DNA from: Thermanaeromonas toyohensis ToBE | Lineage (GTDB): Bacteria > Bacillota > DSM-521 > Neomoorellales > Neomoorellaceae | Direction of reading: 5' to 3' | DNA length: 64,000 bases | Assembly (NCBI RefSeq): GCF_900176005.1 | Contig: NZ_LT838272.1 | Span: 887,587 to 951,586 of the forward strand | In this document: positions 1-64,000 of the stretch, one piece after another | Position numbering within the stretch: position 1 is the first letter of the stretch | Layout of the letters: every line of letters begins with the position of its first letter | The notes under the pieces: generated by a model | What the model saw: only the letters and a program-made list of their open reading frames with translations | Database searches by the model: none | What the model was told of the DNA's origin: nothing | Program-made: the position numbers and the translations under genes

Positions 1-701
1 GGGTGGTAGATGAAGCTATTATACTTGATCACCATATCATAGGGCTCTTCTCTGAACATCCAGCCGGTCAAGAGGTGGGCATGAAATATAGCGGGGTTAT
101 ACCCAATGGGCGTAAAAGTACCCGGGGGAGGTACTTTGGCGAGCCGGGTGATGGATGGGGTGGCACTTCTATAAGTAATCCCCGTGATGCCATTAAGGAA
201 ATTAATATGAAAATTGCTCGGCCAGGGATGCGGATTTTAGTAACGGAGACTACAGCCCGCAGAGCAGCCTTGTTCGAAGTGTTGCCTGATGGGGAGGTTA
301 AAGAGATCCCGGTTACGCCGGAAGTGGCTAAGGTGATCGAGTTAATTGCTAATACCTGCGAAGAATCCCGTGTTTCGGCCCTCTATATTGGAGGGGTGGG
401 TGGTTCAGCAAGGGCAGGAGTAACTACTTTACCGTTAGAGTTAACTAAAGCTGTGCATAGAGGCGAGATTACTTTGACCGTGGGCGGAGCCCCAACCTTT
501 ATCCTACCGGGTGGCGGCATTAACTTTATGGTGGATGTGGAGAAAGTGGTACCCAAGGCCTTCTATTGGGTACCCACACCAGCCACAGTAGCTCCAATAG
601 AATATACCATGGAAAAGAAAGTATACGAACGTATTGGCGGCCACGTTGAGTATTTACGCCCTGTGGAAGAAATTTGGGAGATGTACCCAAGAGGCAGTTA
701 A
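1..701 (+). CDS. hnr: 6-hydroxynicotinate reductase, C-terminal part (5' end outside window)
   Basis: The reading frame is open at the left edge, so only about the last 230 residues are visible. The enzyme family reduces 6-hydroxynicotinate to 1,4,5,6-tetrahydro-6-oxonicotinate with reduced ferredoxin. The visible part has glycine-rich stretches recalling this family: GWGGTSISNP, an ARPG segment, GGVGGSARAG, a GGAP...LPGGG block and PTPATVAPIEYTM near the end. The N-terminal ferredoxin-like iron-sulfur region expected for the family lies upstream and cannot be checked. The downstream genes encode the remaining steps of nicotinate fermentation, which supports the call. The next gene starts 9 bp after the stop. 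Identification rests on remembered family features plus context. Confidence 0.7.
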   Translation, partial: VVDEAIILDHHIIGLFSEHPAGQEVGMKYSGVIPNGRKSTRGRYFGEPGDGWGGTSISNPRDAIKEINMKIARPGMRILVTETTARRAALFEVLPDGEVKEIPVTPEVAKVIELIANTCEESRVSALYIGGVGGSARAGVTTLPLELTKAVHRGEITLTVGGAPTFILPGGGINFMVDVEKVVPKAFYWVPTPATVAPIEYTMEKKVYERIGGHVEYLRPVEEIWEMYPRGS

Positions 702-710
702 GAAGAGCCA

Positions 711-1568
711 ATGTGGAGGCATATCGATACTTATCGCTGTTTTATAGATTGTGGGCCCGTCCAGATGTCTGTTTTAGCTGAACGCCAGGGCAGGCCATTA
801 TCCCCCAATTTATGGGATGAGGTTGAAGGACGGATAAAAAGGTGTCTGGCCAGTTTAAAACATTATTTACCGGAAGCACGGAAGCCATGGCCTAAAGCGC
901 AGCCTCAGAGAAAGTGGCCCAAGATTTTACAGATAATGTTCGAGGCTGTAAGAGCTACAGGAGATCCTACTCTAACTTCTATGGCAGCGGTAGCAGGCTC
1001 TTTTGCTTGGGTAGTCCGGGAGTTTTTAGTAGAAGAAGGAGCTACCAAGGTGTTGATAAATAACGGGGGAGATATTGCCCTGTATCTGGCCCAAGGGGAA
1101 AGTACCAGGGTAGGGATTGTCCCTCGCTTAGGTCTTAAGCCAACCCATTATATTGAGGTTAAAGATAGCGATGGGATAGGAGGGATAGCGACCAGCGGGT
1201 TCGGGGGTCGGAGTTTTACTTTAGGTATTGCAGACGCAGCAGTAGCTATTGCCTCTACAGCGCCCTTAGCAGATGCCCTGGCTACTATTTTAGGGAATGC
1301 AGTTAATGCAGAACACCCGGAAATAAAAAGAAAGCCGGCGCGGGAGTTAGATCCAGCTAGTGACTTGGGTTCTCTACCCGTAACAACATGGGTGGGAAAT
1401 CTACCCTTATCCATAGTAGAAGAGGCCCTCGAAAAAGGGTACCAGAAGGCAATAGAACTATACCACAAAAGTTTGTTAAAGGGTGCCGTGTTAATATTGA
1501 AAGGTATTGTCCGGCAGTTGCCCGAAGGGGTAGCTCACAGGATAAATGAGAATAGCATTTTAGCTTAA
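711..1568 (+). CDS. UPF0280 family protein (ApbE-related fold)
   Basis: A 285-residue protein resembling the UPF0280 family, which is distantly related to ApbE-type FMN transferases. Visible features are the early segment DCGPVQMSVLAE, the central MAAVAGSFAW segment followed by VLINNGGDIALYL (the ApbE-like Asn-Gly-Gly-Asp), and GIATSGFGGRSFTLG followed by ADAAVAIA. It lies between the reductase and the dehydrogenase genes of the nicotinate operon with short gaps, so it is very probably co-transcribed. The reaction is unknown. Possible roles are flavin attachment or maturation of the upstream reductase, or an uncharacterised catalytic step. The start codon has only a weak AAGAAGAG ribosome site; no better start is visible. 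Confidence 0.7.
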   Translation: MWRHIDTYRCFIDCGPVQMSVLAERQGRPLSPNLWDEVEGRIKRCLASLKHYLPEARKPWPKAQPQRKWPKILQIMFEAVRATGDPTLTSMAAVAGSFAWVVREFLVEEGATKVLINNGGDIALYLAQGESTRVGIVPRLGLKPTHYIEVKDSDGIGGIATSGFGGRSFTLGIADAAVAIASTAPLADALATILGNAVNAEHPEIKRKPARELDPASDLGSLPVTTWVGNLPLSIVEEALEKGYQKAIELYHKSLLKGAVLILKGIVRQLPEGVAHRINENSILA

Positions 1569-1607
1569 AAAGATTTTTTAAAAGTTTAAGGGGAGGTTTG
1601 GAACTTT

Positions 1608-2186
1608 ATGGAGATCAGGAAGTTAGTAACTATTGTAGAAGAAACCCACATGGAGGGGGAGAAGAAATTAGACAAACCAGTGCGGAAAGCGGCAGCTATC
1701 GCGGTCATAAAAAACCCCTTCGCAGGTAAGTATCAAGAAGACCTAAGTGAACTTATGGATTATGGGGAACAGCTTGGCAAGTTACTAGGCGAGAGGGCTG
1801 TGGCTGCTTTGGGTATTCCTAAAGAGGCTGTAGAAAGTTACGGTAAAGCAGCTATTGTAGGAGAGAAAGGCGAACTCGAACATGCAGCAGCTATTTTGCA
1901 TCCGAAGTTTGGCAAACCCTTCCGGGAGGCTGTACAGGAGGGAAAAGCTATAATTCCTTCAGCCAAAAAGATTGGAGGTATGGGTACGCCCATAGATGTT
2001 CCCTTGCACTTTAAAAATGCCGCTTTCGTGAGATCCCATTATGACGCCATGGAAGTTCGTATACCGGATGCACCGCGGGCAGATGAAATTTTAGTGGCCG
2101 CAGTAGTTACTGATTCGGGCCGTCCTTTACCCCGGGTTGGTGGATTGAAGAAGGAAGAAGTAAAAGGGGAAGATGGCTTAAGATAA
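1608..2186 (+). CDS. Amino acid synthesis (AA_synth / DUF1185) family protein
   Basis: A 192-residue protein matching the AA_synth family in length and sequence style. Features are an N-terminal VTIVEETHMEGEK, a KNPFAGKYQEDLSELMDYGEQLG segment (here split: KNPFAGKYQ then EDLSELMDYG) and a C-terminal ADEILVAAVVTDSGRP motif. A strong AAGGGGAGG site lies upstream of the ATG. The biochemical function of the family is not established, and the name is historical. Its position inside the nicotinate operon, after the reductase and before the 2-(hydroxymethyl)glutarate dehydrogenase, suggests a role around ring opening or handling of 2-formylglutarate. That is inference only. The known ring-opening enamidase is not visible here and may lie upstream. 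Confidence 0.65.
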   Translation: MEIRKLVTIVEETHMEGEKKLDKPVRKAAAIAVIKNPFAGKYQEDLSELMDYGEQLGKLLGERAVAALGIPKEAVESYGKAAIVGEKGELEHAAAILHPKFGKPFREAVQEGKAIIPSAKKIGGMGTPIDVPLHFKNAAFVRSHYDAMEVRIPDAPRADEILVAAVVTDSGRPLPRVGGLKKEEVKGEDGLR

Positions 2187-2257
2187 AAAGTGTGGTTTGG
2201 GGTGGGGGAGGCCCCACCCTTTTAATCTTAGCACCAGGATTTAAGGAGGCGGACGGG

Positions 2258-3166
2258 GTGCGGGTAGGTTTCATCGGCCTGGGTAATATGGGGCGCCCCA
2301 TGGCTAAGAACATTTTGCAGAAAGGGTTTCCTCTTATTGTCTATGATATAGTACCTACCGCTATGTCTCACCTAATAGACCAGGGAGCTCAAGGGGCTTC
2401 CTCGCCCAAAGAATTGGCAGGTAGGGTAGATATAGTGATCACCATGCTTCCTGATGCTAAGGCCGTATCTTCGGTGTTGGAAGGCGAAGAAGGGGTTTTT
2501 GCTGGTGCGCGTAAGGGGCTGCTTATCGTAGACATGAGTACTGTGGCTCCAAGCGATACGCAGCGTCTAGCACAGGAGGCTATGGCCAGAGGTTTGCGTT
2601 ATTTAGATGCTCCGGTTTCCGGGGGGGTAGCCGGGGCAGAAGCAGGAAAGTTGACTATCATGGTAGGGGGCAAAGAAGAGGATTACAAGCAATGTTTGCC
2701 ACTCTTCCAGTGTATGGGAGAAAGAATCTACCATGTAGGGGATATAGGTAGCGGAAATGCGGTGAAGCTAGTAAACAACCTCCTTTTAGGTATCAATATG
2801 ATCGGAGTAGCTGAGGCGTTGACATTGGGTGTAAAGGCGGGGCTAAAGCCCGAAGTATTACTTGAAGTAATAAAGAATAGCTCGGGCCAAAGTTACGCTT
2901 TCACTTCTAAAGTACCCTCTTTTATATTATCAGGTCATTTTAAACCTGGCTTTTCCATCAACCTCCAGCATAAAGATATTGAGCTAGCTTTGCAAACTGC
3001 TAAGGAATGTAATATACCTCTCTTGCTAGGCTCGGTAGCTTACCAAGTCTATACTTTAGCCCGGGGAAAAGGATGGGGCCAAGAAGATATATCTGCCGTT
3101 ATCAAACTGTGGGAAGAAGTGGCCGGTTTGGAGGTACGGTATGCTGAACTTAGAAAAGATGGATAG
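2258..3166 (+). CDS. hgd: 2-(hydroxymethyl)glutarate dehydrogenase
   Basis: A 302-residue member of the beta-hydroxyacid dehydrogenase family. It would reduce (S)-2-formylglutarate to 2-(hydroxymethyl)glutarate with NAD(P)H in the cytosol. The N-terminus carries the Rossmann signature GFIGLGNMGRPMAKN. The substrate-binding motif DAPVSGGVAGAEAGKL is near residue 120 and the catalytic-lysine region GNAVKLVNN near residue 170. I chose the GTG at 2258 because TTAAGGAGGC lies 7 bp upstream and the protein then begins directly at the Rossmann strand; a longer frame exists from 2192. The gene overlaps the next one by 26 bp. The family also includes tartronate semialdehyde reductase; the neighbouring mutase, isomerase and lyase decide the specificity. 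Confidence 0.85.
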   Translation: MRVGFIGLGNMGRPMAKNILQKGFPLIVYDIVPTAMSHLIDQGAQGASSPKELAGRVDIVITMLPDAKAVSSVLEGEEGVFAGARKGLLIVDMSTVAPSDTQRLAQEAMARGLRYLDAPVSGGVAGAEAGKLTIMVGGKEEDYKQCLPLFQCMGERIYHVGDIGSGNAVKLVNNLLLGINMIGVAEALTLGVKAGLKPEVLLEVIKNSSGQSYAFTSKVPSFILSGHFKPGFSINLQHKDIELALQTAKECNIPLLLGSVAYQVYTLARGKGWGQEDISAVIKLWEEVAGLEVRYAELRKDG

Positions 3167-4574
3167 GGTGATCGCTTATTTAAAAAACAAAGCCCCTAAA
3201 GAAAGGCAGCTTACTCTAGGCGAGACCGTTGAAGTAGCTCTAAATTTAGGGGTTAAAGTAAGTGAAGTTGTATTGGGTGAAGTAGCTTGCTACGAGAATA
3301 AGAAGCCAGAGGAAGTTTTACATGAGATTAAAAAAGCATTTGAGCATAATCTCAAGGCAGCTATTTTGGGCAGCCAATATGAAGCGCAGAGTTTTCTCCT
3401 TAATAAAGTAGGCGCTGATTTAGCCCAAGGAGAAGCCAAAATAACAGAAGATACCTTTTTAAACCAGGCTATAACCTTTACTTTAGCAGCTCAGGTAGGT
3501 AACCACATAGTAGGCCTTGCTCCTTGTGCAGGCACAGGGGATGCTTGCGTATTTACTGGGGTAGTAAAAGCTTTGCTAGATCATTACCCGGAAGAAAAAG
3601 TGTGGCCAGCAGTAGGCGTTATGCTTAAAGCGGGTGTGATGTTCCGGGCGGGGAAAGTTACCACAGGATGCAATATGGAAGGATTAGGGGCAGGAGCTAC
3701 AGGCACGGCAGCAGCGTTGGCGGAAATTGAAGGGGGAAGTCCTAGACAAGTAGAGCATGCCATGGTGCTGGCGCTTTCCCCCACGATTGCTGTTCCCTGT
3801 ACTCCGCGCGTGTTAGTCCCTGGCCTCTGTGCCACCCATATTGGAGGGGCAGTACTCCTGGGGTATTTAGCAGCTCGCCTGGCTCTGGCCACCTCACTGC
3901 CGGTAAATGTACCTATAGATGTAATGTTAGCCTTGGCGGCTGAGGCGCATAAAATTTCAGCTACTAGTATAGTCCCGGCTGTTGTACGTTATATGGAACC
4001 CTATTTTAAACGTGATCCCAGGGTGGATCAGTACTTACTACCAGAGACAAAGGAAATAGAATACAAGCGCCAGCAAGAGACAGCGGATTTTGCCCGGAAA
4101 CAAGCCGAAGAATTAGCTAGATTAGCCAGCCCCATAACCCGGCCTTTTGGGGAGGTAGTGGTAGGTGGTAGCAGCCAGGCGGTGGGATCGCCTACTAATA
4201 CAGCGCGGATCGCCCATGCCCTAGCTAAAGGGGAAATAAAAAAGGTAAAAATCGAGCTTTATCCGGAGTTATTTGCTCGCCGAGCAATAAACGTACCAGG
4301 CATATTGATGGGGGCAGTACTAGGTGCCTCCACAGCTAATAGTGAAGCTTATAACCGGATTATGGATGAAATAATAGCTCGGGGAATTGAGGTAGTGATC
4401 TTAGAAGTTAAGGAACCTCAGGTACAAAGGGTAACTATTGAGGCAACAGAAAGAAATGCTATGGTCCATGCCCTTAACCGGGGAGGGGGAAGGTTAGCCT
4501 TAGTTGACGCTTACCCTTCCCTAGATGAGGCCCGGAAGATGGCAGCTTCCTTAGGGATAGAAATTGTTCCTTAA
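3141..4574 (+). CDS. hmd: 2-(hydroxymethyl)glutarate dehydratase (iron-sulfur serine-dehydratase-like)
   Basis: A 477-residue protein of the [4Fe-4S] L-serine dehydratase family, proposed in nicotinate fermenters to dehydrate 2-(hydroxymethyl)glutarate to 2-methyleneglutarate. The first ~320 residues are alpha-type, with likely cluster cysteines in [10 protein letters not shown] (about 129-136), [12 protein letters not shown] and AVPCTPR. The last ~140 residues resemble the beta-type domain, with [20 protein letters not shown] in place of the usual serine-rich SSSHT loop. The domain order alpha-beta on one chain is the reverse of E. coli SdaA. The ATG at 3141 has GGAGGT 6 bp upstream and overlaps hgd, suggesting translational coupling. 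A true L-serine dehydratase is less likely given the altered loop and the context. Confidence 0.8.
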
Positions 4575-4593
4575 AAAGGAGCGGGATAGGGTT

Positions 4594-6438
4594 ATGCAAG
4601 AAAAGACACAGGCTATTATCTGGGAAGATAGAGAGCGCATTAAAGCTTACGAGAAATTATTTGGGGTGAGTATGCCTAAAGTTGGCAAAGACGGTTCTAT
4701 TACGGGGCTTCCCCGCCCTTATCCCCGGGAAGTGGCTGGAGTAATACGTGGAGGATACCGTATAGCTGAGTTAGGGAGGAAGGCAAGAAGTACTGGTATT
4801 CCCGTCCAGAACCCTATCTTGGGACGTAACACAGCAGAAGAAACCATGGCCCAGTCCCGGGAGATGTACGAGATTGCCGAGAAATTGGGTATTACTTTAT
4901 TTCACTTCGTCCACTCGGAAGCCACAAGGCATATCGATCCCTTAGATGGGGCCGAGCTTATTGAGCAATCCCGGGGTAAAGGTGGAATCACTCCTGCTGG
5001 TGAAAGAGAATTTGTCCAGATGGGCGGTGGAGCAGTACATCCTATTCGTATTAACGCTACAGGCGATACTCCTCATCTTTCCATTCTAAATGCCTTTATA
5101 GCAGGTTTTGATGGCACGGATATTGGCCCGGTAATACACGTACATTTCGGCGGGCGAGGGATCCATGATTATAAGACTAAAGTAACCAATGGGTTTAAAG
5201 CTCTCCAGATATGCGCAGAAAATAATATCTTCGTACAAGTAGAATCTCACAAGCACATTAATAATATCGGCGGTACAGATGGAGCAGGTTTGGCAGGTTG
5301 CCTTTTAGCTGAAGGGTTAGCTATTTTAGCTGGTTTACCGCGCGAGCTTAGCGCCTTGCAGATAAATGTGGCCGGGATAAATCTGTTGGCTGATCTAGCC
5401 CTTATAAGGGCTTTCAGGAAGGTTATGTGGAGCGAATGGCTGATCGTAGTTCCCGAGACTTTTCAAAATCCTCCTCCTGATCTTATTGCAGAACAGGGGC
5501 ATTTTGCCCGGATGGCGATTAGCGCCAAGCTAGGAGGTGCTGACTTTTACCGACCTAAAGCAGCGGAGTCCGTAGGTATACCCACAGGGCATTCTATGGG
5601 AAGGGCTATCTGGGCCACCCAGGATATTTTTGAAAAGACGGCTGCCATTACTATCAACGATCCCTTTATAGATAAAAGAATGGAAGAGATCTTAAATGAA
5701 GCTATGGCTATACTCAGCGCTGCCCTGGAAACAGGACGCCAGTTGGCACCGGACGAAATAACTCCTTCTTTCTGGCAGAAGTTTGGTCCAGAAGAATTAA
5801 TAGAAAAGATAGTTAATGCTGGGAAAAAAGGTATCCTAGATGCTCCCCGCGCAGCCGGTTGGGACCTTAAACGGGCGGTTAGGACCCACCGGGATAAGGA
5901 CGGTATCCGGCGGTATATACCTGGCTATGGACCTAAAGGAGTAGATCCTCAATATCTTTGCTTTACCCAAGAAAAGGTAACTGTAGAAGACGCAACTCCC
6001 GTACTTGAGGACGTAAAGATAGTTCTGGCTACTGTAGGTGCGGATGCCCATGTAATAGGGATAAATATGATTAAAGAGGCTTTCCAGAAAGCTGGATTTG
6101 AAGTGATTCACCTTACAGGGATGAATTTACCAGAAACAGTGGCCGAAGTCGTAGCTGAAAGTGGAGCTAAGGTTGTGGGTGTTAGCAACCTTTTAGGCTT
6201 AGGCCTTAGTTTATTTCCCCGGGTGGGTCAACGGTTAAAAGAATTGGGATTGAGGGACAAGGTATTGGTCTTGGCGGGGGGTAGGATTGCGGAAAAAGAA
6301 GAGGAACATGCCTATTATGAGGCGCGGATTAAAGAGGAGGGCCCAGGATTTTTAGGAGTGGATGCCTTCTTTGGCCCAGGTACCAATCCCGATGACGTAG
6401 TAGCCTGGGTACGTGAACACTTAAAGGAGGTTAGGTAG
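4594..6438 (+). CDS. mgm: 2-methyleneglutarate mutase (adenosylcobalamin-dependent)
   Basis: Catalyses the carbon-skeleton rearrangement of 2-methyleneglutarate to 3-methylitaconate using adenosylcobalamin. With the ATG at 4594 the product is 614 residues, the length I recall for the E. barkeri enzyme. The N-terminal ~470 residues form the substrate-binding barrel, and the C-terminal ~140 residues the B12 domain. The cobalt-ligand motif D484-x-H486-x-x-G489 is visible, followed by SNLLGLG and LAGGRI segments typical of B12 domains. An upstream in-frame codon at 4564 would overlap the preceding gene and was not chosen. The gene is 5 bp from the isomerase gene. Identification is firm because the product and substrate enzymes flank it. 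Confidence 0.9.
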
Positions 6439-6443
6439 GGATT

Positions 6444-7595
6444 ATGGGTGAAATGAAGCGTTTAAGATGCGCAATTATTCGTGGCGGGACTAGTAAAGGG
6501 GTGTTCTTTCATGAAAATGAGCTCCCTCAAGATCCGGTTTTAAGAGACAAGACTATTTTAGCAGTTTTTGGCAGCCCTGATGTCCGCCAGATAGATGGCT
6601 TGGGAGGGGCAGACCCGCTTACTAGTAAAGTAGCTATTATTGGACCTTCTTCCCGGCCGGATGCTGACGTGGACTATACCTTTGGGCAGGTGAGCATTAA
6701 AGAGGCTTTCATAGATTATTCTGGCAACTGTGGTAATATCTCTGCTGGAGTAGGGCCGTTTGCCATTGACGAGGGTTTGGTGAAAGCAGTAGAACCCGTA
6801 ACTATAGTGCGCATCCACAATACCAATACAGGTAAGCTCATTATAGCTGAAGTCCCTGTACGTAATGGTAAAGCAGCAGTTACAGGAGATTATCAGATTG
6901 ATGGAGTACCGGGAACAGGAGCTAAGATTATGCTGGATTTTTCCGATACAGCTGGCGCTGTTACGGGGAAGATATTGCCTACCGGGAACCCTACGGATGT
7001 CCTTGATATTCCAGGAGTAGGTAAGATCACTGTTTCTATGGTAGATGTAGCCAACCCCATGGTTTTTGTGCGGGCAGCTGATTTAGGGCTTATGGGTACC
7101 GAGACACCAGAGGAAGTAAATAACAATCCTCAACTTTTGCGAACCTTAGAGAGTATCAGGGCTTATGCTGCTTGTGTTATGGGCTTGGCCAAGGAACCAG
7201 AAGAAGCTACTTTGCGTAGCCCCGCCTTCCCTATGCTTGCTTTTGTGGCGTCACCAGCTTCTTACCGGAAGTTTACTACAGGTGAAGAAGTAAGGGCGGA
7301 AGAAATTGATTTCCTTTCTAGGCTTATGTTTATGCAAGTTATGCACAAGACTTATGCAGGCACTGGAACCACTTGTACAGGAGTAGCGGCTGCTATCCCA
7401 GGAACAGTTGTATATGAAGTGGCGGCCCGTCATAGCGGGAATATCCGTATAGGCCATCCGGCAGGGATCATAGATATAGAGGTCGGGGTAGAATTAAAGA
7501 ACGGTGAGATTAAGGTAACTAGAGCAGCGGTAGGCCGGACAGCCCGACGCATTATGGACGGCTATGTATATATAGTAAAAGATAAGCTACTTTAA
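6444..7595 (+). CDS. mii: 3-methylitaconate isomerase (PrpF family)
   Basis: A 383-residue PrpF/methylitaconate isomerase. It moves the double bond of (R)-3-methylitaconate to give 2,3-dimethylmaleate. The N-terminus has RCAIIRGGTSKGVFF, the PrpF hallmark. Further family features are DGLGGADPLTSKVAI, DYSGNCGNISAGVGPFAI (a cysteine in the active-site region) and a C-terminal RHSGNIRIGHPAG segment. PrpF relatives also isomerise 2-methylaconitate, but the adjacent mutase and dimethylmaleate hydratase genes point to methylitaconate. The gene follows mgm with almost no gap. Confidence 0.9.
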   Translation: MGEMKRLRCAIIRGGTSKGVFFHENELPQDPVLRDKTILAVFGSPDVRQIDGLGGADPLTSKVAIIGPSSRPDADVDYTFGQVSIKEAFIDYSGNCGNISAGVGPFAIDEGLVKAVEPVTIVRIHNTNTGKLIIAEVPVRNGKAAVTGDYQIDGVPGTGAKIMLDFSDTAGAVTGKILPTGNPTDVLDIPGVGKITVSMVDVANPMVFVRAADLGLMGTETPEEVNNNPQLLRTLESIRAYAACVMGLAKEPEEATLRSPAFPMLAFVASPASYRKFTTGEEVRAEEIDFLSRLMFMQVMHKTYAGTGTTCTGVAAAIPGTVVYEVAARHSGNIRIGHPAGIIDIEVGVELKNGEIKVTRAAVGRTARRIMDGYVYIVKDKLL

Positions 7596-7613
7596 AGGCA
7601 AAGGTGAGGGTTG

Positions 7614-9077
7614 ATGCCTTCTGAGATATATGTATTCGACGTAGGAAGCACTTTCACTAAGTTAAATTTATTTCATTTGCAGGATGATAATTCTCTCCAG
7701 TGGATAGCCCGGTCCCAAGCCCCAACTACACTTGAGGATATCATGGAAGGAATAAATGGGGCTTTAGCTGGTCTGCCCCTAGAATGTCGCCCTGCTTCCT
7801 TGGCTGGGAAGACAGTCCTTGCCTCCAGCAGCGCTGCGGGGGGCCTACGCATGGTAGCTATCGGCTATATGCCCAGGGTTACTGCTAAAGCGGCTAAAGA
7901 AGTGGCTATGAGCGCTGGGGCAAGGGTTCTAGAGGTACTTTCTGCGGAAGATCCTCCAGAATATAGACGTCAAGTACTTAAAGAGATAAAACCTGATATT
8001 GTACTTTTGACTGGCGGAACTGATGGAGGTGACGAAGAGTCTTTAATTGATAATGCCAAATTATTGGCGGAAATGCGGTTACCTGGGGTAATTATCTTGG
8101 CTGGCAACGTTGCTGCCCAGAGCAAAGCGGCGTTAATCTTAAGCGAGGCAAATGTAAATTTTCGCCGTGTACCCAACGTCATGCCTACAATTCATGAACT
8201 TAAAGTTAAACCAGCCCGCGAGGCCATCCACCAAGAATTTATCCGGCAAATTACCCGTGCCAAGGGATTAAGCAAATTAGAAAGTATAGTAAGCAATCAC
8301 AAAGTAATCCCGACGCCGGGAGCTGTACTTTTAGGAGCTGAACTTTTAGCTAGGGGCCACTATGAAGCTAAAGGTATTGGTAGCCTGGTAGTAGTTGATT
8401 TAGGGGGTGCTACCACGGATGTCCACTCAGTTATACCTGAATTGGAAAAATTGAGCTTGGAAGAGCGGGGGTTAATTTTGACCAATGAGAAACACGTTTC
8501 TTACCGGACGGTGGAAGGCAATTTAGGTCTCCGGGTTAATTGCGGCGGCATTTTAGAAACTGTAGGCCCGCGTTTGATCTTAAAATATGCAGGCCTACCA
8601 GAAGACGATAAATATGAAGCGAAGCTTACAGAATATGCAAAGAAAGTAGAAGTTGTTACTTCCTATATACCGTGTAATGAAGAGGAAAAATCCTTCGATC
8701 GTGGGCTAGCTATAGCAGCTATAGAGACTGCCCTCAAACGTCACGCAGGTTTTTTGAGTCAAGAATATGACCCCTTGTTAGGGGTGGCCCCGGGAACTCC
8801 CCAGGGAAGGGATCTAAGGGCAGTAAAATATTTAATTGCAGTAGGAGGTATTTTTACTGCTCTCCCACCAGAAGAAGGGGTAAACATTGTCCAAAAGGCT
8901 TTAGCGCGACCAGGGATTTCTTTATTACCCTTACAACCCCGCATACTAATAGATCGTTATTATCTACTTTATGCTATCGGAGTATTATCAGAGCTTTATC
9001 CTTATCAGGCTTTGAGACTAGCCAAAACTTACTTTAACTTCGAGGGGGAGGAAGAGGGCGATGAGGCCCACGAGTAA
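7614..9077 (+). CDS. GlmL/MutL-type protein, probable reactivator of the B12 mutase
   Basis: A 487-residue protein of the GlmL/MutL family, ASKHA-fold ATPases found next to glutamate mutase and other corrinoid mutases. Nucleotide-binding signatures are visible: VFDVGSTFTKLNLF at the N-terminus (phosphate 1), VVVDLGGATTDVHSV about residue 260 (phosphate 2) and LIAVGGIF about residue 405. It lies directly downstream of the mutase and isomerase genes and overlaps the lyase gene by 17 bp. The likely role is ATP-dependent exchange of damaged cobalamin on the mutase, inferred from family and position. The ATG at 7614 has AAAGGTGAGG just upstream. Confidence 0.8.
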   Translation: MPSEIYVFDVGSTFTKLNLFHLQDDNSLQWIARSQAPTTLEDIMEGINGALAGLPLECRPASLAGKTVLASSSAAGGLRMVAIGYMPRVTAKAAKEVAMSAGARVLEVLSAEDPPEYRRQVLKEIKPDIVLLTGGTDGGDEESLIDNAKLLAEMRLPGVIILAGNVAAQSKAALILSEANVNFRRVPNVMPTIHELKVKPAREAIHQEFIRQITRAKGLSKLESIVSNHKVIPTPGAVLLGAELLARGHYEAKGIGSLVVVDLGGATTDVHSVIPELEKLSLEERGLILTNEKHVSYRTVEGNLGLRVNCGGILETVGPRLILKYAGLPEDDKYEAKLTEYAKKVEVVTSYIPCNEEEKSFDRGLAIAAIETALKRHAGFLSQEYDPLLGVAPGTPQGRDLRAVKYLIAVGGIFTALPPEEGVNIVQKALARPGISLLPLQPRILIDRYYLLYAIGVLSELYPYQALRLAKTYFNFEGEEEGDEAHE

Positions 9078-9945
9078 ACTACGCCAGTTATTAAGTCAGC
9101 CGGGCATCTTAGTGGCACCTGGTGCTCACGATGTATTAACGGCCAAGATTATTGAGCAGGTTGGTTTTCCAGCGGTATATTTTACTGGATATGGTCAGGC
9201 TGCTAGTCATTTGGGATGCCCTGATGTAGGGTTGTTGACTATGACAGAGATGGTTATGAGATTAAATAACATGGCTTCAGCTGTAGATATACCTGTTATC
9301 GCTGATGCTGATACGGGATTCGGCAACGCGATCAACACTATGCGTACAGTTAGAGAATATGAAAAAGCCGGGGCAGCTGCTATTCAATTAGAAGATCAAG
9401 TGTCCCCTAAGAAATGCGGCCACATGCTAGATAGGCAATTAATCCCCACGGAAGAGATGGTAAATAAGATCCGGGCCGCTATAGAAGCACGGCGGGACCC
9501 AGATCTGGTGATTATTGCTCGTACAGATGCCCGGACTAGTTTAGGGCTGGAGGAGGCTATAGCTAGGGGTAAGGCGTATGAAGAAGCCGGGGCCGACGTT
9601 ATTTTCATAGAATCACCGGAAACAGTAGAAGAAATGAAAATCATTTGCCAGTCCTTTAAGGTTCCAGTTTTAGCCAATATGGTAGAAGGAGGGCGAACCC
9701 CTCTTCTAACAGTAGAGGAACTGGAAAAGTTAGGATATAAACTAGTTATCTTCCCTACCGCCTCAGTTTATACTACTGCTAAAGCTTTAATCTCGTTAAT
9801 GGAAGAGCTTAAGAAAACGGGGACTACGCGGGAATATATGAAGCATATGCTACCTTTCCATGAATTTAACAAGCTTATTGGACTACCCCAGATTAAAGAA
9901 CTCGAGCAAAAATTTGCTGTTACTGGTAACTGCAAAGCAAGTTAA
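9061..9945 (+). CDS. dml: 2,3-dimethylmalate lyase
   Basis: A 294-residue member of the isocitrate lyase/PEP mutase superfamily. It would cleave (2R,3S)-2,3-dimethylmalate to propionate and pyruvate, the final step of the pathway. Visible motifs are [16 protein letters not shown] at the start, the metal-binding [26 protein letters not shown] (the K-K-C-G-H catalytic cysteine loop) and IIARTDAR. Overlap with the preceding gene, and the dimethylmaleate hydratase genes downstream, fit a single operon. Methylisocitrate lyase has the same motifs; operon context decides between them. Confidence 0.88.
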
Positions 9946-9958
9946 GAGGTGTAGATTA

Positions 9959-11218
9959 ATGGGCATGACCATGACTGAAAAGATACTGGCCGCCCATGCG
10001 GGGCTAGAAAAAGTGGAGCCGGGGCAGCTTATCTCCTGCCGTATAGACCTGGCCCTGGGCAACGATATAACTGCTCCCCTGGCCATAAAAGAATTCCGAC
10101 AGCTAGGGATAGAAAAAGTATTTGACCCAGGGAGGATAGTCCTGGTACCCGATCATTTTACCCCCAACAAGGACATAAAATCCGCAGAGCAAGCTAAGCT
10201 TGTGAGGGAGTTTGCCCGGGAGCAAGGAGTAATTTACTACGAAGTAGGTCGGCTGGGAATAGAGCACTGCCTTTTGCCAGAAGAGGGGCTGGTAGTGCCT
10301 GGAGACCTAATAATAGGTGCTGATTCCCACACTTGTACCTACGGGGCCCTGGGGGCCTTTGCCACGGGGGTAGGCTCTACCGACTTAGCAGCCGCCATGG
10401 CTACCGGTGAATGTTGGTTTAGAGTGCCCGAGAGCATAAAGTTAAACTATTATGGGAGATTAAAGCCCTGGGTAGGGGGCAAAGATCTCATCCTCTACAC
10501 CATAGGGGATTTAGGGGTAGATGGAGCCCGCTATAAAGCCCTAGAATTTACCGGCGAGGCTATAGGGGAACTCTCCCTAGATAGCCGCTTCACCATGGCT
10601 AACATGGCCATAGAAGCTGGGGCCAAAAATGGAATATTTCCAGTAGATGAGAAGACGGAAAGGTATCTTGAAGGGCGGACCAAGAGGCCCTACCGGATAT
10701 ATCAAAGCGATCCCGATGCTAGGTATAGTGAGATAAGGGAATATGACGTAAGCAAGATAGAACCTCAAGTAGCCTTTCCCCACCTGCCGGAGAACACCAA
10801 AGGCATAAGCGAAGTAGGCGAAATAAAAATAGACCAAGTAGTGATCGGCTCCTGCACTAATGGCCGGTTAGAAGACCTAAGGATAGCAGCCAAGATCTTA
10901 AAAGGCAAAAAAGTACACCCCGAAGTGCGCCTCATCATAATACCTGGTACGCAGAAGATTTACGCCCAGGCTATAGAAGAAGGTTTAATTACCATATTTA
11001 TCGAAGCCGGGGCAGCCATTTCAACTCCTACCTGTGGTCCTTGCTTGGGGGGACACATGGGGGTTTTGGCGAAAGGAGAGAAAGCTGTAGCCACCACTAA
11101 CCGCAATTTTGTAGGCCGTATGGGACACCCCGAAAGCGAAGTATATCTAGCCGGGCCGGCCGTGGCTGCAGCCAGCGCCATAAAAGGAAGAATAGCAGCG
11201 CCTGAGGAGGTACTATAG
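9959..11218 (+). CDS. dmdA: Dimethylmaleate hydratase, large subunit
   Basis: A 419-residue aconitase/isopropylmalate isomerase family large subunit. With DmdB it hydrates 2,3-dimethylmaleate to 2,3-dimethylmalate. The cluster cysteines are in [12 protein letters not shown] and [12 protein letters not shown]. Other family motifs are [11 protein letters not shown] and [21 protein letters not shown]. The ATG at 9959 has AGAGGTG 8 bp upstream; an earlier in-frame start would lie inside dml. Isoleucine is written mostly as ATA here, unlike the upstream genes, which favour ATT. This may mark a separately acquired or recombined segment. A 3-isopropylmalate dehydratase is the alternative. Confidence 0.88.
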
Positions 11219-11240
11219 AGAGGAGGTGCTCTGGATAAGG

Positions 11241-11750
11241 ATGGAAATTATGGAGATCATTAAAGGCAGATGCCACAAATTTGGTGATGACATAGACACC
11301 GACGCCATAATCCCGGCCCGGTATCTAAACACCAGCGACTTAAAAGAGCTGGCCCAGCACTGTATGGAAGACGCTGATCCTAGCTTTCCAAGGAAGGTGA
11401 AGCCCGGGGATATAATAGTAGCGGGAAAGAACTTTGGGTGCGGGAGTTCCCGGGAACATGCGCCGCTGGCCATAAAGGGGGCGGGAGTAGCAGCGGTTAT
11501 AGCCTCCTCCTTTGCCCGTATATTTTACCGCAACGCTATAAATATCGGTCTTCCTATCTTTGAGGCGCCGGAGGCCGCCAAGAAGATAGAGGCCGGGGAC
11601 GAAGTATTAATTGATCCTGCTCAAGGTATAATCACCAATATTACCAAAAACGAAACCTACCGTATGCTTCCCTTTCCACCCTTTATGCAGGAGCTTATAG
11701 CTGCGGGTGGGCTTATGGCTTACGTGGCTAAGAAGGTGAAAAAGCCTTAA
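11241..11750 (+). CDS. dmdB: Dimethylmaleate hydratase, small subunit
   Basis: The small (LeuD-like) partner of DmdA, about 169 residues. It carries the family signature [16 protein letters not shown] near the N-terminus and [14 protein letters not shown] followed by [16 protein letters not shown]. The exact start is uncertain. AGGAGGTG lies at 11221-11228, and the ATGs at 11241 and 11250 are both possible; homologues usually begin a few residues before the FGDDID motif. The gene starts 22 bp after dmdA. The swivelling domain supplies the substrate-binding loop that selects the C4 substituents. Confidence 0.88.
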
Positions 11751-11828
11751 GATTATCTAGCAGGAAAGTTTCTAAGCAGTAGAGAAAACTAAATTAACTA
11801 CTTTTCCTTACGGGGTGGGAGCGCCAGC

Positions 11829-13766
11829 ATGAGCGTACGGATTGTGGTGGTGAGTTGGGGGAAGCTTACGGAAATTGTACAGGAAGTAAAAGATTTGGTT
11901 AAAGGAGAGGCTAAAATAGAAATTTTAGAAGGATTGTTTGACCAAAGGGCCACTTTAGAATTGGCGCGTGAATTGGAAAGTAGTGGAAAAGTAGATGTAT
12001 TTGTAAGCGGTGGTGGAAACGCCCGGATGCTCCGGGCTAATTTGTCTACTCCTGTTGTATCCATTAATATTTCCGGGTATGACATGATAAAGGCTATTTT
12101 AAAGCATCATGTAGAGGGAGAGCCTGTATACATTGTCCACTTTGGCGATGTTATTCAGGAACTCAATGATTTAAAAGAAGTCCTTCCTTTCCCTGTCTAT
12201 CAAATTGCTCTTAACGATCCTAGCGAAGGTGTGCAATTTTTCCGTCAGCTTCAGCAGCAAGGGCAAAGGGCAATCATTGTCGGAGCCAGTTTAGCCTGGG
12301 AAATGGCGAACCAGTATGGCTTTAAGTCAGTATATATCTATTCTAAGAAAGCAGTATTAGAAGCTTTAAATCAAGCAGTAGAAATGGCCAATGTAAAACG
12401 GCGAGAAATGGCTAAGACCGAAAGAATACAGGCTATTCTTGATTTTATATGTGATGGTATTGTGGCGTGTGATCAAGAAGGGATAATTACTGCTTTTAAT
12501 CCTGCTGCTCAACTAATCACTGGCATAGAAGTGGAAGAAGCCTTAGGTAAACGCGTACAAGATGTATTGCCCCAGCTTAAGCTAGAAGAAGTTTTGCAGC
12601 AGGAAAGCCAGCCTACCTTTAATAATGTAGTTAAGGTTAAAGAAAGGCAGATTATGGTTAATAAAGTACCCGTAAATGTGAAGGGCGAGACGGTTGGGGT
12701 AGTAGCTACTCTACATGATATTGCCACCATTCAGAAAGCCGAATATCAAATCCGAAGGAAACTTGCTTCAGGGGGGCTTAAAGCTAGAGCTACCTTTGAA
12801 GATATTGTAGGAGACTCAGAGGTAATGCTTAACACCATCCGTCAAGCCCAAAAGTATGCGACTACCTCTGCTACCGTATTAATCTTGGGCGAGACAGGGA
12901 CAGGGAAAGAGCTTTTTGCCCAGGCTATCCATAATGCTAGCCCTAGAAGGGATTCTCATTTTGTGGCTATTAATTGTGCCGCTCTACCCGAAAACTTGCT
13001 AGAGAGCGAACTTTTTGGGTATGAAGAGGGAGCTTTTACAGGGGCCAAAAAAGCGGGCAAACCTGGGCTATTTGAGCTAGCACATAATGGAACTATTTTT
13101 TTAGATGAAATCGGCGATTTGCCTCCCTCGCTCCAAGCTAAATTGCTGCGTGTTTTACAACAAAAAGAAGTTATGCGGATTGGTGGCCAAACTGTGATAC
13201 CTATTGACGTACGCGTAATAGCCGCTACTAATTGTGATTTGTGGAAAGCAGTTCAGGAAGGACGTTTTCGTAGAGATTTATATTATCGTTTAAACGTTTT
13301 GCCCCTCAGGTTACCCCCGTTAAGGGAGCGCGTAGAAGATATACCGGCCTTAGTAAGAGATATGCTTTTTAAAAACCACCGTTGGTTAGTACATTATGCG
13401 GGAACTATCGCTCGAGAAATTATTGAAAAATTACCTGGTTATTCATGGCCAGGAAATGTTAGGGAATTAGAAAATATCTTAGAAAGAATAAGTGCATTAG
13501 CAGCAGGCCAATCATTATCTGTAAAGATGATAAAGGAACTTGTTCACCAGGCTTTAGCTGATCAGAAGTATTTAGATTTCTCCTCTAAAATTGAAGTTGA
13601 GACAATCCTTGAGCCTTCTACCTTACAAAAACATCAACGTTCAATAGAGCGTAATATAATTTATAAGGTCCTTAACGAAACAGGGGGAAATAAAACCAAA
13701 GCAGCAAAGCTTCTGGGTATAAGCCGTTCTACTTTGTGGCGAAAGCTTAAAGAATTAAGTCATTAG
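11829..13766 (+). CDS. PrpR-like sigma-54 dependent transcriptional activator
   Basis: A 645-residue enhancer-binding protein. Residues ~1-185 resemble the PrpR_N sensor domain, which in PrpR responds to 2-methylcitrate. A PAS domain follows at ~200-300 (ILDFICDGIVACDQEG). The central AAA+ domain at ~325-560 has Walker A GETGTGKELF, the sigma-54 contact loop GAFTGA, and SWPGNVRELEN. A Fis-type helix-turn-helix ends the protein (GGNKTKAAKLLGISRSTLWRKL). It is encoded just downstream of dmdB on the same strand, so it most likely controls the nicotinate operon, perhaps sensing a branched dicarboxylate intermediate. Its target promoter was not found in the window. Confidence 0.85.
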   Translation: MSVRIVVVSWGKLTEIVQEVKDLVKGEAKIEILEGLFDQRATLELARELESSGKVDVFVSGGGNARMLRANLSTPVVSINISGYDMIKAILKHHVEGEPVYIVHFGDVIQELNDLKEVLPFPVYQIALNDPSEGVQFFRQLQQQGQRAIIVGASLAWEMANQYGFKSVYIYSKKAVLEALNQAVEMANVKRREMAKTERIQAILDFICDGIVACDQEGIITAFNPAAQLITGIEVEEALGKRVQDVLPQLKLEEVLQQESQPTFNNVVKVKERQIMVNKVPVNVKGETVGVVATLHDIATIQKAEYQIRRKLASGGLKARATFEDIVGDSEVMLNTIRQAQKYATTSATVLILGETGTGKELFAQAIHNASPRRDSHFVAINCAALPENLLESELFGYEEGAFTGAKKAGKPGLFELAHNGTIFLDEIGDLPPSLQAKLLRVLQQKEVMRIGGQTVIPIDVRVIAATNCDLWKAVQEGRFRRDLYYRLNVLPLRLPPLRERVEDIPALVRDMLFKNHRWLVHYAGTIAREIIEKLPGYSWPGNVRELENILERISALAAGQSLSVKMIKELVHQALADQKYLDFSSKIEVETILEPSTLQKHQRSIERNIIYKVLNETGGNKTKAAKLLGISRSTLWRKLKELSH

Positions 13767-13875
13767 AGTCACTAGTATTTTGGTGGTGTTTATTAAATGG
13801 AGCAGCTTATTCCCAAGAAATTTTTAAATTAGCAAGCAGGAATTTTAGTTCTTAAAGCGAATATATTATACAGAG

Positions 13876-13895
13876 ATGTGGAAACGTTTCCACAT
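13876..13895. promoter_or_regulatory. LacI-family operator, perfect 20-bp palindrome
   Basis: ATGTGGAAACGTTTCCACAT reads identically on both strands, with the central CG typical of LacI/RbsR/CcpA operators. It lies 22 bp before the ATG of the LacI-type gene at the head of the ribose operon and just downstream of an AT-rich stretch (TATTAT at about 13863). It is well placed to block transcription of the operon by its own repressor. Confidence 0.8.
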
Positions 13896-13939
13896 AGGAG
13901 GCATACAGGAGGGACCTATGCCCCCCCACTATAAAGGAT

Positions 13940-14929
13940 GTGGCTAAAAGGGCTAAAGTTGGGATATCTACTGTTTCTAGGGTATTAAATAATAGCGGTT
14001 ATGTAAGTCCCAAGACGCGCGAGCGCGTACTTAAAGCTATAGAGGAGCTCAATTTTGAGCCCAATTACCTGGCTAAAAGCTTAAGCAGCGGGAAAACGCG
14101 CACCATAGCCTTAATTCTTCCTGATATAACCAACCCCTTCTTTCCCGCCATAGCCCGAGGGGTAGAGGATGCAGTCAAACGCAAGGAATACCATGTAATA
14201 TTATGCAATACCGATGGGGATAGCCAGCAAGAGGCGCTTCATGCCAAGGCCTTGCGGGAAAAAGCAGTGGATGGCCTTATATTTACTGCCAGTAGCAAGA
14301 ATAATAAGCATGTCCTGGAGCTGGTGGAAGTAGGTATCCCAGTAGTATTAATAGACCGGCGCGTAGAAGGGAATAACCTGGATGCAGTTTTAGTGGACAA
14401 TGTGGCTGGGGCTTATGAGGCTACCAAATATCTAATCGGCTTGGGACATAAGTATATAGGATTTATCGCCGGGCCGGACGTTACCACAGCTTTAGAACGC
14501 CAAGAAGGTTATTGCCGGGCCTTAAAGGAAGCCGGCATAGAGGTGAAAGAAAAGCTAATCCAGCCAGGTAATTTCCGCTATGAGAGCGGTTATACCGGAG
14601 CTTTAAACCTTTTAGAATACGGCGTTACAGCTATCCTAGCGGCTAACGATCTTATGGCTTTAGGAGCTATGAGGGCTATTGAAGAAAAAGGTTTAAGGAT
14701 ACCCCAGGATATTGCTGTGGTGGGTTTTGATGATATCCCTTTAGCTTCCCTTGTAAAGCCGGCGTTAACTACTGTAAACCAGCCTGCTTACCAGATGGGA
14801 GCTTTAGCGGCGGAGATATTGCTTGAGCGGATTGAGGGGAAAAGAGCAGGTGAGCCCAAAGAGGTAATTCTTACCCCTTCGCTAGTAATACGGGAGTCTT
14901 GTGGAGGAAGAGGTAGATGGCAGACATAG
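13940..14929 (+). CDS. rbsR: LacI family repressor of the ribose operon (5' end frameshifted in a C-tract)
   Basis: A LacI/RbsR-type repressor with an N-terminal helix-turn-helix ([17 protein letters not shown]), a hinge-helix region ([10 protein letters not shown]) and a periplasmic-binding-like effector domain ([27 protein letters not shown]). The natural start should be the ATG at 13918 behind GGAGGG, followed by P-P-T-I-K-D-V-A. As written, seven C residues at 13921-13927 throw that ATG out of frame and stop it after nine codons; six would restore it. The coordinates begin at the first in-frame GTG, which is normally an internal valine and has no ribosome site. This is a sequencing error, a recent mutation or a phase-variable tract. 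It overlaps rbsK by 13 bp. Confidence 0.8.
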
Positions 14930-15849
14930 TGGTTGTAGGAAGCCTCAATATTGATTTTGTGGTCAAAGTACCCCGTCGTCCCTTGCCGGGGGAAACCTTA
15001 ACAGGTTATTCCTTTGAGGTAATTCCGGGCGGTAAAGGGGCCAACCAGGCGGTGGCAGCGAGCAAACTGAATGGGAAAGTCAGCATGGTGGGTCGCATCG
15101 GGGATGATGTGTTCTCCCAGGTATTACGTAATAGCCTGCTCCAAGCTGGAGTGGATATTAGAGGCGTAAAAGTGACCAAAGGCGTTAGCACCGGTACAGC
15201 CTTTATCACTGTAGATGAAACTGGAGAGAACACTATTATAGTCATTCCTGGAGCAAATAAGCTTTGCACACCATTAGATGTTGACGCGGTGGAGGAGATT
15301 ATTTCTAAAGCTAAGGTTTTGCTCTTGCAATTAGAGATCCCGTTGGAGACCGTGTGTTATGCAGCTAGCATGGCGCACCGTTATGGAGCAACTGTAATTC
15401 TAGATCCAGCTCCTGCTCAAAGCTTGCCTCAAGAATTATACCAGCTAGTGGACATTATCACACCTAACGAGAGGGAGGCTGAAACCCTTACTGGGTACCA
15501 GGTCGAAAGCTTGGAGAAAGCGGAGTTAGCTGCTTTAGCTTTAATAGAGCGAGGGGTTAAAAAGGCTATCTTAAAGTTAGGTTCCCGGGGAGGGCTTCTT
15601 GTTACAGAGGAGGAGAGATTTTACGCACCCGCCTACCAGGTTAATGCCTTAGATACCACTGCTGCAGGAGATGCTTTTGCTGGCGGGTTGGCCGTAGCGT
15701 TGGCGGAGGGAAAGGATTTAAAGGAAGCTATAATTTTTGCCAATGCTGTAGGTGCCCTGGCGGTAACAAGGATAGGAGCCCAGACTTCTATGCCAGCTAG
15801 AGGGGAAGTAGAGGAATTTATAACTACTGCAGTAATAAAAGCGGGGTGA
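14917..15849 (+). CDS. rbsK: Ribokinase
   Basis: A 310-residue PfkB-family kinase that phosphorylates D-ribose to ribose 5-phosphate. The N-terminus VVGSLNIDFVVKVPRRPLPGE and the GGKGANQAVAASKL motif are characteristic of ribokinase. The C-terminal ATP/anion-hole signature DTTAAGDAFAGGLAVAL contains the catalytic aspartate. It overlaps the repressor gene and is followed at once by rbsD, giving the order R-K-D-A-C-B. Confidence 0.93.
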   Translation: MADIVVVGSLNIDFVVKVPRRPLPGETLTGYSFEVIPGGKGANQAVAASKLNGKVSMVGRIGDDVFSQVLRNSLLQAGVDIRGVKVTKGVSTGTAFITVDETGENTIIVIPGANKLCTPLDVDAVEEIISKAKVLLLQLEIPLETVCYAASMAHRYGATVILDPAPAQSLPQELYQLVDIITPNEREAETLTGYQVESLEKAELAALALIERGVKKAILKLGSRGGLLVTEEERFYAPAYQVNALDTTAAGDAFAGGLAVALAEGKDLKEAIIFANAVGALAVTRIGAQTSMPARGEVEEFITTAVIKAG

Positions 15850-15860
15850 TATTTTACAAA

Positions 15861-16262
15861 ATGAAAAAAACTAGCTTATTAAATCAAGCGCTTTCCGAGG
15901 TTATCGCTAGCATGGGCCATACTGATATGCTGGTAGTGGCTGATAGCGGATTACCAGTGCCTAAGGGGGTCCGCCGCATTGACTTAGCCCTAACTAAAAA
16001 TGTGCCGGGATTTATGGAAACTGTAAAAGTAGTGTTAGAAGAACTAGCTGTAGAGCGAGCTATTTTTGCCCTGGAGATGCGGCTTAAAAGCCCCGACCTT
16101 TATCAACAGCTAACTTCTTTATTGAAAGATAGAGACATAAGCTGGGAAGAAATTGCTCATGAAGAATTTAAAGCCCGCACAAGTTTAGCGGTAGCGGTGG
16201 TGAGGACAGGGGAATTTACCCCTTATGCCAATGTGATCTTGCAGGCAGGAGTGGTTTTCTAG
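15861..16262 (+). CDS. rbsD: D-ribose pyranase
   Basis: A 133-residue RbsD protein that interconverts the pyranose and furanose forms of ribose before phosphorylation. It has the family N-terminus KTSLLNQALSEVIASMGHTD (catalytic His in GHTD), then VADSGLPVPKGVRRIDLAL, and ends with PYANVILQAGVVF. I chose the ATG at 15861, which has GGGGTGAT upstream and matches the family start. An in-frame GTG at 15846 overlaps rbsK and adds five residues. Confidence 0.93.
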   Translation: MKKTSLLNQALSEVIASMGHTDMLVVADSGLPVPKGVRRIDLALTKNVPGFMETVKVVLEELAVERAIFALEMRLKSPDLYQQLTSLLKDRDISWEEIAHEEFKARTSLAVAVVRTGEFTPYANVILQAGVVF

Positions 16263-16275
16263 GAGGATGCCTTAA

Positions 16276-17781
16276 ATGCCGGAAGTAATTTTAAAGGTAG
16301 AAGATGTTAGCAAATCATTTCCCGGAGTTAGGGCTCTGGAAAAGGTAAGTCTAGTGGTTGAGCGGGGGGAAATTCATGCTCTGGTGGGGGAAAACGGAGC
16401 TGGTAAATCTACTTTGATTAAAATCTTAAGCGGTATTTACCAGCCTGATGAGGGGCGTATTTGGCTAGAGGGGAAGGAGATCGCTCTTAAGGATCCTCGC
16501 CAGGCCCAAAACTTAGGAATAGTTACTATCCATCAAGAGTTTAATCTAGTACCCCACTTGACAGTAGCAGAAAATATTTTCTTAGGCCATGAGCAAACGA
16601 GAACTTTTTTAGGCTTTATCCACTGGCAGGAGCTTAGGTCCCGAGCGACCACCCTTTTGGATCAATTAGGGGTCAAGATTAACCCTACTCGTTTAGTACA
16701 GCATTTGAGTGTTGCGGAGCAGCAGATGGTAGAAATAGCAAAAGCCCTTTCTCTACAGGCACGCATCCTAATAATGGATGAGCCGACCGCGACTTTGACA
16801 GGTGAGGAGTCCACTAAATTATTCAACATTATTAGAGCCATCAAAGAAAAAGGAGTTTCCATAATTTACGTGTCCCATCGGCTGGAAGAAATATTTGCAA
16901 TATGTGATCGAATTACTATACTACGCGATGGGAAATGGATAGCTACGCGGGATATCAAGGATGTTACTCCCGAAGAAGTAATCAAGTTAATGGTGGGGCG
17001 GGATATTAAGGAGCGTTTTCCTCGGAGATTAGCACCTAAATTTAGCGGCCAAGTAGCGTTGGAAGTAAAAGGGCTTAATCGAAAAGGTAAATTACATGAT
17101 ATTAACTTGCGGGTCCGCTATGGGGAGATACTTGGCATAGCTGGACTAGTAGGGGCAGGCAGGACCGAGCTAGCCAGAGCTATTATGGGTCTTTACCCCA
17201 AGGATAGCGGGGAAATATTCTTGGACGGGAGGAAAGTTAATATAAGCTTCCCGTGGGAAGCTATAAGGCTGGGGCTGGCTTATGTTCCTGAAGATAGAAA
17301 AGGCCAGGGCCTTCTTTTAAACTCCAGCATAAAGGAGAATATTTCCCTTACCCAACTGGACCATATTTCCCGCTGGGGCTTCATTGATCGGAAAGCAGAG
17401 ATTAAGGCCTGTGAAGAAGCCATGGTCAAATTCCGGATTAAGGGGAGGGACTGCCGGCAAAAAGTTAAAAACTTAAGCGGTGGTAATCAGCAGAAAGTGG
17501 TTTTGGCCAAATGGCTGGCTTCTAGGCCTAAAGTCCTTATTTTAGATGAACCTACCCGGGGAATAGATGTGGGCGCCAAGGCTGAGATTTATGAACTTAT
17601 CCAAGCTCTAGCGGCTGAGGGCGTGGCTATTATCATGATCTCTTCTGACCTGCCAGAAATATTGGGTATGTCTGACCGCATTATCGTTGTCCATGAGGGA
17701 AGGGTGGTAGGCGAATTCCTGCGGGGAGAGGTGACGGAAGAGAAAATAATGGGTTGTGCTGTAGGAGGAAAGTTGATATGA
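16276..17781 (+). CDS. rbsA: Ribose ABC transporter, ATP-binding protein
   Basis: A 501-residue duplicated ABC ATPase of the sugar type. The first cassette has Walker A GENGAGKSTLIK and Walker B ILIMDEPTA. Its signature region reads LSVAEQQMVEIAKAL. The second cassette has an AGLVGAGRTELARAI loop, LSGGNQQKVVLAKWL and VLILDEPTRGIDVGA. This degenerate second Walker A and canonical signature are typical of RbsA/MglA. The stop codon overlaps the rbsC start (ATGA). Confidence 0.94.
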   Translation: MPEVILKVEDVSKSFPGVRALEKVSLVVERGEIHALVGENGAGKSTLIKILSGIYQPDEGRIWLEGKEIALKDPRQAQNLGIVTIHQEFNLVPHLTVAENIFLGHEQTRTFLGFIHWQELRSRATTLLDQLGVKINPTRLVQHLSVAEQQMVEIAKALSLQARILIMDEPTATLTGEESTKLFNIIRAIKEKGVSIIYVSHRLEEIFAICDRITILRDGKWIATRDIKDVTPEEVIKLMVGRDIKERFPRRLAPKFSGQVALEVKGLNRKGKLHDINLRVRYGEILGIAGLVGAGRTELARAIMGLYPKDSGEIFLDGRKVNISFPWEAIRLGLAYVPEDRKGQGLLLNSSIKENISLTQLDHISRWGFIDRKAEIKACEEAMVKFRIKGRDCRQKVKNLSGGNQQKVVLAKWLASRPKVLILDEPTRGIDVGAKAEIYELIQALAAEGVAIIMISSDLPEILGMSDRIIVVHEGRVVGEFLRGEVTEEKIMGCAVGGKLI

Positions 17782-18728
17782 GGTATAAGGCCGAAAACAG
17801 ATTGGAACTTATATATTCTTTAGGTCCGTTTTTTAGTTTGTTAGGGCTGACGGTCATTCTTTCTTTGCTTTCTGATCGTTTCTTGACTGTTAATAATCTT
17901 TTTAACGTGGCCAGGCAAGTTTCCGTAGACAGCATAGTTGCTTGCGGTATGACTTTTGTAATCCTTACAGGGGGTATTGACCTTTCTGTAGGCTCTGTTT
18001 TGGCTTTAACTGGGAGCCTTGTGGCGGGGTTGATGACTCAAGGCTTCTCTATTTCCGTGGCTATAGCTACGGGTCTTATCTTAGGTATGGTCCTAGGATA
18101 CTTCAACGGCTTGATAGTAACCCGAGGTAAGGTGGCCCCTTTTATTGCCACACTGGTCATGATGACCATGGCCCGGGGTTTGACCCTAGTTTACACCGAC
18201 GGCCGCCCGATTACAGGCTTGCCCCGCGAATTTTTGCAGATAGGAGGTGGGTATTTAGGTCCTGTACCCCTCCCGGTCATCATCATGTTGAGCGTATTTC
18301 TGTTATCCCATATTGTGCTAACCCAAACCAAATTTGGCCGCTATGTGTATGCTATAGGTAGCAATGAAGAAGCCGCTAGATTTTCGGGAATTGATACCAG
18401 CCGGTACAAAAATCTAGTGTATTTAATAAGCGGAGCCCTCGCTGCCTTAAGCGGGATAATTTTAACCTCTCGCCTAAATTCGGCCCAGCCCACTGCAGGT
18501 TTGGGCCTAGAGCTCGATGCCATTGCCGCCGTTGTCTTAGGAGGGACAAGCTTAGCGGGAGGCCAGGGAGGGATCCCGGGGACTTTAATTGGAGCTCTAA
18601 TAATAGGAATTCTTAATAACGGATTAAACTTGCTCAATGTATCTTCCTTTTATCAGCAAGTGGTTAAAGGAGCTGTAATCCTTTTAGCTGTATTGGGTGA
18701 CCAAGGCAGAAAAAAAAGAGAGGGGTGA
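17778..18728 (+). CDS. rbsC: Ribose ABC transporter, permease
   Basis: A 316-residue multi-spanning membrane protein of the BPD_transp_2/RbsC type. The segments VACGMTFVILTGGIDLSVGSVLAL and GIDTSRYKNLVYLISGALAALSGI are family hallmarks (each shown here only as a landmark; they lie at about residues 54 and 205). The start ATG overlaps the rbsA stop by 4 bp with GTAGGAGG upstream, so translation is coupled. It forms the channel with RbsA and RbsB. Confidence 0.92.
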   Translation: MRYKAENRLELIYSLGPFFSLLGLTVILSLLSDRFLTVNNLFNVARQVSVDSIVACGMTFVILTGGIDLSVGSVLALTGSLVAGLMTQGFSISVAIATGLILGMVLGYFNGLIVTRGKVAPFIATLVMMTMARGLTLVYTDGRPITGLPREFLQIGGGYLGPVPLPVIIMLSVFLLSHIVLTQTKFGRYVYAIGSNEEAARFSGIDTSRYKNLVYLISGALAALSGIILTSRLNSAQPTAGLGLELDAIAAVVLGGTSLAGGQGGIPGTLIGALIIGILNNGLNLLNVSSFYQQVVKGAVILLAVLGDQGRKKREG

Positions 18729-18814
18729 TGCTGATGTTAGATTAACTTTTGCTTTAAAGCTTGCGATAATCTGACTACCCTAAAGCGGAATTTAAAAGGA
18801 GGTTAGAATTAAAA

Positions 18815-19756
18815 ATGAAAAGGGCGAAATTCTTTACCTTGATAGTTGTTATTATTATGGCGACTCTAAGTTTGCTTGTGGGATGCGGCCAGAAGGCCCC
18901 TGAGCAAGCTAAAAAGGCGGAAACAGGAGGAGCTTCGAAGGCAACTATTGGGCTAGCTATTTCTACTCTAAACAATCCTTTCTTTGTCGATTTGAGGGAC
19001 GGCGCCCAGCAGGCTGCTAGTCTTCTAGGGGTAGATCTAATCGTAGTTGATGGTCAGAACGATTCCTCCAAGCAGCTCTCTAGCGTGGAAGATTTGATTA
19101 CCAAGAAGGTTAAAGTGTTGTTGATAAATCCTACGGACAGTAATGCTATAGTTCCCGCCATTGAGGCTGCCAACAAAGCTGGAATACCGGTTATAACGGT
19201 AGATAGGGCTGCAGCGGGAGGCCAGGTAGCTTCACATATTGCTTCGGATAATGTACAAGGCGGCAAGATGGCAGCTAAGTTTCTTATTGACAAGCTAGGT
19301 GGCAAGGGCCTAGTAGTAGAGCTAGAAGGTATCCCTGGCACTTCAGCGGCCCGCGATCGGGGTAAAGGATTTGAAGAAGAGATAAGCAAAGCTAAAGATA
19401 TGAAGATTATAGCCAAGCAGACAGCCGACTTTGACCGGGCCAAAGGTATGCAGGTAATGGAGAATATTTTACAGGCTCAACCTAAAATAGATGCCGTATT
19501 TGCTCAGAATGACGAGATGGCTTTGGGTGCTATAGAAGCCATCAAAGGAGCCAAGCGGGAGAATATTATAGTGGTAGGCTTTGATGGTACCAAAGATGCT
19601 CTAGAGGCTATAAAAGCAGGAACTATGACGGCTACCATAGCCCAAAAACCTAAGGATATGGGCCGGATCGCTGTGGAAACAGCAGTGAAAATAATAAAAG
19701 GCGAGAAAGTAGAATCTTTTATCCCTGTGCCACTAGAGCTCATAACTAAAAAATAG
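18815..19756 (+). CDS. rbsB: D-ribose-binding lipoprotein
   Basis: A 313-residue sugar-binding protein. A signal peptide ends in the lipobox LLVGC, with the lipid-bearing cysteine at residue 24, so the protein is anchored to the outer face of the membrane. The mature part has the type I periplasmic-binding signature IGLAISTLNNPFFVDLRDGA, a DGQNDSSKQLSSVEDLI segment, and PTDSNAIVPAIEAANKAGIPV. AAAAGGAGG precedes the start. An 86-bp gap from rbsC and a hairpin after the stop suggest it can be expressed at a separate level. Confidence 0.93.
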   Translation: MKRAKFFTLIVVIIMATLSLLVGCGQKAPEQAKKAETGGASKATIGLAISTLNNPFFVDLRDGAQQAASLLGVDLIVVDGQNDSSKQLSSVEDLITKKVKVLLINPTDSNAIVPAIEAANKAGIPVITVDRAAAGGQVASHIASDNVQGGKMAAKFLIDKLGGKGLVVELEGIPGTSAARDRGKGFEEEISKAKDMKIIAKQTADFDRAKGMQVMENILQAQPKIDAVFAQNDEMALGAIEAIKGAKRENIIVVGFDGTKDALEAIKAGTMTATIAQKPKDMGRIAVETAVKIIKGEKVESFIPVPLELITKK

Positions 19757-19777
19757 GTAATAAGAACATTGGACCGG

Positions 19778-19817
19778 GGCTGTAATCCTGCCTTAATTCA
19801 TTGGCAGGATTACAGCC
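19778..19817. terminator. Perfect 15-bp inverted repeat between rbsB and truD
   Basis: GGCTGTAATCCTGCC at 19778-19792 is followed, after a 10-base loop, by its exact reverse complement at 19803-19817. It lies 21 bp after the rbsB stop and between convergent genes, as a terminator would. However, no run of T follows it on either strand. It may therefore act as a transcript-end stabiliser rather than a classical intrinsic terminator. Confidence 0.6.
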
Positions 19818-19917
19818 TAAGAAGATGTGGTAAGAGATACAGGGTTTCATCTTTGCTAGATATACCTCAAGAAGGGTTCTAGCTTTCTCTATTGCTATCG
19901 GCCTTAAGCGTACGCTG

Positions 19918-21084
19918 TTAATGCTCCGGCATGGTTAGCCTTTTTATAAGCATCGTTCCATAGCTTCCCCGGGGTAAGCGGAAGGAAAGGCGGATCTTTT
20001 GTTTCCCCGGATATAGCTCATCAGCTTCCGGTGGATCCACTTTTAAGTCATGGGGGATGACAATGGCCTCCCGCGGGGTGGACTTGAAAAAAGCCTGCCT
20101 AAGCTTAGAGAGGTTAAAATGGCTGGGTTTTAATCCCTTCTCTTCTAGGATCCCTATAAATAATCGCTCACTCTGGGCGTCAGGGAACTCCATACGTTTA
20201 GCAGCTAAAGGAAGCTCTAAGCTTTTAAGATAAAGGAGAATGTTTGTGTCTAGGCGCCGGTAGAAGAGATAGGGCCCAGCCACCCCTGGCACGGCTGTCA
20301 AGTCAAGCCTTAGCTCTCTCAAGATCCTTCTTAGCAATTCGTTCCAAAGAAAACTCTGATAAGCCGCGAAAAATAAGGAGAGCTCTTCCCCGGGAATCAT
20401 ACGGAGGGCTTCTAAAAAGGCCTTAGGTTTTTGGGTAAGCAAAGAAAATATTTTCTTTTCCATAGCGGTTTTAGCATGAAGCAAACAAGCGTCCCAATCC
20501 CCCCAGTGTTGGCGAAAAAAGCGCTTCCGCTGCTTGGCCTCTCTCTTTTCTTCTTTATAGATGGCGGTAAGGTAGATCTCCAGGGCACCTTTGTAGTGCT
20601 TTTTAAGCAGCCTCTCGGCAAGGAAACCCCTTTCCCGGTCTAAACTACCAAAGCGCTGGTCATCAAAATAATTGGGATAGCCAAATTCCTTTACTTCATC
20701 AACTTGGTGGCTTAGGCGGGAGAGCTCTTCATTATCCAAGGCCCGCAAAGTTATAGTGAAAGCGTTACCTTTAATGAGGTCAGGGCCCATGGGGCGGTCC
20801 ATATAGCCTATAGCTTTTAGAGAAAAATTTTTATCTACAGTTGTTAAATCAGCCGGATACTTAACACTTACATACTGGAAGGTATGGGCGTGCCTATCCT
20901 TTTTACCTCCATAGGAGAATAGGCGATAGGGGAGATTATACTTACGGGCAATTCTTAATAAAAGATCGACGGTATTCCATCCTTTCTTTTCTAAAAGGTA
21001 TAACCGGTAAGGGCCTAAAGGCTTAAGGGGAAGATGGGCTAGCTCTTTTACTACAAAATCTTCAGGGATCACCTTGAGTTTCAT
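19918..21084 (-). CDS. truD: tRNA pseudouridine synthase D
   Basis: A 388-residue TruD-family pseudouridine synthase, which in E. coli modifies U13 of tRNA-Glu. Residues include FVVKELAHLPLKPLGPYRLY near the N-terminus, the catalytic-aspartate motif GGKKDRHAHTFQYV at about residue 60, and NYFDDQRFGS at about residue 137. The central insertion domain is present (FFAAYQSFLWNELLRR). The family is patchily distributed in Gram-positives. It stands alone on the minus strand between two plus-strand sugar operons and shows no operon partner. Confidence 0.88.
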   Translation of the reverse strand: MKLKVIPEDFVVKELAHLPLKPLGPYRLYLLEKKGWNTVDLLLRIARKYNLPYRLFSYGGKKDRHAHTFQYVSVKYPADLTTVDKNFSLKAIGYMDRPMGPDLIKGNAFTITLRALDNEELSRLSHQVDEVKEFGYPNYFDDQRFGSLDRERGFLAERLLKKHYKGALEIYLTAIYKEEKREAKQRKRFFRQHWGDWDACLLHAKTAMEKKIFSLLTQKPKAFLEALRMIPGEELSLFFAAYQSFLWNELLRRILRELRLDLTAVPGVAGPYLFYRRLDTNILLYLKSLELPLAAKRMEFPDAQSERLFIGILEEKGLKPSHFNLSKLRQAFFKSTPREAIVIPHDLKVDPPEADELYPGKQKIRLSFRLPRGSYGTMLIKRLTMPEH

Positions 21085-21284
21085 TATTTGGTAAACCTTC
21101 CTTAAAAAGCTTCTTTTGGTACCCGCTCAATACCTAACCCACTACCATTATGGCGCTAAACCCCATTTCTTATCAATACCAATTACTTCATGTTATAATA
21201 CGAGCCTTTTTAAAAAATGTTCTCCTTGAAGGAAGGGATAAATCTTTTTGTGTTGAATATTATCATAAAGTGGACCATAGTTTC

Positions 21285-21310
21285 ATAATATAAACCATAT
21301 AATATAAACC
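21285..21310. repeat. Tandem 12-bp direct repeat upstream of eda
   Basis: ATAATATAAACC occurs at 21285-21296 and again at 21299-21310, 14 bp apart, inside the leader of the KDPG aldolase gene. It lies about 30-55 bp before the ATG and includes a TATAAT (21298-21303). It may be the binding site of the IclR/KdgR-type regulator encoded downstream, or part of the promoter. The whole 21085-21339 gap is AT-rich and otherwise holds nothing recognisable. Confidence 0.45.
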
Positions 21311-21339
21311 CAAAACATGAAACCGGAGGTAAGAGGCCC

Positions 21340-21981
21340 ATGCAGAAGCTTAAAACCATGCAGCGTATTATTGACTGCGGTATTGTAGCCGTGGTGCGGG
21401 CGGAAGGGCCGGAACAGGCACTTAAAATTGCGGAGGCCATCAAGGCTGGGGGTGTGGAGGCCATCGAGATCGCCCTTACCGTCCCCGGCGCCATAGACGT
21501 TATCCGGGAACTTGCCCGGGCTTACCGTAATGGGGAGATACTCATTGGAGCTGGAACAGTCCTGGATGCCGAGACGGCGCGGGCAGCCATCCTTGCCGGA
21601 GCCGAATTTTTAGTTAGCCCCTGTTTGAACTTGGATATGATCAAGATGTGTAACCGTTACCAGAAGGTCAGCATGCCTGGGGCTATGTCCATAAAAGAAG
21701 TGGTGGAAGTGATGGAAGCGGGCGGCGATTTTGTAAAGTTATTCCCGGGGAGTGCTTTCGGTCCGGAAATGGTAAAGGCTATTAAAGGCCCTCTGCCTTA
21801 TGCACCTTTGGTTCCTACTGGTGGGGTAAGCCTAGAAAATGTAGCCGAATGGATTAAGGCTGGATGCGAAGCAGTAGGCGTGGGCGGCGAGCTCACTAAA
21901 GGGGCTAAAACAGGCAATTATGAGCTGGTAACCGAAACGGCGAAAAAATTTGTGGAGGCCATTCGGGCTGCCCGTAAGTAA
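21340..21981 (+). CDS. eda: 2-dehydro-3-deoxyphosphogluconate aldolase
   Basis: A 213-residue KDPG/KHG aldolase that splits 2-keto-3-deoxy-6-phosphogluconate into pyruvate and glyceraldehyde 3-phosphate. Motifs are GIVAVVRAE, EIALTVPGAIDVI, the GAGTVLDAETA segment, and DFVKLFPGSAFGP with the Schiff-base lysine, then VPTGGVSLEN. GGAGG precedes the ATG. It is followed 140 bp later by a 2-keto-3-deoxygluconate kinase gene, giving a KDG degradation unit. Confidence 0.93.
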   Translation: MQKLKTMQRIIDCGIVAVVRAEGPEQALKIAEAIKAGGVEAIEIALTVPGAIDVIRELARAYRNGEILIGAGTVLDAETARAAILAGAEFLVSPCLNLDMIKMCNRYQKVSMPGAMSIKEVVEVMEAGGDFVKLFPGSAFGPEMVKAIKGPLPYAPLVPTGGVSLENVAEWIKAGCEAVGVGGELTKGAKTGNYELVTETAKKFVEAIRAARK

Positions 21982-22121
21982 AAGAGAAGGAGGAACGTAC
22001 TGGAGTTAGCGCGTAAAGAACTTAGGTAAAGAAAACTGGGGCTAAAAAGAACCTTAGGATTGCCCGAGAGCTAATCGAGGGTTAGGCGCTTGTAGAATTA
22101 ATTTTTGAGGAGGAACTTTCC

Positions 22122-23144
22122 ATGGCTAAAGTAGTAACCTTCGGCGAGATAATGCTTAGGCTTTCACCTCCAGGGTATTCCCGGCTGGTGCAGGCGGACC
22201 ACCTAGAGGTCACCTACGGCGGCGGGGAAGCCAATGTAGCTGTATCTATTGCCAATTACGGTGGTGATGCAGCCTTTGTAACTAAGGTGCCTGCTAATCC
22301 CTTAGGCCAGGCAGCCATTAATCATCTGCGCCGTTTTGGAGTAGATACCCGCTATATTTTGCGGGGAGGTGAACGCCTGGGGATTTACTTCCTGGAGCAT
22401 GGCGCTTCCCAGCGGCCCTCTAAAGTGGTGTATGATCGTAAGGGTTCCAGCATTTCTCAAGTACAACCCGGCGAATTTAATTGGGAGGAGATCTTCCAGG
22501 GAGCTAAATGGTTCCACTTCACTGGAATCACACCGGCCTTGGGGGATAATGTGGCCGCGGTGACTCTGGAAGCCGTGCAGGCGGCCAAGAAGCTGGGCCT
22601 TACGGTTAGCTGCGATCTTAACTACCGTAAGAACCTATGGTCGCCCGCCAAGGCTCAGGAGACTATGACTAAGCTAATACAATATGTAGACATTGCCATT
22701 GGCAATGAAGAGGATGCGGAGAAGGTTTTTGGAATTAAAGCCGCAGCCTCGGATGTGACTACAGGTCAGCTTAACGAAGAGGGGTACCGGCAGGTGGCTT
22801 TAGAGCTTGTCCGCAGGTTTAACTTGAAGATGGTGGCCATTACTTTAAGGGAGAGCTATTCGGCCTTTGATAACGGTTGGTCGGCCCTCCTTTACGATGG
22901 GAAAGAATTTTACCGCTCCCGACGCTACCAGATCCATATCGTGGACCGGGTAGGAGGCGGGGATGCCTTTGCTGGGGGGCTGATTTATGCCCTCATGGAA
23001 GGTTTCCACGTACGCGATGCTCTAGAATTTGCGGTAGCTGCTTCTTGTCTAAAGCACACCATACCTGGTGACTTTAACCATGTCACCCGGGAGGAAGTAA
23101 TGACCCTTATGCAAGGTGATGCTTCTGGACGCGTCCAGAGGTAG
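22122..23144 (+). CDS. kdgK: 2-keto-3-deoxygluconate kinase (PfkB family)
   Basis: A 340-residue PfkB-type sugar kinase, most likely phosphorylating KDG to KDPG for the adjacent aldolase. The N-terminus VTFGEIMLRLSPPGYSRLVQ and GGGEANVAVSIANYGGDA are typical of KdgK. The C-terminal signature VDRVGGGDAFAGGLIYAL contains the catalytic aspartate. GAGGAGG lies upstream of the start. A strong terminator follows the gene. No uronate isomerase or dehydratase is nearby, so the source of KDG is not shown here. Confidence 0.88.
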   Translation: MAKVVTFGEIMLRLSPPGYSRLVQADHLEVTYGGGEANVAVSIANYGGDAAFVTKVPANPLGQAAINHLRRFGVDTRYILRGGERLGIYFLEHGASQRPSKVVYDRKGSSISQVQPGEFNWEEIFQGAKWFHFTGITPALGDNVAAVTLEAVQAAKKLGLTVSCDLNYRKNLWSPAKAQETMTKLIQYVDIAIGNEEDAEKVFGIKAAASDVTTGQLNEEGYRQVALELVRRFNLKMVAITLRESYSAFDNGWSALLYDGKEFYRSRRYQIHIVDRVGGGDAFAGGLIYALMEGFHVRDALEFAVAASCLKHTIPGDFNHVTREEVMTLMQGDASGRVQR

Positions 23145-23216
23145 GTTAAGGATCAAGTTGCCTCGATTATCAACTATTATCAATAATATTTTTCGGTTAA
23201 TTAGTTCTACTAAATT

Positions 23217-23265
23217 AGAGAGTCCCTGGGGCTACTGTTATAATAGCTCCAGGGCTCTCTTTTTT
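23217..23265 (+). terminator. Intrinsic terminator after kdgK
   Basis: An imperfect long stem, about 17 bp: AGAGAGTCCCTGGGGCTA pairs with TAGCTCCAGGGCTCTCT around a 9-base loop, followed at once by a run of T. It ends the eda-kdgK transcript and separates it from the regulator gene. Confidence 0.9.
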
Positions 23266-23304
23266 GATATAGGTTTTAAAAGGAGATTTAAAGGGGTGAT
23301 ACAA

Positions 23305-24096
23305 GTGGGTGAAACAGGGAGCGTACAGGTGTTAGAGAGGGCTCTTAAAATCTTAGAAGCCTTAGCCCGGGAACGGGAAGGACTGGGCCTTAATGAACTT
23401 GCCCGGAGGGTAGGGTTGCATAAGAGTACAACTTACCGACTGCTGCAGACGTTAAAAGAATATGGGTATGTGGATCAGGATAATACTTACGGACACAAGA
23501 AGTATACGTTAGGATTTAAAATACTGGAGCTAAGCGGAAGCCTTCTAGAGGGCCTTGATGTGCGCAAAGTTGCCCGGCCCTATCTTGAGCAACTGGCTGC
23601 CCAGACCCAGGAGGTGGCTCACCTGGTAATTCCCGACGGGGATGAAGCCGTCTATGTAGATAAGGTCGAAGGTAACCGTACTATACGCATGTACTCCCAG
23701 ATCGGACGGAGGGTACCGCTCCATTCTACAGCTGTGGGTAAGGCCATCCTGGCTTGTCTTCCTTGGCCGGAGGTGGAGAGCCTTTTAAGCAATAAGGGGC
23801 TACCCCGGTTTACTTCCCGTACCATCGTTGACTGGAGCACACTAGCAGAGCACTTAGAACAGGTACGCAAGCAGGGTTATGCTGTGGATGATGGAGAAAA
23901 TGAGGAAGGTATCCGCTGCGTAGGTGCTGCTATTTTAGATCATCGGGGTAGGGTAATAGCAGCCTTAAGCCTTTCAGGTTCGGAAGTTCATATGACTTGG
24001 GAAAGGATTCCAGAGCTAGGTAGCCTGGTACGCGAGGCGGCTAAAGAAATTTCTCGCCGGATGGGATTTCAGAGGAATGCTAGCAGGGATTTTTGA
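23305..24096 (+). CDS. IclR family transcriptional regulator (KdgR-like)
   Basis: A 263-residue IclR-type regulator. The N-terminal winged helix reads VQVLERALKILEALAREREG, then LGLNELARRVGLHKSTTYRLLQTL. The C-terminal effector domain carries DDGENEEGIRCVGAAILDHRG, the IclR hallmark. The GTG at 23305 has AAAGGGGTGAT just upstream; an in-frame GTG at 23296 is the alternative, and a much longer frame upstream overlaps kdgK and the terminator. Its position suggests control of eda-kdgK with KDG as effector. Confidence 0.88.
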   Translation: MGETGSVQVLERALKILEALAREREGLGLNELARRVGLHKSTTYRLLQTLKEYGYVDQDNTYGHKKYTLGFKILELSGSLLEGLDVRKVARPYLEQLAAQTQEVAHLVIPDGDEAVYVDKVEGNRTIRMYSQIGRRVPLHSTAVGKAILACLPWPEVESLLSNKGLPRFTSRTIVDWSTLAEHLEQVRKQGYAVDDGENEEGIRCVGAAILDHRGRVIAALSLSGSEVHMTWERIPELGSLVREAAKEISRRMGFQRNASRDF

Positions 24097-24171
24097 TCTA
24101 CCTGGCGAACCATATTTTATGTTAACTTTTTTCTGGGCACAGTTTGAAAGCTGTGAGGGGAGAGAAGAAGA

Positions 24172-24894
24172 ATGCGACGTCTCGGACTTCTGTCTGGCAA
24201 GAAAATTTTGCCCATTGTGTTAGCCCTACTTTTTATCTTTGGACCAGCTGCTGAAGGAGCGGTATATTATAGTCCGGTAGGGTATTATACCCAGCGCTTG
24301 TTTGTTTCCTGGCCAGGGTGGCTTTACCGCTTTAAGCTGGTAACGCAACCTGTTTCCCAGCACTGGCCAGTACCGTCTACCCCTCAATCTCAGCCTACCA
24401 CAGTACCTTCTGCTCAGTTTCAGCCTATTCCGGCCCCTAAACCTAGCCTTATTCCCGCGCCAAAGCCTACACCTACTACTCCTTTGTCTGGGAGTGCTTC
24501 TTACCAGTTAAGTCTTTATGAGCAACGGGTAGTAGAATTGGTAAATGCTGAGCGGCTTAAAGCTGGCCTTACGCCTCTACAAGTAGACCTTGATCTTTCC
24601 CGGGTAGCCCGGCTTAAGGCTGAAGATATGCGGGATAAGAACTACTTTAGCCATAATTCCCCTACCTATGGTTCCTTTATAGAGATGCTACGCCGTTTCG
24701 GGATACCTTACCGGACGGCTGGAGAAAACATCGCTGCTGGCTACCGTAGTCCGGAGGCGGTAGTAGCGGCTTGGATGGCCAGCCCAGGCCATAAAAGCAA
24801 CATTCTTAATCCAACCTTTACCAGACTCGGGGTAGGCTATGCGAGCGGCGGAAGTTATGGCCATTATTGGGTACAACTGTTTATAGGGCGCTAA
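24172..24894 (+). CDS. Secreted CAP (SCP/PR1) domain protein
   Basis: A 240-residue exported protein. Residues 1-30 form a signal peptide with a basic start and a hydrophobic core (ILPIVLALLFIFG). A proline-rich linker follows at ~60-105. The C-terminal ~130 residues are a CAP domain like B. subtilis YkwD: VVELVNAERLKAGLTPL, the MRDKNYFSHNSP histidine region, AGENIAAGYRSPEAVV and GHKSNILNPTFTRLGVG. CAP proteins of this kind are extracellular and of unknown biochemical role. It appears monocistronic, with a terminator after it. Confidence 0.85.
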   Translation: MRRLGLLSGKKILPIVLALLFIFGPAAEGAVYYSPVGYYTQRLFVSWPGWLYRFKLVTQPVSQHWPVPSTPQSQPTTVPSAQFQPIPAPKPSLIPAPKPTPTTPLSGSASYQLSLYEQRVVELVNAERLKAGLTPLQVDLDLSRVARLKAEDMRDKNYFSHNSPTYGSFIEMLRRFGIPYRTAGENIAAGYRSPEAVVAAWMASPGHKSNILNPTFTRLGVGYASGGSYGHYWVQLFIGR

Positions 24895-24908
24895 AGATTT
24901 TGGCTCCG

Positions 24909-24939
24909 GGTGCGGCTAGAGGCGCGCCTTTTTCTTTTT
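24909..24939 (+). terminator. Intrinsic terminator after the CAP gene
   Basis: GGTGCG (24909-24914) pairs with CGCGCC (24923-24928), with one G-T pair, and is followed by TTTTTCTTTTT. It lies 15 bp after the stop codon. The remaining gap to 25070 contains a weak 7-bp dyad (GCTATGA...TCATAGC) and nothing else recognised. Confidence 0.75.
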
Positions 24940-25070
24940 ATGGGAGCTATGAACTTTCTTGCTCATAGCAGGAAAGTAAAGGGGTTATGGCGAATTGACA
25001 GCGAGGGGCAGGAGAAGGCCGGGCTGACATGGTAAAAAACTTGAGCCGGCGGTGGTGAAGGTGGCAGTAT

Positions 25071-25298
25071 ATGGCAGTATACAGGCTCAATGTTTACGGC
25101 GAGATGTGCCCACTGCCCATTATACGTACCAAATTACGGCTTAAAGGTTTGGCCCAGGGTGATATCCTTATTGTGGAAAGCGACCATAGTTGCACAACCC
25201 AAGCCCTGGTGGATGTGGTAAGGAAGATGGGGCACCGCACCCAGGTTCGGGTAGTAGGAAACGGCCTCTGGGAGATCCATATTGAAAAAAGCTCATGA
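25071..25298 (+). CDS. TusA-like sulfur carrier protein
   Basis: A 75-residue TusA/YeeD-type protein. It has the invariant CPLPI motif at residues ~13-17; the cysteine would carry persulfide sulfur. GAAGGTGG lies 6 bp before the ATG. A YeeE/YedE-type membrane transporter and a thiosulfate/polysulfide-reductase-like operon follow, so sulfur delivery in thiosulfate uptake or reduction is the likely job rather than tRNA thiolation. Confidence 0.85.
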   Translation: MAVYRLNVYGEMCPLPIIRTKLRLKGLAQGDILIVESDHSCTTQALVDVVRKMGHRTQVRVVGNGLWEIHIEKSS

Positions 25299-25300
25299 CG

Positions 25301-26194
25301 CTAGCAGAAAGCTTTAGGGTTCGACAAGATGAAGCGGCAAAACCGTTTTTGAAGATTGTTCATGGGTTTTCCCCGGTGGTAGACAATGTTGAAGGTGGTG
25401 CGGAAGGAGATACCTTCCACCTTAAGAGCTTTTAAAGTACCGCTTCCCAGCTCGGCCTTGACGGTAAGCCGGGAAAGGAGAGAAACCCCGTGACCGGCGG
25501 CTACGGCCGACTTTATAGCATCATTACTGTTGAGTTCCAGGACTACGTTCAAATCTTTAAGGGAAAGACCTTGTTCTTGTAGAGCCCTGGCAATAGTTTG
25601 GCGCGTCCCGGAACCTTCTTCCCGGATGATTAAGGGAAGAGTACGTAGCTCCTTAAGGGTAACTGTATCCGGGCCCTGCCAGCTGGGATTAACGATGAGC
25701 AGCAATTCATCCTCGGCCACGCCCCTGGTTACCAGCCCGGGTACCTCTACTGGTCCCTCGATTAGACCCAGGTCGATGCTCCTTTCCAGGAGCCGCTGGA
25801 TGGTTTCTTCACGGTTGGCCACCAGGAGGCGGATGTTAGCTCCCGGGTATTTCTCTTTAAAGGTGTAAATGGTGCAGGGGAGGGCGTAACTCCCGATGCT
25901 GCTACTGGCTCCCACAATTAAGTGCTCATGTCCGCTCTTCCAGCTTTCTATATCGCGCTTCATGTTCTCTACTAGCTTTAGGAGGGTTTGACCATACTCA
26001 TAGACTATTTCCCCTACTTCAGTGAGTTCTACACCTTTATTGGTCCGGGTAAGGAGCTCTGCGTCCAGGTTATTTTCTAGAAGCTGGATTTGATAGCTTA
26101 AGGAAGATTGGGAGATATGAAGGATACGAGCGGCTTCGGAGATAGACTTTACCTGGGCTACCGTGCAGAAGGCTTGGATATGGGCCAGATTCAT
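25301..26194 (-). CDS. LysR family transcriptional regulator
   Basis: A 297-residue LysR regulator. The N-terminal helix-turn-helix reads FCTVAQVKSISEAARILHIS then QSSLSYQIQLLENNL. The effector domain contains VGASSSIGSYALPCTIYTF and REEGSGTRQTI, resembling the CysB/CysL-like subgroup. It is divergent from the YedE-like transporter gene (86 bp between their starts) and convergent with the TusA-like gene, with 2 bp between. Control of the sulfur genes is the natural guess. Confidence 0.9.
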   Translation of the reverse strand: MNLAHIQAFCTVAQVKSISEAARILHISQSSLSYQIQLLENNLDAELLTRTNKGVELTEVGEIVYEYGQTLLKLVENMKRDIESWKSGHEHLIVGASSSIGSYALPCTIYTFKEKYPGANIRLLVANREETIQRLLERSIDLGLIEGPVEVPGLVTRGVAEDELLLIVNPSWQGPDTVTLKELRTLPLIIREEGSGTRQTIARALQEQGLSLKDLNVVLELNSNDAIKSAVAAGHGVSLLSRLTVKAELGSGTLKALKVEGISFRTTFNIVYHRGKPMNNLQKRFCRFILSNPKAFC

Positions 26195-26279
26195 CAGTTT
26201 CCCTCCTCGCTTTTAAGCGGAGGTGCTTAGCTATCCTTTTTCTACATATACTGAGCTTAATCCTGCTGAGGTGGTAGGA

Positions 26280-27467
26280 GTGCCGGCCGGGGTGAAGTCT
26301 CAACTACCCCAGGCTCTAATCTTTTTAGCTTTAGCCTTAGGGTTAACCGCCTGGTTGAGAAGCCAGGATATTTTGCTAGCCGGGACCTGGCTGTTCGGCT
26401 TAAGCTTAGGTTACGTCCTGCAGAGGAGCCGTTTCTGTTTTGTGGCTTGTTTCCGGGACCCTTGGATCACGGGGAACACTTCCTTAAGCCGGGCCCTGGT
26501 GCTCTCCCTTATGATTGCTACCCTGGCCTTTGCTTTGGCCTCCCTGTATTTAGACCGTCCGGGCGAGGTGTACCCGGTCGGGTGGCATATGCTGCTGGGA
26601 GGGTTTATTTTTGGAATAGGTATGGTATTGGCCGGAGGTTGCGCTACCGGAACCTTAACTCGGGCGGGCGAAGGCCATGTGCTCCAATGGCTGGTTTTAA
26701 TAGCCTTCATTCTTGGTTCCCTATGGGGGGCCCATGATTTTGGATGGTGGCATAAGGTTTTTATTAAGGAGGCGCCCCTCATCTTTTTCCCGGACTGGGC
26801 GGGTTGGTTCTGGGCCCTCTTTTTACAGATAGTTTTTTTGGGCGGGATTTACTTAGGGCTACTTCGCCTAGAAAGAAGGGCTTTCCCAGGCACCCTCAGT
26901 ACTTCCTCTATTCAAATAAAAGGTCTCGAAGAGGTAAGTAAACAACCCTTCTGGTCCCGCGCCTGGCCTTATTGGGTAGGAGGGGTGCTAATAGCTTTGC
27001 TAGATGCTGGACTTTTGGTGTTTAGGGGTAGCCCCTGGGGTATAACCACTGCCTTTACTTATTGGGGAGCAAAGATCTACCGTCTGCTGGGTGGAGCTCC
27101 AGAATCCTGGTATTATTTTATGCTGCCTGAGAATGCCCTGGCGTTAAAAACGCCTTTTTTTCGTGAGCCCCGGACTATTTTAAATCTAGGTATAATAGCT
27201 GGTTCCCTTCTTTCGGCCCTGTTCGCTTCGGAATTCCGGGCGCGCTTTCCCAGAAGTTTCCAGGGAGCAACCTGGTCCTTGGCCGGAGGCCTCCTTATGG
27301 GGTATGGTGCCCGGGTAGGTATGGGATGCAACATAGGTAGCTTTTTCAATGGGATAGCTTCGTTATCCTTGCATGGATTTGTATTTGGATTAGGGTTAGT
27401 ATTAGGTGCTTATCTAGGCATCCATCTTCTGCTACGCTTTCTAGTGGGGGACCTATCGAAAGCTTGA
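26280..27467 (+). CDS. YeeE/YedE family sulfur transporter
   Basis: A ~395-residue polytopic membrane protein of the YeeE/YedE (TsuA-like) family, members of which import thiosulfate. Two halves each carry the conserved motif: RSRFCFVACFRDPWITG and GFIFGIGMVLAGGCATGTL in the first, and GGLLMGYGARVGMGCNIGSFF in the second, with cysteines in each. The start is uncertain: the GTG at 26280 has GAGGTGG upstream, while a GTG at 26223 would add 19 residues. The nearby TusA-like gene is the usual partner of this family. Confidence 0.85.
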   Translation: MPAGVKSQLPQALIFLALALGLTAWLRSQDILLAGTWLFGLSLGYVLQRSRFCFVACFRDPWITGNTSLSRALVLSLMIATLAFALASLYLDRPGEVYPVGWHMLLGGFIFGIGMVLAGGCATGTLTRAGEGHVLQWLVLIAFILGSLWGAHDFGWWHKVFIKEAPLIFFPDWAGWFWALFLQIVFLGGIYLGLLRLERRAFPGTLSTSSIQIKGLEEVSKQPFWSRAWPYWVGGVLIALLDAGLLVFRGSPWGITTAFTYWGAKIYRLLGGAPESWYYFMLPENALALKTPFFREPRTILNLGIIAGSLLSALFASEFRARFPRSFQGATWSLAGGLLMGYGARVGMGCNIGSFFNGIASLSLHGFVFGLGLVLGAYLGIHLLLRFLVGDLSKA

Positions 27468-27773
27468 AAGGCTATCGAAATCCTCGATAGAAAAATGGCT
27501 GGGAGCACTGGCTTCAAGATAAGAAAAATCAAGGGATTAAGGGAAGCTGGAAGGGCTTCCCTTCTTTGTTTAACGCCTATTTGAGGCGAGAGGAATAAAG
27601 GGGTCCTACAGCTAACTTAATTTGTGAAAGTTAAAGCTTATAGTAACATCCTTCTAAATGGAAGGGAAGTAAATAAAGTAAGAACATTAACGAATATCAA
27701 TGTCAGTTTATCAGCTTAGTGTTCGATTACTCTTTGGCCTTTAAGATTTAGACTTCAGGGCGAGGTGGGATTA
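27468..27773. promoter_or_regulatory. Intergenic region between the YedE-like gene and the reductase operon
   Basis: About 300 bases without a gene. At 27541-27561, GGGAAGC and GCTTCCC form a 7-bp stem followed by TTCTTTGTTT, a likely terminator for the transporter gene. A small dyad CGCCT...AGGCG follows. The rest should hold the promoter of the reductase operon, but I could not pick a convincing -35/-10 pair. GAGGTGG precedes the ATG at 27774. Confidence 0.55.
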
Positions 27774-29939
27774 ATGTTAGCCGCCAAAATTTCCCGGCGT
27801 ACTTTCCTTAAAGCTTCGGCTGCGGCAGGAGCCCTGGCTACGCTGGGTAGTGGATTTACAGTGCTTCCCAAGGTAAGACCAGTAGAGGCAGCTACTGAGG
27901 AAAAGGTGGTTCCCAGTATATGCGAAATGTGCGGTGTAAAGTGCGGCATTTTGGTGCGGGTCAGGGAGGGCAGGGTAGTAAAGATCGAGGGCAACCCTAA
28001 AGATCCCCAGGCCAATGGCCGCCTATGTGCCCGGGGTAACGCGGGGATGAAAACTCTCTACGATCCTGACCGTTTAAAAAGCCCCCTTAAGCGGACGGGC
28101 GAGGGACAGTTCCAACCTATTACCTGGGAGGAAGCCTTTAAAGAGATCGGCGAGAAACTTAAGGAGTTAAGACACCGTTATGGTCCCCAGTCCTTGGTTT
28201 GGCTGGCCCATCCAGAGCTTATCGCTCCATGGGAAAAACATTTTATGGCCGCCTTCGGTTCGCCCAATTACACCGGTCATGCGCCGACATGTTACAGCAG
28301 CCGCAATGTAGCCTTTGAACAGATGTACGGCGGGGTACCGGGCACCGACTATGCCAATGTGCGGTATTACATTGCTTTAGGCCGGAACCTTACCGGAGGT
28401 ATCAAAAACCCGGATATTCAGAAGATCGTAGCGGCCAAGGAGAAGGGTGCTAAGCTGGTGGCCGTAGATCCCCGTCTTAGCGAATTCGCCTTCTTTGCTG
28501 ATGAATGGATACCCATCCGGCCAGGGACGGATTTGGCCCTCATCTTGGCCATGATCCATGTCATCATTAACGAAAACCTTTATGATGCTGCTTTTGTAGC
28601 TGAGCGCACTGTTGGTTTCGAGGAACTCAAGGCAGGTGTTACCACCTATACTCCGGAATGGGCCGCCCAGATCACCGGGATCGAGGCTTCTACCATTACC
28701 CGCCTGGCCAGGGAGCTTGCGGCGGCTAAACCGGCAGCAGTGGTGGATCCTGGTTGGCACGCGGTGACCGGATCTCAATACTTTAATAGCCTACAGACGG
28801 CTCGGGCGGTGGCAGCCCTCAACGCTCTCTTAGGGAACTTGGGTGCCAAGGGGGGCCTTACCTTCCCGCCCAAGATTAAGTTGGGGGATCCTTCGCCCCT
28901 TATGGGACCTAAACCGCAAGCTATTAATGCTCCTCGCTGGGACGGGGCCGGGGCAGGCAAATGGGCTCTCATTAAAGCCCACGGTATGATTCAGCTTTTC
29001 CCCCAGCGGGTAAAGGAAAACGATCCTTACCCCATTAAGGCCGTGATCATAAACCACCTCAACCCTGTGCGTTCCTGTCCCGATTCCCAAGCCTTTATTG
29101 AGGCCTTAAAGAAGCTGGAACTGGTGGTAGCCATTGATATTCAGATGAACGATACAGCTTACTACGCCCATTACATTTTACCCGAGTCCACTTACCTGGA
29201 GCGCTACGATCCCATAATGACTGTGGGCAATAAAGTTATCTTGCGCCAGCCAGCAGTGCCGCCCCTTTTCGACACTAAAGGAGGAGAAGAAATAATTGCT
29301 GGCCTGGCGGAGGCTTGCGGCCTCGGTGAATATTTCCGGTTTACGCTAGAGCATTACAATAATGCCCTCCTCGCTCCCTTGGGGCTTACCCAAGAGAAGC
29401 TGGCTCAGGAGGGGGTAGCTGAGGTGCTAGCTGAAAAACCAGACTACACCAAACTTAACACTCCTTCCGGGAAAATTGAACTAGCTTGTCCGGCCTTCGT
29501 GAAGGTAGGTAGCACTTTGACCCCGGCTTGGGAGCCGCCTAAGGTGCAACCTAAGGAGGACAATTTCCGCTTTATCCAGGGCCACGTTCCTGTGCACACC
29601 CATACCACTACGGATAACAACGCTTACCTTATGGCCCTGATGCCGGAGAACGAGCTGTGGATCCATCCCAGCCGGGCCGCAAAGCTGGGTATTAAGTCGG
29701 GGGATATGGTGGAAGTCGCTTCTGAGGTGGGTAAAGTTAGGGTTAAAGCCCGGGTCACGGAAGGTATCCATCCCGAGGCCGTCTTCCTCGCCCACGGGTT
29801 TGGCTGCCTTGTCCCTGTAAAAAGGCTGGCCTACAATCGGGGAGCCAACGACAGCATGCTCATTCCCATTATGGCTGCTCCTATATCAGGAGCAGCTGCC
29901 CAGTGTGAAACCTTGGTTACTGTACGAAAGGTGGGATAA
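27774..29939 (+). CDS. phsA: Molybdopterin oxidoreductase, thiosulfate/polysulfide reductase catalytic subunit
   Basis: A 721-residue DMSO-reductase-family enzyme. A twin-arginine signal, SRRTFLK at residues ~7-13, sends it across the membrane. A [4Fe-4S] site follows: CEMCGVKCGILVRVREG...C at ~45-90. A cysteine in HAPTCYSSRN is a good candidate molybdenum ligand, as in Phs/Psr enzymes. The C-terminal domain has HTHTTTDNNAYL and NELWIHPSRAAKLGI. Thiosulfate or polysulfide reduction is favoured by the following B and C subunits and the sulfur genes upstream. Tetrathionate, arsenate or another oxyanion cannot be excluded. The start was chosen at the ATG behind GAGGTGG. Confidence 0.8.
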   Translation: MLAAKISRRTFLKASAAAGALATLGSGFTVLPKVRPVEAATEEKVVPSICEMCGVKCGILVRVREGRVVKIEGNPKDPQANGRLCARGNAGMKTLYDPDRLKSPLKRTGEGQFQPITWEEAFKEIGEKLKELRHRYGPQSLVWLAHPELIAPWEKHFMAAFGSPNYTGHAPTCYSSRNVAFEQMYGGVPGTDYANVRYYIALGRNLTGGIKNPDIQKIVAAKEKGAKLVAVDPRLSEFAFFADEWIPIRPGTDLALILAMIHVIINENLYDAAFVAERTVGFEELKAGVTTYTPEWAAQITGIEASTITRLARELAAAKPAAVVDPGWHAVTGSQYFNSLQTARAVAALNALLGNLGAKGGLTFPPKIKLGDPSPLMGPKPQAINAPRWDGAGAGKWALIKAHGMIQLFPQRVKENDPYPIKAVIINHLNPVRSCPDSQAFIEALKKLELVVAIDIQMNDTAYYAHYILPESTYLERYDPIMTVGNKVILRQPAVPPLFDTKGGEEIIAGLAEACGLGEYFRFTLEHYNNALLAPLGLTQEKLAQEGVAEVLAEKPDYTKLNTPSGKIELACPAFVKVGSTLTPAWEPPKVQPKEDNFRFIQGHVPVHTHTTTDNNAYLMALMPENELWIHPSRAAKLGIKSGDMVEVASEVGKVRVKARVTEGIHPEAVFLAHGFGCLVPVKRLAYNRGANDSMLIPIMAAPISGAAAQCETLVTVRKVG

Positions 29940-29942
29940 AAT

Positions 29943-30659
29943 ATGGCTCGCCTAGGGATGCTCATCGATCTCAATCGCTGCGTGGGGTGCCACGGGTGTT
30001 CGGTGGCCTGCCAGGCAGAGTGGGAACTTTTGCCCGAGCAGCACTTCACCCGGGTGCATCGGTATGAAGTGGGAAGTTTTCCTAAAGTGCGGGGAGGGGT
30101 GGTCCTCACCCAGTGCATGCATTGTGATGATCCCCCCTGCTCTAAGGTTTGCCCTACAGGGGCCACCCAGAAGCGGCCGGACGGCCTGGTGATAGTGGAC
30201 GAAAAGAAATGTATCGGTTGCCGCTACTGCGAGTCTGCCTGCCCTTATGGTGCCCGAAGTTTTAACAGAGAGCGGAGCATAGTCCAGAAATGTTACTTTT
30301 GCTACCACCGGACAGACAAGGGGAAAAAGCCTGCCTGTGTGGAAACTTGCATGGCCGGCGCCAGGTTCTTCGGGGATTTGGAGGATCCAGGAAGCGAAAT
30401 CAATAAGCTTATCAGAGCCAGGAAGGCTATAAGGATAGCTGGTACAGGTTTAGCCTACGTACCGCCTCGCAACTGGCCGATGGACCGTTCCCTCCTTCCC
30501 CCAGACTTTAAAGAGCCCGGTACTGTACGGGTCTGGCAGGACCTGGTTCGGCCGGCAGGGAAGGCAGCCATGGGTCTGGCGGCAGCCGCTGTGGTGACCA
30601 GCTTATTGATAAATACCTTTAACAAGGGAGGCGGCCATCGTGCAGGAAAAGAGGATTGA
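29943..30659 (+). CDS. phsB: Four-cluster ferredoxin subunit of the reductase
   Basis: A 238-residue PhsB/NrfC-type electron-transfer subunit. Four cysteine groups are visible: CVGCHGCSVAC, CMHCDDPPCSKVC, CIGCRYCESAC and CYFCYHRTDKGKKPACVETC. A single hydrophobic C-terminal segment (AAMGLAAAAVVTSLLI) probably anchors it to the membrane, which is typical of formate-dehydrogenase-type beta subunits. It passes electrons from the cytochrome b subunit to the catalytic subunit. It starts 3 bp after phsA and overlaps the next gene by 20 bp. Confidence 0.88.
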   Translation: MARLGMLIDLNRCVGCHGCSVACQAEWELLPEQHFTRVHRYEVGSFPKVRGGVVLTQCMHCDDPPCSKVCPTGATQKRPDGLVIVDEKKCIGCRYCESACPYGARSFNRERSIVQKCYFCYHRTDKGKKPACVETCMAGARFFGDLEDPGSEINKLIRARKAIRIAGTGLAYVPPRNWPMDRSLLPPDFKEPGTVRVWQDLVRPAGKAAMGLAAAAVVTSLLINTFNKGGGHRAGKED

Positions 30660-31317
30660 GCGCTTTAACCTGGCTGAGCGTCTGGGACACTGGAGCCATG
30701 GTATTACCTTTGTGGTGCTCTTGGTGACAGGGTCGGCACTAGTATTCCGGGGCTTTAGCACCCTTCTGGGGCCGGAAGGCCTTAAGGTAACCCGTACTTT
30801 GCATCATTTCTTCGCTTATCCCTTTACATTTTTGACCGTGCTCATTCTGCTCATAGGAACGCCGCGGAGTGTATACCAATGGCTTAAGGAGTGTTTTACC
30901 TGGAGTAGGGAAGATTGGCAGTTCTTACGGCTATTCCCCCGTCAATTTTTCGGTTTACCGGCCAAAATGCCGGAGCAGGGCAAGTTCAACGCTGGAGAAA
31001 AGCTAAATTCCCTCTTGACCATCTTCGGCTCCCTATGGATGATGGGTACCGGCTGGATACTCCTCTTCCGCGATCGTTTCGATGCCCAAGTAGTAGCTTG
31101 GGCCCATCCCCTGCATTCCGCTGGAGCTCTCTTGATGGGCGCTGTGCTTGTAGGCCATGTTTACCTGGCCCTCTGCCATCCCGAATGCCGCGAAGCCATA
31201 AAGGGTATGATTTGGGGCTCGGTCTCGGAAACCTTTGCTCGGGAGCACCACTTACGTTGGTACCGGGAGCTTAAGGAACGAGCTAAGGCAACTAGTAGTG
31301 AAAAGCGAGTGGCATAA
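30640..31317 (+). CDS. phsC: Cytochrome b556-type membrane subunit of the reductase
   Basis: A 225-residue four-helix cytochrome b of the FdhI/PhsC type that would take electrons from menaquinol. Candidate haem ligands are histidines in RLGHWSHG (helix 1), RTLHHFFAYP (helix 2) and AHPLHSAG / GHVYLALCHPE (helices 3 and 4). A GTG start overlaps phsB. It completes the A-B-C complex; no dedicated chaperone gene follows. Confidence 0.83.
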   Translation: MQEKRIERFNLAERLGHWSHGITFVVLLVTGSALVFRGFSTLLGPEGLKVTRTLHHFFAYPFTFLTVLILLIGTPRSVYQWLKECFTWSREDWQFLRLFPRQFFGLPAKMPEQGKFNAGEKLNSLLTIFGSLWMMGTGWILLFRDRFDAQVVAWAHPLHSAGALLMGAVLVGHVYLALCHPECREAIKGMIWGSVSETFAREHHLRWYRELKERAKATSSEKRVA

Positions 31318-31361
31318 GCATTTTCAAACGCTGAACATTTTAAGCTCTAGTGGCAGCCGGC

Positions 31362-32318
31362 CTAGGACAGGGGGGATTCCTCTAACCGTAACCACCCTTC
31401 GCTTGCATCTAGGGTAACCCGAACTCCCAAAGGTAGGGTAGCAAGATGGGGTCCATGGCCACAAGGGAAACCGTAGAAGGAGGGGATCCCAAGGGGGTGC
31501 AGTACATCCTCGAGGAGCTCCCTAAACTCTTTAAGATTTCCACAACCCACACATTCTCCTACGGCGATCCCGGCTGCTGCTTGGAGCTTACCCGAAAGGA
31601 GAAGCTGGGTAAGCAAGCGGTCCAGGCGGTACAAAGGCTCATCTACTTCTTCCCAAAAGAGGATGCAACCTTCTGTCTTTATCTCAAAAGGGGTACCTAG
31701 GGTGGAAGCTAACAGGGAGAGGTTTCCCCCTATAAGCCGCCCGCTAGCTCGACCGGGTGTGATGCTGAAGGCGGGGGCGCCGGGAAGGGGGTATAAGGTA
31801 TAAGAGGGTGGGGGACCAGTTAATACAGTCAGCAAGGAGGAAACGGTGAAGGGGCTGAGCTCACCACCCAGTTCCGGGTAAATCATAGGACCATGGAAGG
31901 TGACCAAGCGCGCCCGTTGGATGAGCGCTATGTGCAGGGCAGTAACATCGCTATATCCGACGAAGATTTTAGGGTTAGCTTGCAAAAGCTCATAATTTAA
32001 GCGGGGGAGGAGGCGGAGGCTTCCGTATCCACCACGCAGGCAAATAAGGGCTTTAACCCCTGGGGAGGCGAACATGGTTTCTAGTTCTTTCTTTCGTTCC
32101 TCGTCAGAGCCGGCCAGATACTGACTATCCTCTTCCGAAGTAAAAGCGCGGAGCGAGCGGCCCAGTGCCACCCGAAATCCCCAATCCTCTAGGCGTTTTA
32201 TCCCTTGCTTTAGGTAACTGGGGGAAATTAAGGGGCTGGCTGGCGCTACTATACCGATGGTATCGCCAGGTTTCAAGGCCGGGGGTTTAATCAGAGAGTG
32301 ACTTGTTTTAGTCTTCAT
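31362..32318 (-). CDS. LD-carboxypeptidase (peptidase family S66)
   Basis: A 318-residue S66 peptidase, which trims peptidoglycan tetrapeptides (LdcA) or cleaves microcin-like peptides (MccF). Visible are LKPGDTIGIVAPASPL, CLRGGYGSLRLLPRL, and the nucleophile in IFVGYSDVTALH. The expected glutamate is in LFWEEVDEPLYRLDRLL, and the histidine in PCGHGPHLATLPLG. It is convergent with the phs operon and shows no functional link to its neighbours. Confidence 0.88.
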   Translation of the reverse strand: MKTKTSHSLIKPPALKPGDTIGIVAPASPLISPSYLKQGIKRLEDWGFRVALGRSLRAFTSEEDSQYLAGSDEERKKELETMFASPGVKALICLRGGYGSLRLLPRLNYELLQANPKIFVGYSDVTALHIALIQRARLVTFHGPMIYPELGGELSPFTVSSLLTVLTGPPPSYTLYPLPGAPAFSITPGRASGRLIGGNLSLLASTLGTPFEIKTEGCILFWEEVDEPLYRLDRLLTQLLLSGKLQAAAGIAVGECVGCGNLKEFRELLEDVLHPLGIPSFYGFPCGHGPHLATLPLGVRVTLDASEGWLRLEESPLS

Positions 32319-32480
32319 TTTCGTCCTTCCTTAACTTCTTAAGGTGCTTTTCCAATATATATGCTTGCTTTAGGCTATTTTCTTCCACGGGGCCTTAAAG
32401 GGAGGGCCTTTTGTTTATTTTTAAGGGCCTTATGGCGTATACTAGATGCGTAGGTGTTTTTGAAGTTTTTGTGAATTATC

Positions 32481-32510
32481 TTGACATCCTTCCCAGCAGG
32501 TCATTAGAAT
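32481..32510 (+). promoter_or_regulatory. Sigma-A-type promoter for the SHOCT/HtpX/Psp block
   Basis: TTGACA at 32481-32486 and TAGAAT at 32505-32510, separated by 18 bp. The site lies 42 bp before the first gene of the block. The rest of the 32319-32552 gap is AT-rich with no other clear signal. Confidence 0.65.
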
Positions 32511-32552
32511 GAACGTGAGATAGTCCAGAGGAGGTTTGCAGAGTAGAAAATT

Positions 32553-32798
32553 ATGATGCACTATTGGAACTGGAATTGGGGCATGAATTTATGGATGTTA
32601 CTGTGGTACCTTATGGTAGTGGCCATCCTCGCCTTAGCCTTCTATGGCGTGGTGGCCCTTGTTACCCGCGGAAAAGGAGGCCAATTACTTGCTCCTTTGG
32701 CCCCTGATGATCCTTTACGCATCTTAAAACAACGTTATGCCCGCGGGGAGATAAGTGAGGAGGAATATCGACGAATGCGAGAAGAGTTAAAGGAATAA
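32553..32798 (+). CDS. Small membrane protein with C-terminal SHOCT domain
   Basis: An 81-residue protein. A tryptophan-rich start (YWNWNWGMNLW) leads into one transmembrane helix at ~15-38. Residues ~52-80 are a SHOCT motif (DPLRILKQRYARGEISEEEYRRMREEL), an oligomerisation module common in small envelope proteins. The GAGGAGGT upstream lies unusually far (17 bp) from the ATG. It heads the HtpX-Psp block and may belong to the same stress response. Confidence 0.75.
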   Translation: MMHYWNWNWGMNLWMLLWYLMVVAILALAFYGVVALVTRGKGGQLLAPLAPDDPLRILKQRYARGEISEEEYRRMREELKE

Positions 32799-32861
32799 GT
32801 TTGAGTGCTTGACGTCACAGGTAAGATAGTATTAATCATCAGTTAAAGGGGGGAGGGTATT

Positions 32862-33761
32862 TTGCGTAGGCAGCTTAAACCTGATAGAGGTTTGCAGGCC
32901 CGGATGTTTTTAACCATGTTTTTGTTGGCGGCCCTATACCTTTTCTTTGGGGTGGTCCTTTGGCAGGCCGGGGTAGGGTATACGGGTGTGGCTCTTATTG
33001 TGGGTTTGATGCTGGTAGCCCAATACTATTTTTCCGACCAGCTGGTCCTGTGGTCCATGGGCGCAAAAGAAGTCAGTCCACGAGAAGCACCGGAGCTCCA
33101 TGCTTTGGTAGAGAGGCTAGCAGCTTTGGCAGATGTGCCTAAACCTCGGGTAGCTATAGTGGATACACCTTTACCTAATGCCTTTGCTACTGGGCGTAGC
33201 CCGTCCCATGCGGTTGTTGCCGTTACTACTGGCCTGCTCGAACGCCTCAACCCGCCTGAGCTAGAGGCAGTTCTAGCCCATGAGCTAAGCCATATCCGGC
33301 ATCGCGATATGGCGGTAATGACCATTGCCAGTTTCTTTGCTACAGTGGCTTCCTTCCTGGTCCAGCAGTTTTATTATTGGGGTTTCTGGGGCTACGGTGA
33401 CCGGGAAGATCGAGATAACCGTGGGGGAGCCATGGTAGTATACCTGGTTTCTCTAGTGGTCTGGATTTTAAGCTATTTTCTGATTAATGCCCTCTCACGC
33501 TATCGTGAATTCGCTGCCGACCGGGGTTCGGCGCTACTTACGGGCGCTCCAGGGCAGCTTGCTTCAGCCCTTATAAAAATAAGCGGGCTGATGCAGAGGA
33601 TCCCTACCCGGGACCTGCGTCAAGCTGAAGCTTTGAATGCTTTCTTCATTGTTCCTGCCCTAAGCGGGGAGAGTTTACTTGAGCTTTTCTCCACCCATCC
33701 TTCCCTAGAACGACGCCTGGCGTATCTCCGAGAGCTCGAACGGGAGATGGAGGGTCACTAG
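32862..33761 (+). CDS. htpX: HtpX-like membrane metalloprotease (M48)
   Basis: A 299-residue zinc protease of the inner membrane. Two hydrophobic segments at ~17-55 are followed by the catalytic motif VLAHELSHIRHRD (HExxH with H-E-L-S-H) at ~143. Two more transmembrane segments follow, then SRYREFAADRGSALLTG, with the third zinc ligand (glutamate). The start is TTG at 32862 with AAAGGGGGGAGGG upstream. HtpX degrades misfolded membrane proteins. The next gene starts immediately after its stop. Confidence 0.9.
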   Translation: MRRQLKPDRGLQARMFLTMFLLAALYLFFGVVLWQAGVGYTGVALIVGLMLVAQYYFSDQLVLWSMGAKEVSPREAPELHALVERLAALADVPKPRVAIVDTPLPNAFATGRSPSHAVVAVTTGLLERLNPPELEAVLAHELSHIRHRDMAVMTIASFFATVASFLVQQFYYWGFWGYGDREDRDNRGGAMVVYLVSLVVWILSYFLINALSRYREFAADRGSALLTGAPGQLASALIKISGLMQRIPTRDLRQAEALNAFFIVPALSGESLLELFSTHPSLERRLAYLRELEREMEGH

Positions 33762-34343
33762 GTGGGCTTTTGGGATGCTTTACTGGGGCGGGCTAAAGTG
33801 CCTCCCCCGCGAAGTGAGCCCCTTTTTGCCCTTACCACGGCCCGCTTTACTTTAGAGGCTGAGACAGGCTGGAAACCTGCAGGAAGGGCTGGTATAGTTC
33901 TTCGACCGGCAGAGGATAGCGCTTTTGCCGGTGCGACCGAGGAAGCCGAAAAACTCCTTAAGCTTGCGGCCCAAGAGATGGGTAGTCACATAGAGGTACT
34001 TAAGGATGAGTATAGCTACCTGTGGTTTGTATTTAAAGACCAAGATTGGGAAGACCTGGTGGCTTTAGCCCACATGGCCGGGCAAACTTTAATGGAACAG
34101 GGTTTTGGAGACCGGTTGCTGGCAGCTGTTTTTAGACTGGAAAAAGAGGGGGCTCCGGCTCCTATCCTTTACTTAATCTTTAACTATAAGCGGGGAAATT
34201 TCTATCCCTTCTTACCCTATCCAAGGAAGGATAAGGAGAGGGATCACGCGGGGGAAATGCGCCTTTTTGCCCTTTTAGAAAAGGAACTCCCTTGGGAGAA
34301 GGACTTGAGCCGCTGGTATCCCTTGTGGGATAACCCTGTATAG
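33762..34343 (+). CDS. pspAB: PspA-associated protein PspAB
   Basis: A 193-residue soluble protein beginning MGFWDALLGRAKVPPP, matching the PspAB family found with PspA in actinobacteria and some Firmicutes. No catalytic motif is evident. The GTG start abuts the htpX stop, with GGAGGG 11 bp upstream. Its function is unknown, but the conserved linkage with PspA, PspAA and HtpX-type proteases points to membrane-stress sensing. Confidence 0.75.
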   Translation: MGFWDALLGRAKVPPPRSEPLFALTTARFTLEAETGWKPAGRAGIVLRPAEDSAFAGATEEAEKLLKLAAQEMGSHIEVLKDEYSYLWFVFKDQDWEDLVALAHMAGQTLMEQGFGDRLLAAVFRLEKEGAPAPILYLIFNYKRGNFYPFLPYPRKDKERDHAGEMRLFALLEKELPWEKDLSRWYPLWDNPV

Positions 34344-34409
34344 GATCAGGTGCTTAAACTGAGGATGCCCCCAATAGGGGTGGAAAATAAGTTAAGGAGA
34401 GTGAAGGCC

Positions 34410-35114
34410 ATGGGTGTTTTGTCCCGCATGTCCACTATTTTTAAAGCTAAGATCAATAAGCTCCTCGATGCCGCTGAAGATCCCCATGAGACACTAGAGT
34501 ATTCTTACCAGCGGCAATTGGAGCTTCTGCAGAAGGTTAAACGTAATTTGGCTGATGTGGTGGCTTCTAAGAAGCGCCTGGAGCTACAAGTAGTACGTTT
34601 AAAGGAAAATATGGATAAGCTAGAAAAGCAAGCCCGCGAAGCTTTAGAGTTAGGGAGGGAGGATCTCGCTAAGGCCGCCTTAGAGCGCAAGCAGTCCCTG
34701 GCCAGCCAATTAGAAGGGTTGGAAGAGCAGATTAAAGGCTTAGAGCAGGAACAGGAAAAGCTGGCTACCGTGGAGGCTCGCCTCCAGGCTAAAGTGGAGG
34801 CCTTCCGCACCAAGAAAGAAGTTATCAAAGCACAGTATTCGGCTGCCCAGGCCCAGGTTAAAATCAGTGAAGCAGTAACTGGCTTGTCCGAGGAACTGGC
34901 CGATGTTTCTTTGGCTATCCAGCGGGCGGAAGAGAAAACAGAGAGCATGCGGGCTCGTGCAGCGGCTATAGACGAGCTGGTGGCCAAAGGCGTCTTGGAA
35001 GATGCTTTAGAGGCCGGTCAAGATCCTTTGGAAGCGGAGCTACGCCGCGCTTCCATTACTAATAAAGTAGAAGAAGAGCTAGCTAGACTCAAGAAGGAGG
35101 TGGGGAAGGAGTGA
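34410..35114 (+). CDS. pspA: PspA/IM30 family membrane-stress protein
   Basis: A 234-residue, almost entirely coiled-coil protein of the PspA/Vipp1 (ESCRT-III-like) superfamily. It has the usual beginning (MGVLSRMSTIFKAKINKLLD), with heptad-rich helices at ~25-190 and a shorter helix at the end. Such proteins polymerise on damaged membrane. The ATG at 34410 has AAGGAGAGTGA upstream; a longer frame from 34350 lacks a ribosome site. The stop overlaps the pspAA start (GTGA). Confidence 0.9.
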   Translation: MGVLSRMSTIFKAKINKLLDAAEDPHETLEYSYQRQLELLQKVKRNLADVVASKKRLELQVVRLKENMDKLEKQAREALELGREDLAKAALERKQSLASQLEGLEEQIKGLEQEQEKLATVEARLQAKVEAFRTKKEVIKAQYSAAQAQVKISEAVTGLSEELADVSLAIQRAEEKTESMRARAAAIDELVAKGVLEDALEAGQDPLEAELRRASITNKVEEELARLKKEVGKE

Positions 35115-35395
35115 TCATCCGGGTCCTCACCGAAGGCCAGTACAGGGTAGAGGGAGAAGCTTTAAATGAGCTTGACCGCTTAGATAACCACCTCCTGGAC
35201 GCCATAAGCAACAATGACGAAGAAGGATTTAATAGATACTTCCGGGAAGTCCTAGCTTTGATACGGGGCCATGGTAAAAAGGTACCGGATACAGAGCTAA
35301 TAGAATCTGATCTTATCTTACCTGCTCCAGATACTACGCTGGCTGAGGCTAGGGAGCTTTTTGCAAGCTACCCTCGAGATCTGCTACAAGACTAA
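35111..35395 (+). CDS. pspAA: PspA-associated protein PspAA
   Basis: A 94-residue acidic protein (MIIRVLTEGQYRVEGEALNELDRLDN) matching the PspAA family that binds or accompanies PspA. The start overlaps the pspA stop. It overlaps the convergent dedA gene by 4 bp at the 3' ends. It completes the set HtpX-PspAB-PspA-PspAA. Confidence 0.8.
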   Translation: MIIRVLTEGQYRVEGEALNELDRLDNHLLDAISNNDEEGFNRYFREVLALIRGHGKKVPDTELIESDLILPAPDTTLAEARELFASYPRDLLQD

Positions 35396-36000
35396 GATCG
35401 ATGTTGACGGTGCCACAGGTAAAAGAAGAGTAAAGCTAAGATTGCCACCCCTATTACCGCATCGAAGCGGTGAAAAAGGGGAGCAAGGGCTTCCCAGTTA
35501 CTACCTAGCACTTGCCCGGCATAAACCAGGGCTATAGACCAGGGCAAGGAGCCGAGGAAGGTATAAACCACAAACCGCCAGAAGGGCATGTTGGCGATGC
35601 CGGCCGGTAGAGATATGAAGGTGCGGATTACTGGTAAGAGGCGGGTAAAGAAGACAGTAAATTCGCCGTAGCGGTTAAACCACCTTTCCGCTGCGGCGAA
35701 TTCTTTTTCGGAGAAGAAAACATACCGGCCGTATTTTTTAAGAAAGGGGCGTCCACCCCATAAACCGACCAGATAAGCTATAATGGACCCTAAAGTACCT
35801 CCTAGAGTACCAGCCAGGACAGTAGCCCAAAATTCTAAACGGCCGGTACTTACAAGATAGCCACCAAAGGGCAGGATAACCTCACTTGGCAGGGGGATAC
35901 AGGCGCTTTCAATAGCCATACCTGCACCTATACCCCAATACCCGAAGGCGGCAATTGTCGCCGTTATCGTTTGTAATACCGCTGCAATTATGTTCTCCAT
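35392..36000 (-). CDS. DedA family membrane protein
   Basis: A 202-residue DedA (SNARE-associated) protein with several transmembrane segments. The motif ESACIPLPSEVILPFGGYL and FTRLLPVIRTFISLPAGIANM are diagnostic. Members flip or transport lipids such as undecaprenyl phosphate and help keep the membrane potential. It converges with the Psp block and is probably independent of it. Confidence 0.9.
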   Translation of the reverse strand: MENIIAAVLQTITATIAAFGYWGIGAGMAIESACIPLPSEVILPFGGYLVSTGRLEFWATVLAGTLGGTLGSIIAYLVGLWGGRPFLKKYGRYVFFSEKEFAAAERWFNRYGEFTVFFTRLLPVIRTFISLPAGIANMPFWRFVVYTFLGSLPWSIALVYAGQVLGSNWEALAPLFHRFDAVIGVAILALLFFYLWHRQHRS

Positions 36001-36043
36001 GTTATCTAATATATTACCATACTAGCAGCTTGTATGAAACCTT

Positions 36044-36793
36044 CTAAAGTAAAGTGCTAAATAAGGAATAAAGCCCTGTAGCTATAACCAACAAAGGGAC
36101 ACCTTGACGGAAATATTTTTGAGGGATGCGAGGGAAAAGAAAAATTCCCAGGTGGCTTCCTAGAAAGGCAAAGGGCAGGAGAATAAAGGCAGTAAAGGCA
36201 GCATTTATATTAAGACCTCCAAAGCTAGCTAAAAGGGCAAGGCTAACAGGGTAGAGGAGGGTGAAGTAGGCAGAGGAAGTGGCGCGAAATTTGTCTTTAG
36301 ATAATCCTTGAGTATTCAAAAACAATATTACTGGTGGCCCTGGGATTCCTACACTAGTAGTTAAGAAACCCGAAAGACTACCCACAAGACGTTCCACCCA
36401 CTGGCTGGCCGGGCAGGCTAATGTAATATTTTTTTGTAGTAAAAGCAAGGCAAAGCCTATCGTTAAGATGCTAATGATAATTTTAAGTGTCCTTACATCA
36501 AAATGCAAAAATATATACAACCCTAGGGGCAGCCCCAAGAGGCTCCCCTGGAAAAGGTTAATGAGAAGCGGCTTTATAATCCCTTGCCGGACTCTAAAAC
36601 TTAAAGCCAACTGAGTACAGAAAGAGATTAGAAGATTTAGGGCTATAGCCATGCGGGCATCGAAAACCAATAATAAAAGAGGTACAGCTATTAAAGCAAA
36701 GCCAAAACCGGTTATACCTTGTAAAGCTCCAGCTGTAAAGACGGCCAAGGGAGCAGCGATCCAAGTATAAAGATTATACATACTTCCTGCCAC
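36044..36793 (-). CDS. TauE/SafE family anion exporter
   Basis: A 249-residue membrane protein of the TauE/SafE (DUF81) family with seven or eight hydrophobic segments. It has the GALQGITGFGFALIAVPLLLL motif in the first half (~20-40) and LTTSVGIPGPPVILFLN in the second. Members move sulfite, sulfoacetate or related organic anions. It lies 43 bp upstream (in position) of dedA on the same strand. The substrate is not shown by context, though a sulfur anion would fit the region. Confidence 0.85.
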   Translation of the reverse strand: MAGSMYNLYTWIAAPLAVFTAGALQGITGFGFALIAVPLLLLVFDARMAIALNLLISFCTQLALSFRVRQGIIKPLLINLFQGSLLGLPLGLYIFLHFDVRTLKIIISILTIGFALLLLQKNITLACPASQWVERLVGSLSGFLTTSVGIPGPPVILFLNTQGLSKDKFRATSSAYFTLLYPVSLALLASFGGLNINAAFTAFILLPFAFLGSHLGIFLFPRIPQKYFRQGVPLLVIATGLYSLFSTLL

Positions 36794-36906
36794 TCCTTGC
36801 CTTTAGAGCAGGAAATAGTTAGCGGATAACGAAATATAAGGATAACGAAGAAATATAAAAGTATGTGGAACGGCCGTTTCGAGATTGGAGCTGCCTATAG
36901 CTGTTA

Positions 36907-36934
36907 TTGAAATTATTTTAGCATATTTTATGAA
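36907..36934 (+). promoter_or_regulatory. Possible promoter cut off from the LUD gene by the IS
   Basis: TTGAAA (36907-36912) and TATGAA (36929-36934) with a 16-bp spacer point rightward. Before the insertion this would have been about 60 bp from the LUD-domain gene, once the 9-bp duplication is collapsed. The rest of 36794-36947 holds the start region of the TauE gene and nothing else recognised. Confidence 0.4.
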
Positions 36935-36947
36935 CACAAGGGTAAAG

Positions 36948-36956
36948 CGGTGCCGA
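36948..36956. repeat. Target site duplication, left copy
   Basis: CGGTGCCGA directly precedes the left terminal inverted repeat of the insertion sequence and is repeated exactly at 38741-38749. A 9-bp duplication fits ISLre2-type insertion. Confidence 0.9.
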
Positions 36957-37196
36957 GTCCGTGTCAAGATATAGTAGGCGCGTTCAGAAAGAATTTCTCG
37001 GATGAGACCCCACCGTTCGATAATATAGCTTTGCCGTACAGGTCATGGCGGCTATCTTACCTATGGTAAGCCTTGGATATTGGCTTGGCAAAGCTGTAAG
37101 AGAAGGTAATAAGACACCCCTCCTAGCCCTTCCCTCTGAAAGGCTATACTAGCTTTAGTTCTACCTTTTCGCCCTCTAAAGCTCAAAAACATCCGA

Positions 37197-38633
37197 CTAC
37201 CCCACAAGAGCCCAAAAACTTGGCCGGGTAAGTTCCCGTAAAACGTGCTTTACCCATATCCGGTCGGCATATGGACCCCTTAGAGCCGGTAAGGATACCC
37301 GTAACCATTTCTCTATATCCTCCGCCTTGGGCCTATCTACTTCTTTCGCTTTAGCCTTTACTATCTCTTTCAGTTTCTGTTGTTCCACTGGCCAGCGCCA
37401 TATGTACTGTTCTAGCTCTCCGTTGGCCTTGGCGGCTAATACACGAGCCATGCGGTCTGCCCCTGAGGTCGTCCACCTGGCCCCCAGACGTTTCATCCGC
37501 CGGGCTATGTTGTGTTGTATCTGCCCCTCTATAGCACCTAGTCGCTGCGCTCCAGGTGAATTAATTACCCCTGCCCAGTTCTCTTTGAGGTATTGCAATA
37601 GCTTGGTGATCCTTTTCTTCCTGTCACCCCGGCTCTTCTTCTCCGCTTCCTCAAGTACTCTTCGGGTTTCCTCCCAGTTGCCCTGGGATATCGCTAAACC
37701 TACTTTACTAAAGGTTTCTTCATCATGCCAGAGAGCCTCGGTTAAATGCTTGCTTAGGTGATAAGGGTCTAAGCGATATTCAGCACCAGGAAAGTATTCT
37801 ACCCCCTGTTTAGGCCACTCCGCCCCGTCTCCGCCTATGTAAATCTTCTTGGTCTGGCTTAAGTCCCATTTTTCCCCTATTAAAGCATAGCTTTCTTCCC
37901 AGGCTCCTTCCCCATCCCTTAAGCTGCTTATCACCAGCTTGTTCTTTAAACTAAAGCGTCCCCGTCTTACTTCTTCCTTCCCTTCATAGGCTACTATATG
38001 CTTGATTTCCCCTCGCTTCTCCTTTTCCCTCTGCAGGCGTATTATCACCCCGTCGGCTTCTATGTATAGCTCCGGCGCCACTTCTTCCCCTCCAGGTACT
38101 TCACCATTCTCAAAAACTATTGCCCTCTTCTCTTCCCCTTCCTGCTTTAAAGCCTCCCCCACTTCTTGAAGGGCTTGCCATACTTTCATGGCGCTTACCC
38201 CAGGTGCTAAATACCCTAGTATCTCCGCCGCCCGGCCAAAGGATAGTTCACTACCCAGTTTCAGAAATAGCTCCTTTAGCCTTGGAGTAACCTTCGCCCG
38301 AGAAGGCCAGCCTAAAACTTCGTCTAGGAAAAATTTGGTCTCCCCAGTCTCTTTGTTCCTGTACAAGCGCCTCCTGTAAATAAATTCCCCAAAGGTGCTT
38401 AAAGCTGTCTTGGCCCGAAATCCTACCACTTCCCAAAGGCTCCGGTCACGTTCATTCATCAGCCGTGTATCTATCTGTTCTAGTGCCCAGGTTAACATCT
38501 GGCTACAAACCTTCTGCGTTAGTTCGTGTATCCCTTTCTCCAGCTCATAAAAATCCTTGCATTCCCCAATTAGTTTCTCAAGTCCACTCGCAAATAGAAG
38601 GACTCCCCCTACTATTTGGCGAATATCTATCAT
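37197..38633 (-). CDS. ISLre2-family transposase
   Basis: A 478-residue transposase of the ISLre2 (UPF0236) family, full length. Recognisable parts are FGEFIYRRRLYRN near residue 85, ELYIEADGVIIRLQ with the first conserved aspartate (~195), IYIGGDGAEWPKQG with the second (~270), and FPGAEYRLDPYHLSKHL, then a C-terminal GQIQHNIARRMKRLGARWT segment. AAGGAGCG precedes the ATG. A 9-bp arm of an inverted repeat lies between this ribosome site and the start codon, suggesting translational control. Confidence 0.92.
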   Translation of the reverse strand: MIDIRQIVGGVLLFASGLEKLIGECKDFYELEKGIHELTQKVCSQMLTWALEQIDTRLMNERDRSLWEVVGFRAKTALSTFGEFIYRRRLYRNKETGETKFFLDEVLGWPSRAKVTPRLKELFLKLGSELSFGRAAEILGYLAPGVSAMKVWQALQEVGEALKQEGEEKRAIVFENGEVPGGEEVAPELYIEADGVIIRLQREKEKRGEIKHIVAYEGKEEVRRGRFSLKNKLVISSLRDGEGAWEESYALIGEKWDLSQTKKIYIGGDGAEWPKQGVEYFPGAEYRLDPYHLSKHLTEALWHDEETFSKVGLAISQGNWEETRRVLEEAEKKSRGDRKKRITKLLQYLKENWAGVINSPGAQRLGAIEGQIQHNIARRMKRLGARWTTSGADRMARVLAAKANGELEQYIWRWPVEQQKLKEIVKAKAKEVDRPKAEDIEKWLRVSLPALRGPYADRIWVKHVLRELTRPSFWALVG

Positions 38634-38690
38634 GAGACCTCACGCTCCTTTTGCTTTCAGTGTTTTTCCCTGGTGAGGTCTCTTTTTTCT
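38634..38690. promoter_or_regulatory. Inverted repeat around the transposase ribosome site
   Basis: GAGACCTCA at 38634-38642 and TGAGGTCTC at 38674-38682 are exact reverse complements separated by 31 bases. On the minus strand one arm sits between the transposase ribosome site and its ATG, so a read-in transcript could fold and block initiation. On the plus strand the right arm is followed by TTTTTTCTTT, so the same structure could stop transcription heading toward the LUD gene. Confidence 0.65.
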
Positions 38691-38740
38691 TTATTACATC
38701 CCCATCCTCCTGCCGCTACCTACTGAAATTTTACACGGCC

Positions 38741-38749
38741 CGGTGCCGA
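38741..38749. repeat. Target site duplication, right copy
   Basis: Exact second copy of CGGTGCCGA, directly after the right terminal inverted repeat. Confidence 0.9.
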
Positions 38750-38797
38750 ACTATTCTTAAGTGTTTTTTGAGTATTTTTAGAGAGGGGGAAGGCAAA

Positions 38798-39451
38798 GTG
38801 GGGGATTTTAATAAAACTAGGGCCTGGTATAGACAGCAACTAGGGGAAACGGTAAAAAAAGCGCTAGAAAGGAGGGGGTTTAAGGCCTATTATTTTAATA
38901 CCGCACAAGAAGCCAAAAATAACGTATTAGAGCTTATTCCAGCCGGGGCTAGTATAGGCGTAGGAGGGTCGGTAACCATTCGGGAGATGGGGTTGGTTGA
39001 GGAATTAAGGGCGAGGGGACATGAAGTCCATGATCACTGGGTTTCCGGTATCACCCCAGAAGAAGACTGGGAAATACGGCGGCGCCAGCTTACCTGCGAT
39101 GTTTTCTTAACCGGATGCAACGCCATTACCATAGATGGGAGGCTTCTAAATACTGATTTTACTGGTAATCGGGTGGCAGCTATGATCTTTGGACCCCGGC
39201 GCATTATTATGGTAGCAGGTATTAATAAGATTGTGAAGGATATCCAGGCTGGGCTAGAGCGTATAAAAAATGTGGCTACCCCTCTAAACTCTCACCGGCG
39301 TAACTGGGGGAAAGCCTGTGCCAAGGCTGGCTATTGCATCGAATGCAATTTAGAGGATAAATCCTGCCGGGTAACCACTATAATAGAAATGTGCCCTAAG
39401 GGTAGCCCAGATTTTCATGTAATCCTTGTAGGAGAAGAGTTGGGGTATTAG
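38798..39451 (+). CDS. LUD-domain (LutC/YkgG-like) protein
   Basis: A 217-residue LUD (DUF162) protein. Features are WYRQQLGETVKKALERRGF near the start, ASIGVGGSVTIREMGL (the nucleotide-like binding glycine loop) and TGCNAITIDGRLLNTDFTGNRVAAMIFGP. The cysteine-containing tail CAKAGYCIECNLEDKSC is common in short anaerobe members. Relatives act in lactate or other organic-acid oxidation. The GTG at 38798 has GAGAGGGGGAAGG upstream; a longer frame begins inside the IS and was rejected. The IS end lies only 57 bp upstream of the start. Confidence 0.83.
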   Translation: MGDFNKTRAWYRQQLGETVKKALERRGFKAYYFNTAQEAKNNVLELIPAGASIGVGGSVTIREMGLVEELRARGHEVHDHWVSGITPEEDWEIRRRQLTCDVFLTGCNAITIDGRLLNTDFTGNRVAAMIFGPRRIIMVAGINKIVKDIQAGLERIKNVATPLNSHRRNWGKACAKAGYCIECNLEDKSCRVTTIIEMCPKGSPDFHVILVGEELGY

Positions 39452-39526
39452 GGAACTGTAGGATCCATCTTCTGTTTAAGCTGCATTCCATAAGATTAAG
39501 CGAAGTGGGAAAATAAGGACGTAAAG

Positions 39527-40390
39527 TTATGATGAGCATAAAGGTAAATAATGTTCTTGGCGCCGCACTGCAAGGAAGGGGAGATCTTTTCTTGCTTCCC
39601 AGACCAAATTTGTATTTATCTCAGCCATTACTACTTCATCATCTTGCGTCGTAGCTCGGGCTAGAAAAGTACCTTTAGGAGAAACTATACAGCTCCCTCC
39701 AATATACTCTATACCATCTTCCACTCCAGCTTTAGCAGAGGCTACTAAGAAGAAACCATTTTCATAAGCTCGTACAGTTAATAGAGCCTCCCATAGACGT
39801 TTACGCTCTATTTGGCCATAAGTGGGAGAGTTAGTGGGTAAAAAGACTATTTCTGCTCCTTTTAAAGCTAACACTCTGAAGCCTTCAGGGAAGTGACGGT
39901 CATAACATATTTGGATACCTATTTTAACCCCCAGGAGATGAAAAATAGGAAAACCTAGGTCACCACTCGAAAAGTACTGGTCTTCGTAGTTTCGGATCCT
40001 TCCCTGGCTATCTGGGTGGCTCAAAGGGATATGGACTTTTCTATATTTACCTATAATATTCCCTTCTTGGTTAATGACAAGGGCTGAGTTAAAAAACTTT
40101 TCCCCGGCTTTTTCAGCATATGGTAAAATTATTCCTAAACGATAAGCACATGCTAAGTCAAGTAAGGGTCGTATTCGCGCGTTAGGTAATTCCTCGAAAT
40201 ATTTTTCCTTATCCTGAAGATATAAAGGCTTGGCCGGGAAATAGGGGGTTAAGGCCAATTCCGGAAAGCAAACAATTTGAGCTTCTTTTTTAGCGGCTTC
40301 TTCAAGTAAATTTAGCATACGCTTGAAGATCTCTTTACGGCTTCCAGTAGCGGGGCCCATTTGTAAGGCGGCCACTCGAAGGTTACCCAT
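39527..40390 (-). CDS. Nitrilase-superfamily carbon-nitrogen hydrolase
   Basis: A 287-residue amidase of the nitrilase superfamily. The catalytic triad is visible: glutamate in CFPELALTPYF (~44), lysine in GKYRKVHIPLSHP (~117) and cysteine in KIGIQICYDRHFPEG (~160). Members such as N-carbamoylputrescine amidase, beta-ureidopropionase and omega-amidase hydrolyse carbamoyl or terminal amide groups. It is the last gene of the minus-strand cluster, next to a cyclase gene. In that context it could remove an amide or carbamoyl group from the pathway substrate. Confidence 0.85.
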   Translation of the reverse strand: MGNLRVAALQMGPATGSRKEIFKRMLNLLEEAAKKEAQIVCFPELALTPYFPAKPLYLQDKEKYFEELPNARIRPLLDLACAYRLGIILPYAEKAGEKFFNSALVINQEGNIIGKYRKVHIPLSHPDSQGRIRNYEDQYFSSGDLGFPIFHLLGVKIGIQICYDRHFPEGFRVLALKGAEIVFLPTNSPTYGQIERKRLWEALLTVRAYENGFFLVASAKAGVEDGIEYIGGSCIVSPKGTFLARATTQDDEVVMAEINTNLVWEARKDLPFLAVRRQEHYLPLCSS

Positions 40391-40444
40391 TGGATTTAAG
40401 TCTTCCTCCTACAAATACGTTTTTATCCTTCGGGGTGTCAGAAT

Positions 40445-41140
40445 TTACATTATAGAAAGGTTCTTTAGTGCCCTAGCCAAGACCCTTGCCGGTGCCCCAC
40501 CGGCTTGAGCTAACTTGATAGGTAAGCAAATTAATTCAAATATAGTTTCTGGTATTTGCTCCATATGGGCCACGTTTTCTAAGATACAGATGTTCTCACG
40601 TAGAAGGACTTGGTGTACAGGTGCTGGGGCTGCGCCGCCTTTAGCATCGGGTGGAAAATCTAATCCCACCAAGGCTACTTTCTGCTCTACTAACCATGTG
40701 GCTGCTTCTATAGAAAGATAAGGATTGTTTTGGTAGTATTCTAGAGAACCATATTTTTTCCCCCATCCACTGTGTAGTAGCACCCTTAGGCTAGATATAT
40801 TGGGGGAACCAATAGAAGCTAAAGCTTCTATAAGATCGTCACGGCTAAACCCGTAGTTGGGTTGGCAGCGCTTTTGTAAGTCAAGCAGGATAGCCAATCC
40901 ACAGAATTTATCTAAGGGCTCCTGATCTATGGTAAAGCCTTGGGGGAAGAAATGATAAGGCGCATCAATATGGGTGCCTACATGAATACTCATAGACAAA
41001 TAAGCATTTGACCGTCCATGTTGGGTATGAGTATGAATAGGAACCAGTTTAGTTGGCGGATGGCCAGGTAGATTACCATATCCTTCTGCTATGGGGTGGG
41101 AAAGATCTACACGCCAAGTTTTAGTTGAGGAATCCAACAA
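40445..41140 (-). CDS. Cyclase / kynurenine-formamidase-like hydrolase
   Basis: A 231-residue member of the cyclase family (PF04199). The metal-binding signature HVGTHIDAPYHFFPQG lies at ~53, with WRVDLSHPIAEGYGNLPGHP at the start and a C-terminal GGAPARVLARAL. Metal-dependent members hydrolyse N-formylkynurenine, isatin or cyclic amides. The start is TTG behind AAAGGGTGA. It lies 3 bp after the ferredoxin gene, within the same transcript. Confidence 0.83.
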   Translation of the reverse strand: MLDSSTKTWRVDLSHPIAEGYGNLPGHPPTKLVPIHTHTQHGRSNAYLSMSIHVGTHIDAPYHFFPQGFTIDQEPLDKFCGLAILLDLQKRCQPNYGFSRDDLIEALASIGSPNISSLRVLLHSGWGKKYGSLEYYQNNPYLSIEAATWLVEQKVALVGLDFPPDAKGGAAPAPVHQVLLRENICILENVAHMEQIPETIFELICLPIKLAQAGGAPARVLARALKNLSIM

Positions 41141-41143
41141 AGT

Positions 41144-41383
41144 TCACCCTTTCTTTATACCCCATTTACCGTATACATTACCTGGTTCATAAGCCCGGTC
41201 TGGTAGGACATAAATGGCATCACTAGGGCACTGTAATTCACAGAGATAGCAACACTGGCAGTCTTCCTGGTATTTTATTTCCGGTAGTCCATTAGGACCC
41301 TCCCTTAGAACATCCAGGGGACAAATTTCTATACAGCGTAAGCAGCCTGTACAGTGTTGTAGAGTTATATTAGTTATAGTCAC
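41144..41383 (-). CDS. Two-[4Fe-4S] ferredoxin, partner of the flavoprotein
   Basis: A 79-residue ferredoxin with two cysteine groups, CTGCLRCIEICP and CQCCYLCELQCP. Its GTG start overlaps the flavoprotein stop (GTGA), so the two are made together. The pair resembles the AprBA arrangement (iron-sulfur subunit beside a fumarate-reductase-like flavoprotein), although the order here is flavoprotein first. It would carry electrons to or from the flavin. Confidence 0.85.
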   Translation of the reverse strand: MTITNITLQHCTGCLRCIEICPLDVLREGPNGLPEIKYQEDCQCCYLCELQCPSDAIYVLPDRAYEPGNVYGKWGIKKG

Positions 41384-43002
41384 CGATACCCCTCCTCTGG
41401 CTTTCCCAGTTTAGTCACTACTAAGCTATCTCCGCTTTTCCCTACCCCCAATACACTTTCTAACTCAGGATTTGCTTCAGGATAATCTTCGCGATAAAAA
41501 TCTCCTCGAGTTTCCTTTCGATGTAAAGCGCTGAGGAGGATGGCCTCAGCTACAGTTAATGTACTTAAAGTTTCATACCAGATCATTAATTCGTGGGGAT
41601 CCCGAGCAGCACTTTCTATTAGTTTTTGTTGTGATTCCTTGATCTGTTTGAGGGCCGTAAGGATCCTTTCCTCACTTCGAATTAAACTTATATCCACTCG
41701 GCTCATTAGTTGACTCGTTTTGATTAAAAGGTCACGCGCTATAAACTGTTTTTCCTTATGCCTTAGAGGGGTGAAAATGGTATTCTGCTCTTCTTCGAGA
41801 GAAGGCTCTTCGCTAATTCTTAGAGGAGGAGTTTCTTTAGCATATCGGGCAGCGTTTTTTCCGGCCAAAAATCCAGTATAAAGAGCCCAAGCTAGGCTGA
41901 TGCCAGAAAGTCCGATACACCCTCCTACTACTAATCCTTTAGCTGCTGTATCACCGGCTGCAAAGAGGCCCGGTACAGTACTCATGCCTTTTCGGTCGAT
42001 CCAGATACCGGCTGCCGCCGCATTGGACGTGCCAGTAAAGGCCGGCCATACTTCATGCTTTATGCCATAAAAATCGATACCGCTTCTGGCTATTAGGCGA
42101 GCCAGGTTAGGCATCAATTTTTCTATCAGTTCTCGCTCTCTGAAACCTGTAAGATCCATATAGATCGGTCCACGGCCAGCTTTAACTTCTTCTACCAAAG
42201 CTTTAACAATAGTGTTTCCACTAGCACCTTTTAAAGGAAGCTCTTGCCCTAAGCTGTTTAAGTATTTACCGCCATGGGCCATAAATTTTGATTGTCCATA
42301 GGTATTGAAGGCGGCCAGAGAAACATTATAATGATTTCCGTATTCCATGTAAGCCAGTTTAGCACCGGCCTCTAGGCCCAAACGTAGCCCTTCGCCAGCT
42401 ACTACATTTTGACCAAAGAAGGGTCCTCGAAAGCTACAGCCACCGGTAGCCAGGATAATAGCTTTAGCTTGTATAGCTATAAAATCACCTGTACGCACAT
42501 GGAAGCCTATTAGTCCATTAGGTTGACCACCAGAAAATATAATTTTGGTTACTGCTACTCGATCGAGGAAAGTGACCCCTAATTTTAGACATAACTCCCG
42601 GCTAAATTCTTGAAATTTATACATTGGAGCCAAAACACATTTTACTAAAGGGCCTCGTCCCGAACGCCGAAGGAATTTTCCATTTTCCTTTTCAAAAGGG
42701 AAGCCTTGGCGGTCAAGCTCCAGAATCAAGCGGTAATTGGTATCTAATAAAGAGGCCAACCATTCCCGGGAGTTTAAGCCAGCTCCAACCTGGAAATAGG
42801 CTTCTATCCATTCTTCTAAAGGTTCTTCTCCTGGTAGCCAGCACAAAATATCCCCGGCCGCGAATGCAGAAGGTCCACTGGTAGCTGCTCTAGCTTTGTC
42901 AAGTACAACCACTTTAGCTTTTTCTAAGGCGGCAAAGCGAGCGGCCATTAAGCCTGCAAGGCCCCCACCAATTACGGCTACATCGGTGCTTAGAAGCTTC
43001 AG
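41380..43002 (-). CDS. FAD-dependent fumarate-reductase/succinate-dehydrogenase-like flavoprotein
   Basis: About 540 residues. The first ATG (42948) lies after the dinucleotide-binding motif. Extending upstream gives in-frame VAVIGGGLAGLMAARFAALEK, needed for FAD binding, so the real start must be earlier. The only candidate is CTG at 43002, behind AAAGGGGGAT and overlapping the preceding stop (CTGA). Further motifs are AIILATGGCSF, GEGLRLGLEAGAKLAYME and GLFAAGDTAAKGLVVGGC near the C-terminal third. Relatives are the L-aspartate oxidase, AprA and tricarballylate dehydrogenase types. It probably oxidises or reduces a C-C bond next to a carboxylate. Confidence 0.82.
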   Translation of the reverse strand: MKLLSTDVAVIGGGLAGLMAARFAALEKAKVVVLDKARAATSGPSAFAAGDILCWLPGEEPLEEWIEAYFQVGAGLNSREWLASLLDTNYRLILELDRQGFPFEKENGKFLRRSGRGPLVKCVLAPMYKFQEFSRELCLKLGVTFLDRVAVTKIIFSGGQPNGLIGFHVRTGDFIAIQAKAIILATGGCSFRGPFFGQNVVAGEGLRLGLEAGAKLAYMEYGNHYNVSLAAFNTYGQSKFMAHGGKYLNSLGQELPLKGASGNTIVKALVEEVKAGRGPIYMDLTGFRERELIEKLMPNLARLIARSGIDFYGIKHEVWPAFTGTSNAAAAGIWIDRKGMSTVPGLFAAGDTAAKGLVVGGCIGLSGISLAWALYTGFLAGKNAARYAKETPPLRISEEPSLEEEQNTIFTPLRHKEKQFIARDLLIKTSQLMSRVDISLIRSEERILTALKQIKESQQKLIESAARDPHELMIWYETLSTLTVAEAILLSALHRKETRGDFYREDYPEANPELESVLGVGKSGDSLVVTKLGKPEEGYR

Positions 43003-43517
43003 ACGTTTATCCCCCTTTCCTGGGTGAGGAGTTTTGTTGTATAAGGTATGATACCACCTTCGGCAAGGATGGCCAGCATAACAGAAGGTAGGGGAGCAAA
43101 GGAGATATATCTACCTGTGGTGAGATTTATAACTATTCCTTGGTGGAGATCGATCTCGAGCCAATCTCCTTCAGTTACCATTGAGCTAATTCCTTTAACT
43201 GGTATGGCCGCCATACCGATGTTAAAGGCGTTACGGAAGAAAATACGAGCTATGGATTCGGCTAGTACAGCAGCTATGCCTGCATATTTTAAGGCTTTAG
43301 CTGCATGTTCACGGCTAGAGCCGGTGCCAAAATTGTGGCCAGCTACAATGAGATCACCCGGCTGGACTAGGCTGGCAAAGCCTGGCCTTATAGATTCCAT
43401 AGCATGTTGGGCCAGTTCGTGAGGGTCGGTCAGGGTGAGGTACTGGCCTGGAAGGATCTGTCCAGTGTCCACGTTATCGCCAAATTTCCATACCTTACCT
43501 CTGAAGATTGGAACCAT
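42999..43517 (-). CDS. Aconitase-family hydratase, small subunit (LeuD/DmdB-like)
   Basis: A ~172-residue LeuD-like subunit. It has VWKFGDNVDTGQILPGQYL near the start, where DmdB has [13 protein letters not shown]; the T-D to T-G change is unusual. It also has GHNFGTGSSREHAAKAL and ESIARIFFRNAFNIGM. The ATG at 43517 with GGGAGGAT upstream was preferred to a TTG at 43544. Its stop overlaps the flavoprotein start. It pairs with the large subunit upstream. Confidence 0.85.
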   Translation of the reverse strand: MVPIFRGKVWKFGDNVDTGQILPGQYLTLTDPHELAQHAMESIRPGFASLVQPGDLIVAGHNFGTGSSREHAAKALKYAGIAAVLAESIARIFFRNAFNIGMAAIPVKGISSMVTEGDWLEIDLHQGIVINLTTGRYISFAPLPSVMLAILAEGGIIPYTTKLLTQERGINV

Positions 43518-43578
43518 TCTTTTATATTTATCCTCCCATCTCAATTTTTTACTTAAAGCCCTCTTTAAGCCCTCTTTA

Positions 43579-44844
43579 TCAAAGATAACTTCGGGGATCT
43601 ACGATCTTTCCTACCAGAGCAGAAGCAGCCACGGTGGCCGTATTAGCCAGGTAGATTTTTCCTTCAGGGCTCCCCAGCCGGGCGATAAAGTTACGGCTAC
43701 CAGTCGTGATACATGTTTCGCCTGGAGCCAAGGCCCCCATGCCGTAAGCGCCACAAGGACCGCAACAAGGGTAGGAAACGATAGCCCCGGCTTCTATAAA
43801 GATATCAAGTAAACCTTCCTTGGAAGCTTTAAGCCAGAGGGAGCGGGTAGCTGGGACTACTAAAAGCCGTACCCCAGGAGCAATCTTTTTACCTTTAAGA
43901 ATATAGGCGGCAACATTTAAGTCTTCGTATCGACCTCCTGTACAGGTACCGATAACAGCCTGATCCACCTTTATATTTTCCTTTTCTATTTCCTGAGCTG
44001 GGCGCACATTGTCAGGGGAATGGGGTTCGGCTATCAGGGGTTCAAGGGTATTTAAGTGTATTTTTATAGTACAAGTATAACAGGCACCGGGATCGCTCTT
44101 TATTACGGAAAATTTTTTAGCCGTCCTGTTTCTTAGGTAGTCTAGGGTTATTTCATCTGGTTCAAAGATAGCGTTTTTGGCCCCCATTTCTAGAGCCATA
44201 TTACATAAGGTTAACCGGCTATCTAAGCTTAAATTCTTTACGCCCTTTCCTCGAAATTCCAAGGCTTTATAGTCTAGACCACCAGCTTTTACTGTTTTTA
44301 GCAAATATAGAGCCACATCTTTCCCGTAAACCCCTGGCGGGAGTTCTCCTTCTAATTGTATTTCTACACTTTCAGGAACCCTAAACCATAGCTTACCCCG
44401 TGCGAATATGCTGGCCATTTCACTGGAGCCCACTCCGGTAGCAAAGGCACCTAAAGCCCCGGCGGTTATAGTATGGGAATCTGTAGCTACCAAAACCATC
44501 CCCGGTACAATATGGCCGTTTTCTACTAGTAAATCGTGACATATACCTTCACCTATGTCGTAGAAGTATTTTATTTCCTGGCTGCGAGCGAAATCACGGA
44601 GGGCTCGGTGGTTTTTAGCTGCTTGGGGGGTCTGGGAGGGAGTGCGATGGTCCAACACTATAACGATCTTCTCTGGATCCCATACTTTTTTTACTGGCAA
44701 CCGAGCAAATTCAAGCAAGGTTAGGGGTCCTTGGTGATCATGGATCATCACCAGATCTACCTGTGCTTCAATTATTTGACCTGGACTCACTTTTTCTTGC
44801 CCAGCAGCGCGGGCCAGGATCTTTTCTGTAATCGTTTGTTCCAT
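43579..44844 (-). CDS. Aconitase-family hydratase, large subunit (LeuC/DmdA-like)
   Basis: A 421-residue large subunit, paralogous to DmdA at 9959. Shared features are [40 protein letters not shown] and a cluster site CCGPCGAYGMG. The first cluster-cysteine motif reads GTCTGGRYEDL instead of the usual SCTN(S/G)R, and the second CGPC is followed by GAYG instead of LGGH. These changes near the active site suggest a substrate other than isopropylmalate or dimethylmaleate. It catalyses hydration, dehydration or isomerisation of a branched di- or tricarboxylate. Confidence 0.85.
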   Translation of the reverse strand: MEQTITEKILARAAGQEKVSPGQIIEAQVDLVMIHDHQGPLTLLEFARLPVKKVWDPEKIVIVLDHRTPSQTPQAAKNHRALRDFARSQEIKYFYDIGEGICHDLLVENGHIVPGMVLVATDSHTITAGALGAFATGVGSSEMASIFARGKLWFRVPESVEIQLEGELPPGVYGKDVALYLLKTVKAGGLDYKALEFRGKGVKNLSLDSRLTLCNMALEMGAKNAIFEPDEITLDYLRNRTAKKFSVIKSDPGACYTCTIKIHLNTLEPLIAEPHSPDNVRPAQEIEKENIKVDQAVIGTCTGGRYEDLNVAAYILKGKKIAPGVRLLVVPATRSLWLKASKEGLLDIFIEAGAIVSYPCCGPCGAYGMGALAPGETCITTGSRNFIARLGSPEGKIYLANTATVAASALVGKIVDPRSYL

Positions 44845-44920
44845 TTTATCCTATAACCCTTTCTTCCTAGCCTTTTCTTTTAAGAAAGTTATAAGGCTTT
44901 TAACTTTAAGGCCCTTTACT

Positions 44921-46435
44921 CTAAGAATCTTCCGCTGACGGGTTTACCTTGGAAGTCCTTCGGCTCATTAAAAAAGGAGCGACCAAGGTGGCGACGATTA
45001 AAATTATCAAGATTACACTGATTGGTCGTGTAAAGTAATAGGCTGCTAGGGAGCCCTGGGATAAGATCAAGGATTGGCGGAAACCTTTTTCAGCCATAGG
45101 TCCTAGGATGAGGCCTAAAGCCATGGCTGCGGGGTGGAACCCATGTTTTCTCATGAGATAACCGAGAAGACCAAAGATAACCATAACCCATACATCATAC
45201 ATACTATTTCCTAGGGCGTAGGAGCCTACCACCGTTAGGGTGATAATGAGGGGAGCTAGTATTCCTGTGTTTAGGCTGGTCAGCTTGGCTATATATCGGG
45301 ATACAGCCATACCTATGACTGCCATCCAGAAATTAGCAAAAATGAATCCCAGAATAACTGTATAGGTGATTTCTCCGTATTTGGTGAATAACTCTCGGCC
45401 GGGTACTAGCCCATGCATAATCAAGGCCCCCAGCAGGATGGCAGCAGAGGTGCTTCCCGGGATACCCAATGTCAATAAAGGTATCATCGCTCCCCCACAT
45501 TCTGTGTTTTTGGCTACTTCGGCCGCCGCAATGCCATCGAGGGCTCCATGGCCGAACTTTTCCGGATGCTTAGAGATGCGCTTGGCCTCATGGTAGCTCA
45601 CCCAGGCAGCTACGTCGGCTCCTGCACCAGGTAAGATGCCTATCACTAACCCTATCCCTAGAGCTCTAAGGATGGCGTTTTTTACTTCTCTTAATTCGGC
45701 CAGGGTGGGGAAGAACTTCCACTTTTCTTCAATAGCAACTTCGGAGACTATGCGAGTAGACCCTTCTTCTACCATTAGCAGGACTTGCGAGAGGGCGAAG
45801 AGCCCGATAACGGCGGGGACAAAGGGGATCCCTGAATGTAAGGGGAAGAAGCCAAAGGTGAAGCGGGGATAACCGGAATCTAGATCCATCCCTACCGTAC
45901 CCAGAAGCAAACCCGCGGCTCCAGCAATAAGCCCTTTAACCAAGAGGGGCCCTGAAGCTATACTAGCTATAGTTATTAAACCGAATACGGCTATAAGAAA
46001 ATATTCCGGTGGCCCAAATTTTAAAGAAATAAGGGATAAAGGAGGCGAAATAAATAGAAGTAGGAAAGCTCCTACCAGTCCCCCGATGGCCGAACACCAG
46101 GTAGCTATACGTAAAGCTGTGGCTGCCTTTCCCTGTTTAGTCAGCTCAAATCCTTCTATAGCCGTTGCTGCTGAGGCGGTTGTACCAGGGGTATGAAAGA
46201 GGATAGCTGTTATACTTCCTCCATAGATAGCGGCAGCAAAGAGAGATACTAACATGATAAGGGCTGTATCGGGTTCTAAAGCATAGGTAAGGGGGAGGAG
46301 AAGGGCTAGACCCATGTTAGCTTGAAACCCAGGAAGGGCTCCCACCAACAGGCCGGCTAATATACCGAGTACCATAACTGATAGATTTTTTAGAGTGAGC
46401 ATTTTTAGTAGGACAGTCAGGAATAAGGAGGCCAA
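44921..46435 (-). CDS. tctA: Tripartite tricarboxylate transporter, large membrane subunit
   Basis: A 504-residue TctA-family protein with about 12 transmembrane helices. Diagnostic segments are GILAGLLVGALPGFQANMG near residue 22, FHTPGTTASAATAIEGF at ~80, GAGADVAAWVSYHEAKR at ~270 and LLTLGIPGSTSAAILLGAL at ~320. The start is TTG, with AAGGAGGG upstream. It is the third gene of a tctC-tctB-tctA set and imports a carboxylate, probably the pathway substrate, with sodium or protons. Confidence 0.9.
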   Translation of the reverse strand: MASLFLTVLLKMLTLKNLSVMVLGILAGLLVGALPGFQANMGLALLLPLTYALEPDTALIMLVSLFAAAIYGGSITAILFHTPGTTASAATAIEGFELTKQGKAATALRIATWCSAIGGLVGAFLLLFISPPLSLISLKFGPPEYFLIAVFGLITIASIASGPLLVKGLIAGAAGLLLGTVGMDLDSGYPRFTFGFFPLHSGIPFVPAVIGLFALSQVLLMVEEGSTRIVSEVAIEEKWKFFPTLAELREVKNAILRALGIGLVIGILPGAGADVAAWVSYHEAKRISKHPEKFGHGALDGIAAAEVAKNTECGGAMIPLLTLGIPGSTSAAILLGALIMHGLVPGRELFTKYGEITYTVILGFIFANFWMAVIGMAVSRYIAKLTSLNTGILAPLIITLTVVGSYALGNSMYDVWVMVIFGLLGYLMRKHGFHPAAMALGLILGPMAEKGFRQSLILSQGSLAAYYFTRPISVILIILIVATLVAPFLMSRRTSKVNPSAEDS

Positions 46436-46459
46436 GATGGTTTTCCCTCCTTGGAAGTC

Positions 46460-46885
46460 TTAGAATATTAATCCTTTAGGGAAGGGAACATGGAGTACCC
46501 TTACGAAAAGGAAGTAATAGAACGATATAATAACTGTTAAAGCGATAACATAACTAGATACATTACGGAGGCCGAGATAAAACATTACCCCTATTATGAA
46601 AGCAGTAGTAGTTATAAAAAAGCCTACGACTGTAATGCTTACAATATATAAGAGAGTTAAAACATAGATAATATAAGGTCGTATCCATCCCGGCTTTTTA
46701 CTCTGGGGTCTAAAAGGTTCGCGCTTTCTTAGATCCATGATAAGCATTATTACCGCTAAAAAGATAATGGCTCCTAGGGCGAATTGGGGAAACACATTTG
46801 CTCCTTCTGGAAACCCAAGACTTATCCGGTAAAGAGCTAGGCTAAGGGTAATAAGTACAAGAGCGATAATCCGGTCAGTACTCAT
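46460..46885 (-). CDS. tctB: Tripartite tricarboxylate transporter, small membrane subunit
   Basis: A ~141-residue TctB-family protein with four hydrophobic segments. GFPEGANVFPQFALGAIIF follows the first segment, as is usual for the family. The ATG at 46885 with AGGTGAT upstream is preferred over a GTG at 46897. It is separated from tctC by a strong hairpin. Confidence 0.83.
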   Translation of the reverse strand: MSTDRIIALVLITLSLALYRISLGFPEGANVFPQFALGAIIFLAVIMLIMDLRKREPFRPQSKKPGWIRPYIIYVLTLLYIVSITVVGFFITTTAFIIGVMFYLGLRNVSSYVIALTVIISFYYFLFVRVLHVPFPKGLIF

Positions 46886-46910
46886 ATTGGTTATCACCTA
46901 CTTTTTTAAC

Positions 46911-46937
46911 TCCCGGGGGCTACCTAAGAGCCCCCGG
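46911..46937 (-). promoter_or_regulatory. Intercistronic hairpin between tctC and tctB
   Basis: CCCGGGGGCT and AGCCCCCGGG form a perfect 10-bp GC-rich stem with a 7-base loop. In the minus-strand transcript it follows the binding-protein gene by 24 bases and precedes tctB. No T-run follows it in that direction. It is likely a processing or stabilising structure that keeps binding-protein mRNA more abundant than that of the membrane subunits. Confidence 0.8.
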
Positions 46938-46961
46938 GAAATTGATATATGCTTACGTATT

Positions 46962-47981
46962 TTACCAACCCATAAGCTCCTTAATCCTTTGCTCTTCTGC
47001 TTTAAGGAACTTTTTATAATCTTCCCCTTTGATGGGGTCCAAGGCCAAACCTAGTTCTTTAGCTTTGGCTATATGTTCGGGGTTTTTAGTAGCTTTATCT
47101 AGGGCCGATGTTAGTATATCTAAGATCTCTTTAGGTGTTCCTGCCGGCGCTGCGATACCACGGGATACTGACATTATTACATTTAACCCTTGTTCTTTAA
47201 AGGTAGGAACGTCAGGCAAGAATTCTGACCTTTTTTCAGCCATGACTCCCAGCACCCGCAGCTCGCCTTTCTTGTGCTGGTTAAAAACCTCGCTTACATT
47301 AGCCCCTAAGACCTGTACATGACCTCCTAATACCTGGGTAATGCTTATACTGGTACTATCATTGTGTACTACCTTAAATTTAGCTCCAGTAACCTTTTCT
47401 ACTTGGAGCAAGGCTAAGTGGTCATCACCACCTACTCCGTGGGCAGCGAAGCTGATCTTTTCTGGATTCTTTTTGGCATCATCGAGGAGTTCTTGCAGGG
47501 ATTTATATTTGCTGTCACCTTTAACAGCCCAGATGCACGGATCTGTTACATGATTCATGATCACGGCAAAGCTCTCTAGATTTTCCGGCCTTTTTACTTT
47601 AGGATCTAGATATCCTGGAAATATGTTGGGAACATTAATATAGCCTATAGTATAACCATCCGGTTTAGAATGGGCCAATTGGCTCCAGCCGTTCCATCCC
47701 CCACCACCAGTGACATTAATGACGTTGACAGGTTGTCCTAATTCTTTCTCCAAGTGGGCAGCCAAGAGACGGGCGGTAATGTCTGTACCCCCGCCAGCTC
47801 CGTAGGCTACAATCAAAGTAAGGGGTTTTTCAGGGAATTTAACTGTTGGCTTTTCTTCTTTAGCCCCCTGGCCAGTGGATGGAGATTGAGGTTTTCCACT
47901 ACAGCCAGCAAGTACTAAAGCTAAAAGGAATAACCCTATAAGTAGCAATACTATTCCTTTTTTATACCGAAAAACTTTCAT
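46962..47981 (-). CDS. tctC: Tripartite tricarboxylate transporter, binding lipoprotein
   Basis: A 339-residue TctC/Bug-family solute receptor. The signal peptide ends in the lipobox LVLAGC (cysteine ~27). The mature part has FPEKPLTLIVAYGAGGGTDITARLLA, the family ligand-binding start, and VNVTGGGGWNGWSQLA. The ligand is unknown; known members bind citrate, tricarballylate, glutamate, nicotinate and other carboxylates. Confidence 0.9.
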   Translation of the reverse strand: MKVFRYKKGIVLLLIGLFLLALVLAGCSGKPQSPSTGQGAKEEKPTVKFPEKPLTLIVAYGAGGGTDITARLLAAHLEKELGQPVNVINVTGGGGWNGWSQLAHSKPDGYTIGYINVPNIFPGYLDPKVKRPENLESFAVIMNHVTDPCIWAVKGDSKYKSLQELLDDAKKNPEKISFAAHGVGGDDHLALLQVEKVTGAKFKVVHNDSTSISITQVLGGHVQVLGANVSEVFNQHKKGELRVLGVMAEKRSEFLPDVPTFKEQGLNVIMSVSRGIAAPAGTPKEILDILTSALDKATKNPEHIAKAKELGLALDPIKGEDYKKFLKAEEQRIKELMGW

Positions 47982-48100
47982 CTACCTGTTCTCCTCCTTT
48001 CTATACTGGGATAGATTAAATCTAAAGTGTTAAGGGAACTGCTGTTGTCCCTTTTGTTTCTCACTTCACCTCCTTTTACCTTATATTTTGTATTTTTCTT

Positions 48101-49318
48101 TTAACCTTGCATTATTTCGTTATATAGCTTTATAAACTCTCCATCGTCTAAGCTCCGCTTAAGTTTAACTGCTTCTTCTTTTACCCGTTCTACCAACCTC
48201 TCAACTATTGAGGCATCTGGGACTTTTAAGCCAAGTTCCTCCAGCTTCCATTCAATGTTGGCCTTGCCACATTTCTTACCCAGTTCGATTTCGTGTTTCC
48301 GGCCAAAAATTTCCGGCTGGAAGGGCTCCACCGTGTGGGGATTGCGCCTTAAGGCCGCTACGGGGAGCCCCGCCTCCCAGGTGAAGAGGTTTCTTCCCAC
48401 CACAGGTTTGTTGGGCGGGAAGGACCAACGGGAAAGCTCTTGTACCTTTACAGCAGCTTCATAAAGCTTGGCAAAATCTAGGCCCGTCGGGATACCGTAG
48501 AGGGCTTCTACGCACCAGGCCACCTCTTCAAGGGCTGCGTTGCCTGCACGCTGGCCCAAGCCGTTTAATGTAGCAGCTATGCTGCTGGCCCCGGCTTCTA
48601 TCGCTGCCAGGGAGTTGGCTACCCCTAAACCAAAGTCATTGTGGCAATGGACTTCTATACTTGCATCTGTCCACTGGCGTACCTGGGTTGTTAAGTAAAA
48701 CATGCCCCGCGGGGTTATACAGCCCGCTGTATCTACCAGGGAGATCCGTTCTATAGCTGCTTCTTTAGTGGCTCTGGTAATCAAGCGTTCAAGAAAGGGG
48801 AGGTCAGCGCGCGTGGAGTCAATCATGAATAGATAAGGAACTAAGCCTTTTTCCCTGGCTAAGGTGGCCGCTGCCAAAAATTTATTAATTACTTCTTCTT
48901 CCTCCCAGCCGAACTGGTATTTTAGGCGGACATAGCTTACAGGGACTTCTAGTATGGCACCCCAGACTCCGGTAGCAGCAGCCACCTCGATGTCTTCGGC
49001 CCGCGCGCGACACAGGCAAGTGATTTTAGCTTTAAGACCAAGGGCTACTATTTGTTCCACCGCTTCCCGGTCGGCCTTAGAGACCATGGGAAACCCGGCT
49101 TCAATATACTGTATTCCGGCCGCATCTAACATCTTAGCGATTTCTGCTTTATCCTCCGGAGAGAAGACTATGCCTGGTGCCTGCTCTCCGTCTCGTAAGG
49201 TGGAGTCGTGGAAGGTTACTTGAGAAGGAAGCCTTAATCCTTCTCGAACTTCCGGTAAGAACTGGTAATGACTAACCCAGTAAGTATCTGTTTTCCAAGG
49301 ACCGTGCTCTAGGTTCAT
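48101..49318 (-). CDS. Homocitrate/isopropylmalate-synthase-like HMGL enzyme
   Basis: A 405-residue TIM-barrel protein of the DRE family. The N-terminal DSTLRDGEQAPGIVFSPEDK contains the metal-binding Arg-Asp. VHCHNDFGLGVANSLAAIEAG supplies the two metal histidines, and NGLGQRAGNAALEEV is typical of homocitrate and citramalate synthases. There is no C-terminal LeuA regulatory domain, so feedback control by leucine is unlikely. It would condense acetyl-CoA with a 2-oxoacid, or run the reverse cleavage. The ATG at 49318 has AAGAAGGTG upstream. The neighbouring aconitase-like pair could act on its product or precursor. Confidence 0.82.
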   Translation of the reverse strand: MNLEHGPWKTDTYWVSHYQFLPEVREGLRLPSQVTFHDSTLRDGEQAPGIVFSPEDKAEIAKMLDAAGIQYIEAGFPMVSKADREAVEQIVALGLKAKITCLCRARAEDIEVAAATGVWGAILEVPVSYVRLKYQFGWEEEEVINKFLAAATLAREKGLVPYLFMIDSTRADLPFLERLITRATKEAAIERISLVDTAGCITPRGMFYLTTQVRQWTDASIEVHCHNDFGLGVANSLAAIEAGASSIAATLNGLGQRAGNAALEEVAWCVEALYGIPTGLDFAKLYEAAVKVQELSRWSFPPNKPVVGRNLFTWEAGLPVAALRRNPHTVEPFQPEIFGRKHEIELGKKCGKANIEWKLEELGLKVPDASIVERLVERVKEEAVKLKRSLDDGEFIKLYNEIMQG

Positions 49319-49342
49319 AATCAGCACCTTCTTTTTTTAGTA

Positions 49343-50536
49343 TTAGAGCACACTCAAAGCTTTTTCGATGCGGTCGAAGGCCTGGTGGATCTGCTCGACA
49401 GGTGCCAAAAGTGAGATACGGACAAAGCCTTCGCCGGCTTCGCCGAAGGCGGTGCCGGGGAAGAGCAATACTTGCGCCTTCTCTAAAATAAAGCGGCAAA
49501 AATCAAAGGAGGTTAACCCGAATTTGCGGATGTCGGGGAAGATATAGAAGGCACCGCGAGGTACCACATACGGGATGCCCAATTGGTCAAGCCTTTGCAT
49601 GACGGCTAGGCGCCGCTCGTTATAAATACGAGCCGTCTCTATGACACAATCTTGAGGACCGGTTATAGCGGCTAGGGCTGCTTCCTGGGAGATGGAAGAG
49701 GTACAGATGGAAACAGCATATTTAAGCTGGATCATAGCTGCTATTACTTCCCGGGGCCCAGCTACATAACCCACCCGCCATCCTGTCATAGAATAAGCTT
49801 TGGAGAAGCCGTTAACTGTGAAGGTACGTTCCTTCATCCCTGGGAAGGATCCTATGCTCCAATGTTTAAAACCGTCATAAGTTAATTTTTCATATATCTC
49901 GTCAGAGATAACGATCAAATCATGGCGGATGGCTATCTCAGCCAATTCTTCCAACCTTTCTTTGGGCATTACGGCTCCGGTGGGGTTATTGGGGCTTATG
50001 ACCAGCAGAGCCCGGGTACGCGGAGTTATAAGCTTTTCTACCTCCCGGGGGATGATCTGGAACTCGTTTTCGGGTCGGGTGATCAGGGGCACCATTTTAC
50101 CGCCTGCTACTTGTATAGCTGTATCGTAAGGTGTGTACCGGGGCTCGGGAACGATAACTTCATCTCCGGGATTAATAAGGGAAAACATAAGTAAAAATAC
50201 AGCTTCCTGGCCACCAACGGTGACTAAAACCTCTGAAGGATCTACATCTAAGCCGTTCTCTTTCCGGAGCTTGGCCGCTATGGCCTCCCGTAGTTCGGGT
50301 ATACCGGCCCAATCCGTGTAGTGGGTTTTGCCTTCATCCATGGCCTTTTTGGCTGCAGCGATTATATGGGGGGGTGTAGAGAGGTCAGGATCCCCTCTTC
50401 CCAAGTTGATGAGATTAGGGATGCCCTTGGCCATAGAGATCATCTGGCTACGTTCAGTTACAGGTATATGCTGGAATCTTTCCGCTAGAAAGCGGGTAGC
50501 AGGTCCTAAGTTAGTATACAAGGGATTAACAGCCAT
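49343..50536 (-). CDS. PLP-dependent class I aminotransferase
   Basis: A 397-residue fold-type I aminotransferase. INLGRGDPDLSTPPHI opens the fold, ISPNNPTGAVMPKERL and VISDEIYEKLTYDG contain the cofactor-ring contacts, and FTVNGFSKAYSMTGWRVGY contains the Schiff-base lysine; FVRISLLAP holds the C-terminal arginine that binds the substrate carboxylate. The exact amino acid is not shown by sequence. In this cluster it could convert an amino-acid intermediate to a 2-oxoacid for the synthase-like enzyme 25 bp downstream. Confidence 0.85.
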   Translation of the reverse strand: MAVNPLYTNLGPATRFLAERFQHIPVTERSQMISMAKGIPNLINLGRGDPDLSTPPHIIAAAKKAMDEGKTHYTDWAGIPELREAIAAKLRKENGLDVDPSEVLVTVGGQEAVFLLMFSLINPGDEVIVPEPRYTPYDTAIQVAGGKMVPLITRPENEFQIIPREVEKLITPRTRALLVISPNNPTGAVMPKERLEELAEIAIRHDLIVISDEIYEKLTYDGFKHWSIGSFPGMKERTFTVNGFSKAYSMTGWRVGYVAGPREVIAAMIQLKYAVSICTSSISQEAALAAITGPQDCVIETARIYNERRLAVMQRLDQLGIPYVVPRGAFYIFPDIRKFGLTSFDFCRFILEKAQVLLFPGTAFGEAGEGFVRISLLAPVEQIHQAFDRIEKALSVL

Positions 50537-50572
50537 GGCACAATGACACTCCTTTTATTAATAACAACCCTT

Positions 50573-51439
50573 TTAAACCCTTTCGGGGAAGTCACACTTT
50601 TTAACCTCTACTGGTATTTGCTTTAATTGGCGAAGGAACTCGACCAGAATCCCGATCATACGGCTGTAGATCTTTTCACCCTTCTCACGGCTGGCTAGCA
50701 AAGGGTTACCCATGATCCCGCATTCGCTATATTCCCACTGATCGAAGGGAGCGCGCACAGGATAACCGTGGAAATAAAACTGGAAGCCGGAACCTGACTT
50801 TTTCTCGCTTCCTTCAGGCAACCATGGGGGGTTATAGGGAAGGCTTAATTTAGCTCTCTCCAAGTGTACTAGCTCAGGGCAGAATAAGAGGGCACCCGAG
50901 GTCTCAATCTCACCTCCATGCCAGCCGGGCAACTGATCCTTACCTTCAATCAGATCCTGGCATAATTCAGCAAAAACTTCAGTATCGGCGGCATAATTTA
51001 TAGCCAGGGCCCCTGTATCGTATCTGATAGCGCGCACCACCTTGTCCAAGGTAGGGGCATTGGAGGTATGCCCAGTTACATAGACGATCTTTTTGAACCC
51101 ATGGTAGATTAGACTGCGGCCGATGTCATACATTAGGTTAAAAAGGGTTTCATCCCGCAGGGTTATGGTACCGGGTTCGTGGGGGCGCATATGAAAGGGG
51201 CTATAGCCTACAGGGATTAAGGGTGCTACCGGGACTTCGGCCTGTTTAGCCGCTTCCAGGCAAACATAATAAGCAGCATAAGAATCGATCCCTGTTGGCA
51301 GATGCGGCCCATGTTGTTCAGTGCTGCCGATGGGCACCAAAACGACATCTGTTTTTTCTAACCATTCTTTGACTTCTACCCAGGTTAGATCAAACAAGCG
51401 ATACCTTCTGTTTTCTAGGTTTTTGTCTTCTGTATTCAT
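50573..51439 (-). CDS. Creatininase-family amidohydrolase
   Basis: A 288-residue member of the creatininase family. The metal-binding motif PIGSTEQHGPHLPTGID lies at ~36-52 (Glu, His, Asp), YVTGHTSNAP at ~120 replaces the usual GHGGN, and WHGGEIETSGALLF lies at ~175. The family hydrolyses cyclic or linear amides (creatinine, formamido-pyrimidines, mycofactocin precursor). It is the first gene after the sigma-54 promoter. Its ribosome site GAGGAGGC is strong. It probably opens or deacylates the pathway's starting compound. Confidence 0.85.
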   Translation of the reverse strand: MNTEDKNLENRRYRLFDLTWVEVKEWLEKTDVVLVPIGSTEQHGPHLPTGIDSYAAYYVCLEAAKQAEVPVAPLIPVGYSPFHMRPHEPGTITLRDETLFNLMYDIGRSLIYHGFKKIVYVTGHTSNAPTLDKVVRAIRYDTGALAINYAADTEVFAELCQDLIEGKDQLPGWHGGEIETSGALLFCPELVHLERAKLSLPYNPPWLPEGSEKKSGSGFQFYFHGYPVRAPFDQWEYSECGIMGNPLLASREKGEKIYSRMIGILVEFLRQLKQIPVEVKKCDFPERV

Positions 51440-51495
51440 GGCTGTGCCTCCTCAACGCTTTAATGTAGCTGTTGCCTGCCTTAATTAAATAAATA

Positions 51496-51510
51496 GCAAA
51501 TATTATGCCA
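51496..51510 (-). promoter_or_regulatory. Sigma-54 (-24/-12) promoter of the minus-strand catabolic cluster
   Basis: On the minus strand the sequence TGGCATAATATTTGC has GG and GC elements with exactly 10 bases between them, as in the consensus TGGCAC-N5-TTGC. It lies 57 bp upstream of the creatininase start and directly opposite a sigma-54 activator gene. Confidence 0.85.
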
Positions 51511-51566
51511 AGGCTTTTTATCCTTAGCATATAAGGGTGTGTATCTACTAGATAGTTAAATTTAGG

Positions 51567-51634
51567 TGGATTTCCTCCAATAAAGGCAGGAATTAAACTA
51601 TTTTTGCCGAATATTTTGGACAAATTTCCTCCAA
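51567..51634. promoter_or_regulatory. Paired activator sites upstream of the sigma-54 promoter
   Basis: The 11-mer ATTTCCTCCAA occurs at 51570-51580 and 51624-51634, 54 bp apart. Each is part of a dyad: TGGA-TTTCC-TCCA (51567-51579) and TTGGA...TCCAA (51616-51634). Both lie 57-125 bp upstream of the -24 element, where enhancer-binding proteins bind. The distal copy also overlaps the regulator's own leader. Confidence 0.65.
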
Positions 51635-51652
51635 ATTATGGGGGGTAGAAAA

Positions 51653-53752
51653 ATGGGTAAACCTAGGACTGTGGTATTAGTAGCGAAGGGTGAACGTAAT
51701 AGGCAAGTTTTGGGTGCTCAGTTAAACGATTTATTACGGGGCAGGGTAGAAGTACGCTCATTATGTGTTGATGTTAATTTTTCTCCTTCTCTTCTAGAAG
51801 GGGATCTTATTGTAGTGGCCTCTGAACCCATAAGACGGGACTTGGCTCCTTATTTTACAGGCCGTTCTAATGTTATTGTGGCTCGTCGTACTATAGATTT
51901 ACGGAACCTCCACTTGCTTTTGAAATTGCCACCTTATACTAAAATTATGCTGGTCAACGACCGTAGAGAAACGGCGGAAGAAGCCATCTCTCTCCTATAT
52001 AGCATGGGGTTTACCGATTATTGGTTTATCCCAGTTTATCCCGGGCTAGAAAATGTTCCCCAAGTAGATATAGCTGTAACCCCGGGGGAGCCACAGTTGG
52101 TCCCTTCAGGCGTTAAACAGGTTGTCGATTTAGGTTGCCGTATAATTGATGTTACTACCCTTATAGAAATTCTCTTGCGCCTTGATTTGCTTGACGAGAA
52201 AGCCCACCTTCTATCTGCTCGGTACCTTAATTACATAATAGAGATAAGTAAAAAGCTTGTTCAGAGTTTAAAGGATAACCAGGAGTTAAACTTGCTTCTG
52301 ACCACTATTCTAGACAAAGTTCATGATGGTGTTATGGCTATTGATGGGAGCGGCAAAACCTTCGTTTATAACCGGGCGGCGGAAAGATTCTTCCGGTACC
52401 CTGCCAAGCAGGTTTTAGGTCGTCGGCTCCAGGATATAATTCCCCAGATTTCTCCTGAAAAGCCTTTAAGAGAATTAAAATCCGAAGAAAATGTGGCTGA
52501 AGTGTACGCGGGTCGCCGTCTTTTAGTTAACCGCACCCTCCTAAAAGGCGAGGATAATCAACCTCAAGGAGTGATCATTACTTTTAATGAACTAGATACT
52601 CTAGAAAAAATAGAACGCCGTTTAAAAGCCTATCCTGGAGCTACTGGCTACGTGGCTAAGTATACTTTTGAAGACCTTCGAGGGGAGGACCCTGTATTTT
52701 TAGAATGTCTGGAAAAGGCCAAGCATTTTGCGAGTACCGATCTCCCTGTCCTGATTTTAGGGGCTACGGGGACGGGTAAAGAGCTTTTAGCCCATGCCAT
52801 TCATAATGCATCACCTCGCCACAGCAAGCCTTTTATAGCTGTAAATTGCGCCGCTCTGCCTAAAGATCTACTAGAGAGCGAGCTTTTCGGTTATGAGGAG
52901 GGGGCCTTTACCGGAGCTCGCCGGGGTGGTCGGGCTGGATTGTTTGAGCAGGCTAAGGGCGGTAGTATTTTTTTAGACGAGATAGGGGATTTACCCTTTA
53001 ACTTGCAGGCCAAACTCCTGCGAGTGTTAGAACAAAAAGAAGTCATGCGTCTGGGTGCTGAACGCGTTATACCTATAGATGTTAGAATAATTGCTGCCAC
53101 CAGTAAAGATCTTAAAGAAGCGGTAGACCATGGTGAGTTTCGCCTCGACCTCTATTATCGCTTAAACGCCTTTACAGTAAGACTTCCTTCCCTTAAGGAA
53201 CGACGAGGGGATATCCCCATACTTCTCTCTTATTTTCTCCAAAAACACGGCAGAGAATTTCATAATTTTTTTACCTCCGAAGCCTTACAGGCTTTGATGC
53301 ACTATCCCTGGCCAGGTAATATACGTGAATTACGGAATACCATCGAGTATTTAGTAACTATCTCCTGCGGACGTCAAGTGAAGGTAGAAGATCTTCCCTT
53401 GGAGATTCGGGAATACTATCGAACTTTTACTCCTCCCCAGGAGGGCGATGTTAAGGGTGGGAAAGCTACTAAGTTCGATTTTTTAGCTGAAGTTTGGCAG
53501 TTATATCCCCAAATTAAGATTGATATAGCTCTTCTAGAAATATTAGCTGGATCTCCCGAGAAACCGTTAGGGCGTCAAGCCTTAGTAGCCGCGCTAAAAA
53601 ATCAAGGTTGGGAAATCAGTGAAGATATTGTGCGTACCCGGCTTAAAGAATTAGCGAGCCAAAAACTAGTGATTATTGGGAAGACACGTCAAGGTACCAG
53701 GATCACTTGGAAAGGGAAGAGATGGCTGAGCCAGTTTCGGGAATTAGGGTAA
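51653..53752 (+). CDS. Sigma-54 activator with atypical sensor and winged-helix-like C-terminus
   Basis: A 699-residue enhancer-binding protein. Residues ~1-200 form a sensor region that I do not confidently assign to a family. A PAS domain follows (~225-310, LDKVHDGVMAIDGSGKTFVY). The AAA+ domain (~345-585) has Walker A GATGTGKELL and the GAFTGA loop that contacts sigma-54. The usual Fis helix-turn-helix is missing. Instead the last ~75 residues read like a winged helix (LGRQALVAALKNQGWEISED, then RTRLKELASQKLVIIGK, TRITWKGKRWL). The ATG at 51653 has GGGGGG 8 bp upstream. It is divergent from, and probably activates, the minus-strand cluster. Confidence 0.82.
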   Translation: MGKPRTVVLVAKGERNRQVLGAQLNDLLRGRVEVRSLCVDVNFSPSLLEGDLIVVASEPIRRDLAPYFTGRSNVIVARRTIDLRNLHLLLKLPPYTKIMLVNDRRETAEEAISLLYSMGFTDYWFIPVYPGLENVPQVDIAVTPGEPQLVPSGVKQVVDLGCRIIDVTTLIEILLRLDLLDEKAHLLSARYLNYIIEISKKLVQSLKDNQELNLLLTTILDKVHDGVMAIDGSGKTFVYNRAAERFFRYPAKQVLGRRLQDIIPQISPEKPLRELKSEENVAEVYAGRRLLVNRTLLKGEDNQPQGVIITFNELDTLEKIERRLKAYPGATGYVAKYTFEDLRGEDPVFLECLEKAKHFASTDLPVLILGATGTGKELLAHAIHNASPRHSKPFIAVNCAALPKDLLESELFGYEEGAFTGARRGGRAGLFEQAKGGSIFLDEIGDLPFNLQAKLLRVLEQKEVMRLGAERVIPIDVRIIAATSKDLKEAVDHGEFRLDLYYRLNAFTVRLPSLKERRGDIPILLSYFLQKHGREFHNFFTSEALQALMHYPWPGNIRELRNTIEYLVTISCGRQVKVEDLPLEIREYYRTFTPPQEGDVKGGKATKFDFLAEVWQLYPQIKIDIALLEILAGSPEKPLGRQALVAALKNQGWEISEDIVRTRLKELASQKLVIIGKTRQGTRITWKGKRWLSQFRELG

Positions 53753-53835
53753 AACCCCCATCCTAAAAAAGGATTAGGCACTTTAAATGGCGAATGATTC
53801 TATTACAACCTCTAAAAAGAAGGAGGTGGATGGTC

Positions 53836-54801
53836 TTGGATGATCAACTTTTAACTTTTATTACTGTAGTAGAGAAGAAGAGCTTTTCCCAGGCTGCCCG
53901 AGAGCTACATTTGACCCAACCAGCGGTTACCACTCAGATCCAGAATTTAGAGAAATATTATGGAGTCCGGCTTCTCCATCGTGATTATAAATTTGTGGAA
54001 CTTACTCCAGCAGGACGAGTCCTTTACGAATATGCCAAGCAGATACTCGCCTTATATGAACAAGCCCAGGCTGAAATGCGGAAATTGGGAGGACTTATCC
54101 GTGGACGGTTGAATGTTGGGGCTACTTATACTATTGCTGAATTCATCCTACCTCATCTTGTGGGGCTGTTTAAAAAAGAATTTCCAGAGATAAAAATTAC
54201 ACTTTATATGGGAAATAAAGAAGAGGTATGCCGTTACCTTGCGGAAGGCCGTTGCGATGTTGTTTTGGTAGCAGGGGATTGTCAAAATAGACACATAGCT
54301 TGCGAGAAATTTCTTACGGATAGTTTAGTACTAGTAGTTCCTTCCCATCACCCTTGGGTCAAGCGAGGCGTAGTTTTTCCTTCCGAACTTTACCAGGAAG
54401 GATTTATTTTAAGGGAGCCAGGTTCTAGTTGCCGTGAACTTTGGGAAAGGGCTTTAAAGAAGGTGGGGTTAGATCCTAGTCACCTTAAAGTAGTTATGGA
54501 GTTAAACAGCCACGAGGCAATTAAAAGGTGCGTGGAATTAAACTTTGGGGTAGCCGTTCTTTCTGAATGGGTTGTTGTTAAAGAAGTTAACTTAGGGCTT
54601 CTCGGTAAGGTCTATGTGGAAGGACTGTCTTTAGTGCGAAACATTAACTTAGTTTACCCCAAGGGGAAGCTATCTCCTTTGACCCAAGAATTTTTGAAAT
54701 TTTGCCGGCGGAATAAAGAAGAGTTATTAAAAAAACTGGAGCAACCTTGGGGCTCCCCAAGGGTGGTACTTTCTGAAGAAACTTTACCGGCTTTAGCATA
54801 G
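53836..54801 (+). CDS. LysR family transcriptional regulator
   Basis: A ~321-residue LysR regulator. The helix-turn-helix is DDQLLTFITVVEKKSFSQAA, then RELHLTQPAVTTQIQNLEK. The effector domain has VGATYTIAEFILPHLVGLF, and LREPGSSCRELWERAL. The TTG at 53836 is preferred: AAGGAGGTGG lies about 7 bp upstream and the family start fits; an ATG at 53830 is too close to that site. A terminator hairpin follows, then TerC and a transporter with a phosphonoacetate-hydrolase-like gene, which it may control. Confidence 0.88.
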   Translation: MDDQLLTFITVVEKKSFSQAARELHLTQPAVTTQIQNLEKYYGVRLLHRDYKFVELTPAGRVLYEYAKQILALYEQAQAEMRKLGGLIRGRLNVGATYTIAEFILPHLVGLFKKEFPEIKITLYMGNKEEVCRYLAEGRCDVVLVAGDCQNRHIACEKFLTDSLVLVVPSHHPWVKRGVVFPSELYQEGFILREPGSSCRELWERALKKVGLDPSHLKVVMELNSHEAIKRCVELNFGVAVLSEWVVVKEVNLGLLGKVYVEGLSLVRNINLVYPKGKLSPLTQEFLKFCRRNKEELLKKLEQPWGSPRVVLSEETLPALA

Positions 54802-54832
54802 AGTTTTGTGATAGAAGGTATAAGAAATTAGT

Positions 54833-54866
54833 GCGTCCCTTCAAAGAGCGGGACGCTTACTTATTT
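54833..54866 (+). terminator. Hairpin terminator after the LysR gene
   Basis: GCGTCCC (54833-54839) pairs with GGGACGC (54850-54856) around a 10-base loop, followed by the T-rich TTACTTATTT. It lies 31 bp after the stop codon. Confidence 0.65.
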
Positions 54867-54980
54867 AGAGCAAGTAGTTAGATAGGAGAAGAGCAAGAGT
54901 TATTTATAAGACTTATACAAGATTATTAAAGAAAGCTATAAGATAATAACGAAAGACTATATGAGAATAATGAATATTCA

Positions 54981-55009
54981 TTGAAACAGCTTTAACAGTT
55001 TGCTATATT
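54981..55009 (+). promoter_or_regulatory. Strong sigma-A-type promoter upstream of terC
   Basis: TTGAAA at 54981-54986 and TATATT at 55004-55009 with the ideal 17-bp spacer, 37 bp before the terC start. It likely drives terC and possibly the transporter genes after it. The remaining 54867-54980 is AT-rich with no other recognised signal. Confidence 0.75.
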
Positions 55010-55046
55010 AGTAGTGTAGTAATGGCTTGACTACAGGGGGGCTTTT

Positions 55047-55769
55047 ATGGAGACCGGAATAGGAGGTTTGGGAGCGTATTTATCCGCTGTATTATCTATA
55101 GTAATTATCGATCTTGCTCTTTCAGGGGACAACGCTGCAGTTATCGCTTTAGCCATAAGGGAGCTTCCTTTACATCAAAGAAAAAAGGCAGCTATTCTTG
55201 GGGCAGGAGGAGCTATATTACTTCGTGTAATTTTTACAATTATTGCTACCTTTCTTTTGATGATACCTTATTTAAGAGCTATAGGCGGGGTAATATTACT
55301 TGCTATTACCTGGAAATTAATTAAACAAGACGAAGAAACAGGGGAAGAAAAAATAAGTGCAAGCACCCGCTTTTGGAGGGCGGTAGGCACTATAATTATA
55401 GCTGATCTTTCCATGGCTTTTGATAATGTTTTAGCCGTAGCAGGAGCTGCCCACGGCCATCCTGGATTAGTCATATTTGGATTGGCTCTAAGCATACCAA
55501 TTTTGGTAGCGGATAGTAATTGGTTAGCTAGTTTGATGAACAGGTATCCTATTATTATTTACATAGCTGCTGCTGTATTAGCGCGGACGGCATTAGAAAT
55601 GATCGTGCATGATAATGGATTGGCACTAGTTCATTATCTGGGGGCTTTAGTAGGTATACTTATACCGTTCATAGCGGGAGGAATAGTAATATTGTGGGGG
55701 ATTTTGGAAATAAAAAGGCGTCAAAGGAGAGAAGGGGGTGTTAAGGAATCTACGAGAGGTATAAGATAG
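55047..55769 (+). CDS. TerC family integral membrane protein
   Basis: A 240-residue TerC/YjbE-type membrane protein with seven or eight helices. The conserved acidic motifs are VIIDLALSGDNAAVIALAI at ~18-36 and IIIADLSMAFDNVLAVAGAA at ~115-135, which form the metal site. Members export manganese or load it onto secreted enzymes. The metal-dependent phosphonoacetate-hydrolase-like gene lies three genes downstream, but that protein looks cytosolic, so a link is speculative. Confidence 0.88.
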   Translation: METGIGGLGAYLSAVLSIVIIDLALSGDNAAVIALAIRELPLHQRKKAAILGAGGAILLRVIFTIIATFLLMIPYLRAIGGVILLAITWKLIKQDEETGEEKISASTRFWRAVGTIIIADLSMAFDNVLAVAGAAHGHPGLVIFGLALSIPILVADSNWLASLMNRYPIIIYIAAAVLARTALEMIVHDNGLALVHYLGALVGILIPFIAGGIVILWGILEIKRRQRREGGVKESTRGIR

Positions 55770-55815
55770 GCAATAAAAAATTTAAAAAATAAAAATTGAA
55801 GAGGGGGACTTTAAA

Positions 55816-56862
55816 ATGTTTCGCTATCTTATGGGAAGGAGAATTATATGGAGAATAGCGATCATAATTACTATAAGTACAGTAGGAATTTTTCTTCTTT
55901 CTGCGTGTAGTAAAACGGGAGGTCCTGGAGCTTCCCAGAGTTCGCAGGAAGCTCCTAAGAGCGCCCAAGAAGAAAAATATCCTACTAGACCCATTGAATT
56001 TATTGTACCCTGGGGGCCTGGTGGTGGGGCTGATCAACTTGCTCGTAAATCTGCGACCTTGCTAGAGAAAATTTTAAGAGTACCCCTTCCTGTAGTAAAT
56101 GTTCCTGGAGCCACCGGGGGTACAGGTATGTCTAAGTTACTGGCGGCACCGGCTGACGGATATAGTATGGCTATTTACATAGGGGATAGCCATGCGGTTC
56201 TTGGTACGGGAGCGGCTTCCTGGAAAATGGAGGATATCGTAGCAGTAGCCCGTATGATAAAGGCGCCTTCCTTCCTCTTCGTTAGATATGATGATAATCG
56301 GTTTAAGACTTGGGCGGATTTCGAAAAGGAAGCCAAAGCGAAGCCAGGGCAGTTGAAAGTAGCTACCTTAGGGAAAGGAAGTTTAGATCATCTAACCTTA
56401 GCTTATTTAGCCAGTAAAGGGATTCAGGTTACCGATGTTCCTTATGCTAATCCGGGTGAGCGCTATACTGCCTTACTGGGCGGGCATGTGGATGCCCTTT
56501 ACGAGCAAGCAGGAGATGTCCGCCAATATATTACGGGAAACCAGATAAGACCCATAATTATTTTCAATGAAGAACGCTATCCGGCCTTTAAAGATGTACC
56601 CTGTTCGAAAGAGCTTGGCTATGATATATATCTACCTCAATTTCGAGCCATAGTAGTTAAAGCAGGAACCGCCAAGGAAAAAGTGAAAAAGCTTAGCGAG
56701 GCTTTTAAACAAGTATATAACGATCCCGAATACCAGAAGTTTTTGGAAGAGCAATATGGTACCAAAGATAGCTTTATGGATGCAGATACAGCTACAGCCT
56801 TTTTAAAGTCCGAACTGGATACTTATGTTAAACTTATGACACAATTTGGGCTGCGTAAATAA
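55816..56862 (+). CDS. tctC: Tripartite tricarboxylate transporter, binding lipoprotein (second set)
   Basis: A 348-residue TctC/Bug-family receptor. The lipobox FLLSAC follows a hydrophobic segment, with the cysteine at ~31. YPTRPIEFIVPWGPGGGADQLARKSA and VPGATGGTGMSKLLAAPADGY are the ligand-site segments. It heads a tctC-tctB-tctA set separate from that at 44.9-48 kb. The ligand is unknown. An enzyme for a phosphonocarboxylate is encoded right after tctA. Confidence 0.9.
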   Translation: MFRYLMGRRIIWRIAIIITISTVGIFLLSACSKTGGPGASQSSQEAPKSAQEEKYPTRPIEFIVPWGPGGGADQLARKSATLLEKILRVPLPVVNVPGATGGTGMSKLLAAPADGYSMAIYIGDSHAVLGTGAASWKMEDIVAVARMIKAPSFLFVRYDDNRFKTWADFEKEAKAKPGQLKVATLGKGSLDHLTLAYLASKGIQVTDVPYANPGERYTALLGGHVDALYEQAGDVRQYITGNQIRPIIIFNEERYPAFKDVPCSKELGYDIYLPQFRAIVVKAGTAKEKVKKLSEAFKQVYNDPEYQKFLEEQYGTKDSFMDADTATAFLKSELDTYVKLMTQFGLRK

Positions 56863-56880
56863 AAGGGGAGAAAAGATAAA

Positions 56881-57402
56881 ATGCAAAAAAGAAGTATAGG
56901 TCGAATAATCTTCGATGGGCTCTTGTTCTTAATGAGCCTTTACTTTTACCTCTTATCCGGAAAATTTACTTATGTCGCTACCCCAGGCCAATTGGGGCCA
57001 GATTTTTGGCCTAAATTAATTTTAATACTTTTGATGCTGTTGGCAGTTTATGACATTATAATAGGAATTTACTTTAAAGGAGGAGAGGGAATAGAAAGTA
57101 GCAGCGAAGAAAAAGCTGCTAACAAGTATCCTTTGTTGTTAGCAATAGGAAGTATTTTGACCATAGGCTACGTATACCTGGTCTCTTTTTTGGGATTCCC
57201 CCTCACTACTTTCTTATATTTGATAGCTTTTATGTATATTGGGCGCTATAGAAAGATGAGGGTTATTGTGGCAAGTAGTTTTGTTACTGTTATCGTGTTG
57301 GTATTAATTTTTGTCAAATTTGTATATGTATCCCTTCCATTGGGAGAAGGAGTCTTTGCTGATCTGACTATTCTGCTTTATAGATTGCTAGGTATCTACT
57401 GA
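56881..57402 (+). CDS. tctB: Tripartite tricarboxylate transporter, small membrane subunit (second set)
   Basis: A 173-residue TctB-type protein with four hydrophobic segments. The first is followed by VATPGQLGPDFWPKLILILLML, the usual family motif. A long central loop (GGEGIESSSEEKAANKYP) separates helices 2 and 3. GGGGAGAAAAG lies upstream of the start, 18 bp after tctC. Confidence 0.83.
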   Translation: MQKRSIGRIIFDGLLFLMSLYFYLLSGKFTYVATPGQLGPDFWPKLILILLMLLAVYDIIIGIYFKGGEGIESSSEEKAANKYPLLLAIGSILTIGYVYLVSFLGFPLTTFLYLIAFMYIGRYRKMRVIVASSFVTVIVLVLIFVKFVYVSLPLGEGVFADLTILLYRLLGIY

Positions 57403-57442
57403 GCTTTTTAAATAAGCAGTAGAGAGGGGGATAAATAACAAA

Positions 57443-58963
57443 ATGGAGATATTGGTTCACTTATTTGAAGGGTTTATTCATGCTCTACACCCTATAAATC
57501 TTTTTCTTTTGATAATAGGGCTTATAGCGGGACTCATCGCTGGGATATTACCAGGACTAACTTTAGTTATGGGAGTAATTTTGCTTTTACCTTTTACTTA
57601 TCCTATGGAAGCGACTCAAGCTATAATCCTTTTAACCGCAGTTTATGTAGCAGGTACCTATGGAGGGGCTTTCACTTCTATACTCTTTCGTATACCAGGA
57701 GAACCTATTCATGTCCCCTTACTTTGGGATGGATACCCCATGACACGACGGGGAGAAGCTGCCAAAGCCTTGGGGTGGACCCTTTTTGCTGCCGGTGGCG
57801 GCGGATTAGTTGCTGCTATAATTATGACTTTTGTTTCGGAACCCTTTGCTAAAGTAGCTCTCAGTTTCTCCACTCCAGAATATTTTGCTATAGTTTTTCT
57901 AGGTTTGACCAGCGTTGTAGCTTTAGGGAGAGGTTCTATGAGCCAAGCCATTATGTCTTTGCTTTTAGGACTACTTATAGCAACGGTAGGGGTGGATGAC
58001 ATTTATGGAGCAGAACGGTTTACTTTTGGGTCGTCTCTCCTCCGTAATGGGATAGACTACCTCACAGTAATGGTAGGTACCTATGCGGTGGCGGAGATTT
58101 TTACCCGCCTAGAAGAGGGGTTTTCTACTGCTGTTGTTCAACGTTTAGAACGGATAAAAACTGCCCTTCCTACCCTATCGGAAATCCGTGGAATTATGGG
58201 GGTACTTTTACGGAGCATAGGGTTAGGTACACTTATAGGTGCTGTACCTGGGGCAGGGGCTACGGTGGCTTCCTTTGTATCTTATGGGGTAGAAAAGCAA
58301 TATGGCCGCAGACGTGACAAGATGGGGCAGGGAGTACCCGAGGGCATTGTAGCTTCTCAGGCGGCTGCTACAGCTTCAGTCGGGGGAGCCCTTATACCTT
58401 TGTTAACTTTGGGTATTCCAGGGAGCGGGGCTACGGCTGTAATTCTAGGTGCTTTTTTGCTCCATGGGATCCAGCCAGGCCCCGAAGTGTTCCGGGCTTC
58501 CCTTGATTTAGTTTACACTATTTTTGCCTCCCTCTATTTAGGGATTATCTTGATGTGTATAATGGGATGGCTAGGAGTAAAGCCCCTTGTTAAAACATTA
58601 GACGCTCCTGAAGCTGTTAGCTCAGCTATAATCATGGTCTTATGCTTTATCGGCGCCTTTACTATCCGCAATAATATTACAGATGTGTGGATGATGGTGC
58701 TTTTTGGTATATTGGGCTACTTTATGGAGCGCTTCGGTTTTCCTATCGCGCCCCTCGTATTAGGGAGTATTTTGGGCCCTCTGGCTGAACGTGCTTTTAT
58801 GACAACTATGTTAAGTTATCATAATGATTTTTTGATTTTCTTTAAGCGCCCAGTGAGCGGTGTATTTATGGTATTGGCTATCATTTCTTTGTTTATGCCC
58901 TTGCTGATCTCCTTATGGCAAAGACAAAAGGCGAATAAAAATTTAATTAAGGCAGGGGGATAG
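57443..58963 (+). CDS. tctA: Tripartite tricarboxylate transporter, large membrane subunit (second set)
   Basis: A 506-residue TctA protein with about 12 helices. Landmarks are GLIAGLIAGILPGLTLVMG at ~25, the FRIPGEPIHVPLLWDGYPM loop at ~85, GAVPGAGATVASFVSYGVEK at ~270 and LLTLGIPGSGATAVILGAF at ~320. The 85-100 loop lacks the serine/threonine-rich TTASAATAIEG of the first set, which suggests a different substrate. The stop is 10 bp from the hydrolase gene. Confidence 0.9.
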   Translation: MEILVHLFEGFIHALHPINLFLLIIGLIAGLIAGILPGLTLVMGVILLLPFTYPMEATQAIILLTAVYVAGTYGGAFTSILFRIPGEPIHVPLLWDGYPMTRRGEAAKALGWTLFAAGGGGLVAAIIMTFVSEPFAKVALSFSTPEYFAIVFLGLTSVVALGRGSMSQAIMSLLLGLLIATVGVDDIYGAERFTFGSSLLRNGIDYLTVMVGTYAVAEIFTRLEEGFSTAVVQRLERIKTALPTLSEIRGIMGVLLRSIGLGTLIGAVPGAGATVASFVSYGVEKQYGRRRDKMGQGVPEGIVASQAAATASVGGALIPLLTLGIPGSGATAVILGAFLLHGIQPGPEVFRASLDLVYTIFASLYLGIILMCIMGWLGVKPLVKTLDAPEAVSSAIIMVLCFIGAFTIRNNITDVWMMVLFGILGYFMERFGFPIAPLVLGSILGPLAERAFMTTMLSYHNDFLIFFKRPVSGVFMVLAIISLFMPLLISLWQRQKANKNLIKAGG

Positions 58964-58973
58964 TTATCTTTTT

Positions 58974-60092
58974 ATGTTACCCAAGATTCTTATTTTCTGC
59001 CTAGACGGCTGTGCTCCAGCCTACCTACAGCAAGGGGTTACCCCCAACCTCGAAGCTGTAGGTAGGCAGGGTTTCTACCGCTTAGTACAAGCGGCGGCTC
59101 CTACAGTAACTAATGTTAACCATGCCACTATCCTGACAGGGAGCTTCCCTGATAAGCATGGTGTGACCGGTAACTTTTGGTACGATCCCCAAAGCGAAGC
59201 CCGGGGCTTTGTTGAAGATCCTGGGTTCGTACAGGAAGAGACTATAATAGATCTATATGCTCGTTGTGGGGGTAGAGCCGCTATATTGACAGTCAAAGGT
59301 AAGGTTGTGGATATTTTTGGACGAGGTATATCCCTTAAATTAAGTGTAGAGAAACCCGACCCAAGTTTTTTTAACTGGCTGGGCCTTAAAAGTCCGCCTC
59401 CCGTAGCCTCGATAGAGGCTAGTATCTGGCTTTTAGAGGCCTGTTACCGATTACTTAAGCAGGATAAAGGGATTGACCTAATTTATTGCACTACCAATGA
59501 TTATCCTTTCCACCACTTTGGACCCGAAACAGCAGAAGGACAAAGGTTTATAAAAGAGGTTGACCGGTGGATAGGCCTTATTCTGGATTTAGATCCCGAC
59601 CGGGAAGTCTACATCACTGCTGATCACGGCATGAATTCTAAAAGGCATCTAGTAAATATGCAGAAAAAATTAGAAGCGGCAGGTTTGGATGTAGTATGTG
59701 TAGGAGTTATCAAGGATCGGTATAAAGAAAACCACCCTTATGAGGAAGGGGGGGCTCTTTACCTTTACTTGCGACAAAGTAGCCAAGAAGAGACTCTTAT
59801 CCAGTATCTAAAGGCTTCTCCCTTTATCGATTCCTTCTATAAACGTCAAGAGGCTGCCCTTCAATTTCACCTTCCACCAGACCGGATAGGGGACTGGGTG
59901 CTTTTTGCTCCGCCTGACGTGGCTTTTGCAGAGGTGGAGGAAGAAGAGCTAATTATTCCTGTACGTACCCATGGTTCCCTATATGAACGAGAAGTCCCCT
60001 TGTTTGCTTTAAACGCCCGGCGCCCTGCAGAAGAATATATTTATACGCGGGATATTGTATGTTATTTAAAACAAGACCTAACCGACAAGTGA
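58974..60092 (+). CDS. Alkaline-phosphatase-superfamily hydrolase, phosphonoacetate hydrolase-like
   Basis: A 372-residue cytosolic enzyme (no signal peptide) of the phosphodiesterase/PhnA branch. All superfamily metal residues are visible: D11 in FCLDGC, nucleophile T46 in TVTNVNHATILTG, D176 and H180 in NDYPFHHFGP, D217 and H218 in TADHGMNS, and H333 in RTHGSLYE. The LDGC start, T-N-x-N nucleophile loop and following HGVTGNFWYD resemble phosphonoacetate hydrolase, which gives acetate and phosphate. A nucleotide pyrophosphatase or phosphonopyruvate-type activity is possible. Direct linkage to a carboxylate transporter supports a carboxylated phosphonate or phosphate ester. Confidence 0.7.
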   Translation: MLPKILIFCLDGCAPAYLQQGVTPNLEAVGRQGFYRLVQAAAPTVTNVNHATILTGSFPDKHGVTGNFWYDPQSEARGFVEDPGFVQEETIIDLYARCGGRAAILTVKGKVVDIFGRGISLKLSVEKPDPSFFNWLGLKSPPPVASIEASIWLLEACYRLLKQDKGIDLIYCTTNDYPFHHFGPETAEGQRFIKEVDRWIGLILDLDPDREVYITADHGMNSKRHLVNMQKKLEAAGLDVVCVGVIKDRYKENHPYEEGGALYLYLRQSSQEETLIQYLKASPFIDSFYKRQEAALQFHLPPDRIGDWVLFAPPDVAFAEVEEEELIIPVRTHGSLYEREVPLFALNARRPAEEYIYTRDIVCYLKQDLTDK

Positions 60093-60219
60093 TAATCACC
60101 TTGAATAGCTCTATAAAAAAGCTTAAATTTACTGTGCTCACTTAATAGCCTTAAAATAACCTTAGAGCTAAAAGTTAAAGAGCAGTATAACCTTACAGAA
60201 AGGAGATGCAGGAATTCCC

Positions 60220-61866
60220 ATGGCAGCTTCAGCCTGTTCTTTAAGCCACAGTATTGCACCTTGCCAAGAAGCCTGCCCGGTAGGAATCGATGTGCCGAGG
60301 TATATAAGGTACATCAGGCAAGGTAAATTTAGCGAAGCCTTAGCCGTCATCCGCGAAAGAATACCCTTTCCGGCCATCTGTGGGTACGCTTGTGTGCACC
60401 CATGTGAAGCTAAATGCGCCCGCAATCAACTAGACCAGCCGGTGGCTATCCGGCTACTAAAAAGAGCGGCCGAGGAGGAGGGAGGAAAGGCGGAAAGGAA
60501 AGCCGGTGGGTCTACCTCCACGGGAAAGAAGGTAGCTGTTATTGGCTCTGGACCGTGCGGGCTTACAGCAGCTTATTACCTGGCCAGGAAAGGCCACCAG
60601 GTAACAGTCTATGAAGCCCAACCTGAGCCCGGCGGTATGATGCGTTATGGTATCCCTCCCTACCGCTTGCCTCGGGAGGTACTGGATAGGGAAATTGCAG
60701 GTATAAAAGAAGCTGGTGTGGAGATAAAAACAGGGCAAAGAATAGAATCCCTGGCTGGGCTAAAGAACCAAGGATATGACGCTATTTTGCTAGCCTGCGG
60801 CAGCTGGCAGGGAGCCAGGCTTGGTATTGAAGGCGAGGATTTGCCTGGAGTACGGGAAGGTTTGAGTTTCTTACGGGAAGTAAATAGCGGCGAGAGGCCT
60901 CAAGTGGGAAGAAAGGTAGGCGTTATCGGCGGGGGGAATACGGCTATAGATGCTGCCCGCACGGCGGTACGCCTAGGGGCCAAAGAAGTTACCATATTAT
61001 ACCGCCGGACAAGGGAAGAGATGCCGGCTAGCTTTGAAGAGATCGAGGGAGCCCTAGAAGAAGGGGTCAAAATCGAATTCCTGGTGGCTCCCGTTAGGAT
61101 CAAGCAGCAGGACGGCGCTTTGGAGATAACCTGTACCAAGATGAAATTAGAAGGTAAAGACAAGGATGGCCGGCCCCGGCCCGTACCCATACCGGGAAGC
61201 GAATTTAACCTCACCTTTGACAATATAATTATAGCCATTGGGCAAGTACCGGACATACCACCAGGATGGGGATTAGAGGTAAAAGAGGGGAGGCTCTTAG
61301 TTAAAGAAGGAGGACAAATCCTAAACCAAGAAGGCCTATTTGCCGCAGGGGACATAGTCACCGGCCCGGCCTCCATCATCGAGGCCATAGCCCAAGGCAG
61401 GGAAGCAGCCCAAGCCATCGACCGTTTCCTCGGTGGTGATGGGAGAATAGAAGAAAAACTTCTTCCCCAAGAAGAAGAGGAGGGAGCAGAACCTGAGCTA
61501 AAGAGAGGAGTGGAGCGAGTATACGTACACAACCTACCTTTACGCCAGAGGATGACCTCCTTTGCCACTGTAGAACTAGGATATGACAAAAGCGCAGCCA
61601 TAAAAGAAGCCAAGCGATGCTTATCCTGTGATATTAGAGCTTACCGGGTAGAAGTTGATGGCCAGGCCTGCAAGGAATGCGGCTATTGTAGTGAGATCTG
61701 TAGCCTGGGAGTATTTGCTCCCGCCGACTACTTCAACGACCGGGGCTACAAGCCCATGGTAGCTGCCCGGAGCGAGAAATGCATAGGCTGTCTGGACTGC
61801 TTCTTCATATGCCCCGACTTTGCCATCAATATTCAAAAACTAGCACAGGGGGACGGTATAAAATGA
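60220..61866 (+). CDS. GltD/NfnB-like NAD(P)H:ferredoxin flavoprotein with C-terminal ferredoxin domain
   Basis: A 548-residue protein. Residues ~10-75 form the N-terminal iron-sulfur domain of glutamate-synthase small subunits (APCQEACPVGIDVPRYI, CGYACVHPCEAKCAR). FAD and NAD(P) sites follow: VAVIGSGPCGLTAAYYLARKG at ~100 and VGVIGGGNTAIDAARTAVRLG at ~235, with AAGDIVTGPASIIEAI near 385. The last ~80 residues add two [4Fe-4S] groups, CKECGYCSEIC and CIGCLDCFFIC. Its stop overlaps the oxidoreductase alpha gene (ATGA), so it probably links NAD(P)H and the 2-oxoacid oxidoreductase and replaces the missing delta ferredoxin subunit. Confidence 0.85.
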   Translation: MAASACSLSHSIAPCQEACPVGIDVPRYIRYIRQGKFSEALAVIRERIPFPAICGYACVHPCEAKCARNQLDQPVAIRLLKRAAEEEGGKAERKAGGSTSTGKKVAVIGSGPCGLTAAYYLARKGHQVTVYEAQPEPGGMMRYGIPPYRLPREVLDREIAGIKEAGVEIKTGQRIESLAGLKNQGYDAILLACGSWQGARLGIEGEDLPGVREGLSFLREVNSGERPQVGRKVGVIGGGNTAIDAARTAVRLGAKEVTILYRRTREEMPASFEEIEGALEEGVKIEFLVAPVRIKQQDGALEITCTKMKLEGKDKDGRPRPVPIPGSEFNLTFDNIIIAIGQVPDIPPGWGLEVKEGRLLVKEGGQILNQEGLFAAGDIVTGPASIIEAIAQGREAAQAIDRFLGGDGRIEEKLLPQEEEEGAEPELKRGVERVYVHNLPLRQRMTSFATVELGYDKSAAIKEAKRCLSCDIRAYRVEVDGQACKECGYCSEICSLGVFAPADYFNDRGYKPMVAARSEKCIGCLDCFFICPDFAINIQKLAQGDGIK

Positions 61867-63035
61867 GGCGCACTTTGGATACAGGTAATGCGGCTATTAC
61901 CGAGGGGGCTATTATAGCAGGTTGCCGGGTCTTTGCCGGTTACCCTATCACCCCAGCTACGGAGATAGCAGAAAACATGTCCCGGAGGCTTCCCCAAGTA
62001 GGAGGATATTATCTCCAAGCCGAAGACGAACTAGCCGCCCTGCACATATGCATAGGGGCCTCTTTAGGTGGCCTTAAGGCCATGACCGCCACCTCCGGTC
62101 CTGGCTACATTCTTTACGCTGACCCTTACGGCTGGGCCATAGGCAGCGAAATACCAGTAGTCATAGTCAACGCCCAGCGGGTAGGCCCGGTGAGCGGCAT
62201 TACCGGTGCACCGGGGCAGGGCGAATTTTACCTAAGCCGCTACCCCACCCAGGGGGGCAACTTTGAAACCATAGTCCTAGCCCCCAACAGCGTACAAGAA
62301 GCCTTCACCTTAACCGTAGAAGCCTTCTACCTAGCTGAGCGCTTCCGCACTCCCGTAACCCTTTTAGCCGACCAGCTAGTCACCGATGGCTGGGAGACCC
62401 TTATCCTGCCCGAAACAGAAGAAGAAATACAGGCCATGGGCCTTAAAGTGATACCCCGCAGGATAAAAGAGGGGCCCGAATTTTACCCCGCCACTGACGA
62501 AATAGACATACCCCCAGTAGTTTTAGGACACAACACAGGGGCCGCCTGCTCCGACTGGACACCCACCGCCGAAGGATATGACACCGAAGAAGTAGAATGG
62601 CAGCATAAACATGCCTACCGTCTCATCTACAAAATAAGGAACCACAAAGACCTCATCACCCGCTATGAAGCCTACTTCCTAGAAGACGACCCTGAAGTCA
62701 TCCTAGTATCCTATGGAAGCCCCTCTCGAGTGGTAAAGAGTGCGGTCAAGGCAGCCCGGGAAAAGGGCCTAAAGGTAGGGGGATTGCGCTTAATCTCCTT
62801 ATGGCCTTTCCCGGATGAAATATTCACCAAGACCGCCAAATACCTCTCCGTAGAACTGAACTATGACGGCCAGCTAGTGCGCGAAGTACAGCGGGCCATG
62901 CCTAAGGGGAGCGAAGTCCACTTCATGGGTAAATGCGGCGAGCTACCCACAGTAGCCGAACTAATGGAACTCATAGAAGCGCTACTAAAAGGGCAACCCC
63001 TTAAAGCCAAACCTTGGGAAATGGAGGCGTGGTAA
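61863..63035 (+). CDS. korA: 2-oxoacid:ferredoxin oxidoreductase, alpha subunit
   Basis: A 390-residue alpha subunit. The N-terminus reads TGNAAITEGAIIAGCRVFAGYPITPATEIAE, followed by EDELAALHICIGASLGGLKAMTATSGPG and ADQLVTDGW. This is the 2-oxoglutarate/2-oxoisovalerate type rather than the longer pyruvate type. The ATG at 61863 overlaps the upstream stop. Isoleucine is mostly ATA here, as in dmdA. Confidence 0.9.
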   Translation: MRRTLDTGNAAITEGAIIAGCRVFAGYPITPATEIAENMSRRLPQVGGYYLQAEDELAALHICIGASLGGLKAMTATSGPGYILYADPYGWAIGSEIPVVIVNAQRVGPVSGITGAPGQGEFYLSRYPTQGGNFETIVLAPNSVQEAFTLTVEAFYLAERFRTPVTLLADQLVTDGWETLILPETEEEIQAMGLKVIPRRIKEGPEFYPATDEIDIPPVVLGHNTGAACSDWTPTAEGYDTEEVEWQHKHAYRLIYKIRNHKDLITRYEAYFLEDDPEVILVSYGSPSRVVKSAVKAAREKGLKVGGLRLISLWPFPDEIFTKTAKYLSVELNYDGQLVREVQRAMPKGSEVHFMGKCGELPTVAELMELIEALLKGQPLKAKPWEMEAW

Positions 63036-63036
63036 G

Positions 63037-63885
63037 ATGGATTATCTCGCTACCAAATACCTAAGGCCACGGAAGATACCCAGCACAGCCTGTAGCGGCT
63101 GCGGCTTAGGCCAGATCCATAAAAAAGTAGTAAAAGCCATTGACGAACTAGGGCTAGACATCGGGGACGTAATCTGGGGCACAGGTATAGGCTGCGCTGG
63201 TCGCCAGACCTTTAACACCTGGAAAGGGGATAACTTCGCCGGAACCCATGGCCGGGTCTACGCCCTAGCCACAGGACTGAGACTGGCTTTACCGCCAGAC
63301 AAAAAGATCATCCTCACTGTAGGCGACGGTGACGCCTTCGGTATCGGCTTTAACCACCTTTTAAATTGCGCCCGCCGGAATGTGGATATTACCGTCATCG
63401 TATGCGATAACTTAGGCTACATGTCCACAGGAGGCCAATACGGCTGGACTACACCAGAAGGCTACCGCACAGATAGTAGCCCTTACGGGATGTGGGAGCC
63501 CAACTGGATGCAAGGCGGCCGAGATGTACTAAATATCCTGCGGGAAGCGGGAGCCACTTTCCTGGCCCGGCATACGAGCATAGAAGGCCAGGAGGCAGTA
63601 GAGAGCATAAAGAAGGCCATCCTCAATAAAGGCTTCTCCTTGGTGCACATGCCCTACCCTTGCGTTACCAACTTTGCCGAAAGGGCCCTGGGCAGCAGAA
63701 GACCTGCCGTAATGTACAAATGGTTTAAAGAGCGCACTATTAAGCTTAATGAAAGGGTGGACGAGAAAGCCTTAGGGGATATATATTTTCGCACAGGCAT
63801 CTACCATGACGCCAGCAATAGCCGGCCCGAGTTTGCCGAATCTTTAAGGAGCCGGGTGGCCGAAATACAGAGGAGGTTCCGGTAA
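63037..63885 (+). CDS. korB: 2-oxoacid:ferredoxin oxidoreductase, beta subunit
   Basis: A 282-residue thiamine-diphosphate subunit. The CSGCGLGQIHK cysteine motif is at ~19. The THGRVYALATGL segment and the cofactor motif VGDGDAFGIGFNHLLNCARRN...DN (GDGD about residue 97) are clear. The gene starts 1 bp after korA. The specific oxoacid is not determined by these motifs. Confidence 0.9.
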   Translation: MDYLATKYLRPRKIPSTACSGCGLGQIHKKVVKAIDELGLDIGDVIWGTGIGCAGRQTFNTWKGDNFAGTHGRVYALATGLRLALPPDKKIILTVGDGDAFGIGFNHLLNCARRNVDITVIVCDNLGYMSTGGQYGWTTPEGYRTDSSPYGMWEPNWMQGGRDVLNILREAGATFLARHTSIEGQEAVESIKKAILNKGFSLVHMPYPCVTNFAERALGSRRPAVMYKWFKERTIKLNERVDEKALGDIYFRTGIYHDASNSRPEFAESLRSRVAEIQRRFR

Positions 63886-63887
63886 AA

Positions 63888-64000
63888 ATGGCCAAAAGGA
63901 CCGAAGTATTGGTAAGCGGATTTGGAGGCCAGGGAGTGGTAAGGATAGGCCAGGCTTTAAGCCTTGCGGCAGTATACCAGGGGCTATACACCACCATGCT
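63888..64000 (+). CDS. korC: 2-oxoacid:ferredoxin oxidoreductase, gamma subunit (3' end outside window)
   Basis: Only about 37 residues are visible before the window ends: MAKRTEVLVSGFGGQGVVRI, then GQALSLAAVYQGLYTT. The GFGGQG motif is the hallmark of gamma subunits. AGAGGAGG lies upstream of the ATG, inside the end of korB. It completes the alpha-beta-gamma order. Confidence 0.85.
   Translation, partial: MAKRTEVLVSGFGGQGVVRIGQALSLAAVYQGLYTTM

Follow-up and report, generated by a model that had tools for sequence, protein, structure and literature searches.

A predicted sigma-54 control region with repeated candidate activator sites beside a winged-helix enhancer-binding protein in Thermanaeromonas toyohensis

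Which activator controls the creatininase operon of Thermanaeromonas toyohensis ToBE, and where would it bind? The window analyzed here is a 64,000-nucleotide stretch of contig NZ_LT838272.1 (positions 887,587 to 951,586, forward strand), and its features are collected in Table 1. The promoter TGGCATAATATTTGCT reads toward the creatininase gene, the first of a predicted operon that goes on with aminotransferase, HMGL, TctABC, and aconitase-type genes. Its GG is at 51509/51508 and its GC at 51497/51496, which gives the GG-N10-GC spacing with TGGCA / TTGCW that defines sigma-54 promoters, and it scores 19.1 where the maximum is 20.7. The pattern TGGCAN6TTGCW has 32 matches in the 3.33-Mb genome compared to 8 for the reversed control, and about a dozen of the 32 adjoin genes for enhancer-binding proteins (EBPs); the pattern is therefore strongly enriched for true promoters. 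Sigma-54 itself is encoded in the genome (rpoN; DNA-binding domain match, E=5.6e-59). The same promoter position is found before the same gene in the nearest ortholog locus, L192 of genome G017 (TGGCACGATACTTGCA). The promoter call is sound, and the transcription start of the operon is predicted near 51484. The original prediction of a sigma-54 promoter with exact GG-GC spacing stands, and the sigma-A promoter that it named as the alternative was not found in 51400-51700. A near-perfect 10-bp inverted repeat, TATGCTAAGG / CCTTGGCATA with an 8-nt loop, is located at 51504-51531 and overlaps the minus-strand -24 element. It could be a repressor site; conservation in L192 was not seen by eye.

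Table 1. Coordinates of the features of the locus, as positions in the window
Feature	Position	Strand	Basis
Aconitase/isopropylmalate-dehydratase-type large and small subunits	42999..44844	minus	
Tripartite tricarboxylate transporter TctC, TctB, TctA	44921..47981	minus	
HMGL-like enzyme (isopropylmalate/homocitrate synthase type)	48101..49327	minus	
Class I/II aminotransferase, second gene of the predicted operon	49343..50536	minus	
Creatininase family (PF02633), first target gene	50573..51439	minus	Pfam; identity to creatininases beside family EBPs
Sigma-54 -24/-12 promoter TGGCATAATATTTGCT	51510->51495	minus	Near-consensus match, read from sequence
Intergenic stretch conserved with G017/L192	51549..51656		Local alignment score
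Proximal candidate activator site TTGGAGGAAATCCACC (promoter orientation)	51565..51580	minus	Repeat and ortholog alignment; starts 70 bp upstream of TGGCA
Distal candidate activator site TTGGAGGAAATTTGTCCA	51617..51634	minus	Direct repeat; starts about 125 bp upstream of TGGCA
Sigma-54 activator (EBP)	51653..53752	plus	Domain matches and models; divergent to operon
HTH_12 winged-helix DNA-binding domain of the EBP	53528..53722	plus	Pfam PF08461, E=6e-6

The divergent gene encodes a bacterial EBP, as its AAA+ domain (Sigma54_activat, E=7e-69) and GAFTGA motif indicate. Its architecture, read from domain matches and models, consists of an N-terminal domain (residues 1-211), a PAS domain (218-275), the AAA+ domain with GAFTGA (344-509), and a C-terminal winged helix (626-690). 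The C terminus matches HTH_12, the Ribonuclease R winged-helix family, above the gathering score. The AlphaFold2 model of the last 90 residues (mean pLDDT 94.4) contains helices and a two-stranded wing, and Foldseek places it nearest to the DNA-binding domains of PadR and CggR, so the winged-helix fold is well modeled. The N-terminal domain is also predicted to fold confidently (pLDDT 93.5); it has no Pfam match and weakly resembles periplasmic-binding-like folds by Foldseek. Its assignment as PrpR_N (PF06506), a family matched by three EBPs of the same genome, was rejected on the missing Pfam match and a weak Foldseek match only (2q5c, E=0.028). The Fis-type HTH_8 of type Ib EBPs is present in 16 of the 18 EBPs of the genome (16 of the 17 besides the window EBP). 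The window protein lacks it and carries HTH_12 instead, the only one of the 18 to do so; the second EBP without a Fis motif, judged by its C-terminal sequence, is at 1189621. Thus, the activator is of an unusual type and faces the promoter divergently, both as originally proposed. It is very probably the right activator for this promoter.

Related loci support the operon as the EBP's own target. The creatininases beside three other EBPs of the winged-helix family described below are 88% (partial; L192 in G017), 73% (L195 in G105), and 72% (L194 in G062) identical to that of the window. The family EBPs of G062 and G105 precede creatininase operons, and G105 repeats the series HMGL, creatininase, aminotransferase, and TctCBA. 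In L194 (G062:C4, 870-6361), the EBP is followed by Xsc (sulfoacetaldehyde acetyltransferase), a SauS-like acylating sulfoacetaldehyde dehydrogenase, HMGL, and creatininase, a gene set that hints that the creatininase operon may be tied to sulfonate metabolism. In the window, the minus-strand run goes on through 39527-42948 with proteins that read as FAD-dependent reductase-like, cyclase/hydrolase-like, and nitrilase-like, which suggests that the catabolic unit is longer and acts on a compound containing an amide. A second TctC-TctB-TctA-like set, again named from reading, lies on the plus strand at 55816-58963, downstream of the EBP and a LysR regulator.

Two candidate activator sites lie between the promoter and the EBP gene. 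The 11-mer ATTTCCTCCAA is present at 51570-51580 and at 51624-51634, 54 bp apart. When the intergenic region was shuffled with its dinucleotides preserved, 71 of 5000 shuffles (1.4%) contained a direct repeat 11 bp or longer, so the repeat is moderately unlikely to be a chance event. The dyad arms around the two copies are TGGA-N5-TCCA at the proximal site (51567-51579) and TGGA-N9-TCCA at the distal site (51617-51633). The combined pattern occurs twice in the intergenic region compared to a shuffle mean of 0.003, a contrast to be read with the pattern having been picked after the fact. The original prediction described two dyads with shared sequence 54 bp apart. The shared 11-mer and the spacing are confirmed, but the dyads differ, and a direct repeat of 11 bp whose dyad arms are unlike fits the two sites better than a single repeated dyad. 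The spacing corresponds to 5.14 helical turns, which by arithmetic only would put both sites on one side of the helix. It is plausible that TTGGAGGAAATCCACC and TTGGAGGAAATTTGTCCA are binding sites of the divergent EBP.

The recognition rule TGGA-N5-TCCA proposed earlier fits the proximal site but not the distal one. In the genome search suggested with it, the rule was absent near the other 29 of the 30 -24/-12 promoters examined in the same genome, and it is ruled out as a regulon-wide motif. The half-site found for the EBP family is a different one, AAnGGGnTAA. The TTGGAGGAAAT repeat is likewise rejected as a genome-wide motif; it has 78 matches with at most one mismatch, not above the 147 of its reversed control, a count that is probably inflated because the reversed motif resembles ribosome-binding sites.

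Conservation of the sites was assessed in one close ortholog, L192. Its EBP is 66% identical to that of the window, and it retains the divergent promoter layout; a small tautomerase-like gene (a reading of the sequence) separates the EBP from the promoters. Alignment of the window intergenic stretch to the sequence preceding the L192 EBP gives a local score of 47, compared to 23.5 ± 3.1 in 500 shuffles (maximum 37). L192 has exactly two copies of GGGTAAAA(A)TTCCC in its 18 kb. One copy, GGGTAAAATTCCCC, is beside the EBP within the aligned stretch and opposite the proximal window site. The other, GGGTAAAAATTCCCC, starts 70 bp upstream of the TGGCA of the creatininase promoter, exactly as TTGGAGGAAATCCACC does in the window. 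These two positional coincidences identify the proximal site as the best candidate operator. Ungapped promoter-anchored identity between the window and L192 is 27/90, not above shifted registers, which indicates that the site is conserved and not the whole spacer. We did not detect a counterpart of the distal site in L192. By these comparisons the proximal candidate is well supported; the distal one is a candidate through repetition only.

These data favor, with a probability of roughly 0.78, a control region for a locally regulated catabolic operon in which the EBP acts at the TTGGAGGAAAT repeats to drive the sigma-54 promoter. Sigma-54 RNA polymerase would occupy 51510-51495, unable alone to open the DNA. 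The EBP would sense a metabolite through its N-terminal domain, its PAS domain, or both, and its winged helix would bind the repeats, centered on approximate positions -88 and -142 relative to the predicted start. The bound EBP would then loop to the polymerase, and its AAA+ GAFTGA domain would drive opening. The distal copy lies just upstream of the ribosome-binding site of the EBP and possibly also limits EBP expression.

The main competitor keeps the sigma-54 promoter and the EBP but moves the operator to AAAGGCAGGAATTAAACTATTTTTGCC (51582-51608), leaving the TTGGAGGAAAT repeats incidental or bound by another protein. The ortholog alignment has its longest stretch of identity at AGGAATTAAA, which in L192 is embedded in the inverted repeat CCAGAAAAG/CTTTTCTGG; in the window, an inverted repeat at 51585-51608 overlaps the AAAGGCAGGAATTAAACTATTTTTGCC element. 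The actual promoter of L192, however, has GGGTAAAAATTCCCC and lacks the AAAGGCAGGAATTAAACTATTTTTGCC element, and the operators of the EBP family are of a GGG/CCC type closer to the TTGG..CC sites. We regard this placement of the operator as unlikely. The end of the distal copy, 18 bp short of the start codon of the EBP gene, would also suit chiefly autoregulatory or repressor sites, with the operon activated from solution or via weak sites. The position of the proximal copy relative to the operon promoter is nevertheless kept in the ortholog, and a chiefly autoregulatory role appears improbable. That an ordinary sigma-A promoter starts the operon and the -24/-12 match arose by chance is highly improbable: the 8 matches of the reversed pattern in the genome show that such matches can arise by chance, but the search of 51400-51700 gave no sigma-A-like site, and G017 conserves the sigma-54 site next to the same gene and the same EBP.

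The window EBP is one of a family of some 70 EBPs, mostly from Bacillota with a few members outside, and has both the shared N-terminal domain and the C-terminal winged helix. Of 399 genomes sampled from the phylum, 37 had a match to the N-terminal domain query, and a full-length alignment scan of named genomes found members in Brevibacillus, Clostridium, Sporomusa, Pontibacillus, Fusibacter, and others. After duplicates were removed, 73 members were analyzed. Their C termini align as one winged-helix domain (GR-x2-L/I ... SE-x2-R-x2-L-x2-L ... GR-x-G-x2-I-T). Among the 43 members scanned with Pfam, HTH_12 was matched in 22 and CggR_N in 13; neither HTH_8 nor PrpR_N is among the 25 families listed for them. 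In about 37 of the 73, a -24/-12 site is present, either 90-520 bp from the start of the EBP gene and divergent to it or at most about 310 bp after the stop codon; 37 regions were used in the statistics. Target genes include amidohydrolases, transporters, 2-oxoacid oxidoreductases, and aminotransferases. At one locus, L193 (G041:C1), the EBP stop codon is closely followed by a weaker -24/-12 site, TGGTATAGAAGTTGCA, which has CCCGTTATAACCCAA upstream of it and scores below the threshold.

An EM search of the regions upstream of the family sigma-54 promoters returned AAnGGGnTAA with a log-likelihood of 94, compared to 41-43 in shuffles. In five-fold cross-validation, a match was present in 64% of held-out regions (8.8 per kb), compared to 18% in shuffles (1.3 per kb) and 3.5% beside the sigma-54 promoters of non-family EBPs (0.4 per kb). 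Half-sites on the same strand have a spacing peak at 9-10 bp, and convergent GGG...CCC pairs are far commoner than divergent pairs. One member, L143, has a strong predicted operator, AAATGGGTTAATGGG...CGCCCGTTAACCCATTT. Where the EBP gene precedes its operon, the GGG...CCC dyads could be terminators of that gene, but several results speak against this: members with the divergent layout have them too, the same-strand recurrence at 9-10 bp counters it, and the dyads are absent beside non-family EBPs. The window sites do not score significantly with the family matrix and share with the family half-site only a general GG...AA...CC layout; the window match to the matrix, TATTGGAGGA, is of a strength for which about 3.6 are expected by chance. 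If the window sites are those of its EBP, its specificity would therefore have diverged. On balance, the data lean slightly toward a further architectural class of sigma-54 activators, mostly in Bacillota, with a periplasmic-binding-like N-terminal domain that has no Pfam match, followed by PAS and AAA+ domains and, at the C terminus, a winged helix that would read convergent AAnGGGnTAA arrays every 9-10 bp. The window EBP would represent a subclade shifted to TTGGAGGAAAT.

The window EBP fits none of the four architectures listed by Francke et al. (2011) (PMC3162934). It shares with their type Ib the one-component layout, the GAFTGA AAA+ domain, upstream sites, a -24/-12 promoter, and an adjacent target operon, but type Ib proteins end in Fis HTH_8 and the window EBP in a winged helix (HTH_12/CggR_N-like). 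LevR-type (type II) EBPs also place a non-Fis DNA-binding domain on a sigma-54 activator; theirs is N-terminal with PTS domains at the C terminus, whereas that of the window EBP is C-terminal and no PTS domain was found. DVU0151 is noted as one exception by Kazakov et al. (2015) (PMC4641369), with some orthologs matching the winged-helix superfamily SSF46785. Compared by description, DVU0151 and its Desulfovibrionales orthologs resemble the window EBP in lacking a Fis HTH, in an unknown N-terminal region, and in a divergent sigma-54 operon, but DVU0151 has GAFSEA in place of GAFTGA and was presented as a single exception, not a family. Zalpha-like winged helices that do not bind Z-DNA occur in bacterial proteins annotated as sigma-54-interacting regulators (2024, PMC11298590). 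A winged helix on an EBP therefore has precedent. In the portion of Nie et al. (2019) (PMC6615313) considered here, Clostridiales regulons were rebuilt from Fis-type and PRD-type EBPs with TGT-N10-12-ACA as the commonest operator. The sigma-54 consensus TTGGCATNNNNNTTGCT and adjacent catabolic operons are in common with the window; the window gene set and the GGG half-site are absent from that portion. We did not find a description of a winged-helix EBP family or an AAnGGGnTAA operator in the open-licence papers searched.

Because regulon reconstructions in the literature depend on the Fis-type domain, EBPs with a winged helix and the genes they control tend to end up with no motif. The N-terminal domain of the family, found in 37 of 399 genomes, comes with a cross-validated operator prediction that is open to direct footprinting. 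How a winged helix places the AAA+ hexamer at the enhancer is a testable mechanistic question.
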